Below, one piece after another: positions 1 through 64,000 of a stretch of DNA of 64,000 bases. The position numbers and the translations under genes were made by a program. Position 1 is the first letter of the stretch. Each line of letters starts with the position of its first letter. Under the pieces are notes generated by a model. It searched no databases. It was not told where the DNA came from and was given only the letters and a program-made list of their open reading frames with translations. Origin of the DNA: Paroedura picta (lineage: Eukaryota > Chordata > Lepidosauria > Squamata > Gekkonidae); the NCBI RefSeq assembly GCF_049243985.1, contig NC_135384.1, positions 12,830,501 to 12,894,500 of the forward strand, in the 5' to 3' direction.

Positions 1-1686
1 AAGAGAACGTTTCATGCAAAGATGGGTATGATAAGGGACCAAAATGTTAGGGACCTTACAGAAGTAGAAGAGATTTAAAAAAGGTGGCAAAATTATACAG
101 AAGAACTATACAAGAGCATGCTTAAAATCCCTGATGACGACAATGGGGTAGTTACTGACCTGTAGCCAGACATCCTGGAATGTGAAGTCAAATGGGCCAT
201 AGGAAGTCTGAGCAACAATAAAGGTAGTGGTGGTGACAGCATTCCAGTTTAACTATTCAAAATCTTAAAGGACGATGCAGTAAAAGTGCTACACTCAATA
301 TGCCAGCAAATTTGGAAAACTCAACAATGGCCACAGGATTGGAAAAGGCAAGTTTACATTCCAATCCCAAAGAAGGGCAATGCCAAAGAATGTTCAAACT
401 ACTGCACCATTGCAGTCATTTCTCATGCTAGCAAAGTTATGCTCAAAATCCTACAAGCTAGGATCCAGAAATATGTGGACCGAAAACTTCCAGAAGTACA
501 GGCAGGATTTCGAAGAGGCAGAGGAACTAAAGATCAAATTGCCAACATACGCTGGATCATGGAGAAAGCTAGGGAGTTCCAGAAGAACATCTACTTCTGC
601 TTCATTGACTATGCTAAAGCCTTTGATTGTGTGGAACACAACAAATTGTGGCAAGTTCTTAAAGAGATGGGAATACCAGAGCATCTTATTTGTCTCTTGA
701 GAAATTTATATGCAGGTCAGGCAGCAACAGTGAGAACTGAACATGGAATCACTGATTGATTCAAAACTGAGAAAGGAGTTCGGGAAGGCTGTATACTGTC
801 GCCTTGCCTATTTAACTTGTATGCGGAGCACATCATGAGAAAGGCAGGATTAGAGGAGACACAAATTGGGATCAAGATTGCAGGGAGAAATATCAACAAC
901 CTCAGATTTACAGATGATACCACTCTAATGGCAGAAAGTGAAGAAGAACTAAAGAGCCTGTTGATGCGGGTGAAGGAGGAGAGTGCAAAAGTTGGCTTGA
1001 AACTCAACATCAAGAAAATAAAGATCATGGCATCCGGCCCTCTCAATTCCTGGCAAGTAGATGGGGAAGAAATGGAGATAGTGACAGATTTTATTTTCCT
1101 GGGCTCGAAGATCACTGCAGATGGGGACAGCAGCAAAGAAATTAAAAGGCGCTTGCTCCTGGGGAGGAAAGCTATGGCAAATCTAGACAGCATCCTAAAA
1201 AGCAGGACATCACCCTGCCAACCAAAGTGCGTTTAGTCAAGGGTATGGTATTCCCAGTTGCAATGTATGGCTGCGAAAGTTGGACCATAAGGAAGGCCAA
1301 GCGTCAAAAAATTGAGGCTTTTGAACTTTGGTGCTGGAGAAGACTCTTGCGAGTCCCTTGGACTGCAAGAAGAACAAACCGGTCAGTCCTAGAGGAGATC
1401 AGCCCTGACTGCTCTTTAGAAGGCCAGATCCTGAAGATGAAACTCAAATACTTTGGCCACCTCATGAGAAGGAAGGACTCCCTGGAGAAGAGCCTAATGC
1501 TGGGAGTGATCGAGGGCAAAAGAAGAAGGGGACAACAGAGAATGAGTAGGCTGGATGGAGTAACTGAAGCAGTAGGTGCAAACTTAAATGGACTCCGGGG
1601 AATGGTAGAGGACAGGAAGGCCTGGAGGATCATTGTCCATGGGGTCGCAATGGGTCGGACACGACTTCGCATCTAACAACAACAAA
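1..1686 (+). mobile_element. BovB (RTE clade) LINE, 5'-truncated and decayed
   Basis: This is the 3' part of a BovB retrotransposon, entering from the left window edge. It covers the linker before the reverse transcriptase, the RT domain (about 286-1000) and the C-terminal region (1227-1676), and ends in a short AACAAC-type tail at 1675-1685. RT landmarks include FIDYAKAFDCVEHNKLW (about 601-650) and the catalytic box, which reads FTDD (about 907-918) where active copies have Y/F-ADD. The frame is broken by in-frame stops at 76, 163, 250 and 757, and by a one-base loss near 1207 that shifts the reading frame before VRLVKGMVFPVAMYGCES. It is therefore a dead copy. The residue pattern matches BovB as known from squamates and ruminants. 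Confidence 0.93.
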
Positions 1687-1734
1687 TGCTTAATATCTCT
1701 TGGAATCAGCATTCCAAGATAAGTAATACCATCT

Positions 1735-2010
1735 AGGCACTATTGCAAGGATAGGCAGCTTCCAGAGGGGATTGGATAAACATATGGAATATAGGTCCAC
1801 CAGTAGCTATTATCCACAAGGTATAGTTGGAACACGATTTCTGGGGCCATGATACTCTATATTCTTGGTGCTTGGGGGCAAATATGGAAGGGCTTCTAGA
1901 GTTCTGGCCCCATTGGTGGGCCTTCTGATGGCACCTAGGGTTTGGATACTGTGTGACGTAGAGTGTTGGATGGCCCTTTGGCCTGATCAAACATAGACTC
2001 TGTGATATAT
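1735..2010. repeat. CR1/L2-type LINE 3' UTR fragment
   Basis: It contains the conserved reptile repeat core around 1950-1995 (GATGG-CC-TTGGCCTGATC-AACAT). The same piece recurs at 11460-11725, and a relative lies at 23275-23345. The family name is uncertain; open frames on the minus strand here are by-products. Confidence 0.55.
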
Positions 2011-2207
2011 TAATATCCAGTGGCATCTACCCAGATTTTGTTCATGTAATCAAATAACCATTGATCAAATGTACTGCTTATATTCATTAATATAGGAGTG
2101 GTTGTCTGCATAATTCTAAATTTCAGAGAGTTATGTAAAAAGCCATGAATATTATTTTGTTTGATAGCACAGGTCAGAATTTCCAAGCAATAAAACTCCT
2201 CATGCAT

Positions 2208-3020
2208 GTGAGATTCAGATTCAGATTCAGAGTACCTTTATTGGCATGAAATTGCAAAGCATAAAACAAAAATTTCAAACAGTTTCAGATGTAAAATCTA
2301 TTGTAAAAGATTTTGATTTAAAATTGCCAGTAAAAACTGTGCTACTTTTATAATAGTTGCTGAGTCCCTCACATTTAGTATCATTTTAATCCAGTGTTTC
2401 TCATTAACACAGCTGAATTTCCATTTCTTTAGATAATTAGCTAATGGGAGACGATATACTTCAAAATTAGGACACACCAGAAACACTACATCCATGTAAA
2501 CAGTATCTCTCCTGAGGAGAGATCTTCAAAAATCTACCTCGGGTGACATTTGAGGGAAAGATGTTTAAGCAAGCTACTATAAATGTTCTTCTTAACTGGT
2601 GTGTCTCCAAAATTTGGAGATACATGGGCATGGATTTGTAAGTTAAGGGAATATCCCAGAAATGGGGAGAACATACACTGTTGTTAGAGGAGCCCAGAAT
2701 CTGGGTATCCTGGTCTTCTAGTCTCTGTGATATAAGTTTTAGTATCATCCTTTCATCTTGCATGCTATGGGATGAGATGTCCAGACCCATAATTTGAAGT
2801 TTTTTTTTGACATTTTGCCCAGCCAGCTGAAAGAATAGGGGTCACTCAAAAGGTTAATTAACAAACTACCCGTTTGAGCATGGAAATGAATTTTTAACCA
2901 GTATTTAAAGGACTGAAACCAAGCCCGGTCTTCTGTTGGCCAAGTTCTGCAACAAGTGTATGATTGGCCACACAGTTTGGGAGGCTTCAGAGAAGTAAAC
3001 ATGTGAGACATGATCGTGAT
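2208..3020 (-). mobile_element. L2/CR1-group LINE ORF2 C-terminal end, copy 1
   Basis: Minus-strand frames show the post-RT region of a LINE ORF2. There is a FKYWLKIHFHA segment (about 2880-2915), then RRTFIVACLNIFPSN (about 2545-2600), then a Cys-rich turn near YCLHGCS (about 2490-2510). This resembles the region before the CPCG...H...C module of lizard L2/CR1-type LINEs. The 3' end is marked by three GATTCA units at 2212-2230, read as TGAATC on the sense strand. It is broken into several frames and dead. Its duplicate at 11932-12715 keeps a longer version of the module. Confidence 0.65.
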
Positions 3021-3538
3021 TCAGAGCAGAAATCATGCTCATGGGAAATGAGGACAACAGACCATTATGAGTTTGAATGTGGTTCCCAAAACTGTAAGCA
3101 TGACCTCCTGGAGCTTAATATTCCCCATTTCCATTTTTGAATCTATAAGCTTTTATTGACATGACACTGGAAGATTTAGATGTGTCAGCATAGTTTCATT
3201 AATTCCATTACAGAGAAACTGAGAAACAGTAATCTGAGAGGCAAATGAGGCATACCAAAAGAATAAAGGGGGGGAGGGAGGGACCTGCTCAGGAGATCTG
3301 TAGAGAAGACCCAACTGTAACTTACCATTTTTCTTCATGTGGCCTTCAGTTTTCAGCTGCAGGTGTCTTCGATCTTCTCTGAAGCCTCCCATTTTACCCT
3401 GTTCTTTATAAACTATCCATTAGGAAGCTGACAAAACTGTGGAAAAGACATTCTCAAATTCTGCAGAGTAGTCCAAGAAATTTGCTCTCGTTTGTATATC
3501 ACAACAAACTGAAGAATTGCCCCCCCCACACAAAAGAT

Positions 3539-3993
3539 TACTATTTTCCTACTGAAACTTATTTTTCAGATTCTCTTAAGAAACTCAAATATGACCTTTG
3601 AAAGTCAGGATCACTGGCTGCACTTGAGAACAGGAATGCGTCTGATGTCAGATATGCCTATTATTGTCATCTCCAATTTATGCTGGTGAGGAATTCCCAT
3701 AGGCTCATGACTAGAGGGATTAATATGCCCTTTGTTAGGTGGAGATACTAAATATAGTTACTAAATGTAGAAGTTTACTATTTTCATACGGAAACTTCCT
3801 TTTCAGATCCTCTGAAGAAACTCAAATCTGACCTTTGAAAGTCAGGATCACTGGATGCGCATGAAAACAGGAGTGCATCTGATATGTTTACTATTGTCAT
3901 CTCCAACTTATGCTGGTGAGGAATTCCCATAGGCTCATGCCTAGAGGGATTCATATGCCCTTTGTTAGATGGAGATACTAAATGTATTTACAC
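3539..3993. repeat. Tandem duplication of about 230 bases, in copy 1 only
   Basis: 3539-3775 and 3778-3993 are diverged copies; both contain GACCTTTGAAAGTCAGGATC and GAATTCCCATAGGCTCATG. The other segmental copy has one unit (about 13268-13500). Confidence 0.8.
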
Positions 3994-4699
3994 ATTGTAA
4001 CGATGTGTAGGGTAAAACCATGTACACAACAGAAAGATCTAGAGTGCTGCCCCCTGTTTCTCTCATACATCTAGTCATCTGTTGTTTCCTTCTGCCTATT
4101 CACATATGACCATGCAGAAGTGTGGGCAAGATCTGTAGCCTCAGTGCAGTGCTGTGGCCAGGATACACTGAGGTGGGGCTGTTGTTGAGGCCCAGGGCTT
4201 CTGGTGAGGCCCACTGTGGCTGTTTCCACTCCCCATATGCCCTTCTCTGCTATATTTAGTCAGCACCCATGTTACCAGTTTCCAGGAATGCATGGAGATG
4301 GATATGTGAGTGGTTCAGAATTAGGGTTGAATACAAACTACAAATGACATTGTAACAGAATTTATTTAGACTTTATTTTAAAAATATTTCTACCCCACCT
4401 CTTCTCTTGATTCAAAGTGGCTTACAATCACAATTACAACATTCCCAGGTAAAACCAAACAAAGTAAAAAGCTCTAAACCCTTCTTCTAAGATAGGCCTA
4501 CCATTAAAAAATGATATTTCCATCCCTGGGGACAAGAGAGAGTGAGGTGGGTGTGAGGATGAGACGAGACAGGTGCCTTTAGCACGTTTGAGCCTCCATA
4601 TCTTCCCTCTGCTGGTTGCCTGCTGTTTCTCTCCCTTAGCTAAGGTTAGCACTAGCTCTAAACAGGCTGTGTCCTGGATGGGAGGGAACACACTGGTGG

Positions 4700-5400
4700 C
4701 ATGGTCAAGTGGCAGAGTCAGGGGCAGGGCATGGGGGGCGCCTATTTAGGGCACCTCATGGCTGGGCTTGCCTAGAGGCCTTCTTGGTAAGGAGGCCATC
4801 AGTGCCTGGGAACAGTTCCTGGGAACAAGCAGATGGGCCCTGCTTGTCACTTTTTCAGTGTCTGGCCATATTGCAAGCTAGCCTGAGAAGGGTGGGGCAG
4901 GACCCGGGGTGGTACAGCATACATTCATTTCGAATTGGGGCAGCCGCCCAGGCTTTCACGGACAGGCCATCCCCAGAGCAGATCATAGGGCTAGGCGATG
5001 GAAGTCGCGAGCCTACCGCAGCTATGTATTTCCAGGCAGTGCAAAACATTAACGTGTGGCTTATTTCATGGAGCTTCCCAGCTGCATGACAAATGCTGGT
5101 TTTGGGACACAGCTTCATCCACTGGACATATGCCTATGCAGCCAGTTCTGGTTTGGGCTCCAACTTGGGCCTGGGAGACGACATCTCTGGTCGGTGGTCG
5201 GGACACAGAGGCATGCGGTGACAGGCCCTCCTGGGAACGTTTGCTGCTGAGGCTGACAAGACTGGACGTCCAGACGCTGTGTTGATTCATCTGAGGGGTA
5301 ACGACCTGCCTGCAGAAATTTGTTTATACCCGAAGCAGATGATGCTGAGAGATTTGAAGCTCTTACGGCAGAACGTTTGCTTCCTAACCATTAAAACTCA
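4700..5400 (+). mobile_element. Fossil of a DIRS/Ngaro-like tyrosine-recombinase retroelement
   Basis: Plus-strand frames show the C-terminal part of a tyrosine recombinase (about 4860-5070), with the family signature HSFRIGAA near 4925. Downstream (about 5160-5330) is a piece resembling the SGNH hydrolase domain that some vertebrate YR retroelements (Ngaro type) carry, with an IHLxGNDL signature. It is broken, with several interruptions, and only a 3' fragment remains. No terminal repeats could be assigned. It is probably old, since the related block of copy 2 has nothing comparable beyond about 14640. Confidence 0.65.
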
Positions 5401-6778
5401 TCAAGGAAATATCAACAGTTGTTTAAAACCTTCATCATTCCATTTGCTTTTGCTTTTGTTTCCTCCACTTCCTCCACTTCCTCCACTTCTATCCTACTGC
5501 TTAAAGTAAACAAGTGTACTGTAATGCTTAAGAGCAGTGGAGTGTAATCTGGAGAATGGGGCTTGAATCTCCACTATCCCCATGAAGCCTTGAGCTAGTT
5601 ACAATTATTTCAGAACTCTCTCAGCCCTGCCTGTCCCAAAAGGTGGTTGTTTTTCTGCAAAGAAAGGGAATATGAGAAAAGGGAGTTATAATTATTCTTC
5701 TACTGCTAAGAATTCTTCCTTCAATGTAAGTGACTCTTCCTCAAACAGAATACCCATTTAATTCCAAGGAAGGCTTCTAACTTGAGTAAAAAGAAACGTT
5801 GATGTATAAGTATTTCATTAAAGAAACTGACTTCCTCAATGGAATGGTAGGATCCACCTCAGACTTGAGTTGACTTGCAGTATCCAAAGGCACTAACTAC
5901 AGGGTTCTAACGTAAAGTACCACCCTTTACTTCTGTTTCCCTTATAACATCTGCCTTTCCAGGTACAGAACCAACTTGCCCTCTCACTTACCCCACAGGA
6001 AGGCATTTTCCAGACCATTTCTGCACTAGCAATTTTGTTTAGATTTGCCTTTTTAAAGAGTTGACTTATTTTGTCAATTCCTGTAAAAATATCCACCTTT
6101 CTGGGCATAGACCCAAATTGTCCTCTAACTTAAACCCAGAAAGAAAATTTCCAGTTACAAGTCCATCTTTCAAGGTGGAATCTAATTTGCAGCTGCCTGT
6201 CTTTGGGTTTTTTCCGCCCCATGACCACCATTTTTTGCACATCCCCTTCCTCATTGCCATCCTCCTTCCTCCTACCTCCCCTGTACACCAAGAAAATCTA
6301 ATTTTCTTTAAGTGTGATTGCGTTACAACAGTGTTTACAGCTGTAAAAAAAATGGTGGTTTTGCTACAGTAGCGTTGTAACGAAATAACCTACATTTTAA
6401 AAATCACATACTTGGGAGGAAAGGGAGAAGGAGGGGAGTTGATTAAGGGCATAGAATGGTGGAATTACATGCAAGCAGACACCATTTTGAAAAAAACAAC
6501 ACGTTTTTGGAAAAGGGGAAGGGAGCAAAGCATGATAGGAGGCTGCCTCCAACTCAGATGCGGAAAGCATATATGGTGAATTTTAGCCTGGGAAATGGGG
6601 GGAGGGGAGAATCCAAATGTGGGAAGCCTTGAGTTGACTTGCAGTATCCAAAGGCAATCCAAAGCAAGGCTAAAACAAACTACGTCTCTTAATGTAGAAA
6701 CGGTCTGATTATGACTCCTCAACTATAAAGAAGGTTAGCACTCTACATTGGGTATTCACTGGTTATGCAATTTAATGA
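5400..6778. other. Intergenic: SINE piece and unclassified repeats, no gene
   Basis: It holds a short TTCCTCCAC run (5460-5490), a tRNA-type SINE piece, two perfect copies of a 29-base sequence (5864-5892 and 6628-6656), and an unclassified repeat (6500-6710) related to 30960-31200. No coding sequence is supported. Confidence 0.6.
5515..5680 (+). mobile_element. tRNA-derived SINE, truncated
   Basis: It carries the diagnostic run GTAATGCTTAAGAGCAGTGG, then the box-B-like GGCTTGAATCTCC, then CTCTCTCAGCCCTGCC. The same family occurs at 8555, 11105, 28355, 35635 and 60625. Diverged and without its 3' CTT tail. Confidence 0.7.
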
Positions 6779-7714
6779 TTATATCATTCTAGAAAAGTAC
6801 CTCAACCGTAAAACCTTTGACATGGCTTTTTTGATCTCCTTGTTTCTCATACTATAAATCACTGGGTTCAACAAAGGTGGAACCAGGGAATAGATCAGAG
6901 TAGATATAAAATCTAACCAAGATGAAGTCTTAGAGGCAGGCTTCAGGTAGGCCACACATGCAGTAAACATAAATGTGGAGAAGACAATGAGGTGGGGGAT
7001 GCAGGTGGAGAAAGCTTTCTGCCTCCCCTTTGCAGAAGGCAATCTTAACACCGTGGTGAAAATGTGCACATAAGTTACAACAATATAGACAAAACAGATC
7101 AGTCCAAGGACAGCTCCTGCCCCAATGGTACTCATTTCAAGGGGTTTTATGTCAGAACAAGACAACTTTATCACTTGTGGGATTTCACAAAAAAACTGAT
7201 TGACAACGTTAGAGCAGAAATGGTTGGTGAAAGTCCCCATTGTGTGTATCCCTGCATACAAAAAACCAGCGGTCCACACACCAGCAATAATTTCAGTGCA
7301 GGCCTGCCTATTAATTACCATTTCATAGTGTAAAGGATTGCAAATGGCCACATACCGGTCATATGCCATGACTGTCAGAATGCAGAAATCACATGTTATA
7401 AAAAAGGTAAACCAGAAGACTTGAGCAACACACCCAGAATATGAAATATGCCTGGTATTCAGGAGGGAATTGATCATGGATTTGGGGAGGATGATAGACA
7501 CTTGGCCAATGTCCTGCACAGCCAAGTTCAACAAAAAGAAGTACATGGGGGTGTGAAGGTGATGGTCTAAGACGACAGAAGAAACGATAAGGACGTTCCC
7601 TGTGATAGTTGCCAGGTACAACATCAGAAATGCACTGATGTGGAGAAACTTCAGTTCCCGAACCTCTGAGAATTCCAGGAGCAGAAAATCAGACACAGCA
7701 GTGCTGTTGAACAT
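6779..7714 (-). CDS. Olfactory receptor, class II, OR14-like; intact
   Basis: This is a 311-residue single-exon odorant GPCR of normal length, expected in the cilia of olfactory neurons and coupled to G-olf. It starts MFNSTAVSDFLLLEF, with an N-glycosylation site (NST) at residue 3. Family motifs run in order: GN in TM1 (residues 39-40), LHTPMYFFLLNLA in IC1/TM2, MAYDRYVAICNPLHY at the end of TM3, KAFSTCIPHL before TM6, and LVPPLLNPVIYSMRNKEI in TM7. The extracellular cysteines (SGC before TM3; the CSN and FFCEIP segments in EC2) are present. No stop or frameshift. It is the most diverged OR here and lies alone, closer in sequence to the arm ORs than to the three tandem ones. The exact subfamily is uncertain. 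Confidence 0.95.
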   Translation of the reverse strand: MFNSTAVSDFLLLEFSEVRELKFLHISAFLMLYLATITGNVLIVSSVVLDHHLHTPMYFFLLNLAVQDIGQVSIILPKSMINSLLNTRHISYSGCVAQVFWFTFFITCDFCILTVMAYDRYVAICNPLHYEMVINRQACTEIIAGVWTAGFLYAGIHTMGTFTNHFCSNVVNQFFCEIPQVIKLSCSDIKPLEMSTIGAGAVLGLICFVYIVVTYVHIFTTVLRLPSAKGRQKAFSTCIPHLIVFSTFMFTACVAYLKPASKTSSWLDFISTLIYSLVPPLLNPVIYSMRNKEIKKAMSKVLRLRYFSRMI

Positions 7715-8554
7715 TTTTCATGACCATGTTGCACAACCCTTGAAAAAGGAAAGAGAAGCAAACAGTAAGCATTGCCATCTCTTATAGTAGCAATTTTAAG
7801 AGTTCCGATGGAATTGGATGACAATGATTGCATTTCCAGTCTACACACATAATCCCTGTCTTCTGTGTGAAATGGGAAAGGGCAACTCAGTAACACTGAA
7901 GTCAAAAGTGGTACCTGAAGCACAGAAACCCCTCTCCAGGTACATTTGTTTGAGTGATCATTGTGGTAGAATTGTGTGAGGAACATTCTCTCTTTGAGAA
8001 ATATAGTAATAACTAGGGGCAAAGCCCACTGTATCCAAGAATACAACAGGCGCTAGAACTTGGCAGTGGGAAGAGGAAGGGGAGGAGTTGTCCCATCTTT
8101 AAGGACATGCGGTTGAATGTGTTTGTTGTGTGGGAGGTTGTGGTGGCATGGTGGCAAATGAGGACATGGATGTGGAGATATGGATGTCAAGAACCCGTGA
8201 TGTGGAATGTTCATTGAGTATGGGAGAGGACAGACCTTTGGGAATTGTGGCATAGTGGTTAGAGATGAGCTTTCCAGAGCCATGTTTTAAGATATGTGAA
8301 GGGAAAATCAGACTGGAGATTCTTCTTAGGGGAAGATTACATGGCAAGCAATTCCACACAGTTCTGCATCATTTCCCTTCTTGTGTGAATTAGGCCACAG
8401 ACACCAAAATGCCCCTCTGCCCTAATACACATGGGGTAGTCACAGTACACAGGTGTCCACCCTGTTCATTCTGTCTCCATTTTTTCAATGTTGATAGAAT
8501 GTTATTTGCCTACATGCTTCTTTCATGGTTGCTCGTTAGAAGAAGAACAGATTT
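7715..8554. other. Upstream flank of the 6779 OR, no gene
   Basis: I see no coding sequence or assignable repeat. A non-coding 5' exon for the OR is likely somewhere here, by analogy with 34395 and 39396, but no homologous exon or TATA box could be recognised. Confidence 0.5.
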
Positions 8555-8800
8555 TTGTACCCTGTTGTTTATTACCTAAAGGAGTCTCAAAGCAGTTTAC
8601 AAACACCATTTCCATTCATCTCCCCACAATAGTCAACCTGTGAGTTATGTGGGGCTGTGAGAGGTCTGAGAGAACTGGGAATGGGCCGCAGTGACCCAGC
8701 AGGCCTCAGGTGTCTCAAAGCATTTTCCAATTGTCTTCCCTTCCTCTCCCCATAGCTGACTCCCAATGAGGGAGGTGGGGTAGAGAGCCTCACAGGGAAG
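8555..8800 (-). mobile_element. tRNA-derived SINE, 3' part
   Basis: The reverse strand reads as the tail half of the CTT-tailed SINE: CTCTCAC-GCCCCACA, TTGTGGGGAGA and GGGAAGG-type blocks are seen as their complements at 8615-8660 and 8735-8760. Decayed. Confidence 0.55.
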
Positions 8801-10423
8801 CTGGCAACCCTAAGAGGAAGACTATGTGCACAGCAGTCTTGACCTTAGTAATGTTTTTTATACTGTTTTTTTTTTTACTTGCCAGGCCAAGGTTGGAAAA
8901 AGTAAAGTAAGTTCCCGTGTGCCTCCAGTCATTTACTTGTTCACTATTTACAGTTTCAGGCTGTAAATATTTATTTAGATTTTTCTACACTTTCCAGGCT
9001 CACAGGACTGATTCTGATCTGCCTGTCTGTGCCCCAGAATACAAACAGTTGCTGGTAAGGGCTGGCCACAGCCCATAGCCCAGGAGGGACAGACCTGCAC
9101 CACTCCCTCCCGACTGCAGGCAAAAATGGCTTCTTTGAAGGCTGAACTCTGAGGCCTTGTACGATTTTGAAGTCCCACCTCCAAACAACCAGGAATATTT
9201 CCAAACCAGGGGTAGCCAACCTCCAGGTGGGGCCTGGAGAGCTCCTGGAATTACAGCTCACCTGCAGAGTATAAAGATCAGCTCCCTAGGGAGAAAAGGC
9301 TACTTTGGAGAGGGTTGTGGTAGAGAAGAAACATTTAAGATTGCCCTGGTCTGTCCTTGTGAGGGCCCAATTGGAAGGTGTGAAGCACCTTCCAATTGGC
9401 TCCTCCGCTTGTCTGTCCGGGGCCAAGGGGCAAATCCGGGAGTTTTGATCACGGACCCAGCCCACCCCAACACCTCTTACTGTTTTATTAAGAGGGAACA
9501 GATTTTGCCTGTTTTGCTACCTGTGTGGTCTGAATGCAGCATCCATACATTCTTGTGAAATATCTGATTAAATATCTGAGGCTTTAGGAGATCAAGTTCC
9601 TTTGGAACATTACCGCAACAGGGTTGTCAGCTCTGAACTGAAAAATCCCTGAAGATTTCAGTGTGGAACCCAGGAAGGGCAAACATTGTACAGCAGAGGG
9701 TTGACCTGTGGAAATGATCTTTGTACACTGGAGGACAGATGCCACTCTGGGTGATCTTTGGACCTCACCTGGAAGTTACCCCCCCTACTAACAGCACATT
9801 TACAACATTTATTTTATTTTTAAACCTTTGTTTAAATTAAATCTGCCTATTCATTTGGAAAGGGACATATTCTGCAAGCTCTAAGCCTTCATCTCTGATG
9901 AACAGCTCTTAAGGAGGATCAACTGATCACTTTTGTGACCAGCCACATCGTTTGGGGACTCTGCTCTCCTTTGAACAACCTTCCCCTGAACAACAAACAT
10001 CATTCCCATTGTCAGTTTTCTTACCTAATGCTCACTTTGGTAGCAAGGTAGATTCTCTGAAGAGATTTGAACCCCAAATTTTCAAGGCCCCAGCAAATTG
10101 TCCTAATTTAAAGGGATATCTTACCTACAGGAGTCCATTCTTCAGGGATCATCAGTTAGATACGAAGAGATAGGCAAATAGTTACAAAGAACCAAAGCAT
10201 CTTCAAAGACCCATGAATGGTGGTGTCCAGTATATCCTATAGATAATTTTCACTGAATAAATGGCAGCTTACATTACATAGGGACAATAGGTATAAAATT
10301 TAGGCCCATATCACATTGCTTTCACATTATGAGACAATTTAGCTACTTATGTTACCATTTTCTGAGAGTTTGAATATCATATTTATCGACCAACATCAAA
10401 TATAAAATATATAAAATATATAT
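8801..10423. other. Intergenic, old repeats, no gene
   Basis: 9205-9330 carries a squamate interspersed repeat (GGGGTAGCCAACCTCCAGGT, then a GGAGAGCTCCTGGAATTACA core), probably non-autonomous. 9600-9790 looks like another old repeat. The open frame of 133 codons at 9157-9558 falls across these and is not credible as a gene. Confidence 0.5.
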
Positions 10424-10687
10424 ATAGGTAAAGGTAAAGGTAAAGGTAAAGGTAAAGGTAAAGGTAAAGGTATCCCCTGTGCAACCACCGGAACATGTCT
10501 GACCCTTGGGGTGATGCCCTCTAGCGTTTTAATCATAGACTCTGTACGGGGTGGTTTGCCAGTGCCTTCCCCAGTCATTACCGTTTACCCCCCAGCAAGC
10601 TGGGTACTCATTTTACCGACCTCGGAAGGATGGAAGGCTGAGTCAACTTTGAGCCAGCTGCTGGGATTGAACTCCCAGCCTCATGGG
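10424..10687 (-). mobile_element. Sauria-like tRNA-derived SINE with expanded TTTACC tail
   Basis: On the minus strand it runs from the box-B region (GGGAGTTCAATCCCAGC), through GGTAAAATGAGTACCCAG and GGCGTCA-CCCAAGGG, to the TTTACC tail. The tail has grown to about eight hexamer units (10428-10473). The tRNA-like 5' head is missing. A full-length relative lies at 46782-47064. Naming it Sauria-type is inferred from the tail shared with BovB-mobilised SINEs. Confidence 0.8.
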
Positions 10688-10694
10688 CAGAGCT

Positions 10695-10695
<1 letters not shown>

Positions 10696-10731
<36 letters not shown>
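10696..10731. repeat. (CA)n microsatellite
   Basis: An uninterrupted CA run directly beside the truncated SINE head, followed by a short GATAGAGACAGAGACAGAG stretch. Confidence 0.95.
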
Positions 10732-10734
<3 letters not shown>

Positions 10735-11104
10735 TAGAGACAGAGACAGAGGTATATTAAGTTTCATTTTCTTGATTAATTTGAAGAAAATTTCCAAGAA
10801 TAAGAGATTTTCTCAAACATTATTTCTGTAAGGCCATATTTAGTAACCAAGAAATGTAGAACTGATAATTCCATTTTTGAATCTATAAGAACTGATAATA
10901 ATTGCTATTCATCAGAGTTTGATAGGTCATACCCAGATCTCATAGGAGAAAATAACACAAATTTATTACCATAGTCTATTCATTTATCCAAAGTAAAAAT
11001 CCTCTTATCTGCTCAACCTTTCCACTTAAAAAGAAGTTGCCCAGTTTTTAGGGCAGATAAAGTTAGTTCAAAATGTGAAAATTATGTTTATATTTTCATT
11101 TTCG

Positions 11105-11300
11105 GAGCCAGCTTGGTATAGTTGCTAAGACTGAGAAACCCAGATAGAGAACTGTGTTTGATTCCCCACTCCTACATATGCAGCAGGAGGGTGACCTTGG
11201 ATTAATCACAGTTCTTTCAGAGTTTTCTCAGTCCCACCTACCTCACAGGGTGTCTGTTGTGGGGAGAGGAAGGGAAGCTATGGTAAACCACCTCAAGAAG
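11105..11300 (+). mobile_element. tRNA-derived SINE
   Basis: It begins GAGCCAGCTTGGTATAGTTG (A-box region), followed by TTTGATTCCCCACTCC, GGGTGACCTTGG, and CTCACAGGGTGTCTGTTGTG. It lacks the terminal CTT tail. Confidence 0.8.
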
Positions 11301-11931
11301 ACTTCAGTATGTATAAAAAGGGGTACAAAAAGCAGCTTTTGTACCATATTTACCTTACCCCATAAAGAATCCATCAGCAATCATCTTGTTAAATTTAATA
11401 TAACCATATGCTTAATATCTCTAGGAATCAGCATTCCAAGATAAATAATGCCATCTGGGCACTATTGCAAGCATAGGCAGCTTCCAGAGGGGACTGGATA
11501 AACATATGGAATATAGGTTCACCAGTAGCTATTATCCACAAGGTATAGTTGGAACACGATTTCTGGGGCCATGATACTCTATATTCTTGGTGCTTGGGGG
11601 CAAAAATGGAAGGGCTTCTGGAGTTCTGGCCCCACTGGTGGGCCTCCTGATGGCACCTAGGTTTTGGATACTGTGTGACAGAGTGTTGGACTGGATGGGC
11701 CATTGGCCTGATCAAACATAGACTCAGTGATATATTAATATCCAGTGGCATCTAACCAGATTTTGTTCATGTAACCAAATAACCATTGATCAAATGTACT
11801 GCTTATATTCATTAATATAGGAGTGGTTATCTGCATAATTCTAAATTTCAGAGAGTTATGTAAAAAGCCATGAATATTATTTTGTTTGATAGCACAGGTC
11901 AGAGTTTCCAAGCAATAAAACTCCTCATGCA

Positions 11932-12715
11932 TGTGAGATCCAGAGTACCTTTATTGGCATAAAATTGCAAAGCATAAAATGAAAATTTCAAACAGTTTCA
12001 GATGTAAAATCTATCGTAAAAGATTTTCATTTAAAATTGCCAGTAAAAACTGTGCTACTTTTATAATAGTTGCTTAGTCCCTCACATTTAGTATCATTTT
12101 AATCCAGTGTTTCTCATTAACACAGCTGAATTTCAATGTCTTCAGATAATTAGCTAACGGGCGACGATATACTTCAAACTTAGTACACACCAGAAATATA
12201 TGGTACAACGGGTCAGGGACACTACATCCATGTAAACAGTATCTCTCCTGAGGAGGGATCTTCAAAAATCTACCTTGGGTGACATTTGAGGGAAAGATGT
12301 TTAAGCGAGCTACTAGAAATGTTCTTCTTAACTGGTGTGTCTCCAAAATTTGGAGATACGTGGGCATGGATTTGTAAATTAAGGGAATATCCGAGAAACG
12401 GGGAGAACCTACACTGTTGTTAGAGGAGCCCAGAATCTGGGTATCCTGGTCTTCTAGTCTGTGATATAAGTTTTAGTATCGTCCTTTCATCTTGCATGCT
12501 ATGGGATGAGATGTCCAGACCCATAATTTGAAGGTTTTTTTTGACATTTTGCCCAGCCAGCTGAAAGAATAGGGGTCACTCAAAAGGTTAATTAACAAAC
12601 TACCCATTTGAGCATGGAAATGTATTTTTAACCAGTATTTAAAGGACTGAAACCAAGCCTGGTCTTCTAGACTCTGTTGGCCAAGTTCTGCAACAAGTGT
12701 ATGATTGGCCACACA
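11932..12715 (-). mobile_element. L2/CR1-group LINE ORF2 C-terminal end, copy 2
   Basis: Duplicate of 2208-3020. The minus frame over 12074-12367 keeps RRTFLVARLNIFPSN followed by YCLHGCSVPDPLYHIFLVC. Its C-x(n)-H-x(4)-C spacing is the zinc-binding-like module after the RT of this LINE group. Dead fragment. Confidence 0.65.
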
Positions 12716-14000
12716 GTTTGGGAGGCTTCAGAGAAGTAAGCATGTGAGACATGATCGTGATTCAGAGCAGAAATCATGCTCATGGGAAATGAGGACAACA
12801 GACCATTATGAGTTTGAATGTGGTTTCCAAAACTGTAAGCATGACCTCCTGGAGCTTAATATTCCCTATTTCCATTTTTGAATCTATAAGCTTTTATTGA
12901 CATGACACTGGAAGATGTAGATTTGTCAGCATAGTTTCATTAATTCCATTACAGAGAAATTGAGAAACAGTAATCTGAGAGGCAAATGAAGAATACCAAA
13001 AGAATAAGGGGGTGGGATCTGCTCAGGAGATCTGTAGAGAAGACCCAACTGTAACTTACCATTTTTCTTCATGTGGCCTTCAACTTTCAGGTGCAGGTGT
13101 CTTCGATCTTCTCTGAAGCCTCCCATTTCACGCTGTTCTTTATAAACTATCCATTAAAAAGCTGACAAAACTGTGGAAAAAACATATTCTCAAATTCTGC
13201 AGCGTAGTCCAAGAAATTTGCTCTCGTTTGTATATCACAACAAACTGAAGAAGTGCCCCCCCCCCTACAAAAGATTACTATTTTCCTACTCAAACTTCTT
13301 TTTCAGATTTTCTGAAGAAACTCAAATATGACCTTTGAAAGTTAGGATCACTGGCTGTACTTGAGAACAGGAATGCGTCTGATGTCAGATATGCCTATTA
13401 TTGTCATCTCCAACTTATGCTGGTGAGGAATTCCCATAGGCTCATGACTAGAGGGATTAATATGCCCTTTGTTAGGTGGAGATACTAAATGTATTTACAC
13501 AATGTACCTATGTGTAGGGTAAAGCCATGTACACAGTAGAAAGATCTAGAGTGCTGCCCCCTGTTTCTCTCATGCATCTAGTCATCTGTTGTTTCCTTGT
13601 GTCTCTTCACATAGGACCATGCAGAATTGTGGGCAAGATCTGTAGCCTCAGTGCAGAGCTGTGGTCAGGATACCCTGAGGTGGGGCTGTTGCTGAGGACC
13701 AGAGCTTCTGGTGAAGCCCACTGTCTCCCCTGCCCATATGCCCTTCCCTGCCATATTTAGTCAGCACCCATGTTATCAGCTTCCAGGAATGCATATGTGA
13801 GTGGTTCGGAATTAGGGATGAACACAAACTACAAACATGACATTGCAACAGAATTTATTTAGACTGTTCAATTTTTTAAAATATTTCTATCCCACCTTTT
13901 CTCTTGATTCAAAGTGGCTTACAATCACAATTACAACATTCCTGAGTAAAACCAAACAAAGTAAAAAGCTCCAAACCCTTCTCCTAAGGTAGGCCTACCA

Positions 14001-14402
14001 TTTAAACTCCCTTGTTTCGCTGTAGTCTGCTGCCTTTTCACACTTCTCACCTTCCACAAGTGCTGCTGGAAATGGCGGAAGAGAACAATGTGCTTTACAC
14101 AGAACTCTCTTCCGCCTGTCAATCAATCCAGGCAGCCAATCCCTTTTCTCCATGTTTTAAAGGTCCAGCAATGTGCACTATTTTTAAAAAATTAATAGTT
14201 CTACATTTAAACTCCTATGCATCTAATCATGCATAGTGGTTTTTGAACACCACCCCTTATGGAATCGTGAGTCTTGATAGTTTTACAAATTAATCATTTC
14301 CCTGATTTTGGGGGGCAGGGGAACTTTAGAGAGGAAAAAATTGGGGGGGGGAATATTTCTGGCATCACCTGCATGACCTATTTGTTACTCCAGGATGTTA
14401 GC
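14001..14402. repeat. Extra block in copy 2, probable insertion
   Basis: About 400 bases separate two points that adjoin in copy 1 (near 4494). CCATTTAAA on the left and CCATTAAAA on the right could be a target duplication. No terminal inverted repeat or ORF was recognised, so the class is unknown. Confidence 0.55.
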
Positions 14403-14640
14403 CATTAAAAAAAAAGATATTTCCAGCCCTGGGAACAAGAGAGAGTAAGGTGGGTATGAGGATGGAATGAGGCAGGTACCTTTAGCATGTTTGAGCCTCC
14501 TTATCTTCCCTCTGCTGGTTGCCTGCTGTTGTTCTCCCTTAGCTAGCACTAGTGCTAGGCTGTGTCCAGGATGGCAGGGAGCATGCAGGCTGCATGCACA
14601 AATGGCAGAGTCAGGGGCAGGACATTGGGGCACCTATGTG

Positions 14641-16466
14641 GCTGGGCTCGGCCTCTCTGCTGCCACAAGCTGTCCGACAGTGACACCCCCCCATATATTC
14701 TCGTTTACGTTTTTGTGTGTGTTTATTGTCATGGCTGGGCTCATGGCTGGGCTCGGCCTCTCTGGGAGTGGGGAAGGGTAATGACAGGCAGAAATGCACT
14801 ACTGGGGATTTACTGGCTTGGCCATGCCTCCGTTGGGCTTCTGGATTGAAGGAAGCCTACAAGCATAACACGTAGCTTGCAACCTAATCTTGGACACCCT
14901 AAATCATGGACCAGTTTCCATGAAACAAACAGGCCTATATAAAAAGAAATAACTTGGAAACAAACCCATCATTCTGGATCCTTCATTCTTCTCCATACGA
15001 TCTATTAATCTTCAAGGATATTGAGGTGTTTGGCTGCAAGGGCAGGGGCTTCCTTGCAGTCTGCTGACTACAAGGGATCCAACCTTGTTGGCACCTTTGT
15101 TCAAGTTGTATATCAATTTAGTTGAGACCATTATCTTGCCAAACCTCATTGTCTTGAGTCTTACTTTCGCTCCACACATTGCCTCAATAATTAATTTTAA
15201 TATTAATAATTATTAATTGAATTCATTAAATAGTGATATTAAAGTTAATATTAATTAATAATTAAATTACTAAACACCCACCCATTCAGAAAATACAGGG
15301 CTCTTGGGAAACCCCAGGGTTTCTCAAAACCCTTGTTGAAAAAGCCTGCACTATGATAATTGTGAATCTATGGATCTTGACCTATGTGAATGATTCCCCC
15401 TGGATGGACAAGATCAATTTGATCATCTATGCTGGTCTGGCTGGGACAGTTATTGGGTTGGAGAGATTTTGCCGCCATCTGTTTTTTGGCTTTTATTTTA
15501 TTTCTATTGGTATAATTAAGGGATTTAATGGGTGGGGTTTTATGGGCAGTATAAAAATCTAAATAAACTAGCTAAATTAATATACCAACAGTGACAACAA
15601 TTTAACTTTCCAGGCTTAAGTTTCTGAGTCTTGAAATGTCCAGCATTTTCCCTCCCCCAACCCACTCTGCCCTTGCTGACTAATAGCTATCTAAGACCTA
15701 AAATTCCTATGATTTAAATTGCCCCAAGCAGGAACCTGGAGATCCTCCTTTAAAATATTCTACATAATTAAAGAAAGATATTTACCGCCCTTCTCCAATA
15801 CTGTGAAGGAGGCAAAAAGGACCTTTTTGCCAGCCAAAGATACTACTCTCCTAAATTCCCCCATGAATCTGAAGTGTACAAAATACCTCAGCCATTGCTG
15901 TTACAAAAAGTGACAGTGAGGGCAGGTTCATGCAGCATCAAAGTGCCTACTCACAGGAGGGAGAGGTTGCTTAAATACAATGTCTAAAACAATATTCTGA
16001 TTAACCCAGCTCTCGATCAAAAAAATAGGAATTGTCCAGGCTATTCCAAATGAATAATGAGTCTTTTTATTTCTTATTTTTATAATGATTCAAAAGTTTG
16101 GAAATCATCCAAAATCATAACAGAAATAAATCACAAACAAAACAGGTTCCTAGGTTAATCATATCCCATTTCCCCAAACTTCCTCAGTGATTGTGATCCT
16201 TCATAATATTTTCACTACTCCATATTTATTATCACCTGGGCTCTCTGATCTTCATACTTTTGGGTCTTAATTTGCTAGACTAGCTCTAAGCCAGCTCTCA
16301 GGCTAAGGCACCATTCCTCTGAGGGGTGGGTCAAAGACTTCTGTGCCCCCAGGCTTAGACTTATTATTTACACCTAATATCAGGTACTATTTGTTAACAT
16401 CTCTCAAGCTATAGAAAGGAATTTTTGCTTGCCTCCTATTCAGCACTCCCTTTTCTTCATGAGAAA
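14641..16466. other. Intergenic, AT-rich, no gene
   Basis: 14720-14765 has short repeats of ATGGCTGGGCTC. 15185-15270 is nearly pure A/T (TTAATATTAAT type). From about 15600 to 16010 the sequence is homologous to the 3' flanks of the other tandem OR units (20640-21010, 25380-25740); 16010-16400 is unique to this unit. No coding sequence is supported. Confidence 0.55.
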
Positions 16467-17391
16467 TCATGCAAGTAGTTTCTTAATTTGGAAGGGTATT
16501 TTCCACATACCTTTTTGGATATCCTTGTTCCTGAGGCTATAGATCATGGGATTCAAGATCGGTGGTAAAACAGTATAAAAAACAGCAGAGATCATATCCA
16601 GAGTTGGGGAGGAAAGTGATTTGGGCCTTATGTAGGAAAAGACAACAGTGATAATAAATAAAGAAAAGACAGCTAAGTGGGGAGTGCAGGTAGAAAAGGC
16701 TTTGTGTCTGCCTTGAACAGATGGAATCTTCAGTACCGTAGAGAAGATGAAGCCGTAGGAAACAAAGATGAATATGAACATAAAGGAGTCCACAGTAAGC
16801 CCAATAGTGAGGATCAGAGATCTTCTGTAGTTGAGGGATGTCGCAGAAGAATTGCTCAATCATATTGGACCCACAGAAGCTTAACTTGAATGTGATACCA
16901 GTTTGTAGAACTACATGCAACACACTGATAATCCAAGTAGCAGCTGCCATCTGAGCACAGGCATCCCAGTTCATCATCAATCTGTACTGCAGAGGATGGC
17001 AGATGGCTACATAGCGGTCATAAGCCATAACAGTAAGGATGGCAAGCTCAGCAGAAACATACATGACAATGAAGAAGACCTGTGTGACACAACCCGAGAA
17101 TGAAATACTGGTGTTGTTTGTCAGGGAAATGGCCATGGATTTGGGGACAGTGGTAGAGATGACACAGGTATCCATGAGTGATAAGTTTACCAAGAAAAAG
17201 TACATGGGGGTGTGGAGGTGATGGTTTAGGACCACGTCTATGACAATGAGACAATTCCCTATTACAGCTAAGAAGTAAGCAGAGAGGAAAATCACAAAGT
17301 GCAAAATTTGCAAGTCACATTCATCAGAAAATGTCATCAGCAGAAACTCTTTCACAGTGGACTCATTGGCCATTTGATTCCTTACAGCCAT
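16467..17391 (-). pseudogene. Olfactory receptor, OR14-like, tandem unit 1; frameshifted
   Basis: Near-identical to the intact ORs at 21185 and 25891. It keeps LHTPMYFFLVNLSLMD, MAYDRYVAICHPLQY, KAFSTCTPHL and LPPILNPMIYSLRNKDI. Compared with the 21185 gene, 29 bases are missing at 16817/16818, right after FFCDIPQLQKIS in EC2. TM5-TM7 therefore continue in another frame, and the upstream frame reads on through unrelated residues. Starts at 17391 (MAVRNQ) or 17373 (MANEST) are both possible; the first is shared by all three units. It is a recent pseudogene, since no other defect was seen. Confidence 0.93.
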
Positions 17392-17799
17392 TCTGTTGAG
17401 AGAAGGAATGTTATTACTGAAGTAAATACACCTTTGGAAATGAATAATTGTATCCTTATCATGCATATGATTAGTAGCTGTATACATCATCAATCTATTT
17501 ATATCTTCTTTTACTCCTCAAGTTGATCTTCACAGGTTTATCAATGAACATTTATCAATTATAAAAAAAGATGATGGCCAGAAATCAGCTGAAAGGATTA
17601 GAAAGTTTGAAAAAAAACCCCATAGATATTATATTAATTTATGGATTTTTCCATCTATAAGACAATGAAATATAAACATTTCCTGAAATCAAAGAGACAC
17701 AGCTACATATGTTTATTTAAAATTTGAACTGAATGAGTATCTCCACCATTTTATGAAAATGAGCTAGGATTCAAAGTTTTTTTCTGTGTGTGGAAAACT

Positions 17800-18705
17800 C
17801 AGGGCCTTTTTGCACAGGGATCTTTGTAGCAAATTGTTTGCGGAATGAAAAATCGCCATTTAAAATAGTGGAATTCGTTGTTATGCATACCTGCCTTTGT
17901 AGTGGAATCAGTTGCGTTTTTTAGCGTTTCCCACAGGCTTCCGGTCTCGGCAGAAATTGCTAGAAAGGAAGCGCTATTGCCAAGCTCGTCCCGCCCCTGG
18001 CCGTCAAGCAGCCAATGGGCAGCCGTTAGCATGCTCCCAAACAGCCCCTTTCCCTTTAAGAAAGGTTTTTTTTAAAAAAAAACTACCCATATCAACGAAT
18101 CTAGGTAGATTCGTTGCTACGGAGAGACCCATCCAGCTGCCTAATGTGAGCTGTTGTTTGATTGTATGATCGTTTGCACGCTGCCTCGAGTTATAAAAAA
18201 AAAAATCCCCCCCCCCCTCTCACGGTCCCGATTTTCGGCTGAATTTATTTGTAAAAAATAAAGGGACTTTATTTCAGCAAACGGGCTTTTCAGTGGTTTG
18301 TGCTTAGTGACTAAAGGTGAAGGACTGAAGCCAGGGAAGCCTCTAAACAGAAAGAGGCTCGCCGGTGCGTTTATCCCCGCTCGCTCGCTCGGAGAAAAAA
18401 AAATGGCGATCGCTTCGCCGGAAGTTTGGAGGAGAGAGCCAGGGGGAGGGACTTTGAAGAACCAGCAACAATGGTAATGCACAGGTCTTTAGCGCTACTG
18501 TTGCAGATTGGTTGCAGGAGTGTATCGCTATCCGGAGGGTGAATCCACTTTTCTGGATTCCCCTGAAAGCGCCACAACGAAGCGCTTTTTGCTGATTGGT
18601 TTCAGGATTGTTGCAGATTGTCTACGACGTCGTGGGTTATGGCAAATTAGTAGCGTTTCCAAATAGCAACCATTGTGCTACTTTGAAGCCGTGCGAAATG
18701 GCCCT
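17800..18705. mobile_element. Non-autonomous DNA transposon (large MITE), class uncertain
   Basis: The ends form an imperfect inverted repeat: CAGGGCCTTTTTGCACAG at 17800, and the complement of GAGGGCCATTTCGCACGG ending at 18705. The inside is relatively GC-rich with no transposase. No convincing target duplication was found (GAAAACTC versus CAACATTA), so the hAT assignment is tentative. It lies between OR units 1 and 2. Confidence 0.65.
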
Positions 18706-19874
18706 CAACATTACTAAAGTTGCATACACAAGATGGGGTTATCTGGTCTTTACCCTATCTTACCCCATCCTCCTACTGCTGCTATACACTAGCATTCAGA
18801 AGAATTGCCTCCAGTATGGAAGTCCCATGGAGCTTTCATCTCTAGTCCTATAATAGAAATCTGCTGATCTATTTACAAAAGATGGGCATCAGTCATAAGG
18901 ATATCTGAGAAAAAAAACAAAAATTTTTGTTTCATAGGAACCTCGTCTTACCATAATACATTTTTTTGTTCTAACAGAACCTTTCATGGACCTCTCTACC
19001 GTTTCATCACAAAGTATTGTAATAAACTCACAAATCTGTTCACAATGGATACTTGTTGATTTAGATTGAGAATTGCTTCCCAAGATTTAGCTCTGTGCTC
19101 ACCATCCTCCTTTTTCATCCCACTTTTTACTTTTTGCTAAAGCTTTGTTGTACTGTTGAGAATGTGAAACTCAAACTGACCTGTCGAGACATTCGTAAGC
19201 GGTATTATGAGATTATATGTCTCTTCCTCTTCTTGTAGATGTTCTGTTATGGCAGTTAGAAGATAGAGCTATATTGAGGAGAAACATTCCAGTTTACTGT
19301 TTTGAATGTTTCAAGAAAGTACTCTCAGGAATGATACATATGTTTGTACCTGAGTCCCAAGAGAAACAAATATACCAGGGTAATGGAAAGTCATGAAGAA
19401 TTGCTGTCTATGTTGTAAATTCATCAGCTGCAGTGATGGGAGTTAAGCATTTCCCTATGGGCTATTTGTAAAATCACAAACATCCCTTAAGTTGCTTTAT
19501 CAGACTTTGGAGATACATGGGAGTCGGTTGTTGTTGTTTTTGGATTTCTACCTTCCCCTGCTGGGAACAAGTGGCTTGTAGCATGGCAGCCATTCTTACC
19601 AAGCTTCCTCGGCCTTAAGAAATGTCCATGTTGAATTTAGTAATTTGAAAATGAATGGGATATTTTGAAAACATAAGCTGATGAGGGCACATAAAACAGA
19701 AGGCGCTCAACGCCACCTGTAATTTTTACAGGCAATAGTTCAAGTGAAACATGGCTGGGCTTAGAAGAGAAGGGCACATCTAAAGAGATGGGCTCATCTT
19801 CAAGAGAAGAAGTTTTTTTCCAACTTTCCGAGAAGCTTTTTTCCAAGTTTGCCTAATAATAATGTGCTAGCAGG

Positions 19875-20237
19875 CTTCCTCGGGAATTGGTGGGTTCTCC
19901 TTCTTTGGAAGTTTTTGAGCAGAGGCTAGAAAGGCATCTGACAGAAATGCTGATTGTGTGAACGTAGGCATTGTAAGTGGGTGAGCAGAAAGGATTGTAT
20001 CTGAGCTTGGCTCTTGTGGCCCTTTCTTGCTTGGCCAGAGAAATGCTGATTGCCAATGGGGTTAGGAGATAAATCTCCTCTAGCCCTAACTGGCCAGGGA
20101 TTCTGTTTGTTTGGTTTTTGGGGGACGTGACTTCATCTGGGCATGGAACTGGAGTCACTATGGGTGGGCAGGCAGATGCGAGTTCTGCAGAGGGTTGGAC
20201 TAGATGACCCTGGAGGTACCTTCCTGCTCTATGATTC
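19875..20237 (+). mobile_element. CR1 LINE 3' UTR
   Basis: Typical CR1 end: GGGTTGGACTAGATGACCCT near 20192, then CCTTCCTGCTCTATGATTCT. The upstream part has the TTCCTCGGGAATTGGTGGG and AGCAGAGGCTAGAAAGGCAT blocks. A duplicate lies at 24225-24604. Confidence 0.85.
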
Positions 20238-21184
20238 TAAATCTCAGTGTAACACAAACCATTAAGGATGTTTGCAATATCGTCTCTGCATCCCAAAATA
20301 AAGGACTCCAACAATAGGTTAAACTGGGACTTTATTAATGGACGATCTACCATCATAATACATTTAACACTTTCTTTTACTTTCTATGTGAAATACATAA
20401 CAAATATGTCATCCTATATGATATTAGCATGTCAATGAACCATCCAAGCTCAAACCAAAACATTACAGTGCCTCACTGTACCTAATAATGTACCAAATGC
20501 TTTTGTCTTATCACCAGCCCTAATTGTTACTTGACTCTGGTATTCAGCAATGAGACTCAATGTGTTATAGTCACCTCTTCAGTTTCTTCAAACTAGTAAA
20601 CCATTTGATTCAGTAAAGCTTCCCTAATCTTTGAATACCCCTCAGAAGACTCATAAAGTATTTTTTCCCCTGCCCAACCCACTCTACTCTTGCTGACTAA
20701 TCCCTACTTAGGATGTAAACCTCCTGTGTCTTCAGCTGCCCTAATCAGGAACCTGGAGAACCACCTTCACATTATTCTACATTTAAAAAAATAGATGAAT
20801 GGACCAGTCCAGAATATATTTACCTTCCTTCTCCAATAATCTGAAGTAGGCAAAAGGGGCCTTTTTGTTTGTTTGGTTTTGCTAAATTGAGAAAGGACAC
20901 TCCAAAATTTCCACTCCAACCTGAAGTGAATCAGTACCTCAGCCACAGTATTATAAAAACTGACTGGGGTTGTCCTTGTAATAGCACATTTCATACTCAG
21001 AGGAGAGAGGGGTTGTTTAAATACATCTAAAACTGTGTTCTGATAGAAACATCTTTCAGACTAATGCTGCATTCCTCAGACAGGTTGGGATGAAGATATT
21101 CCTGCACCTGATTGACATTTCTCAATCTAGAGAAGGGAATTTTTGCTTGCCTCCTTTTCAGCACTCTCTTTTCTTCTTAAGAAC

Positions 21185-22138
21185 TCATGCAAGTAGTTTC
21201 TTAATTTGGAGGGGTATTTTCCACATACCCTCTTGGATATCCTTGTTCCTGAGGCTGTAGATCATGGGATTCAGGATGGGTGGTAGAACAGTATAAAAAA
21301 CAGCAGAGATCATGTCCAGAGTTGGGGAGGAAAGGGATTTGGGCCTCATGTAGGAAAAGACAGCAGTGATAATGAATAAAGAAAAGACAGCTAAGTGGGG
21401 AGTGCAGGTAGAGAAAGCTTTGTGTCTGCCTTGAACAGATGGAATCTTCAGTACCGTAGAGAAGATGAAGCCGTAGGAAACAAAGATGAATATGAACATA
21501 AAGGAGTCCACAATAAGCCCAAGAATGAGGATCAGTTGCTCATTAATTTTTGTATCCGTGCAAGAGATCTTTTGTAGTTGAGGGATGTCACAGAAAAATT
21601 GCTCAATAATATTGGACCCACAGAAGCTTAACTTGAATGTGACACCAGTTTCTAAAACTGCATGCAACACACTGATTATCCAAGTAGCAGCCACCATCTG
21701 AGCACAGGCATCCCAGTTCATCATTAATCTGTACTGCAGAGGATGGCAGATGGCTACATAGCGGTCATAAGCCATAACAGTGAGGATGGCAAGCTCAGCA
21801 GAAACACACATGACAATGAAGAAGACCTGTGTGACACAACCCGAGAATGAAATACTGGTGTTGTTTGTCAGGGAAATGGCCATGGATTTGGGGACAGTGG
21901 TAGAGATGACACAGGTATCCATGAGTGATAAGTTTACCAAGAAAAAGTACATGGGGGTGTGGAGGTGATGGTTTAGGGCCACGTCTATGACAATGAGACA
22001 ATTCCCTATTACAGCTAAGAAGTAAGCAGAGAGGAAAATCACAAAGTGCAAAATTTGCAAGTCACGTTCATCAGAAAATGTCATCAGCAGAAACTCTTTC
22101 ACAGTGGTCTCATTGGCCATTCGATCCCTTACAGCCAT
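21185..22138 (-). CDS. Olfactory receptor, OR14-like, tandem unit 2; intact
   Basis: Intact single-exon OR of 317 codons from the MAVRDR start; an upstream in-frame ATG at 22207 would add 23 residues. The MAV start is preferred because all three tandem units share it, whereas the MANE start at 22120 is lost in unit 3. An N-glycosylation site (NET) lies at residues 8-10. Motifs in order: GN in TM1, LHTPMYFFLVNLSLMD, MAYDRYVAICHPLQY, EC2 with CGSNIIEQFFCDIPQ, GRHKAFSTCTPHLAVF, and LPPILNPMIYSLRNKDI. It closely matches units 1 and 3, so it is a recent tandem copy. Odorant GPCR; the ligand cannot be inferred. Confidence 0.95.
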   Translation of the reverse strand: MAVRDRMANETTVKEFLLMTFSDERDLQILHFVIFLSAYFLAVIGNCLIVIDVALNHHLHTPMYFFLVNLSLMDTCVISTTVPKSMAISLTNNTSISFSGCVTQVFFIVMCVSAELAILTVMAYDRYVAICHPLQYRLMMNWDACAQMVAATWIISVLHAVLETGVTFKLSFCGSNIIEQFFCDIPQLQKISCTDTKINEQLILILGLIVDSFMFIFIFVSYGFIFSTVLKIPSVQGRHKAFSTCTPHLAVFSLFIITAVFSYMRPKSLSSPTLDMISAVFYTVLPPILNPMIYSLRNKDIQEGMWKIPLQIKKLLA

Positions 22139-22314
22139 TCTGTTGAGAGGAGTGTTATTCCTGAAGTCCATACACCTTTGAAGAATTATAGTCTTTATGT
22201 GAGGCATATGAATACTTGTAGTATTGCTCTATACATCTTCTATCTATTTATATCTTCTTTTACTCTTCAAGTTGATCTTCTGAGCCTTCTGTCATATCAT
22301 GAGTAAATATGTCA

Positions 22315-22372
22315 GCAGTAATGAATGGGCATATTAATGAATGGACATATTAATGAATGGGCATATTAATGA
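22315..22372. repeat. Short tandem repeat, about 18-base unit
   Basis: Three units of the type AATGAATGGGCATATT, just upstream of the unit 2 OR. Confidence 0.85.
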
Positions 22373-22379
22373 CATACAG

Positions 22380-23384
22380 TTTAAGGGGCACAATTTCTCT
22401 GAGCTTCATGCGTTCTGTTCCATGAATCTGTCACTTTCTCCCAGGAGAAGGGGTATGTTGCACAGGTAGAAGGCTTCTTGTACTGGAGAAAGGCTCCACT
22501 ATCATTGAAAGAGAACATTTGGAGTCAGTCACAGGATTATCAATGCATTTATTTGTCAATTATAGAAGAAGATGAGGGCCCAAAAGCAGCTGAAAGGTTT
22601 AGAAACTTTGAAAAACCATATATATATATATATTATTAATTCATGGATTTTTAATTAAGTAATTAAAATCTCATCTCAAATGCAATATCACACTGGAAAT
22701 CCCCATTTATATAATGTCATCCACCCTTTTCCACCAAAAAAGAGCAAAACATCTGAGATAAGATTGAGATTCATATGGTCAACACTGAAGATGAAGAATT
22801 ATGATTTCATGATGAACCACTAATGAAATGATTCTCTAACAAACTGTTCCTAAGCAAATTATTTTGTAAGTACTTCAAAATTCAATCAGGTTTATATTCA
22901 GTAATTATGTATGGGATTTCTAGATATAGCAGGTACCGTGCAGGTCAAAGTGGTATAACTCTGTATGTCTGAGCAGTGTCAGAAACCCCCATGTCCATCT
23001 AGCCTGGCCTGTATGCCCTGATGTAACCCAATATGAAAGTAAGGCAGATAATTTGCTCTATGATAATTGATGTGAAGTGCCCTTGGCAGAACGTTTACTT
23101 CAAGTAAATGTTCCCTGAAGTTATATTATGTCTGTAATACTTTTCCCCTCTGAAATCCACTGCTCCAAAGATCCTCTCAGTATGACTTATTATTAGCCAA
23201 GTGCTTTTTGAACCCATCCATATACTCCAGCATGTACGTATTTATATGCATCTTTCTTATCTTTTTCCTAGTTGAACATAAGAAGAACCCTGCTGGATCA
23301 GACCAAAGGGCTATCTAATCTAGAATCTTGTTTTCCACAGTGGATAACCAAATAGTCCAGAATATAAACAGGAATTTTGTCTCC
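22380..23384. other. Spacer between OR units 2 and 3, no gene
   Basis: AT-rich sequence with a (TA) run near 22619. The only recognisable repeat is the CR1/L2-type piece at 23275-23345 (ACATAAGAAGAACCCTGCTG). Confidence 0.55.
23275..23345. repeat. CR1/L2-type LINE end fragment
   Basis: ACATAAGAAGAACCCTGCTG followed by GATCAGACCAAAGGGC and CACAGTGGATAACCA, a common reptile LINE terminal sequence. Confidence 0.65.
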
Positions 23385-24224
23385 TAGGAACCTTGTCTTA
23401 CCATAATACATTTTTCTCTTCTAACAGAACCTTTCATGGACCACAAGCCCATTTCATCACAAAGTATTGTGATAAACTCACACATCTGTCCACAATGGAT
23501 ACTTGTTGATTCAGATTCAGAATTGCTCCCCAAGATTTAGCTCTGTGCTCACCACCATCCATTTTCATCCCCCTTTTTACTTTTTGCTAAAGATTTGTCA
23601 TGCAGTTGAGAATGTAAAACTCAAACTGACCTGTCGAAACATTTGTAAGCGGTATTATGAGATTATATGTCTCTTCCTCCTTCTTTTAGATGTTCTGTTA
23701 TGGCAGTTAGACGACAGGGCTATATTGAGGAGAAACATTCCAGTTTACGGCTGTGAATGTTTCAAGAAAGTACTCTCAGGAATGATACATATGTTTGTAC
23801 CTGAGTCCCAAGAGAAACAAATATACCAGGGTAATGGAAAATCATGAGGAATTGCTGTCTATGTTGTAAATTCATCAGCTGCAGTGGTGGGAGTTAAGCA
23901 TTTCCCTATGGGCTGTTTGTAAAATCATAAACATCCCTTAAGTTGCTTTATCAGACTTTGGAGATACATGGAAGTTGGTTGTTGTTGTTCTTGGATTCCC
24001 ACCCACCCCTGCTGGGAACAAGTGGCTTGTAGCATGGCAGCCATTCTTACCAAGCTTTCTGGGCCTTAAGAAATGTCCATGTTGAGTATAGTAATTTGAA
24101 AATGAATGGGATATTTTGAAAACATAAGCTGGTGATGGCACATAAAACAGAGAAGAAGCTATTCTCCAACTTTCCAAGAAGCTTTTTTCCAAGTGTGCTT
24201 AAAAATAGAAAATAATGCTCTAGG

Positions 24225-24604
24225 AGTCTTCCTCAGGCACTGGTGGGTTCTCCTTCTTTGGAGGTTTTTAAGCAGAGACTAAATAGCCTTCTGACAGAAA
24301 TGCTGATTGTGTGAACTTAGGCATTGTAAGCAGGTGAGCATAAGGGATTGTATCTGAGCTTGGCTCTTGTGGCCCTTTCTAGCATGCCTAGAGAAATGCT
24401 GATTGCCAATGGGGTTAGGAGTTAAATTTCCAACCAGGCCTGACTGGCCAGGGATTCTTTTTTTTTTTGGGGTGGGGGGCTTACATGATTGGGGCATGGA
24501 ATTGGGTTCACTATGGGTGGGCAGGCAGATGTGGATTTCCTGCGTTCTGCAGAGGGTTGATGACCCTGGAAGTACCTTCCAACTTTATGATTTTATGGTT
24601 CTAA
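24225..24604 (+). mobile_element. CR1 LINE 3' UTR (unit 3 copy)
   Basis: Duplicate of 19875-20237, ending at TACCTTCCAACTTTATGATT. It differs by small indels, including a longer T-run near 24460. Confidence 0.8.
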
Positions 24605-25020
24605 ATCACAGTGTAACACAAACCATAAAGGATGTTTGCAATATCGTCTCTGCATCCCAAAATAAAGGACTCCAACAATAGGTTAAACTGGGGCTTTATT
24701 AATGGAAGTTCTACCACCATAATACATTTAACACTTTATTTTCCTTTCAATGTGAAATACATAACAAATATGTCATCCTATATGATATTAGCATGCCAAT
24801 GAACCATCCAAGCTCAAACCCAAACACTACAGTGCCTCACTGTTCCTAATACTGTACCAAATGCTTTTGTATTAACACCAGCCCTATTTGTTATTTGACT
24901 CTGGTATGTAGTGATGCTGAGTAGTGATGTTACTCACTGTGTTGTAGTCACCTCATCAATTTCCTCAAACTAGTATAACATTATTCAGTAAAACTTCCCT
25001 CATCTTTGAATACCCCAGAG

Positions 25021-25347
25021 TAGTGATCCCCAACCTGTGGGCCGTGGACCACATGTGGACCTTCGACTAATTGGAGGTGGGCCCCAAAGGACGCCTTCTC
25101 CCCCCCCCGGCCCTTTACTTCATCCCCCCCGGCCCTTTACACTTCATTGTTGTGGCGTGTCTGTATATTATTTTGAAGGGATGTTTAAACATTACCATAG
25201 CGATCAGAGAGCACTAGGGCAGTGGTTGAGAGTAGAGGAGTAAACTACCCCCCCCCACCGGGCCTCAGTAAAAGGCATTGAGTGGTCCCCGGTGAGTGAT
25301 CCCCGGCGTTGAGTGGTCCATGGTGATAAAAAGGTTGGGGACCACTG
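25021..25347. mobile_element. hAT-type MITE with 8-base target duplication
   Basis: Left end TAGTGATCCCCAACCT; right end is the complement of CAGTGGTCCCCAACCTTTTT. Perfect 8-base target duplications CCCCAGAG flank it (25013-25020 and 25348-25355). No transposase; about 327 bases with C-rich runs inside. Confidence 0.9.
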
Positions 25348-25890
25348 CCCCAGAGGACTCATCAAATAGTTATATTTGTTTTTCTGCCCAACCCACTCTA
25401 TTCTTGCTGACTAATCCCTACTTAGGATGTAAAACCCCTGTGACTTCAGCTGCCCTGTTTGGAAACCCGGAGAACCACCTTTAAAATATTCTACATTAAA
25501 AAAAAAAGATGAATGGACCAGTCCAGAATATATTTACCTTCCTTCTCCAATAATCTGAAGTAGGCAAAAGGGGCCTTTTTGTTTGTTTGGTTTTGCTAAA
25601 TTGAGAAAGGACACTCCAAAATTTCCACTACAACCTGAAGTGAATCAGTACCTCAGCCACAGTATTATAAAAACTGACTGGGGTTGTCAGCACATTTCAT
25701 ACTCAGAGGAGAGAGGGGTTGCTTAAATACATCTAAGACTGTGTTCTGATAGAAACATCTTTCAGACTAATGCTGCATTCCTCAGACAGGTTGGGATGAA
25801 GATATTCCTGCACCTGATTGACATCTTTCAATCTAGAGAAGGGAACTTTTGCTTGCCTTCTTTTCAGCACTCTCTTTTCTTCTTAAGAAA

Positions 25891-26844
25891 TCATGCAAGT
25901 AGTTTCTTAATTTGGAGGGGTATTTTCCACATACCCTCTTGGATATCCTTGTTTCTGAGGCTATAGATGATGGGATTCAGGATGGGTGGTAAAACAGTAT
26001 AGAAAACAGCAGAGATCATATCCAGAGTTGGGGAGGAAAGGGATTTGGGCCTCATGTAGGAAAGGACACCGGTAGTAATAAATAAAGAAAAGACAGCCAA
26101 GTGGGGAGTGCAGGTAGAAAAGGCTTTGTGTCTGCCTTGAACAGACGGAATCTTCAGTACCGTAGAGAAGATGTAGCCATAGGAAACAAAGATGAATATG
26201 AACATAAAGGAGTCCACAATAAGCCCAAGAATGAGGATCAGTTGTTCATTAACGTTGGTATCCGTGCAAGAGATCTTTTGTAGTTGAGGGATGTCGCAGA
26301 AGAATTGCTCAATGATATTGGACCCACAGAAGCTTAACCTGAATGTGACACCAGTCTGTAGAACTGCATGCAACACACTGCTTATCCAAGTAGCAGCCGC
26401 CATCTGAGCACAGGCATCCCAGTTCATGATTAATTTGTATTGCAGAGGATGGCAGATGGCTACAAAGCGGTCATACGCCATGACAGCTAGAATGACAAGC
26501 TCAGCAGTGACACACATGACAACAAAGAAGATCTGTGTGACACAACCAGAGAATGAAATAAGTGTGCTGTTTGTCAAGGAAACGGCCATGGATTTGGGGA
26601 CAGTGGTAGAGATGACACAGATATCGGTCAGTGATAAGTTCACCAAGAAAAAGTACATGGGGGTGTGTAGATGATGGTTCAGAACCACAGCTATGACAAC
26701 AAGACAGTTCCCTATTGCAGCTAAGAAATAAGTGGAGAGGAAGATCACAAAGTGCAAAATTTGCAAGTCATGTTCATCAGAAAATGTCATCAGCAGAAAG
26801 TCTTTCACAGTGGATTGATTGGCTATTTGATTCCTTACAGCCAT
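25891..26844 (-). CDS. Olfactory receptor, OR14-like, tandem unit 3; intact
   Basis: Intact single-exon OR of 317 codons from MAVRNQ; an in-frame ATG at 26886 would add 14 residues. The second candidate start used by its sisters (MAN) reads IAN here, which supports MAV as the start. A glycosylation site (NQS) lies at residues 9-11. It has GN in TM1, LHTPMYFFLVNLSLTD, and MAYDRFVAICHPLQY with Y to F in the usual DRYVA motif. It also has EC2 with CGSNIIEQFFCDIPQ, GRHKAFSTCTPHL, and LPPILNPIIYSLRNKDI. No stop or shift. The DRF variant occurs in some working ORs, so function is not excluded. Confidence 0.95.
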   Translation of the reverse strand: MAVRNQIANQSTVKDFLLMTFSDEHDLQILHFVIFLSTYFLAAIGNCLVVIAVVLNHHLHTPMYFFLVNLSLTDICVISTTVPKSMAVSLTNSTLISFSGCVTQIFFVVMCVTAELVILAVMAYDRFVAICHPLQYKLIMNWDACAQMAAATWISSVLHAVLQTGVTFRLSFCGSNIIEQFFCDIPQLQKISCTDTNVNEQLILILGLIVDSFMFIFIFVSYGYIFSTVLKIPSVQGRHKAFSTCTPHLAVFSLFITTGVLSYMRPKSLSSPTLDMISAVFYTVLPPILNPIIYSLRNKDIQEGMWKIPLQIKKLLA

Positions 26845-26950
26845 TCTGCTGAGAGAAGGAAAGTTATTGATGAAATACCTACACATTTGGAAAAGAATTA
26901 TTGTATCAATATCATGTATTTTAGTAGTACATTGTAGTCCTATTTATCAT

Positions 26951-28354
26951 CTAACCTATTTTGTAATATATATTCCATTAGTCTTCCAACCTTGCTTCTT
27001 GTAAGTTCAAGTCAAGAAGAATACCCAAAATATAAAGTCTGAAGTGTACTGCTTAGTCCTGGCTATATTCACAATCATTTTTCCCATGTATTTTACATTA
27101 TGGAAGCTTGAACTTTAGAAGAAAGGTACAATGTCTATTAAATTTTAAAAAATTGAAATGAAACCTTGCTTTATTGACACTTCTCTCTTTTACCTTTTTG
27201 TCCCTGTAAACCCTCATTTGTTTTTTCAAGAGAAGAATATCCATCTACATCACAGTGTTTAGAGTTAAGTAAATGCAATTATGATAAAACACAGAAGCCT
27301 TCTCCCTACAATTTAAATATCCTTCGTTCATATCCTAAGTAAATCTTTCAGCAGTAATGAAACCATGGTCATGGTAATGAGTCGACACACAGATTAAAGG
27401 ACACTAAGTTTAATCCCCCCCACTCTGGTTTTTACACAATCTCAATAAATTCAGCTCCTTGTTATAATCCACAACACATATAGTTTGGGTCCATTTTGGT
27501 ATCACGATCCTCTTCCCCTATGCAACAGTTGGAAACCTGAATGAAGCCGTGGGTACCTCTTAACTAGTGCTGAACCACAATGTCCCCCAACAAAACAAAA
27601 TCAGTGGCACCTTTAAGACCAATAAAGATTTATTCAAGGTTTGAGCCACTGGCATGATGGTCAGTTCATAGTCTGAGGAAGAGTGCTTGCACTCCAAAGC
27701 TCACACCTTGACTAAATCTTTGTTGGCCTTAAAGATGCCCCTGGACTCTGATTTTGTTTTGTTGTTCTGCTTCAGACCAACACGGCTACCCACTTGAATC
27801 TACAATGTCTCCATTTCACCATCTTCTTTGTAGGTTATTCTCCCCCCCCCCCACTGAAGAAAGGGCTTCTAGACCTCAGTTCTGCTATTCTTCTCAGAAT
27901 TATTTTGCTAGCTCTGTTTATTCAGTCAATCAAACTTTATTATAGTCGTTTAGACCAAGTTACATGAAGTCATTCCTCCTATTTAATTAATTGAAATCTC
28001 AGATTTACCAAACGTTATGAAACATCACACTGAAAAATCCCTATTTATTTCTAGTGTCATCCACAATTTTTTGCTCAACAAAGAAACCCACCAATTCAGA
28101 ATCCAGGCCCAAGCACACTGGTTAGCAAAAGCCATGTGTTCATATGCATGTGAATGAAACAAAGAGTTGCTGTTCTGCATACCGTCATTTGCACTGTTCT
28201 TTCAAGGAGAAAGACAGTTGTAAAGTGTGACAGCTGGATCTTGTCTTGGTTTCTAAATGTCCTCATCCATGAAGCTCCTTGGTCTTTACATTCCTCTCAA
28301 AATTGAAGTGCAGAGCATCTGAAGAGACTGACAATGTATTAGGTAATGAAATAT
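26951..28354. other. Intergenic with a foldback repeat, no gene
   Basis: AT-rich flank, then the palindromic repeat at 27590-27812, then sequence with nothing recognisable. No ORF deserves a call. Confidence 0.55.
27590..27812. repeat. Foldback (palindromic) interspersed repeat
   Basis: The halves pair with each other: CAAAACAAAATCAGTGGCAC on the left, and GGACTCTGATTTTGTTTTG on the right as its complement. The outer right end reads CTTCAGACCAACACGGCTAC. The same family lies at 41275-41455 and 57905-58080. MITE-like; superfamily not assigned. Confidence 0.7.
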
Positions 28355-28525
28355 AAGAAGAAGAGTTGGTTTTTATATTCCACTTTTCACTACCCAAAGG
28401 CCTCTCAAAGTGGCTTTCCCTTCCTCTCCCCTCAACACACATCTTGTAAGGTTTGTGGGGCTGAGAGAGCTCTGAGAACTGTGACTAGCCCAGGGTAACC
28501 CACAGGATAAAACTCACCTCTTCCA
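28355..28525 (-). mobile_element. tRNA-derived SINE, 3' part
   Basis: It starts with the complement of the CTT tail (AAGAAGAGTTGGTTTTTATA), then AGTGGC, CCCTTCCTCTCC and GGGGCTGAGAGAGCTCTGAG, the reverse complement of the family tail. Confidence 0.8.
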
Positions 28526-28899
28526 TAGCTTCTCTCAGTAGACAAGTGTGTCCTTGTGCCTTGAGTTTGGTCTTTATTGAAAGATGCCTATTTTTTGAAG
28601 AACAGAGCGAGCCATCTCTGTTTCCTTCAGGGAGATGAATCAGAGAATTGAACCACTGAGATTATCATAGAAATCTCCAGTGGCATAGCCTATGGACTTC
28701 TTTCAGTGGGGCTTATTCATTCAGCTGCCAGTCAACAAGTGTAAGATTATCATGGGTACAAGTTACCAGTCTCATACCATACATATGTAAACCTGCTACA
28801 TGCCTTGCCCCATGTTCCCATTTATATTTGCTAAATGAAGGCCCCCAATTTACTAGAGCTGTGGCTTGACAAGTGGTGGAGCAGGCACCAAGAAGAGCA

Positions 28900-29460
28900 G
28901 AGCAATGATGTGCTGGAGTCCTGTGCCTCAGGTGGCCTGACACATGTATGTCACTGGGGGCAGAGAGGTGGACCTTTTTAAAGTACCACATGAGCAGGCC
29001 CTGCCTCTTTGGCCCAGACTGCTGGAATGAACAGTTTCCATTCCACCCGCCCTATGTTCATGGTTCTTCTGGTTATAAACTTTGTACATTGCATATTTCT
29101 TTCATTTTGTCACAGCTTGTGGAATGGCATAGGACCTGCCTGCATTTGGTGGGGGGTCTGGCCTGCAACCCGGACTCCCCAGATCAGGGGCCTCCATAGG
29201 AGGCAGCTGGGTGTGAACAGGGCAGACTCCTGGGGGAAGGCACAAGCCTCACACAGCTGGGTGGCCTGAGGTGGGCCAATGGATGTCTGTGCCCCTAGTG
29301 GTACCTCTTGTGGGAAACTTCACTTGCAAGGGATCCTAGTGCCAAAGGAGCCCATGCTCCTGGCTGGGAGATGGGCAGGATTCCTTTGCAGTTCACTAGG
29401 GACTGGAGGGGGGCATGGTGGGCCACAGATCTGGACTTGGGAGCTGCTGTCACTTATTCC
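28900..29460 (+). repeat. Unclassified repeat shared with OR 5' flanks (copy 1, most diverged)
   Basis: Shares ordered blocks with 35960-36480 and the complement of 63520-64000, including GCAGGCCC-GCCTC, TGGCATAGGA, GATCAGGGGCCTCCATA and GTGGTACCTC. In the other two copies it sits just upstream of an OR; here it abuts an OR tail relic. Family unknown. Confidence 0.6.
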
Positions 29461-29533
29461 ATAGTTCCCCCAGTCATCTACAGAATTCAGAACAAAGAAA
29501 TCAAAATGGCAATGAAGAAACAGTGTTATTTCT
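29453..29533 (+). pseudogene. Olfactory receptor relic: TM7 and C-tail only
   Basis: A plus-strand frame reads TYSIVPPVIYRIQNKEIKMA then MKK, matching the OR TM7 end (LVPPLLNPVIYSMRNKEIK). The LLNP residues are missing and all upstream receptor sequence is gone. It directly follows the repeat that elsewhere precedes ORs, suggesting a large internal deletion of an OR unit. The match is short but specific. Confidence 0.7.
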
Positions 29534-29649
29534 TTAAGTCTTTCTCATGGGTGAAAATGTGGCTGACATTTTTGTTGAATAAAATGTGCATGGGACTTAG
29601 TATATATTTTGCTCTAGGGAAAAGTTGGATTCTGAGACCTGTTTAAATT

Positions 29650-31264
29650 AACATGTTCTCCAAATGGTCATAATTTCAATACATTTGCATACTTTATTTT
29701 GCTGGGTATGAGGTTGTGCAAAAGCTACATAGGCTATTGAAGCTCTAACTCCTCAGGAATGGCACATGTTCTAAAATCATGCCATGTTTTTGTAATAGTA
29801 ACTGGAATTACTCTGACATTTGTCATTCCCTGAGCAAAGGAAGGGGGAAGTTGAATGCTGTCGTTTAGAATGATTAAACATATACTTCCTACAGCAGTAA
29901 AATACCATATTGATTTTACTATATCAAGGCTGCTTTTCCACAGAGTCTGATTTCTTTGTGAAATCAGGATAAATGTGTGATCTGAACAATGCAGCTTACC
30001 CAAGGTTTGATTTTAGTTGGATTTTTTTTTTTTGCTTTGATGGAAAGCTACATTAATTTTTCAAATTGGAAAAGATTCTAGAACAGCTTTGGTGGTGGGG
30101 GGGGCAGGCTGTATTTCTCAATAACATAGACATATCTATCCATGTTGTTTCAAAGAGGCTCTCCAATGGATCAATTATAGTAATCTGAATTGCACAATGT
30201 ATCTAATACTCAAGAGTGTTGTCATTTCTTTCCTTGGCTGTAAGGAATAAATGTAATTTTAAAATGACTCCTCGACAGTTATGTTGACATTTACATTCTC
30301 AGTTAAAATAGCACAAAGAAGCAGGGTTGTCCTTAGAGACACAATTAAACTTAATTTTAAAATGAGTTCATAGACACCTGGTAAAACTTTCAGGTAATGA
30401 CACTTCATTATCATAATTGGGAAGTACTGCAAAGCTTTGAATGCCTTATTTGCAACTTGATTTCTCTTCACAGCATTAAACAGACCAAATGTAGGATAGA
30501 TATAATCTTGGGTGGTTATGGTTAATTTTTGCAAATTAGACTCCTTAGGTCATAAGAAGGTCACTTTAGGTTAGGGAAGTTGAGTTATCTAATTGTAGTT
30601 CTGGAAACTGTACAAGCATTGCACAAATCACAATGGAAAGATAATTTCTTTAGATTTGTTTTTCTTATTTCAACTGAAGCACCCTGTAACTAGCACAGTT
30701 TCCTCTTTGTTTTACTCTTCCAACAAGAATACCTTTCAAAATGTAGTATTGGGAGCACTCCAGGCAAAAAAGAAAAGAAAAAAGGATGCTTTGATTTCAA
30801 AGGATACACTTAATAAGTAATAAATAAATAAATAAATCTGGCTTTCACATCTTATTGCAAGAGAAGCAGAGGAACAAGAAGTGATTTGGTCTTCAGTCAA
30901 TCATGGCCAGAGCAGCATCTCAGCCACGCCACTGTGCTATAAACCACATGAGATCAACTTATACAAGACTGCCAGTCATAATAGTTTTTTGCACAAAAAA
31001 AAATGATGGGAATTGGAAGGGAGCAAAGCATTATGGGAGGCTTCCTCCTGACCACAATGCCAAAAACATGTTGAATTACAGCCTGGGAAAAGAGGGGAGG
31101 AAAGCCCAAATGCAGAAAGCAGAGTGCCAACTCACATCATCCAATCAAAGTCCAAAGAGAGGCTAAAATGAGGTACATCTCCTGATGCGGAAACGGTATG
31201 AGTGATTCACTCTACCCTGAGTCTGTGGAGATAGGGAGGAATTTAAATAAAATATTTAAAAAAA
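29650..31264. other. Intergenic, no gene seen
   Basis: AT-rich. A minus-strand open frame of 91 codons at 30259-30534 resembles no family I know. A short (AATA)n lies near 30820. The unclassified repeat at 30960-31200 is related to 6500-6710 (shared GAAGGGAGCAAAGCAT). Confidence 0.5.
30960..31200. repeat. Unclassified interspersed repeat
   Basis: Shares GAAGGGAGCAAAGCAT, GGGAGGCTTCCTCC-type and GCGGAAACGGT-type blocks with 6500-6710. No ends or coding content identified. Confidence 0.5.
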
Positions 31265-31400
31265 TTAAAATCCTCCATGTGACTATTATCAAGCAAGTTA
31301 CCTCATCATTGGTACCCAAGAGGTTATCTTCTCAGCTTTCCATTTATTTGGAAGCCTTATTCTTTGAAGAACATCCCGAAGCAATACTGACTGGGATCCT
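31265..31400 (+). pseudogene. V2R exon 1 relic
   Basis: A plus-strand frame carries SSQLSIYLEALFFEEHPEAI, matching [18 protein letters not shown] in exon 1 of the V2R gene at 51398-51612. The similarity includes the preceding TATTATCAAGCA stretch and continues past the splice donor (CCTATGTAAGGAG) into the intron to about 31467. The start codon and the other exons are absent nearby. This is a remnant of a second V2R gene. Confidence 0.82.
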
Positions 31401-32289
31401 ATGTAAGGAGTTCTTTGTATTTCCAGTGTACACAGCCATACAGATTATACCCAGTGCAACTAGATAATGACAGCATTAATTTCTAACTCCAGCTTCCTCC
31501 ACATTTTATCTTCATGTAAGTTGAACCAATCATGCTTTATTCTCACACCATTTTTTGTTACCTCACATCAAGTCATTTCTTGAAGTTTGCACATTTACCC
31601 TTGTTTGGGGTGTGTCAGTAAATCAGTATAATATGGATATGTGATGGATATACAGCATGAATGTTATGTATAAAAACCATTCTAATAGAATATTTGTACG
31701 ATGAATTGATCGTATAACCGGTAGCAACAATTAAACATTTGTGTGTGGCGGGGAGGGGGGGGGAATATTAAAAGAAGTGATTGAGAACACTCTACCCCTG
31801 TCCATTGTGACTTCTCAAAACGAGCCATGAGAAAGTAGGAGGCTCACTTTGGATGATTATCAATCTCTCCCTGTCATCAGGGATCTTCCTGAATGGGCTG
31901 AAGAAGGAGGCAGTGATACATCCTCTGTTGAAGAAACCATCACTGGACCTTCAGGATCTTGCTAGCTATCACCCCGTCTCACACCAGCATTTCTGGAGAA
32001 GGTGGTGGAGTGAGCAATTGCAGACCAGTTACTAGCATACCTGGATGATGCTTCAGTCCTCGATCCAACTTCTAATCTTGCCACAGTGTGAAAACAGCAC
32101 TGGTCACTCTTATGGATAGCCTACGGTACCAACTGGACCGAGGTGGCTTTGCACTAGCAATATTTTCAGAACTGACAACAGCGTTTGATATTTTCGACCA
32201 TGAGCTCCTTGTTCACTGCCTCATCAACACAGGGATCCAGGAGATAGCTTTAACATGTCTTTCCTCCTTCCTCCAAGGATAAAGAGTAG

Positions 32290-32895
32290 TAATTGGGAAG
32301 AACCAATCATGGTGTTGGAATACCGTGGACAGTCAAAGTTACCAACAAGATAGTTTTAGAGACGAGCAAGCCAACTACGTCATTAGAAGACAAGATATTA
32401 CAGCTAAAGCTTTGGACACTTTGGACACATCATGCGATCAAACCCGTTAGAAAAATCATTAATGCTCGTCATTAGGGTTGGGTGCTTTGGCGACCGAAGC
32501 AGCCGCTTGCACTTGAAGCAGCCAGCACCCTGTTGTGTGTGAGTGGAGAGGAGGCGCAGGCGTTGACGCAGTGACTGGTTCACACACACAGTTCTGCAGC
32601 TCTGTGCTGGCGTGTGTGTGCCAATTGGTGCCTCCCCTCGCGATGCAGCAATGGCTGCTTCAGGCACAAGCAGGTGCTTCAGACACCAAAGCGCCCAACC
32701 CTACTCAGCATGGTCAGCGGCAAAAGGAAACGTGGTCGCCAAAGGATCTGCTGGCTTGACACGATCAAAGCCAATACAGGGATGACCATGAACCAACTAA
32801 ACGAAGCAGTCATTGGCAGAAACGTAGGGTAAAAACTTTCCAATAGAATCACGGAGGGTCGGGCACGACTGAACGGATAACATCATCATCAATCA
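32290..32895 (+). mobile_element. RTE-type LINE 3' end nested in the L2/CR1 LINE
   Basis: Reads WTVKVTNKIVLETSKPTTSL and then LEDKILQLKL, continuing after an internal MITE with GKRKRGRQRICWLDTIKANT. It closes with GGGTCGGGCACGACTGAACG and a CATCATCATC tail. This is the C-terminal region of a BovB-like element, but a different family from the one at 1-1686. Confidence 0.75.
32474..32704. mobile_element. MITE nested in the RTE-type LINE
   Basis: Inverted ends TAGGGTTGGGTGCTTTGG and CCAAAGCGCCCAACCCTA. Flanks CTCGTCAT and CTCAGCAT form an imperfect 8-base target duplication (6 of 8). GC-rich, no transposase. The host LINE frame resumes straight after it. Confidence 0.82.
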
Positions 32896-34079
32896 CACTA
32901 CTGTGAACTCAAATGAGAAGTCCTGCAGACAGTGATTCTCTCCTCAACACTATTCAACATCTTTATCCATCCACTTGAACAGTTGGCCTGAAATTATGTC
33001 CTAGGATTTCACCAGTATGCTGTTGACACCTAGCTCTACCTCCTGATAAATGGCCAGCCTAATAACCCCCTGGGCCCCTTGGACAGATGCCTGGAGACTG
33101 TAGCTGAAAGTTTTGAGTGTAGCCAAATGAAACTTACTCACTCCAAGATGGAGGTACTATGGATAGGTGAAAAGGGTTGGACCAGGAAGTGCACCTCTCC
33201 AGGCTGAACAGTGTGCCACTTAAAATAGCATAATCAATCAGGAATCTGGGTGTGATCCTTGATGCTTCTTCAACTATGGAAGCTCAAATTGCAAGAGTAG
33301 TGCAGCTCGCATTCTTCCACCTCTGCCTATTAACTCCTTAGCTGGCCTCGGAACACCTCGCCACATTGCTCCATGCAATGGTCACCCTTAGGTTGGATTA
33401 CTGCCACTCACTCTGTGTGCTTACCCCTATTCCTGTCCTGGAAGCTACAATTAGTACAGAATGCAGCTGCACATGTTCTCACCATGGAGAGCCCACATCA
33501 CCCTGACCTTCCAGCAGCTGCCCTGGCTACCAGTTTAAGGTGCCTTTCCTTCCAGGCTATCTGTGGTCAGGGTCCTACATACTTCAAGGGCAGTCTACTC
33601 ACCAATATTCCCTGAAGAGTGACACACTCTATCTAGTCCAACAATCTGGTGATCCCTGGCCCCAAAGAAATCTGGCTGGTTTTAACCAGAGCCTTTTCAT
33701 CCATGGCTCCAACCTGGTGGTGTGAGCTCCCCCAATCAGAACTCGGTTCTGTTGGGCCTGCAAAACAGAGTTCTTCTGCCAGACGCTCAGATGAAGCCAG
33801 TGACAGGGACCTCTCTACAGTCTGGTTCCTTACTAGACAACCCTGACACTCAGCATGTCCCTAATCATTACTGTCATCCCTTTTCAACTGTTGTGATTAC
33901 CCAAATCTTGTTGTTTTAACTGTTATATCTTTTTGCTTGTTTATACTGTCCAAAATGTTTTCAGGTATCTTCCCCATTTCCCACTGGCTTCCTGAGACAT
34001 CACAGTGAGGGGTGGTATATAAATTGCATGAATTAATAAAAATACATAAATAAACTTCCAAACAATGAGGGATCTCTTT

Positions 34080-34395
34080 TCACTTAGATTGCTTTCACTT
34101 CAGCATTTACCCAATCTGGTAGCATAGTCGTTCAGGGTATATGAAGGCAAAACAGTCCTAGGGAAGTCGCATCATATTTCTTTCTTTGCATTTTTGTGGG
34201 GAGTGATTTGGGAGATCGCTACAAGATGAGCATACAGTAGGGGATGGATGACTGCTTGTTTTTCTACCTACATACACCTCTGGGGAAATTATCTATAATC
34301 AGATACTGAAATATGCAAACATATTAATACAGTCTGATATTAACGTTTCAAGTGACTTCTAGTGAGCAGAATGGGCTGATTACAATGGTGCAAAG
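34080..34395 (+). promoter_or_regulatory. Putative promoter and non-coding 5' exon of the 36664 OR
   Basis: Homologous to 39040-39396 upstream of the next OR. A degenerate TATA-like TATATGAA (34138) is followed about 260 bases later by a conserved splice donor, CAAAG|GTAAG at 34395/34396. The matching acceptor lies before the coding exon (TTTCTTTCCAG, ending 36631). An untranslated first exon joined to a single coding exon is the usual OR plan. Confidence 0.6.
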
Positions 34396-36000
34396 GTAAG
34401 TGTCCTTTAGTTTGATAACATAATGGTTCATAGACTTTTTAAATATTCCTATGTTTTAACATCTTCAACTGGGTTTCAATAACTGGCATTTGGACTAACA
34501 GGAGAAAGTACACTAACAGCTCAATCAACCAACATGTTAAACTTGTAGATCTGATTCTATCCACTATTTAAATGAAAAAAAGAAGGGGAAAACCCTGTTG
34601 GCAACCCAGATGCTATGATATAGAGTGTGGGACTTGAATAGACAACAGCTGCATGGTGCTGAATCTCTACTGAGGATGGCAATTGAACTAGATCAGCCAG
34701 AATAACTAGTAGGATCCAGTCCAATGCAATAAACCCAACACACTCCTCTCTACATGAGTTCAGGTCAGTAATAAACATCCATTCTTTTCCTGTCCCATAT
34801 TTAAAACTGCTGTTTTGTTTTCATCCTACAAACAGCCAGCATGGGGAATGTATTTTGCATGAAAGATTCCTTACAGATTAAGTCCAATACATGAGTAGGA
34901 ACATACACCAAACCCAACGGTAGCAAAAAGAGTCGAAGAGACAAGCAAGACATTTTAGTTTTCAACATACAAACACAAGACTAATAATCTCTTCAAGCAA
35001 ACTTCAAATGTAAATGCATTTGGCCATACTTTAACCCAATGGTTCCTAAACATTTTTGGGTTGCCACTCCCTTGTTTCACAGGCCACTTCCGTAGTGCCC
35101 TCCCCACCCGCACACATATGAACACACACTTCTTTCCTGGTATTGCCCGAACCTGGATCTCTCCTCTGCCATTCTAACCACCATACCTCACAGGCATGGA
35201 TAGGTCACTGAAGTTGTTAAAATCCCTTGGTTTGACCACAGAGGTGATACCTTCCACCCTCTCTGTACATGCTGCCTGTCTTTTATAGAATCTGATGAGT
35301 AAGCTTTTTTTCTTTACATTATGAATGACTAGAGGGAGTTGGGGGAGCCAAAATGTGCCTGGACAGATTGGTTTTCTTCGTATGAGACATGATAAACTCC
35401 ACTAGCATCCTGACACTGGTGGCCAGTTTGGAAACGTCCAGGTCTAGATAGCTTCACCCGCAAAAGAAAACCATAGCTGCCAAAGGAGTGGCGGCTAGTA
35501 TGTTTTGATTCTTTTTAGTTTTGGTACAGCAACCCTATAATCACCTGAATCCAGTGATGGATTTCGTGGTGTCTAAGTTTTATTTCCTGAGTTGTTCTTC
35601 CTACAGATGGATAAATCCAGCTCGGTGCAGTTGTAAACAGCAGAGGCTGTAAACCTGGTGCGCCGATTTGATTCTCCACACCTCAAAATGCAGCTAGTTG
35701 TGTGACCTTGGGCTAGTCACAGTCCTGTCAGGGTTCTTTCAGCCTTAAGTCATAAGATATCTGTTGTGGGGAGAGGAAGGGAAGGCAATTTGGGCAAAAG
35801 CGAGGCTCAGGCCAAGCTGAATTCTAGGCTGTCCCTTCCTCCCTGCTCTCTGGCCAGCTTACCTCCCAGAGGTAGGCCAGCAGAGCAGCAGTCTGTTTTC
35901 CCAGCAAGAGGACACAGAAAAATGATTCACCAGGTCAGAGCGCTTTTTGCAGCATGACATGGAATTATCATGGCACTAGGGGGCAGGTAGACAGGGCCCT
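34396..36000. other. OR intron and flank with SINE, no coding sequence
   Basis: 34396-34800 is homologous to 39397-39740. 35040-35110 begins like an hAT end (GGTTCCTAAACATTTTTGGG) but no partner end was found. A SINE lies at 35635-35790. Confidence 0.5.
35635..35790 (+). mobile_element. tRNA-derived SINE, partial
   Basis: Contains GTGTGACCTTGGGCTAGTCA, CAGGGTTCTTTCAGCC and TCTGTTGTGGGGAGAGGAAG. The head is diverged and the CTT tail is missing. Confidence 0.7.
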
Positions 36001-36480
36001 TAAAAAGCACCTAATGTGCAGGCCCAGCCTCATTTGCCTGCTGCTCCCTCATACCCACCCTGTGTTTTGAAGTTTATTCTTTTCAGTTTGTTTGTTTTGA
36101 TAATCCCAGCTGGTGAGTTGGCATAGGAAGGAGCGTGCCTTTGGGAGGAGCCTGGTTTGTGGCCCAGATTCCCCTGGTCAGGGGACTCCATAAGAGACGG
36201 CAGGGTGTGAGCGGGGCTGACCTTCAGGGAAAGGCACTAGGGGCTCGCACTGCCATGAGACCAAAGGAGGTGTGCACCTCCTGTGGTACTTCAGGTGGCA
36301 CTTCCCTTTGTGTGGGATCCTGGCAGCAGAGAGATCCTTGAATTTCTGGTGTGGACAATGGGGGATCCCTGAAGGGCTGCCAAGATAAAAGTGGGAAAGT
36401 GGTCGACAGAAACACTCATTGTTTGTTATAATAAAGCTGTGGCCATGTTAAGCCAAGCCAAGTGTCGCATCCTTCTTGGG
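35960..36480 (+). repeat. Unclassified repeat upstream of the 36664 OR (copy 2)
   Basis: Same family as 28900-29460 and 63520-64000. It ends with AATAAAGCTGTGGCCATGTT, a poly(A)-signal-like hexamer in context. Type unknown. Confidence 0.6.
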
Positions 36481-36663
36481 GGCGGGGATGCCTCTATCAA
36501 GAAAAATCAAGGGTATGGTGTGAAAGGTTTACAGTGTGCAATTTGTGAACAGGGCTATACTATTCTCAACTCAATTTAGTGTTTCTTCTTAAGACATGAT
36601 TTTTATATGTATCCCTCTGTTTTCTTTCCAGAGGTGGCATTCATTTGTGAATGAGCTACCAAA

Positions 36664-37599
36664 ATGGCCAATGAAACATCCATTTCGAAGTTCCTGCTCC
36701 TTGAATTCTCGGGGATACGTGAAAAGCAGATCCTGCACTTCTTTCTATTCCTGGCATTGTACCTGGCAACTGTCACAGGGAATCTTCTCATCATCTCTGC
36801 AGTGGCTTTTGATCGCCACTTGCACACACCGATGTACTTCTTTATTGTAAACTTGGCCATACAGGACCTTGGCTCCATTTCAGCCATAATCCCAAAATCC
36901 ATGGTGAATTCACTCATGAATACTAGAGACATTTCCTATTCTGGATGCATAGTTCAAGTTTTCTTTTTTGTGTTCTTTGTAGAATCTGATTATTTTCTCC
37001 TCACTGTCATGGCATATGACCGGTATGTTGCCATTTGCAATCCCTTAAAATATGAAATGTTGATGAACAGGCAAGCCTGTATCCAAATGGCTGCCACTGT
37101 ATGGATTATTGGTGTTCTTTCTGGAGCGTTGCACACTAGCGGCACCTTTACAGCTACTTTCTGCTCCAATGTTGTCAATCAGTTCTATTGTGAAATCCCA
37201 CAGTTGCTTAAGAACTCCTGCTCCAACTCAAATCTAAGTGAAGTTGGTGCTGTTACATTCAGTGTCATTATGGAGTTTGGTTGTTTTGTCTTTACTATTG
37301 TCACATATGTGCTGATCTTTTCTGCAGTATTGAGAATGCCCTCTATCCAAGGGAAGCAGAAGGCCTTTTCCACTTGCCTACCACATCTCATTGTTTTCTT
37401 TACATTTATATTCTCTGCATGGTGTGCTTACCTGATTCCTCAATCCAAAACACCATCTGATCTGGATTTGGCATTAGCTGTGTTGTATAGTCTTGTCCCA
37501 CCCTTGATGAATCCCATTATTTATAGCATGAGGAACAAGGATATCAAGGTTGCCCTGTCAAAATTGTTTATTCGGCTTTTCAGAGAAATCAATATCTAG
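36664..37599 (+). CDS. Olfactory receptor, OR14-like (arm A, outer); intact
   Basis: Intact 311-residue single-exon OR, starting MANETSISKFLLLEF with a glycosylation site (NET). Motifs in order: GN in TM1, LHTPMYFFIVNLAIQD, MAYDRYVAICNPLKY, EC2 with CSNVVNQFYCEIPQ, KAFSTCLPHLIVFF, and LVPPLMNPIIYSMRNKDI. The coding exon begins after the acceptor TTTCTTTCCAG (36631), and a putative 5' exon ends at 34395. Its arm B partner (62793-63337) is broken. It is a tandem paralogue of the OR at 41987. The ligand is unknown. Confidence 0.96.
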   Translation: MANETSISKFLLLEFSGIREKQILHFFLFLALYLATVTGNLLIISAVAFDRHLHTPMYFFIVNLAIQDLGSISAIIPKSMVNSLMNTRDISYSGCIVQVFFFVFFVESDYFLLTVMAYDRYVAICNPLKYEMLMNRQACIQMAATVWIIGVLSGALHTSGTFTATFCSNVVNQFYCEIPQLLKNSCSNSNLSEVGAVTFSVIMEFGCFVFTIVTYVLIFSAVLRMPSIQGKQKAFSTCLPHLIVFFTFIFSAWCAYLIPQSKTPSDLDLALAVLYSLVPPLMNPIIYSMRNKDIKVALSKLFIRLFREINI

Positions 37600-38059
37600 T
37601 ATTTGCATCTAGGTATGGGCAAGGAGAAGATATGGACCATTTTTGATTCATCTGAATCTCCTATAGCAATGTTTTGATTCAGCCAAAATGGCGGAAAATC
37701 CCTGTAGACTTAAATGGCAACACTGGTTTCAATAGCACATTTCAAGATATGGGGATTTACCCATTTTCATCTTTTCCAGGATTCTTCTTTTTGGGGGAGG
37801 GGTGTTTGTGATGTGTCTTTGCATACAGTTGCTGGAGTCTCTCCTCTAAAGAGCCCTCAAGTTTTAAAAAGATCAGACCAGGGGATCCAGTTCTAAGGGT
37901 ACCCAAATAAAGTGCCCCGATGTAATCTCCATTATTTCCCATAATGAGAAAAAAGAGAATCTCTGGTATGTTCTCACCATAGGAATTAATAGAGGTTGAA
38001 TGGGGCACTCTCTTTGGGATCAAGATCTTGAAGATGTGCAATCCAATTTTCTGCAAAAG
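37600..38059. other. 3' flank of OR, no gene
   Basis: Matches the complement of arm B near 62340-62790. A short block resembles 43870-44090 in theme (GGGGATC, TCTTTTTGAAACTTGG-like). No coding sequence. Confidence 0.45.
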
Positions 38060-38905
38060 ATTTTAGGTGTTCTAAACTGTGTACCATATGCAGTGCTATG
38101 CCTGGAACTTAATCAAATACATTTGGCTTCTAAAGCCTGGTTGATAACCATTAAATTTTGGCTTTGCTTGCTTTTTAGTTTGGAAACAATGAGCCTTACA
38201 TATTTAATGCTCACAGAAAACTGATCCAATTAGATAGAAATGGTTGAACATAAAATCAGAACCATTGGAATACCTTTGGACCCTTTATATTTAGGATCAT
38301 TCAGGTCTGCTTATGGGAAAATCAAGTGTAAAATTCTGGATATTGAATCACAAGAATTAATTAGTGTAGCTGATAAGACATGCTCCCCACTTAGTGTAGG
38401 AATTCGAGCTAGACTGGAGTCTACAGCCCCATATTTTATCAATTAATCCACAATGCAGAAGGGCTTTTATGTTAGTGATGTTAAATGTTTTACCTTGCTA
38501 ACTGGGAGATTCAATAACGTTCTCTATGAAAATAGAATTTGTCCATGTGAATTAAATTGCATTGAATCTGTCTTGCATGTTCTATTGAATTGTCCATTTT
38601 ATGAAGGAATTTGAGTCTAATTTTTATATTCCTTTTTAACTAGGTGCACCAGTTCTTCTGACCAGACTAAACTACTGTTTATAATGGACAGCCAGAACCC
38701 TGCAATGATTGAGGGGGTGGGAATATTTTTGTCAGCTACCATTAGGATGCCTGTAGTTAAACGTCAAAGTTGAGAATGATTTGTTTCTATAATTTGCATA
38801 TTAGTATAATGGTTCTATTAATTTTATTGTCGTCCTTTGACTTCTACATGCCTGTAATGGTTTTACGCATTCTATTGTCCCTTTTATCACGCTAATAAAG
38901 GCTTG
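38060..38905 (+). mobile_element. L2/CR1-group LINE ORF2 C-terminal end (arm A)
   Basis: Plus frames read NFLQKILGVLNCVPYAVLCL, then LASKAWLITIKFWLCLLFSL, and, after several breaks, ENRICPCELNCIESVLHVLL with NC following. That is the CPC-x(n)-H-x(4)-C zinc-like module typical of these LINEs. The 3' end near 38890 is AATAAAGGCTTGTGTTGTGG. Mirrored at 61480-62340 in arm B. Confidence 0.7.
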
Positions 38906-39124
38906 TGTTGTGGGTGAACTAACTTTTTCTGTATGCTGATGTCCTGGGTTCCTGAGATCCAATCTCCAGGGACACCAGACCAAAGTAATAACCCACATTA
39001 CATATATAGTTTGTACCATTAGAATAACATAACTCTAAAACAAAGAGGGATCTTTTTTATCTGGGCAGACTGCATTCATTTCAGCATCTACACAAATATG
39101 GTAGCATAGTTATCAAGCTCAGAG

Positions 39125-39396
39125 TATATAAGAGCTTTCTATACAAAAAGAATTGAGAATAAAGACGTGTCACAATTGTTTCCATTTTTTGTGGCTCGTG
39201 ATTTGGGCTATTGCTGCAAGATAAGCATATAGTACGGAATGAATACCTGCTTGTTTATTACCCTACACACACCTCTGGGGGGATTATCTATGATCAGATA
39301 TTGAAATAAGTAAATATATTAATACAGTCCAAGGATATTAACATTTCAAGTGACTTCTAGTGAGAACTAGTGAGAGCTGATTCTAAGTGTGCAGAG
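39125..39396 (+). promoter_or_regulatory. Putative TATA box and non-coding 5' exon of the 41987 OR
   Basis: GAGTATATAAGAG at 39122 is a good TATA box. About 270 bases downstream lies a splice donor, GCAGAG|GTAAG at 39396/39397. The partner acceptor CTGTTTCCTTCCAG ends at 41954, 32 bases before the ATG. The layout is conserved at 34138-34395 and in arm B (61264 to 60990, minus). Confidence 0.65.
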
Positions 39397-40569
39397 GTAA
39401 GAACCTGTCTTTTATTTCAGCAACAATAATGCATAGACTTTCTTTTTTTTTATTACTATGCTTTAATGCCATGGGTTGGTTTTTGTATGACTAAAGATTG
39501 GACTATAGCTGAGAAAGTATACTAACCGCTCAATACACAAGCATTTTAAGCTGGTCGATCTGATTCTATCAACTATTTCAGTGGAGAAAAAGGAAGGAAG
39601 AACCCAATTTGTCTACCCAGAGATTATGAAAGGGTGTGTAGAATTCATATTGACAATATCTGTGTGATGCTGCAGGTCTACTGAGGGTGGGGGTTAAGCT
39701 AGATCAGTGAACGATTAATTTAAAAAAATATCCTACAACAAACACAATGTCAGTGAAAACAGTGGAAGAGACAAAAAAAGAACCTGTATTTCCCAAAATA
39801 CACACACAAAACCAATCTTCAACAAGATTATCAGAAAGTTTTAGACTTTATAAAAATCATAATTTTTCAGGAGTGGGGCAAGTAAGCTTACATATGTATT
39901 TACTAAACGGATTTTTGTGTTAAATCAATGCTTTGTCTCTATTAGTTCTCTTACAAGACTCTGCTTAGGATATTGATACCTTGCTTTGAATCCTAACTTC
40001 ACCGTGGAAGTTTGCTAGTTGACCTTGGATCAGTCCCATGTCTTAATCTAACCAATTTCAAAGAACTGTTCTGAGAATAAAGGGAATAGGAAGAGAATAT
40101 TGTAAGCCACCTAGGGTCCCCATTGAGAAGAAAAGTGGGATGTAAGAGAATTAAGTAAATGAATAAATGCATAAGAAGAAAAACATTTCCTGAACTTTCT
40201 GAAATTATTTACACTGATGATGATGATGGTCTTTAATAATTCCCTTTTTGATGTAAGATTTTTTTGATATAAGGTGTATATATTTGTTATCATATTTAGG
40301 CAGTGGGTTGAAGACTTTGTTAGTATCCCTGAAAAAAAAACAATTAAGAAATAAGACTATTTTAGTTACATAAAATTTATATGTATGTTTATGTTATGTA
40401 AATTCTGTATGAAGACATGATATACTTTGATTTTGTTACACTTCACTGACGAAGTAAAATATGAAAATGAGGTTTTATACCTAGGAACTCGTTCTATCGT
40501 TTGAAAAATAATAGCTTGGAAAATTCTTTCTTGTCTACTCATCTTCAGCTGATGGGTCATCTCTGAGTC

Positions 40570-41225
40570 TGTGAGCTTAGGCAGATTGTAAGTAGGTGGC
40601 CAGAATGAACTGTCTCAGTGATTAGCTCTTGTGGCCCTTTCTTGCATGTCCAGGGAAATGCCGATCACCACTTTGAGGCCAGAAGGCAAATTTCCTCCAC
40701 ACCAGACTAACAAGGGTTTGTGTTTGTGTGTGTGTGTGTGCAGGCATCATTTGGACATGGAATTGGGGTCACTGTGGGTGGGCAGGTTATTGTGAATTTA
40801 TACACATACACACAAACATACACATGGCCCATCCCTCGTGGAATGAGGTCGTAGACAAGCTGAGGACCCTGTCAAGGCTATCACAGATCCACATGGGCTG
40901 CAAAATGGAGGCCTTCCACCAGGCTAGGGTCAGGGCTAGGGTAGAAGATCTTGGCTCCCTCCTCCATGCCCCCTCCTTATTGGAAATCATTCCATTCCTA
41001 GTTACTATATCCTCTTTTTATTTATCGCAGTTTAGGGTTTGGAACCAACCATGGAAAAAACTTTTCTTAGTAGTATCTGCTGCTGTTTGGTTTATTCTGT
41101 TGTTGGGTGGTTTAAATTGGGTTCTTACTGTTTTAAAGCATTGTACTGTTTTCTATCCTAATGTAAGGTGCCACGAGCTGACCGGCCTGAGAGCGGTGAC
41201 TAACAAGTCACAATATAAATAAATA
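40570..41225 (+). mobile_element. CR1-type end followed by L2-type LINE 3' end (arm A)
   Basis: 40570-40800 shows CR1-like GGCTCTTG-type blocks (TTAGCTCTTGTGGCCCTTTC, GGGTCACTGTGGGTGGGCAG). 40830-41225 ends with CCGGCCTGAGAGCGGTGACT and an ATAAATAAATAAAAT tail. Mirrored in arm B, where a MITE splits the CR1 part. Confidence 0.65.
40747..40754. other. Empty target site of the arm B hAT MITE
   Basis: A single TCATTTGG here corresponds to the duplicated CCAAATGA flanking the MITE at 58632-58960. Arm A is therefore the pre-insertion state. Confidence 0.9.
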
Positions 41226-41274
41226 AAATAAATAGTAAGTTTAGAGTCCAGTACTAACTTAAATACCATTGATT

Positions 41275-41455
41275 CAGGTGGGGGCCATGTTGGTCTGAAG
41301 CAGTAGAACAAAGTTTGAGTTCTGTGGCACATTTAAGACTCTGTTTTATTCACGCTACAAGCTTTCATCTGAAGAAGTGTGCCTGCACACAAAAGGTTTA
41401 GAGGAATAAAACCTTGTTAGACTTAAAGGAGCCACTGGACTCAAACTTTCTTCCT
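41275..41455. repeat. Foldback interspersed repeat (arm A)
   Basis: The halves pair: AACAAAGTTTGAGTTCTGTG against CCACTGGACTCAAACTTTC. Same family as 27590 and 57905. Confidence 0.7.
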
Positions 41456-41639
41456 ACCTTAGAAACCAATAACAGTTGCAGGGTATAAGCTTGCAAGAGT
41501 CAAAGATCCCAGGGACCTTTCACTCCAGAAGCTTATACTGTGTAATTCTTGCTGGTCTCTGAGTGTACTGGACATGGAACAAACTTGTTTGACTGCTGGG
41601 CAAAACTGCTACCTTCTGGAACTGTCTACACAGGGACTG

Positions 41640-41735
41640 AGTGGCGGCGTCAGCATTGGCGACCACTGGAAAAAGGGTCAAGCAACGCCCAAAGGGAGCG
41701 CTACCCCCAGGTTGAGAACCACTGATCTAGATGAA
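41640..41735. mobile_element. hAT-type MITE remnant (arm A, one end deleted)
   Basis: Keeps the end GGTTGAGAACCACTG next to ATCTAGAT. The copy in arm B (57473-57643) keeps both ends. Confidence 0.65.
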
Positions 41736-41986
41736 TGTGGGGTTCAAACCAAATGTTCAACTCTACATTCAATGAAGTTAATACGAGAATTACTCAACAT
41801 ACATATCAAAAAAAATCAAGGGTGTGGCGAGCACAAATTATATGTGTGCAATTTATGTACAGGGCTAAAACCTCAGATCTATTCTACTCACAGGTCAATT
41901 TAATGTTTCTTCTTAAGACATAATTTTAATATCTATCCCTCTGTTTCCTTCCAGAAGTGACATTCATTTGTGAATGAGCTACCAAA

Positions 41987-42934
41987 ATGACCAATGAAAC
42001 ATCCATTTCGACGTTCCTGCTCCTTGAATTCTCGGGGATACGGGAACAGCAGATCCTACACTTCTTTCTATTCCTGGCATTGTACCTGGCAACCGTCATG
42101 GGGAATCTTCTCATCATCTCTGCAGTGGCTTTTGATCGCCACTTGCACACACCAATGTACTTCTTTCTCGTAAACTTGGCCATACAGGACCTTGGCTCCG
42201 TTTCAGCCATCATTCCAAAATCCATGGTAAATTCACTCATGAATACTAGATATATTTCCTATTCTGGTTGTGTATTTCAAGTTTTCTTTTTTGTGTTCTT
42301 TGTAGGATCTGATTTTTTTCTCCTCACTGTCATGGCATATGACCGGTATGTTGCCATTTGCAATCCCTTAAAGTATGAAATGCTGATGAGCAGGCAAGCC
42401 TGTATCCAAATGATTGCCACTGTATGGGTCATTGGGCTTCTTTATGGAGCATTGCACACTAGCGGCACCTTTACAGCTACCTTCTGCTCCAATGTTATCA
42501 ATCAGTTCTACTGTGAAATCCCACAGTTGCTTAAGAACTCCTGCTCCAACTCATATCTAACTGAAGTTGGTGCTCTTACGGTTAGTGTCATAATGGAGTT
42601 TGGGTGCTTTGTCTTCATCATTGTCACATATGTGGTGATCTTTTCTACAGTATTGAGAATGCCCTCTGTCAGAGGAAGGCAAAAAGCCTTTTCCACTTGC
42701 TTACCACATCTCATTGTTTTCTCTACATTTATAGTCACAGGGTGGTTTGCTTATCTGAAGCCTCCCTCCAAAACACCATCTGATCTGGATTTGGCATTAA
42801 CTGTGATCTATACATTTGTCCCACCCATGATGAATCCCATTATTTATAGCATGAGGAACAAGGATCTCAAGGTTGCCCTGTCAAAACTATTTATTCAGCT
42901 TTTATCTTCTGAGATAACCCTATCTAGTGTTTGA
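41987..42934 (+). CDS. Olfactory receptor, OR14-like (arm A, inner); intact
   Basis: Intact 315-residue single-exon OR: MTNETSISTFLLLEF with NET glycosylation site, TM1 GN (residues 39-40), LHTPMYFFLVNLAIQD, MAYDRYVAICNPLKY, EC2 with CSNVINQFYCEIPQ, KAFSTCLPHLIVF, and a TM7 reading FVPPMMNPIIYSMRNKD. The arm B partner (56261-57208) differs at about 16 residues. TM7 here (TVIYTFVPPMM) departs from the AVLYSLVPPLM form shared by the other three arm ORs. TATA box, 5' exon and acceptor are present upstream. Confidence 0.96.
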   Translation: MTNETSISTFLLLEFSGIREQQILHFFLFLALYLATVMGNLLIISAVAFDRHLHTPMYFFLVNLAIQDLGSVSAIIPKSMVNSLMNTRYISYSGCVFQVFFFVFFVGSDFFLLTVMAYDRYVAICNPLKYEMLMSRQACIQMIATVWVIGLLYGALHTSGTFTATFCSNVINQFYCEIPQLLKNSCSNSYLTEVGALTVSVIMEFGCFVFIIVTYVVIFSTVLRMPSVRGRQKAFSTCLPHLIVFSTFIVTGWFAYLKPPSKTPSDLDLALTVIYTFVPPMMNPIIYSMRNKDLKVALSKLFIQLLSSEITLSSV

Positions 42935-43179
42935 ATCTAGACATGTGTGAGGAGAAGATCTGGACCATTTTCAATTTGGTTCAAATCGATTCTGACCAAA
43001 TTGATGCATCTGAATGACCCACAGTGTACTTTTGATTCAGCTGAATTATTAATTTTTAATGCTGGATTTCTCCAAGCCTTTATTAAATGTATAGAAAGAT
43101 GTAACAAAGAAAAAGAAAAAAATACACAAATGAAAGATACTGATTACCCTATTATTAATATAGAAATAACTATCTAGAT

Positions 43180-43870
43180 AAATACTATGAAAAGTACCCC
43201 CAATGTTCTTCATGTTCTTCTGCTAGTCTGCCATTTACTAAGTTTATAACTTTAGCCATTTTTGCCAGTTCTCCCAATTTTTTGATCCAGTCCATTATTT
43301 TTGGATTATCTTCTTGCCTCCATCTTCTTGCGACCACCATCCTCGCCGCTGTGGTCACCCGCTTTACGTGGGAAGATGTTTAGAATTACACTCAGCAACA
43401 TATATTCAAGACATAACAGGAATTTGATATTTAACATTTTTACTCATACATCATGAACATTCAGCCAAAACCGTTACATTTTTTTACATTGTCACCACAT
43501 ATGAAAAAAAGAACCTACTTTATCTTTACATTTCCAACATTTAGGATCATAGCTTTTAGAAATGTGTTGCATATCACCTGTCAAACATTTTAAACCAATT
43601 TTCCTTTAATTGCTGACATTTTGAAAACTTGACCACATTATTTCACATCAGTCCCCACTCATCAACTGAAATGTTTTACCCAAGATTCAACTTCCATTTC
43701 ACCATACAATGTTTGACCTGTTCTGATTCAGTATCATATTTCAACAATAACTTATAAATCTGGCCTTGTAAATATGGCTTCCTTGAGGTCAAAATTTTCT
43801 CAGATTCCAACAAAATCAGACCAGCATCAGTCTGAATCTGCATCTGAATTATTTTGGATACGCCCAAATT
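43180..43870 (-). mobile_element. L1-type LINE ORF2 C-terminal fragment (arm A)
   Basis: Minus frames carry GQIYKLLLKYDTESEQVKHC (about 43690-43770) and W-IKKLGELAKMAKVINL (about 43230-43290), typical of the end of lizard L1 ORF2. Between them the C-W-C-like region is degraded (43430-43620). Mirrored at 55340-56040. Dead. Confidence 0.78.
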
Positions 43871-44245
43871 GATTTGGCACCGCTGAAACCAATGGGACCA
43901 TTCAAGTCTATGGGGATCTTCCTCTTATCTTTTCTGGGCTCAATGAGGGTAGAGTCACTAAACTTTCAGCATATCTTTGGGAGCTTTTCCTCAAAAGAAC
44001 ATTCAAGTTGCAAAAAGATTGTCTGGTCAGTTTTCACTATAGGATATAATAGAAGTTGGACCTCTTGGTACAATCTTTTTGAAACTTGGAGGTAATTTTG
44101 AGGCAAGGTTCCTGAAGCTATGCTGTACGTTTGGTGCTTCTACCTCAAACGTCCACTGCCCAGAGTGTAACAGTCACGTCATTCAGACTTAAACACAAAT
44201 AAGCATGTGAACTGATTGGACCTGGCAGAAAGTACCTGAATGTGA
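43871..44245. other. Intergenic between L1 fragment and V2R, no gene
   Basis: Matches the complement of 54960-55340 in arm B. No coding sequence or named repeat recognised. Confidence 0.5.
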
Positions 44246-44356
44246 TGTACCTACAATGCCTACAATAAAGATGACAGTAGCCAAGAATCCCATGTAGCCC
44301 AGAACACAGTAAAACATTGCAACAGACCCTTCATTACATTCCAGTATAATTTCTGA
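44246..44356 (-). pseudogene. Extra copy of an internal piece of V2R exon 6
   Basis: About 105 bases (GTAGCCAAGAATCCCATGTA and flanks) repeat 44683-44788 of the V2R 7TM exon almost exactly. The piece lies about 70 bases beyond the gene's stop codon. Arm B has no such copy at the matching point (near 54770), so it arose in arm A after the inverted duplication or was lost from B. Confidence 0.85.
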
Positions 44357-44421
44357 ATATTCTATTCCCTTTCATTATTCCCTTTCACATATGATTGTGG
44401 AAACTCTAAACACATCAATTC

Positions 44422-45323
44422 TTACATGTTTCTCATGAGTACCTGATCCTTGCTATTTAACTCAGGTCTCAAAACAATTATATAGAGTTTTGGGAAAAAT
44501 ATACAACCAAGTAATCCAGCACTGGAAGCTAAAATGGAGAAGATCTCCACAGCTACCATATGCTTTCCTTTTGTACTCAGGTAGGTTGGGACAAAGGAAA
44601 ACCAAACACTGAAAAACACCAGCATGCTAAAAGTGATGAACTTGGCCTCATTAAATGTGTTGGGCAACTTACGAGCAAGGAAAGCTACAATAAAGGTGAC
44701 AGTAGCCAAGAATCCCATGTAGCCCAGAACACAGTAAAACATTGCAACAGACCCTTCATTACATTCCAGTATAATTTCTTCAGTCCTTGACTTTTTATCC
44801 AGCCCTGGGTATGGAGGAGCGATGGAGAGCCACAGAATACATATAACTACTTGAACACTGGAACAAGACACCACAACTGAACATGCCAATGGTTTCCCCA
44901 ACCATTTCCTTATCTGGCTACCTGGTTTGGTGGCCATGAAAGCTAGAACCACAGTGATAGTTTTTGCCAACACAGAAGAAACAGCCACTGAGAAGATGAT
45001 GCCAAAAGATATTTGACGTAGAAGGCAAGTAATTGTCTGTGGCTGGCCAATAAAGAGCAAGGAACAGAGGAAGCATATCATGAGGGATATAAGCAGGCAG
45101 TAGGTTAGATCCTGATTGTTGGCTTTGACAATGGGAGTGATCCGGTGTTTAAAGAAGATTCCAAGCACCAGAGCTGTGATCAGAAAAAGAGAGAGAGCCA
45201 GAAGCACCAAAGTGACCCCCAAAGGATCACGATAGGACAGGAAGTGAAGAACCTTAGGAATGCATTGATCTTGGTCCTTGTTTGGATATTTATCTTCTGA
45301 GCATTCAACACAATCATCCATAT
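44422..45323 (-). CDS. V2R exon 6: end of Cys-rich linker, 7TM domain
   Basis: Acceptor TTTTTATCAG, then [18 protein letters not shown]. The TM region starts near [37 protein letters not shown] marks the TM6 entry, and the stop follows LMRNM. No defect. Confidence 0.95.
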
Positions 45324-46739
45324 CTGATAAAAAGAAAAGATTTGACTACACCAGCTCATAAACACTGTAATACGTTATTATTCATGTCTCATACTGAATC
45401 CTGTGCTATAAAAATACCTGTCCTCAAATACTTTTAAAATATATACTTATGATAGTAGAGAAATCAAATTTGCTGAGAATCTTTACTCATTTTTGTTGGA
45501 AGCCCCTGGAAGACGTCAGTATCCCCCATGGAGTTCTGAAGATGCCCAAATGTACTTTTTATCCAGCTATTCAGTTTAATAGTTCTATTAATGGAACTGC
45601 CACATTACTCATAGATTACATTTACTTGGATGGGAATGGTGCTGCAATTTAAATCTGAAGAAATTATGTTATACACTTGTGTAGGAGATTTACACTCCAA
45701 CAGATTTAACTAATGATAGTAGAATACATGCATTGTGATAGAACATTTCAGAATGATGGGGAGATGATTGGATCTGCACCACAGTACACTTCACACCATA
45801 TTTCAAGATCCTGTAGTAACCCTTATCCTGTAGGCTTTAGTATGTACACTGAGTAAGCATTGGCTGTTGGAATTAAATCATTCTATATAGGTCTTTTTTT
45901 TAATGGCGATACTTTATTCGTACCAAGTCCTTGCACCTTCATGTCGGGTTCTCCCAAGTCCAGAGAGTAAATTTAGTGGAAACTGGGACATTCTTCTTTA
46001 TGAGTCCTACCCTTTTTGCTTACAAAAGAGGTGTCGATTTGGTCCCAGCATTTCAAGATTTGTCATTTGCCTCCAAAACTCTATTTCTTAATTAATAATA
46101 TATAACATTTTCAGCTATTGAAAAAAGTGGGTTCAAGCTAATCCCAAAAACACTTTATGTAATTTTTGTTGGACTATGCAAAATCTGTAGTGGGCATGAC
46201 TCAATAACATATATGAAGAATATCCTATAATGGGCACTGATGGAGATATTTAGATCAGGAACTTCCTAGTATTTTCCAAATAATCTCCTACGGGGTCCTG
46301 ATTGGCTCAAATGGAGACTTTGAACATACTTCTCCCTGTTTGCCTTCAGATGATCAAGAACACTTTCTTTCCTGTCTTTTTACACAGTTGTTTCTCTTCT
46401 GAATAAAACTATTTATTCTTCAAGCAGCTGATGATTTGCCCTTTGGATATTTAAACTGTGCCTATATAACTTGCTTAAATATGTATCCCCCACTTTCTAT
46501 CTGTATATGTAGATCTTACCTTTCTTCTCAGAAATTTTTCCTTCTGGGCATGGAGCACAGTCATAGCAACAAAATGGCTCCTCATCCTTCTTTTTTCGGC
46601 TGTAACCAGGATGACAGTTGTCATTACACACAGAAATTGGCTGGACCTATTCACAAAAGGAGAAAGTATTGTATTTGCTGTATTTTTATGTATTAATATA
46701 TAATATAGATATCTTTGCTGGTCTATGTCCATAATAAAG

Positions 46740-46770
<31 letters not shown>

Positions 46771-49700
46771 TGTATGTATGTAGCCTCTTGTGGCGCAGGG
46801 TGGTAAGGCAGCGATATGCTGTCTGAAGCTGTCTGCCCATGAGGCTGGGAGTTCGATCCCAGCAGCCGGCTCAATGTCAACTCAGCCTTCCATCCTTCCA
46901 AGGTCAGTAAAATGAGTACCCAGCTTGCTGGGAGGTAAACGGTAATGGCTGGGGAAGGCACTAGCAAACCACTCCGTATTGAGTCTGCCATGAAAAGGCT
47001 GGAGGGCGTCACCCCAAGGGTCAGACATTACCCAGTGCTTGCACAGGGGATACCTTTACCTTTATGCAGGTATGAGATCTAAATGAAAAAGATGGGACCT
47101 AGAGATGTGATCAGAATCTCATGCATTGTGAATTAAGCGCAACACAATTCCAAAATAGATGTAAAGTTAATTGTAGTCTCTGTTCTACATACAACCAATA
47201 AAATGGTCATGGGTTGCTATAGCATTACTAAATCTGTAAGATAGCAATTAACCCCCAAGCCTGAGTTTAAGGGAACAAGTGGGTGTGAGTATGGATGCTT
47301 TTGTTTGTTTTCTGCAGATTGTTCCCACCTGATTCAATGCCCTGTGCCATGTGATGAATTCCTCATCAATTGTGAACTCCATGCCCCGAGGAGCCTGGGG
47401 ATCCATCCCTCCTACTTTTATTCTTTGGAAACTTTGATTTAGGAAAGTCACCCAGTTGATAATGTCAAATCCAGTATCTAGTTCACCTGCCTCATTAAAG
47501 TGAATGAGATCCCCAGCGCTGTTGTTAAATGAGATGCTCCTCAGAAAAGGATGAAGCTAAATGGAAAGAGGCAAACAAACATTTTAGATGATGAAAGCAG
47601 AGTTGGGAGATGTATGTTAAATCTTTCACAAAATTCAAACACTGGTCCTTTAGAGATAGGATGTCCCCCCACCCTTTGATGAACTGATACCAGGCTATGG
47701 GAAAGCACTAAGAATAGGGGACAGTGCAGATGGAAGCCTTGAATTTTGCCTTTATATCTGAAGTTTTATGCAAATGAGCTGCTATAATTGAAAGTTTCCA
47801 TTAAAAAGATTTGTAGAACTTTCAGAAACATTAATCACGGGAAGCACATTCATGTGTCTCCTGAGTAACAGCTATGAATCTAGATGTGAATATTATATTC
47901 ACTGGCTCAAACAAGTGGGACCCACACTTATTTAAAATTTTAATATGCTTCCTGAAACATGAAGATTGTACAATGATTGACAGAGAGATCTGAAACAATA
48001 TTAATAAGCCTGCCTCCCCCACACCAGGCGGTTGACCATGGGTGGTAGGAATATGGATTAATTCTTCTGTTTAGATATTTTTCCTGCCAGTCACAGATCA
48101 GTTGCACCTTATGTCCTTCCCACTGCCCAGGTGATTCCATAAATGAGAAACCACAATAATAATTTAATTTGAAATTTTCCAATTGCGAAACTTAAATCAT
48201 TTGCATGAATATTGTCAGATTTGTTTCTATATTAACCAGCTATGTATCATTGATAGGTGCAAAATATTACCTGCCAAGACTGTAGCCTGAAGGACTCCTT
48301 TATGTCTCCTTCCTTTAATGTTAAAGTGGATTTTGGTCTCATTGAGTACATGGCATGCAAAGCTTGTGCTCCTGCAAGGACAGCATTGTAGATACTGTAA
48401 CTATGAGGGGTCATCATCATCTCAAAGAAAGGACCTGGGAGGCTCTCAAGCTTCTCCTCTCCAGTGCATCTGCTTGTCTCACTGTCTTGTTTGGAAGGTG
48501 ATAATAAACAGTTAAATGCTGGCTCCCAAAAGAGCCTGATAAAGTCATCTTTTTCTGGCCAATGGGAACTTACAATATGAATGAAATTTTGGAACCCAAA
48601 TATTTCATAAGTCTTAACGTTAAAGGATAAAGCTCCATGGAAAACATTGATGTCCAAATACCTATCTAGAGTCTGAGAGGAGAAATCCCACTCTGCTGTC
48701 ATAATCCATACCTTACCCATGATCATTTCTGACATATCTTCCATTTGTGCTATATATAAAAACCATTTCAAAACTAACATTGTATAAGGTTCTGCCTTGA
48801 TTACAAATACATTGACTTCCATCTTTTTTTCGAAAAGTGCTAAATACTCTCTGGGTCTAGTTATGTAAAAAACATTTTTCATGTCTTCATTGGCAGTCAA
48901 AGTTGGCAGCCAATGAATGAAGGCAGGACAGATGTCATTTTGGGACAGCAGTAGCGTCAAGATCTTCACAAACTTTTCTCCTTCATCACCATCCATGGCA
49001 ACAATTCCAATCCATATCCACTGAAAATGCAGAAGTAGTTGGACAATCCCTCTGTACTGGTTGGTTTCATTTGGGACCATCTGGTAGATGGAAGGAGTCT
49101 TGTTTTTTTCATTTGTCACTGGAGCAAAGAACCAACAGGTAACCTAAGCAAAATTTTTGAAAATGTTACAACTGACTATGAGATCTTTAGGTCCATGTAA
49201 ATGTTCAAACACATTCATAATTAATCAATATATCTAATTTTTCAATGTGGTGCCATCTTGTGGATGCTTCAGTCCAGAGACTTAGACCACACAAATCATT
49301 TGACAAACCTTAGAAATGCCCTAGGTTTACAGGAAAAACTGAAATCTACATAAGAAGGGTAGCTTAATTGGATCGCCTTATCCCGAAAGGTGAAAGGAGC
49401 TTTAAGAAACAGGTTTCCTAAATGACTGTTGCTAAATATCCCCAGCAATAACAAGCCTGTCTTTCTTTCAAGAGGACCGGAAGGGGCCGTTTCTTTTTTT
49501 TTTAATGTGGCACGGACTTACCTGGATCCCAGCATTGATGTTGTCGAAGAGCAGGCGCGAGGGAGACACGCTCCCTTTGCTGCTCGAGCAGCTGGGCAGG
49601 CGGGCGTGATGATCAAGTGAAATTAAGTAAATAAATAAACATAGTTGATGATCAGGGGGTAGATGGAACTCATTGGCCAAAGAGACTCCTCCTATTATTA

Positions 49701-51612
49701 GAATGCTGGCAAAGAAGGCTCTTTTCCATATAATCACTATGGATTTCTGTGTGAGACAACGTTTTACACTTCATTATTTTTTTATTATTATTGTTGTTCA
49801 GGGTTGCTTTAGCAAATGAGTTAAAAACTAAAGACGCAATGAAGGATGCATTCTTTCATTGCTGTTTGGTACTCTTGAATCTCTTGAAACTAGGAATATA
49901 TACAGAGAAAAAGTTTTGTACACCTACCTAACCATATATCTATACTTTCCTCCAAAGTGTACAGGATGGGATAATCAGATCCTCTACACTCTGCTTTATA
50001 CACCCCAAGAATCTTGTGAGGTAGGTTATGCTGGAACTGTGCAGGTGGCTTAACTCAGTGGACTTCATGGACGAGCAGAGATGTGTGCTCCTAGTCCAAT
50101 CCTAACTAAACGATGCCTTACTGATGCTCTTAAAAGACTGGATTGTAGCAGAGATTTTGTCTATTTACAGGTTTGTGTTCATTAGTAAAGTAGTACTTAA
50201 TGGCATTGCTACATACCTTGAAAGAACTATGGAAGCTTCTGTATTGTTTCCTATGAAAACTACATCAATCTCATTGTGAAGTCATATATTTTCTTTTTAT
50301 TCATTTTTTATTTCAATTTATATCCCGCCACTTCCAACCAAGGCTTGTGGTGGATAACAATAGTTGGCCTCACAATAAAATCCCTCAAAACAGGAAAAAA
50401 AAACCCTTATAAAAGCTCTCTCTAGCAGTGAAAATTCCCACCTCCCCTGGCTCAACCAGCCTTTTGGTAAAATAGTGCTTCAGGGGACACAAGGAATGGT
50501 GAAGAACTGGCTAACCAGCAGGCCCAGATTTAATAGCACTGACCTCAACCAATAACCTGGTAGAAGAGCTCCATCTTGCAAGCCCCATGGAACTGAGAAA
50601 GTTCTGTCAGGGTGCTCAGCTATCCCGGGAGCTCATTCCACCAGGCGCATTCCTCATTCCACATTCCTCATGCTGAGGACCACCAACAGGTTCCTACCCA
50701 CAGAGCGCAATGCCCTGTGGGGGGCATAAGAAGTTAGGTGGTCCCACAGAATACAAAGAAAAGATAATGAACTATTTACACACAATTTAAACATCCCACC
50801 TGTGGTATTTTGTATATGCTCAGCATGTTGGCTATGTGCAAGGAGGTTTCATAATCAAGCCCTCCAATGACAGCCATTAAACGCCTCTGGTTGTTACAGC
50901 AGTAATTGGGGATGATCTTTTCTAAGGTACAGAGGAAATTCAAGATGTTCTGAAGAGTCAACTTGGCATGGAAGTAGCTGTCATAGATATGAAACCCAAG
51001 GCTGGTATTGGGTAAGATCTTGGGATTGTCATTGACCTCCTTCACAGCAAATGCCAAGGCCAGGACATGCTGGTAGTTCTTCAGCGTTGCACTAAAACAA
51101 GAATCATACCAATAAATCTTTTTAATGGCTTCTATTGAAAGGATGAGAGCATCAGATTCATGACAGGACCACCATATTCTTTAGACCAGTGATGCACACA
51201 TGTTCAGAACAAGTCAAAGAAGATGCAGAAAGCCGTTTTAGGTTTTGCAATACTTTTCACAGACAGCAAAGAGTATAATTCCATGCCTTTTTCATGGATC
51301 CTGCTTTGTGGTAATTTGAGGTTACGAGGCAATCTTCTACTTGCATTGGCTATAATCTGTCTGGCCGTGTACACGGGAAATAAAAATAGCTCCTTACATT
51401 GGTTCGCCAATCAGCTTTGTCTTGGGATGTTCTGCAAAGGATAAGGCTTCAAAATGAATGGAAAGCTGAGAAGTCATTCCACCAAAGATGAAGTCACCTG
51501 CTTGATAATACTCATGTGGATTAAAGAGTGGGTCACGGATGCCGCACATGTTTTCCTGTGGCTTGCCTTCAGCCGGAATCTGTAGCAACATCAGCACAAA
51601 TGAGATTACCAT
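44422..51612 (-). CDS. Vomeronasal type 2 receptor (V2R), six exons, intact
   Basis: A class C pheromone GPCR expected in basal vomeronasal neurons. Exons: 51398-51612, 50800-51091, 48271-49143, 47329-47556, 46520-46646 and 44422-45323. All introns are GT-AG and the phases join without a break, giving 879 codons including the stop (2637 bases). Domains in order: a short signal peptide ([16 protein letters not shown]), the Venus-flytrap ligand-binding domain (exons 1-4), a Cys-rich NCD3G linker (exon 5 and start of exon 6), and seven TM helices ending [13 protein letters not shown]. The length is normal for V2Rs. Exons 1-4 lie in the palindrome spacer and exons 5-6 in arm A. It resembles receptors usually labelled VMN2R26-like; no orthology is claimed. 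Confidence 0.95.
46520..46646 (-). CDS. V2R exon 5: NCD3G Cys-rich segment
   Basis: 127 bases; reads [20 protein letters not shown], then [18 protein letters not shown]. Acceptor ...GAATAG, donor GTAAGATC. Ends in phase 1, matching exon 6. Confidence 0.95.
46740..46781. repeat. (TATG)n microsatellite at the arm A edge
   Basis: About ten TATG units start exactly where homology to arm B stops. Confidence 0.95.
46782..47064 (+). mobile_element. Full-length Sauria-like tRNA-derived SINE in V2R intron 4
   Basis: tRNA-like head GCCTCTTGTGGCGCAGG (A box), B box GGGAGTTCGATCCCAGC, body with GGTAAAATGAGTACCCAG-type sequence, and tail CCTTTACCTTTA. Complete version of the 10424 element. Confidence 0.88.
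47329..47556 (-). CDS. V2R exon 4: end of ligand-binding domain
   Basis: 228 bases, 76 codons. Begins [16 protein letters not shown] after acceptor CCATTTAG and ends WHRALNQ at donor GTGGGA. Confidence 0.93.
48271..49143 (-). CDS. V2R exon 3: main ligand-binding exon
   Basis: 873 bases, 291 codons, no stop. Begins [20 protein letters not shown] after TTTGCTTAG and ends SFRLQSWQ at GTAATA. Carries [19 protein letters not shown], with an N-glycosylation site, and the [14 protein letters not shown] lobe. Confidence 0.94.
49144..50799 (-). other. V2R intron 2, with a GC-rich exon-like segment and LINE end
   Basis: About 1.66 kb. 49480-49615 is CpG-rich and exon-like on the minus strand. 50285-50740 is a CR1/L2-type 3' end. 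The rest is AT-rich with no recognised feature. Confidence 0.65.
50285..50740 (-). mobile_element. CR1/L2-type LINE 3' UTR in V2R intron 2
   Basis: Reverse strand of TTTATATCCCGCCACTTCCA (3' tail) through CCCGGGAGCTCATTCCACCA and GCTGAGGACCACCAACAGGT. Typical of the end region of these LINEs. Confidence 0.72.
50800..51091 (-). CDS. V2R exon 2: first ligand-binding lobe
   Basis: 292 bases. Acceptor CTTGTTTTAG; joins exon 1 to read [17 protein letters not shown]. Holds [18 protein letters not shown], a V2R signature. Ends IYKIPQ at donor GTGGGA. Confidence 0.95.
51398..51612 (-). CDS. V2R exon 1: signal peptide and N-terminus
   Basis: 215 bases from ATG at 51612 to donor GTAAGGA. In-frame sequence upstream of the ATG runs only a short way to a stop. 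The signal peptide is short. [20 protein letters not shown] is the usual V2R exon 1 core. Confidence 0.9.
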
Positions 51613-52411
51613 CTTGAAGGAAATGCCTATACTCGTTGATTGTTCTATCTAGCTCATCCTAAACTATTACGATGACCATAGTTAAGCACTACATCAGAAT
51701 ATACACCGTGATGTCAGTAAACTTTGTTTTTTGCAATAAACTGGCGTGAGATCTGCCTGTAAAACAGACAGTCAGCACACTCGTGTACACACACAGCACA
51801 TCAAGACACAACTGAAGTATTCTGATTTATTTTGTACAGTCTGAGGATTGTTTATTGATTGGACACTTTGAATGCACCCTGAAATTCCATATAGGCCTTA
51901 ACAAGAAGAACAGTACATCATGGGAACAATGTAATGACGGGGTTGATAATTAATTCCCTAGTCAACTGTGAATAATGCGGCTTTGAGGAAAGGCGAAAAC
52001 ATGTCTGAAAACAGCATGTCTGTCAATGTTTCTGGCAATAAAAATAAAAATAAAACCAAAACAAAGTAAAGTATAGTAACCAAATCATCAGCATCAAAAG
52101 AAGAACTTGAGAAATATGCTTCCAGACTGGACCACCAGTCTATCTACTCTATTATCAATGAATTACCAATTGCCTGTACATTGGATATGTATGGAATTAC
52201 CTTGTTCCTAAAGGATATAGGTGGCTTTTATTGGCAGGTTAGCAACAATGGGAAGGTACTTTTATGATTCAGCAGATTTTTTTGTTTGTTTCATTTATGT
52301 GGCTAGAATTGTCTGGATAATGCCATTCCAAGCTGGAATATAGCTAGGTTTTTTTTTTCTCTACACTGTACAAGTTTACATGGGGATGCATCCTGATGGG
52401 GGGAGTCCTTT
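51613..52411. other. V2R 5' flank, rest of palindrome spacer
   Basis: Presumably contains the V2R promoter (minus strand), but no TATA box was recognised. There is no gene, and no homology to the other arm until 52412. Confidence 0.5.
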
Positions 52412-52513
52412 ATTATGGTCATAGACCAGCAAAGATATCTATATTATATATTAATACATAAAAGAGACAGAGCAAAATACAGCAAATACAATACTTTCTC
52501 CTTATGTGAATAG

Positions 52514-54693
52514 GTCCAATCGATTTCTGTGTGTAATGACAACTGTCATCCTGGTTACAGCCGAAAAAAGAAGGATGAGGAGCCATTTTGTTGCTATGAC
52601 TGTGCTCCATGCCCAGAAGGAAAAATTTCTGAGAAGAAAGGTAAGATCTACATATACAGATAGAAAGTGGGGGATACATATTTAAGCAAGTTATATAGGC
52701 ACAGTTTAAAAATCCAAAGGGCAAATCATCAGCTGCTTGAAGAATAAATAGTTTTATTCAGAAGAGAAACAACTCAGTAAAAAGGCAGGAAAGAAAGTGT
52801 TCTTGATCATCTGAAGGCAAACAGGGAGAAGTATGTTCAATTCTCCATTTGAGCCAATCAGGACCCCGTAGGAGATTATTTGGAAAATACCAGGAAGTTC
52901 CTTATCTAAATATGCTAATTACACATCTCCATCAGTGCAATTATAGGATATTCTTCATATATGTTATTGTCATGCCCACTACAGATTTTGCATAGTCCAA
53001 CAAAAATTACATAAAGTGTTTTTGGGATTAGCTTGAACCCACTTTTTTCAATAGCTGAAAATGTTATATATAATTAATTAAGAAATAGAGTTTTGGAGGA
53101 AAATGACAAATCTTGAAATGCCGGGACAAATTCGACACCTCTTTTGTAAGCAAAAAGGGTAGGACTCATAAAGAAGAATGTCCCAGTTTCCACTAATTTT
53201 ACCCTCTGGATTTGGGAAAACCCGACATGAAGGTGCAGGGACTTGGTAGGAATAAAGTATCGCCATTAAAAAAAAGACCTATATAGAATAATTTATTTAC
53301 AACAGCCAATGCTTACTCAGTGTACATACTAAAGCAATAAGGGTTACTAAAGAATCTTGAGATATGGTGTAAAGTGTACTGTGGTGCAGATCCAATCTTC
53401 TCTCCATCATTCTGAAATGTGCTATCACAATGCATGTATTCTACTATCATTAGTTAAATCTGTTGGAGTGTAAATCTCCTACACAAGTGTATAACATAAT
53501 TTCTTCAAATTTAAATGGCAGCACCGTTCCCATCCAAGTAAATGTAATCTATGAGTAACATGGCAGTTCCATTAATAGAACTATTAAATTGAATGGCTGG
53601 ATAAAAAGTACATTTGGACATCTTCAGAACTCCATGGAGGATACTGAAGTTTTCCAGGGACTTCCAACAAAAATGAGTAAAGATTCTCAGCCAATTTGAT
53701 TTCTCTACTATCATAAGTATATATTTTAAAGTATTTTGAGGACAGGTATTTTTATAGCACAGGATTCAGTATGAGACATGAATGATAACATATTGCAGTG
53801 TTTATGAGCTGGTGTAGTCAAATCTTTTTTTTTTATCAGATATGGATGATTGTGTTGAATGCTCAGAAGATAAATATCCAAACAAGGACCAAGATCAATG
53901 CATTCCTAAGGTTCTACACTTTCTGTCCTATAATGAAACTATGGGGATCTCTTTGATTCTTCTGGCTCTCTCTTTTTTTCTGATCACAGCTCCGGTGCTC
54001 GGAATCTTCCTTAAACACCGGATCATTCCCATTGTCAAAGCCAACAATCAGGATCTAACCTACTGCCTGCTTACCTCCCTCATGATATGCTTCCTCTGTT
54101 CTTTGCTCTTCATTGGCCAGCCACAGACACTGACTTGCCTTCTACGTCAAATATCTTTTGGCATCATCTTCTCAGTAGCTGTTTCTTCTGTGTTGGCAAA
54201 AACTATCACTGTGGTTCTAGCTTTCATGGCCACCAAACCAGGTAGCCAGATAAGGAAATGGGTGGGGAAACCACTGGCATGTTCAATTGTGCTGTCTTGT
54301 TCCACTGTTCAATAGTTATATGTATTCTGTGGCTCTTCATCACTCCACCATACCCAGGGCTAGATAAAAAGTCAAGGACTGAAGAAATTTAACTGGAATG
54401 TAATGAAGGGTCTGTTGCAATATTTTGCTGTGTTCTTGAGTACATGGGATTCTTGGCTACTGTCACCTTTATTGTAGCTTTCTTTGCTCGCATGTTGCCC
54501 AATACATTTAATGAGGCCAAGTTCATCACTTTTAGCATGCTGGTGTGGTTTTCCTTTGTACCCACCTACCTGAGTACAAAAGGGAAACATATGGTAGCTG
54601 TGGAGATCTTCTCCACTTTAGCTTCCAGTGCTGGATTACTTGGTTGTATATTCTTCCCAAAACTCTATATTTTGAGACCTAAATAGCAAGGAT
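52514..54693 (+). pseudogene. V2R exons 5-6, arm B copy; broken, no exons 1-4
   Basis: Exon 5 (52514-52640) keeps its acceptor GAATAG, its donor GTAAGATC and an open frame ([11 protein letters not shown]). Exon 6 (53840-54693) keeps acceptor TTTTATCAG and [17 protein letters not shown]. In exon 6 one base is lost after SCSTVQ (54313, giving TAG), a further stop follows at about 54389 (ATT TAA), 12 bases are missing in TM6 (VFFS lost before WFSF), and the C-tail is shortened (LRPK stop). The ligand-binding exons are absent because the duplication edge falls in intron 4. Confidence 0.93.
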
Positions 54694-55339
54694 CAGGTAC
54701 TCATGAGAAACATATAGGAATTGATGCATTTAGAGTTTCCACAATCGTATATACCTGTAATAATAAAAAGGAATAATATATTCAGATATTCTCATGATTT
54801 TATTCCAGCTCAGGTGCTTTCTGTCCAGAGCCCAGGAAAGACAAAAAGGGGATCTTTTCCCCCTTTCTCTTTCCCATTAAATCTTTAAAGGTCACTTGCT
54901 CTAATCATTGAACTCTGATTTGAGCAAGGTTGATTGTGCCATTTAAACTTGTTGGAAAATTGTGATTTTGATCACATTCATGTACTTTCTGCCAGGTCCA
55001 ATCAGTTCACTCATGCTTATTTGTGTTTATGTCTGAATGACGTGACTGTTACACTCTGGGCAGTGGCTGATTGAGGTAGAAACACCAAACATGCAGCATA
55101 GCTTCAGGAACCTTGCCTCAAAATTACCTCTAAGTTTCAAAAAGATTGTACTAAGACGTCCAACCTCTATTATGTCCTACAGTGAAAACTGACCAGACAA
55201 TCTTTTTGCAACTTGGGTGTTCTTTTCAGGAAAAGCTCCCAAAGATATGCTGAAAGTTTAGTGACTCTACCCTCATAGTGCCCAGAAAAGATAAGAGGAA
55301 GATCCACATAGACTTGAATGGTCCCATTGGTTTCAGTGG
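54694..55339. other. Flank between V2R copy and L1 fragment, no gene
   Basis: Mirror of 43870-44420 without the 105-base V2R piece. No coding sequence. Confidence 0.5.
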
Positions 55340-56040
55340 TGCCAAATCAATTTGGGTGTATCCAAAATAATTCAGATGCAGAATCATACTGATGCTGGTC
55401 CGATTTTGTTGGAATTTGAGAAAATTTTGACCTCAAGGAAGCCACATTTACAAGGCCAGATTTATAAGTTATTGTTGAAATATGATACTGAATCAGAACA
55501 GGTCAAACATTGTATGGTGAAATGGATGTTGAATCTTGGGTAAAACATTTCAGTTGAAGAGTGGGGAAATAATATGGTCAAGTTTACAAAATGTCAGCAA
55601 TTAAAGGAAAATTGGTTTAAAATGTTTGAGAGATGGTATGCAACACATTTCTAAAAGCTATGATCCTAAATGTTGGAAATGTAAAGATAAAGTAGGTTCT
55701 TTTTTCATATGTGGTGACAATGTAAACAAAATGTAATGGTTTTAGCTGAATGTTCATGATGTATGAGTAAAAATATTAAATATCAAATTCTTGTTATGTC
55801 TTGAATATATGTTGCTGAGTATAATTCTAAACATCTTCCCACGTATAGTGGGTGACCACAGCGGCGAGGATGGTGGTCGCAAGAAGATGGAGGCAAGAAG
55901 CTATTCCAAAAATAATGGACTGGATCAAAAAATTGGGAGAACTGGCAAAAATGGCTAAAGTTATAAACTTAGTAAATGGCAGACTAGCAGAAGAACATGA
56001 AGAACATGGGGGGTACTTTTCACAGTATTTACCTAGATAG
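55340..56040 (+). mobile_element. L1-type LINE ORF2 C-terminal fragment (arm B)
   Basis: Mirror of 43180-43870. Reads GQIYKLLLKYDTESEQVKHC, then FFHMWWQCKQN (near 55705), then MTTAARMVVARRWRQEAIPK and WIKKLGELAKMAKVINLVNG. This is the usual end of lizard L1 ORF2. Broken by stops in between. Confidence 0.8.
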
Positions 56041-56260
56041 TTATTTCTATATTAATAAGATAATAGGGTAATCAGTATCTTTCATTTGTGTATTTTTTCT
56101 TTTTCTTTGTTATATCTTTCTATACATTTCCAGCATTAAAAATTAATAATTCAGCTGAATCAAAAGTACACTGTGGGTCATTCAGATGCATCAATTTGGT
56201 CAGAATCGATTTGAACCAAATTGAAAATGGTCCGGATCGTCTCCTCACACATGTCTAGAT

Positions 56261-57208
56261 TCAAATACTAGATAGGGTTGTCTCAGAAGACAAAAGCTGA
56301 ATAAATAGTTTTGACAGGGCAACCTTGAGATCCTTGTTCCTCATGCTATAAATAATGGGATTCATCAAGGGTGGGACAAGACTATACAACACAGCTAATG
56401 CCAAATCCAGATCAGATGGTGTTTTGGAGGGAGGCTTCAGATAAGCAAACCACCCTGTGACTATGAATGTAGAGAAAACAATGAGATGTGGTAAGCAAGT
56501 GGAAAAGGCTTTTTGCCTTCCTCTGACAGAGGGCATTCTCAATACTGTAGAAAAGATCACCACATATGTGACAATGATGAAGACAAAGCACCCAAACTCT
56601 ATTATGACACTGACCGTAACAGCACCAACTTCAGTAAGATAAGAGTTGGAGCAGGAGTTCTTAAGCAACTGTGGGATTTCACAGTAGAACTGATTGATAA
56701 CATTGGAGCAGAAGGTAGTTGTAAAGGTGCCGCTAGTATGCAATGCTCCATAAAGAAGCCCAATGACCCATACAGTGGCCATCATTTGGATACAGGCTTG
56801 CCTGTTCATCAACATTTCATACTTTAAGGGATTGCAAATGGCAACATACCGATCATATGCCATGACAGTGAGGAGAAAAAAATCAGATCCTACAAAGAAC
56901 ACAAAAAAGAAAACTTGAAATACGCAACCAGAATAGGAAATGTCTCTAGTATTCATGAGTGAATTCACCATGGATTTTGGAATGATGGTTGAAACTGAGC
57001 CAAGGTCCTGTATGGCCAAGTTTATGAGAAAGAAGTACATTGGTGTGTGCAAGTGGCGATCAAAAGCCACTGCAGAGATGATGAGAAGATTCTCCATGAC
57101 GGTTGCCAGGTACAATGCCAGGAATAGAAAGAAGTGTAGGATCTGCTGTTCCCGTATCCCCGAGAATTCAAGGAGCAGGAACGTCGAAATGGATGTTTCA
57201 TTAGTCAT
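56261..57208 (-). CDS. Olfactory receptor, OR14-like (arm B, inner); open but TM1 glycine changed
   Basis: Full-length 315-residue open frame, partner of the 41987 OR. It keeps LHTPMYFFLINLAIQD, MAYDRYVAICNPLKY, EC2 with CSNVINQFYCEIPQ, KAFSTCLPHLIVF, and LVPPLMNPIIYSMRNKD. The TM1 GN motif reads EN: Gly39 is Glu (codon at 57092-57094). That is rare in ORs and could impair folding. TM7 matches the outer OR form rather than its own arm A partner. Acceptor at 57241, mirrored TATA box and 5' exon at 61264-60990. Whether it is functional is open. Confidence 0.93.
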   Translation of the reverse strand: MTNETSISTFLLLEFSGIREQQILHFFLFLALYLATVMENLLIISAVAFDRHLHTPMYFFLINLAIQDLGSVSTIIPKSMVNSLMNTRDISYSGCVFQVFFFVFFVGSDFFLLTVMAYDRYVAICNPLKYEMLMNRQACIQMMATVWVIGLLYGALHTSGTFTTTFCSNVINQFYCEIPQLLKNSCSNSYLTEVGAVTVSVIIEFGCFVFIIVTYVVIFSTVLRMPSVRGRQKAFSTCLPHLIVFSTFIVTGWFAYLKPPSKTPSDLDLALAVLYSLVPPLMNPIIYSMRNKDLKVALSKLFIQLLSSETTLSSI

Positions 57209-57472
57209 TTTGGTAGCTCATTCACAAATGAATGTCACCTCTGGAAGGAAACAGAGGGATAGATATTAAAATTATGTCTTAAGAAGAAACATTAAATTGA
57301 CCTGCAAGTAGAATAGATTTGAGGTTTTAGCCCTGTACATAAATTGCACACATATAATTTGTGCTTGCCACACCCTTGATTTTTCTTGATATGTATGTTG
57401 AGTAATTCTCATATTAACTTCATTGAATGTAGAGTTGAACATGTGGTTTGAACCCCACATTTATCTAGATCA

Positions 57473-57643
57473 GTGGCTCTCAACCTGTGGGTTGCAATCC
57501 CTTTGGGTGTTGCTTGACCCTTTTTCCAGTGGTCACCAATGCTGCCGCTACCACTTTGCTGTCACCACTCTGCTGCCAGCGACGGTGGCCTCAGTGACCC
57601 AAAGGGGGTCGCGGCATTAGGTAGGTTGATAACCACTGATATA
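57473..57643. mobile_element. hAT-type MITE (arm B, both ends kept)
   Basis: Ends CAGTGGCTCTCAACCT and the complement of CAGTGGTTATCAACCT. Flanks ATCTAGAT and ATATAGAT are a probable 8-base target duplication. Also present, truncated, in arm A, so it predates the arm duplication. Confidence 0.8.
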
Positions 57644-57904
57644 GATCTTTTCCCTTGCTTTAATTTTTAAAGTGAGCACACCTCAGCACTTCCCCACTGA
57701 CAGTCACATGCGAGACTCACGCCCTGTATAGACAGTTCCAGAAGGTAGCAGTTTTGCCCAGCAGTCAAACAAGTTTGTTTCTTGTCCAGTACACTCAGAG
57801 ACCAGCAAGAATTACACAGTATAAGCTCCTGGAATGAAAGATCCGTGGGATCTTTGACTCTTGCAAGCTTATACCCTGCAACTGTTAATGGTTTCTAAGG
57901 AAGG

Positions 57905-58080
57905 AAAAAAGTTTGAGTCCAGTGGCTCCTTTAAGTCCAACAAGGTTTTATTCCTCTAAAACTTTTGTGTGCAGGCACACTTCTTCAGATGAAAGCTTGT
58001 AGCATGAATAGTCTTAAATGTGCCACAGAGCTCAAACTTTGTTCTACTGCTTCAGACCAACATGGCCCCCACCTGAATCA
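57905..58080. repeat. Foldback interspersed repeat (arm B)
   Basis: Mirror of 41275-41455; AGTTTGAGTCCAGTGGCTCC pairs with the far half. Confidence 0.7.
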
Positions 58081-58114
58081 ATGGTCTTTAAGGTATTATT
58101 GGACTCTAAACTTA

Positions 58115-58510
58115 CTATTTATTTATTTTATTTATTTATATTGTGACTTGTTAGTCACCGCTCTCAGGCCGGTCAGCTCGTGGCAGCTTACAGTAGGATA
58201 GAAAACAGTACAATGCTTTAAATTAGTAGAACCCAATTTAAACCACCCAACAGCAGAATAAACAAAACAGCAGCAGCAGATACTACTAAGAAAAGTTTTT
58301 TCCATGGTTGGTACCAAACCCTAAGCTGCGATAAATAAAAAGAGGATATAGTAACTAGGAATGGACTGATTTCCAATAAGGAGGGGGCATGGAGGAGGGA
58401 GCCAAGATCTTCTACCCTAGCCCTGACCCTAGCCCTGAGCCAAGATCTTCTACCCTAGCCCTGACCCATTTTGCAGCCCATGTGGATCTGTGATAGCCTT
58501 GACAGGTTCC
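58115..58510 (-). mobile_element. L2-type LINE 3' end (arm B)
   Basis: Mirror of 40830-41225. It contains a local tandem duplication of about 37 bases at 58400-58466 (GCCAAGATCTTCTACCCTAG twice) that arm A lacks. Confidence 0.65.
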
Positions 58511-58631
58511 TCAGCTTGTCTACGACCTCATTCCACAAGAGATGGGCCATGTGTTTGTTTGTGTGTGTGTGTGTGTATAAATTCACAATAACCTGCCCAC
58601 CCACAGTGACCCCAATCCCATGTCCAAATGA

Positions 58632-58960
58632 CCCATTATGCACAGGGGTTTTAGCGCACATTCGGGGTGGAATGGCGGCGACTAAAATCACCGATAATGC
58701 ACGGTGCCGGCTGCAAACGGCCGCAGCTTCCGTGCATGCCGCTGAAAAAGCCGCATTTGCGAAACGTGGAAGAAAGCGCAGCTTCCGGGTGACCGGGGCG
58801 CAACCAGAAGCGGCGCCCGGATCGCCGCATGCATAATGTTACTCTGGGTTTTGCCGCCATCGCGCCCCGCCCCGTGCATAACCGGTGTGCGTCGCGTCTT
58901 CCCCCTCTGCGTTTTCCATGTGACCCGAAATCGCCGTTTCGGCGGCCGTGCATAATGGGC
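58632..58960. mobile_element. hAT-type MITE, arm B only, GC-rich
   Basis: Ends CCCATTATGCAC and GTGCATAATGGG. Perfect 8-base target duplication CCAAATGA (58624-58631 and 58961-58968). 329 bases, very CpG-rich, no transposase; the open frames in it are by-products. The empty site is at 40747-40754. It splits a CR1-type sequence. Confidence 0.95.
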
Positions 58961-59297
58961 CCAAATGATGCCTCCACACACACACACAAAAACACAAACC
59001 CTTGTTAGTCTGGTGTGGAGGGAATTTGCCTTCTGGCCTCAAAGTGGTGATCGGCATTTCCCTGGACATGCAAGAAAGGGCCACAAGAGCTAAGCACTGA
59101 GACAGTTCATTCTGGTCACCTACTTACAAACATATATATATAAATTTTATGTACCTAAAATAGTTTTCTACCTTATTTTTTAATTGTTTTTTTTTCAGGG
59201 ATACTAACAAAGTCTTCAACCCACTGCCTAAATATGAAAGCAAATATATACACCTTATATCAAAAAAATCTTACATCAAAAAGGGAATTATTAAAGA

Positions 59298-60025
59298 ACA
59301 TATGTGACATATACATACCTTATATTTTATACCTTATATTTTATATTTTAAGCCATATAACTTGGGTCTATTAATATCAAAGGTCCATGAAGGTAACTAT
59401 CTTATAAATGACCCCAAAGTGGAATATACTCCTTTAAAAGACTTGGAGAGGAATCTGTATCAGAACAAGAGCAGTTCATTAAACAATGTGCCTATGAGTC
59501 ATAGCGAAATAGTATGTGTTCCCGGTGTAACTAATTAAACAATGTACCTAATGAGCGTGATCTGCAACGAGTTGATCTATGTTTTATAAATATAGTGGAT
59601 ACCTGGAGGTCCATGAAGGTAACTATCTTATACATGACCCAAAAGCCTCTAGGTACCCACTGTATTCATAAAACAATCTTTTAGAGGCTCCAGGTTTGAG
59701 ACTAAATACGAGTCCTTGGATCACTAGGTAACACCTGGCATGCAGCAAAATATGACACAATAGGTTTAGCAAAAGAGAAAAAAAAATAAATACACTACAG
59801 AAGTGATGGAATGCTGAGAGCAAGTGAGTCTCTGCTAAAGGGGTAGGGGGAGTATTCATATTTTCAAGCTCCTAAGACTTAGAGCATCCTGGAGTGGGGA
59901 GATCTGGGGAAATTTCCAAAGTCTATAACCTCCCCCCCACACACATTTTAACATATCTAATTTATATCCCAGAGATGTCTCCCTCCCAAACTTACTCCAA
60001 TCGTATTCTTACCTGGAAAAATTTG
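59298..60025. repeat. Arm B-only block of about 728 bases with internal direct repeats
   Basis: Lies between TTATTAAAGA and TCATCATCATC, which adjoin in arm A (near 40233). AGGTCCATGAAGGTAACTAT occurs at 59381 and 59607, and TTAAACAATGT at about 59478 and 59535. No family or coding function recognised. It could be an insertion in B or a deletion in A. Confidence 0.75.
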
Positions 60026-60624
60026 TCATCATCATCATCATCAGTGTAAATAATTTCAGAAAGTTCAGGAAATGTTTTTCTACTTATGCATTTATTCATT
60101 TACTTAATTCTCTTACATCCCACTTTTCTTCTCAATGGGGACCCTAGGTGGCTTACAATATTCTCTTCCTATTCCCTTTATTCTCAGAACAGTTCTTTGA
60201 AATTGGTTATATTAAGACATGGGACTGATCCAAGGTCAACTAGCAAACTTCCACGGTGAACTTAGGATTCAAAGCAAGGTATCAATATCCTCAGCAGAGT
60301 CTTGTAAGAGAACTAATAGAGACAAAGCATTGATTTAACACAAAAATCCGTTTAGTAAATACATATGTAAGCTTACTTGCCCCACTCCTGAAAAATTATG
60401 ATTTTTATAAAGTCTAAAACTTTCTGATAATCTTGATGAAGATTGGTCTTGTGTGTGTATTTTGGGAAATACGGGTTCTTATTTTGTCTCTTCCACTGTT
60501 TTCACTGACATTGTGTTTGTTGTAGGATATTTTTTAAAATTAATCATTCACTGATCTAGCTTAACCCCCACCCTCAGTAGACCTGCAGCATCACACAGAT
60601 ATTGTCAATATGAATTCTACACCC

Positions 60625-60746
60625 ACCCCACAGGGTGTCTGTTATGGGGAGAGGAATGGGAAGGCGACTGTAAGCCGCTTTGAGCCTCCTTCGGGTAGGG
60701 AAAAGCGGCATATAAGAACCAACTCTTCTTCTTCTTCTTCTTCTTC
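60625..60746 (+). mobile_element. tRNA-derived SINE, 3' half, arm B only
   Basis: Runs from CCCACAGGGTGTCTGTTATG to GGCATATAAGAACCAACTC with a (TTC)n tail. TTCTACAC flanks both sides as a likely target duplication. Arm A has an uninterrupted site near 39645. Confidence 0.88.
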
Positions 60747-60989
60747 TACACACCCTTTCATAATCTCTGGGTAGACAAATTGGGTTCTTCCTTCCTTTTT
60801 CTCCACTGAAATAGTTGATAGAATCAGATCGACCAGCTTAAAATGCTTGTGGATTGAGCGGTTAGTATACTTTCTCAGCTATAGTCCAATCTTTAGTCAT
60901 ACAAAAACCAACCCATGACATTAAAACATAGTAATAAAAAAAAGAAAGTCTATGCATTATTGTTGCTGAAATAAAAGACAGGTTCTTAC

Positions 60990-61264
60990 CTCTGCACACT
61001 TGGAATCAGCTCTCACTAGTTCTCACTAGAAGTCACTTGAAATGTTAATATCCTTGGACTGTATTAATATATTTACTTATTTCAATATCTGATCATAGAT
61101 AATCCCCCCCAGAGTTGTGTGTGTGGGGAAATAAACAAGCAGGTATTCATTCCGTACTATATGCTTATCTTGTGGCAATAGCTCAAATCACGAGCCACAA
61201 AAATTGGAAACAAATGTGACATGTCTTTATTCTCAGTTCTTTTTGTATAGAAAGCTCTTATATA
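60990..61264 (-). promoter_or_regulatory. Putative TATA box and 5' exon of the 56261 OR
   Basis: Mirror of 39125-39396. TATATAAG on the minus strand at 61264-61257, and donor GCAGAG|GTAAG at 60990/60989. Intact by eye. Confidence 0.62.
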
Positions 61265-61479
61265 CTCTGAGCTTGATAACTATGCTACCATATTTGTATA
61301 GATGCTGAAATGAATGCAGTCTGCCCAGATAAAAAAGATCCTTCATTGTTTTAGAGTTATGTTATTCTAATGGTACAAACTATATATGTAATGTGGGTTA
61401 TTATTTTTGGTCCGGTGTCCCTGGAGATTGGATCTCAGGAACCCAGGACATCAGCATACAGAAAAAGTTAGTTCACCCA

Positions 61480-62340
61480 CACAGAAGCCTTTATTCGCAT
61501 GATAAAAGGGACAATAGAATGCATAAAACCATTACAGGCATGTAGAAGTCAAAGGACGACAATAAAATTAATAGAACCATTATACTAATAGGCAAATTAT
61601 AGAAACAAATAATTCTCAACTTTGACGTTTAACTACAGGCATCCTAATGGCAGCTGACAAAAATATTCCCACCCCCTCAATCATTGCAGGGTTCTGGCTG
61701 TCCATTATAAACAGTAGTTTTGTCTAGTCAGAAGAACTGGTGCACCTAGTTAAAAAGGAATATAAAAATTAGACTCAAATTCCTTCATAAAATGGACAAT
61801 TCAATAGAACATGCAAGACAGATTCAATGCAATTCAATTCACATGGACAAATTCTATTTTCATAGAGAACGTTATTGAATCTCCCAGTTAGCAAGGTAAA
61901 ACATTTAATATCACTAACATAAAAGCCCTTCTCCATTGTGGATTAATTGATAAAAATATAGGGCTGTAGACTCCAGTCTAGGTTGAGTTCCTATAGTAAG
62001 TGGGGAGCACGTCTTATCAGCTAGACTAATTAATTCTTGTAATTCAATATGCAGAATTTTACACTTGATTTTCCCATAAGCAGACCTGAATGATCCTAAA
62101 TATAAAGGGCCCAAAGGTATTCCAATGGTTCTGATTTTATGTTCAACCATTTCTAACTAATTGGATCAGTTTTCTGTGAGCATTAAATATGTAAGGCTCA
62201 TTGTTTACAAACTAAAAAGCAAGCAAAGCCAAAATTTAATGGTTATCAACCAGGCTTTAGTAGCAAAATGTATTTGATTAAGTTCCAGGCATAGCACTGC
62301 ATATGGTACACAGTTTAGAACACCTAAAATCTTTCGCAGA
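61480..62340 (-). mobile_element. L2/CR1-group LINE ORF2 C-terminal end (arm B)
   Basis: Mirror of 38060-38905, with the frame LDPLYLGS-type (here LGPLYLGSFRSAYGKIKCKI) at about 62040-62110. Dead. Confidence 0.7.
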
Positions 62341-62792
62341 AAATTGGATTGCACATCTTCAAGATCTTGATCCCAAATAGAGTGCCCCGTTAAACCTCTA
62401 TTAATTCCTATGGTGAGAAAATACCAGAGAATCTCTTTTTTCTCATTATGGGAAATAATGGAGATTACATCGGGGCACTTTATTTGGGTACCCCTAGAAC
62501 TGGATCCCCTGGTCTGATCTTTTTGAAACTTGGGGGCTCTTTAGAGGAGAGACTCCAGCAACTGTATGCAAAGACACATCACAAACACCCCTCCCCCCCA
62601 AAAAGAAGAAGCCTGGAAAATATGAAAATGGGTAAATCCCCATATCTTGAAATGTGCTAATGAAAGCAATGTTGCCATTTAAGTCTACAGGGATTTTCTG
62701 CCATTTTGGCTGAATCAAAACATTGCTATAGGAGATTCAGATGAATCAAAAATGGTCCATATCTTCTCCTTGCCCATACCTAGATGCAAATA

Positions 62793-63337
62793 CTAGATAT
62801 TGATTTCTCTGAAAAGCTGAATAAACAATTTTGACAGGGCAACCTTGATATCCTTGTTCCTCATGCTATAAATAATGGGATTCATCAAGGGTGGGACAAG
62901 ACTATACAACACAGCTAATGCCAAATCCAGATCAGATGGTGTTTTGGATTGAGGAATCAGGTAGGCACACCATGCAGAGAATATAAATGTAAAGAAAACA
63001 ATGAGATGTGGTAGGCAAGTGGAAAAGGCCTTCTGCTTCCCTTGGATAGAGGGCATTCTCAATACTGTAGAAAAGATCAGCACATATGTGACAATAGTAA
63101 AGACAAAACAACCAAACTCCATAATTACACTGAATGTAACAGCACCAACTTCACTTAGATATGAGTTGGAGCAGGAGTCCTTAAGCAACTGTGGGATTTC
63201 ACAATAGAACTGATTGACAACATTGGAGCAGAAAGTAGCTGTAAATGTGCTGCTAGAAAGAAGTGCAGGATCTGCTTTTCATGTATCCCCGAGAATTCAA
63301 GGAGCAGGAACTTCGAAATGGATGTTTCATTGGCCAT
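62793..63337 (-). pseudogene. Olfactory receptor, arm B outer copy, internally deleted
   Basis: Partner of the intact 36664 OR. The N-terminus (MANETSISKFLLLEFSGI) and the second half through LVPPLMNPIIYSMRNKDI remain. About 391 bases are missing, from TM1 (after ILHFF) to EC2, matching 36748-37138. The junction lies near 63255. The lost length is not a multiple of three, so the halves are out of frame. A 3-base CTA is shared at both breakpoints. Confidence 0.93.
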
Positions 63338-63519
63338 TTTGGTAGCTCATTCACAAATGAATGCCACCTCTGGAAAGAAAACAGAGGGATACATATAAAA
63401 ATCATGTCTTAAGAAGAAACATTAAATTGAGTTGAGAATAGTATAGCCCTGTTCACAAATTGCACACTATAAACTTTTCACACCATACCTTTGATTTTTC
63501 TTGATAGAGGCATCCCCGC

Positions 63520-64000
63520 CCCCAAGAAGGATGCGACACTTGGCTTGGCTTAACATGGCCACAGCTTTATTATAACAAACAAGGAGTGTTTCTGTCGACC
63601 ACTTTCCCACTTTTATCTTGGCAGCCCTTCAGGGATCCCCCAATGTCCACACCAGAAATTCAAGGATCTCTCTGCTGCCAGGATCCCACACAAAGGGAAG
63701 TGCCACCTCAAGTACCACAGGAGGTGCACACCTCCTTTGGTCTCATGGCAGTGCGAGCCCCTAGTGCCTTTCCCTGAAGGTCAGCCCCGCTCACACCCTG
63801 CTGTCTCTTATGGAGTCCCCTGACCTGGGGGATCTGGGCCACAAGCCAGGCTCCTCCCAAAGGCACGCTCCTTCCTATGCCAACCCACCAGCTGGGATGA
63901 TCAAAACAAACAAACTGAAAAGAATAAACCTCAAAACACAGGGTGGGTATGAGGGAGCAGCAGGCAAATGAGGCTGGGCCTGCACATTTGATGCTTTTTA
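63520..64000 (-). repeat. Unclassified repeat upstream of the arm B outer OR (copy 3)
   Basis: Reverse complement of 36001-36480, cut by the window end. Nearly identical to the arm A copy. Confidence 0.65.

Follow-up and report, generated by a model that had tools for sequence, protein, structure and literature searches.

Does the inverted repeat around a V2R gene of Paroedura picta allow the gene to exchange its 7TM exon? The question arises in a 64,000-nucleotide stretch of DNA (hereafter the window), in which the first four exons of the gene lie between two long inverted arms and each arm contains a copy of the last two. The initial annotation proposed that recombination between the arms would flip the segment between them, join exons 1-4 to the other set of exons 5-6 and so act as a two-position switch or an inactivating polymorphism. 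We compared the window with itself, modelled the gene, assessed the coding state of both exon sets and inverted the window in silico.

An intact V2R gene between inverted arms

Self-comparison of the window delimited an inverted repeat composed of arm A (36001-46739) and arm B (52408-64000) with a 5.7-kb spacer between them. The inverted alignment, made of BLAST pieces of 91.9-98.3% identity, runs from 36001/64000 to 46739/52408, seed extension gave 20 arm pairs, and overall the arms are 95-97% identical. Their length rules out a chance origin. The initial annotation had confined the structure to 44422-54693; the arms it described are real but reach far beyond that interval and past the window end, where the arm-to-arm match still continues, so that the full arms are longer than the window shows. 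With long, highly identical inverted arms flanking unique DNA, the structure is an inverted-repeat segmental duplication, and its setting is a chemoreceptor (OR/V2R) cluster. The inner edge of homology (46739/52408) comes close to exon 5, ending some 93 bp upstream of it. The arms, the spacer and the exons of the gene are as follows.

36001-46739, minus strand: arm A, about 92-98% identical to arm B piecewise and inverted; pairing within the window stops at 36001
46740-52407, no strand assigned: spacer, single copy, carrying V2R exons 1-4; no homology to the other arm within these limits
52408-64000, plus strand: arm B, reaching the window end
46741-47064, minus strand: SINE-like element with a (TATG)10.5 tail, adjoining the inner edge of arm A; 89% match to 10459-10691
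51398-51612, minus strand: V2R exon 1, signal peptide and N-terminus; donor GTAAGG, phase compatible with exon 2
50800-51091, minus strand: V2R exon 2 (splice-site and phase gene model)
48271-49143, minus strand: V2R exon 3, most of the ligand-binding domain (gene model; ANF_receptor)
47329-47556, minus strand: V2R exon 4 (splice-site and phase gene model)
46520-46646, minus strand: V2R exon 5 in arm A, cysteine-rich NCD3G (gene model; Pfam)
44422-45323, minus strand: V2R exon 6 in arm A, intact 7TM exon including the stop codon (7tm_3 positions 1-251 of 251)

The exons were modelled from splice sites and phase. Every intron is bounded by AG/GT and the phases fit; the resulting coding sequence of 2637 nt is open and encodes 878 aa. 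This confirms the earlier placement of the minus-strand gene, with its first four exons in the spacer and its last two in arm A. Pfam matches to ANF_receptor (138.6 bits), NCD3G (63.5 bits) and 7tm_3 (278.9 bits) each cover the profile almost end to end. The protein thus unites the three domains expected of a V2R, and the gene has six coding exons with the whole 7TM domain in the last. Its closest solved structures are CaSR, mGluR and T1R (taste receptor) chains. As the initial annotation held, the present arrangement uses the working 7TM exon, with 7tm_3 complete and the coding sequence open. On paper, the gene model shows a V2R that is complete and readable and that should work as it is now arranged.

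Several other genes and repeats were observed in the window. Mirror-image OR genes at 41978-42934 and 56261-57217 are each open over 318 codons, with a dN/dS of 0.44 between the arms. Farther out, the arm B OR gene at 62793-63278 lacks 388 bp of its intact arm A partner (36655-37599), and much of its 5' part is gone. Outside the arms, 16394-26929 holds a tandem array of three OR genes with a unit length of about 4.7 kb; two are open and the one at 16.5-17.5 kb is frame-shifted. A decayed V2R exon 1, followed by the first part of its intron, is found at 31274-31464 (plus strand), 79% identical to 51336-51520 and in the opposite orientation. No further V2R exons lie near it, which points to an older V2R relic, and elsewhere in the window it is the only remnant of exons 1-4. 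LINE reverse transcriptase frames (RVT_1, resembling BovB/RTE) are present in more than one frame at 253-1676, and a direct repeat of about 2.8 kb with 88-93% identity at 1683-4509 and 11405-14006. By its SINE and LINE types and its OR/V2R content, the window would be placed in a squamate reptile.

State and history of the arm B exons

The second set of exons 5 and 6 proposed for arm B, in the opposite orientation and with intact splice sites at exon 5 and an intact exon 6 acceptor, was found as described.

52514-52640, plus strand: arm B copy of exon 5; reading frame open and both splice sites preserved
53840-54718 (end approximate), plus strand: arm B copy of exon 6, a pseudogene interrupted by two stops (the first caused by a 1-bp deletion) and lacking a further 12, 6 and 5 bp

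Arm B exon 5 retains its acceptor AG and donor GT and shares 41 of 42 residues with exon 5 of arm A, with three differences in all between the two copies, and the acceptor AG before 53840 is likewise intact. Exon 6 of arm B is in a different state. A 1-bp deletion leads directly to a TAG after 158 codons, a further in-frame TAA lies beyond it, and the frame reaches only positions 1-129 of the 251 of 7tm_3. Together with the 12-, 6- and 5-bp deletions this makes four arm-to-arm indels in 0.9 kb, all fitting lesions on the arm B side, against about 1.9 expected for one neutral copy from the noncoding arm-to-arm rate of about 4.3 indels per kb. Because this load is at or above the neutral expectation, arm B exon 6 gives no sign of being kept. 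Judged by its reading frame, it is dead and would be unable to encode a 7TM domain. Alternative splicing of the arm B exons to the V2R as now arranged is excluded by their position upstream on the opposite strand.

The pairwise dN/dS of exon 6 between the arms is 0.49 (bootstrap 0.27-0.90), a value that does not prove past use of the arm B copy because constraint on arm A alone could yield it; arm B exon 6 may have been under constraint during part of its history. Synonymous sites of exon 6 differ by about 8.8%, versus about 4.2% for sites outside the gene (p = 0.004), and 16 of the arm-to-arm substitutions are crowded into a 120-bp segment, 45256-45137 (permutation p = 0.0095). Both features may stem from a brief conversion event in which another V2R donated sequence to one of the exon 6 copies. 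Shortly after the stop codon, arm A alone carries 95 bp that repeat a segment of exon 6 in direct orientation (44260-44354, 98.9% identical to 44685-44779) and look like a templated insertion; at the matching site arm B has about 190 unrelated bases (54787-54980).

Crossover position and the outcome of inversion

To follow the gene through an inversion, the window was inverted in silico at 21 crossover positions, and the outcome depended on where in the arms the crossover was placed. Any crossover between the arm inner edge and exon 6 joined exons 1-4 to the whole of arm B exon 6 and gave a truncated product of 736 aa. Within exon 6 the products ranged from 736 to 864 aa, and at 44425, just before the stop, the product was 878 aa long with only its last residue altered. 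From 44000 outward, all nine crossovers tested restored a normal 878-aa V2R that was merely reoriented; these outer crossovers are harmless to the gene because exons 5-6 turn together with the spacer. The earlier claim of a 7TM exon swap through recombination between the arms therefore holds for crossovers between the inner edge and exon 6 and fails as a general statement. In the window, 14% of the alignable arm falls in the swap zone (the inner 1.4 kb), 9% lies within exon 6 and 77% belongs to the no-swap zone.

Of the arm stretches with perfect identity, exon 5 and intron 5 make up 14% when a length of 50 bp is required and 26% when 100 bp is required; above 150 bp a single tract is left.

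46450-46637 (arm B 52523-52710), minus strand: 188-bp tract, the longest of perfect identity between the arms, spanning the greater part of exon 5 and the beginning of intron 5

Over the whole arm a tract of this length is unexceptional (permutation p = 0.25). It is nonetheless the likeliest single place for an exon-swapping crossover. An exon swap by inversion is thus possible and its best site is well placed; spacer inversion itself is a prediction from the geometry of the arms.

How often the arms exchange sequence can be judged from their divergence. Noncoding divergence is 4.5% in the inner and 2.7% in the outer arm (p = 1e-4), which sets the arms apart from gene-converting palindromes, whose arms are more than 99% identical. 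Not one perfect tract of 200 bp or more joins the arms in the window, and the longest stretch at 99% identity is about 460 bp. Frequent exchange is unlikely given this divergence and the lack of a 200-bp perfect tract. The less diverged outer arm (36001-40228 versus 60030-64000) possibly reflects later conversion or a second duplication step. If low divergence marks exchange, past exchange would be placed in the outer arm, where it entails no exon swap. The human Y palindrome P6 resembles the present locus in having large inverted arms that flank a spacer, but its arms are kept more than 99.9% identical by gene conversion, and conversions outnumber inversions there by 56 to 3 (PMC3723533), whereas the V2R arms are about 95-97% identical. 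Measured against P6, exchange between the V2R arms would be rare and conversion slow or absent, and because conversions outnumber inversions in P6 and the present arms are divergent, few inversions are implied.

Origin of the locus and comparison with known inversions

We consider it very probable that the locus arose by inverted segmental duplication, with an orphan 3'-exon pseudogene left behind, and that it constitutes a latent inactivating inversion hazard and not a switch. An inverted duplication inside the OR/V2R cluster would have left arm A with the last two exons of the intact V2R and arm B with an orphan, oppositely oriented copy of the same two exons. These orphan exons would be a pseudogene by-product of the duplication, or of a later loss of exons 1-4 from a second gene, and would probably have no use of their own. 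The V2R would be exposed to rare inversions, as would any gene near an inverted partial copy; its product would be shortened or changed only if the crossover fell within the 2.3 kb of the arm nearest the spacer, and such inner-arm inversions would be ordinary loss-of-function mutations. Three observations go against this reading: the dN/dS of 0.49, which allows for past constraint on arm B exon 6; the position of the longest perfect tract of the window, exactly where a crossover would swap the exons; and the human inversion HsInv0209, discussed below, which is polymorphic despite divergent arms.

A different origin is possible, if less likely, in which a longer palindrome held two complete head-to-head V2Rs, an asymmetric central deletion took exons 1-4 of the arm B gene, and its exons 5-6 then decayed. 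Central deletions are a known fate of palindromes, and a dN/dS below 1 would be in keeping with earlier function of arm B exon 6. However, a second set of exons 1-4 has left no remnant in the spacer or in arm B, and the inner flanks carry no leftover homology: when intron 4 upstream of the SINE-like element was compared with the inner flank of arm B, as a test of whether the duplication once extended further in, homology did not rise above that of shuffles. From the window itself, central deletion and partial inverted duplication would be expected to produce the same present anatomy, and relatives would be needed to separate them. Inverted repeats are error-prone in assemblies, and a fold-back or mis-joined haplotypes could imitate such arms; the 2.7-4.5% divergence, the 30-odd indels and the large arm-specific insertions and deletions exceed what a duplicated read or two alleles would give, which makes an artefact very unlikely. 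As for a maintained two-position switch, in which each arm would provide usable 3' exons at different times, the presence in each arm of an exon 5-6 pair whose acceptors are intact, and the pairwise dN/dS below 1, would suit it. Yet arm B exon 6 stops halfway through 7tm_3 and carries four indels besides, no recombinase gene or site was recognised, and we know of nothing comparable to a two-position exon switch in vertebrate receptors. Since inversion within the inner arm yields 736 aa, one orientation is left without a usable product; the proposal of a switch is not borne out, with one state working and the other dead, and we regard it as extremely improbable.

The weaker form of the initial proposal is an inversion polymorphism. 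Both orientations would segregate, and some of the inverted chromosomes would join exons 1-4 to the dead arm B exon 6, so that intact and null V2R alleles coexist. Geometry and splice sites permit this, the best crossover tract (188 bp, perfect) lies over exon 5, recurrent inversion between inverted repeats is documented in human populations (PMC3961182), and the human CTRB1-CTRB2 inversion swaps exon 1 (PMC11937528). The single assembly, however, contains one arrangement, crossovers over 77% of the arm in the window would produce no swap, and the arms are divergent and have no perfect tract of 200 bp; we therefore hold the polymorphism to be unlikely. The stronger version, in which the spacer inverts recurrently through the exon 5 tract, intact and truncated V2R form a structural on/off polymorphism and arm B exon 6 was once a usable 7TM alternative, appears quite unlikely. 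Literature searches found no report of a V2R inversion of this sort in squamates, an absence that is weak evidence.

The human IDS gene and its partial copy IDS-2 (IDSP1) at Xq28 offer a close likeness to the duplication proposed here, with an intact multi-exon gene and a partial, inverted exon copy nearby. Recombination between IDS and IDS-2 inverts the intervening DNA and disrupts the gene, and about 13% of Hunter mutations are rearrangements involving the pseudogene (PMC6982257). The V2R locus matches this architecture, and simulation predicts disruption for inner crossovers. In contrast to IDS, where the inversion is observed in patients, the V2R locus is known from one arrangement, its copy consists of exons 5-6, and the majority of crossovers would do the gene no harm. 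Human examples of polymorphic inversions that exchange exons have already been described. The one at CTRB1-CTRB2 likewise involves inverted paralogous gene parts and exon exchange (PMC11937528), but there both genes are functional and the polymorphism is demonstrated, while the V2R copy is broken and lacks exons 1-4. HsInv0241 (AQP12A/AQP12B) is a polymorphic inversion, mediated by inverted repeats, that swaps a first exon (PMC3961182). HsInv0209, at the KRTAP5 genes, is polymorphic with 7-kb arms of 94% average identity and a 782-bp tract of 99.9% (PMC3961182). It is a counter-example to the rare exchange argued for the V2R locus, as its arms are divergent too; the best that the V2R arms offer is 188 bp of perfect identity and 460 bp at 99%.

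In all, this locus is a clear natural case of an inverted duplication that leaves the broken 3' half of a chemoreceptor gene, reversed, beside the intact gene. The place of a crossover within the arms settles whether an inversion is neutral or inactivates the gene. The locus also offers a defined region in which to seek the loss of a receptor through inversion, an event that surveys based on short reads or exons would overlook.
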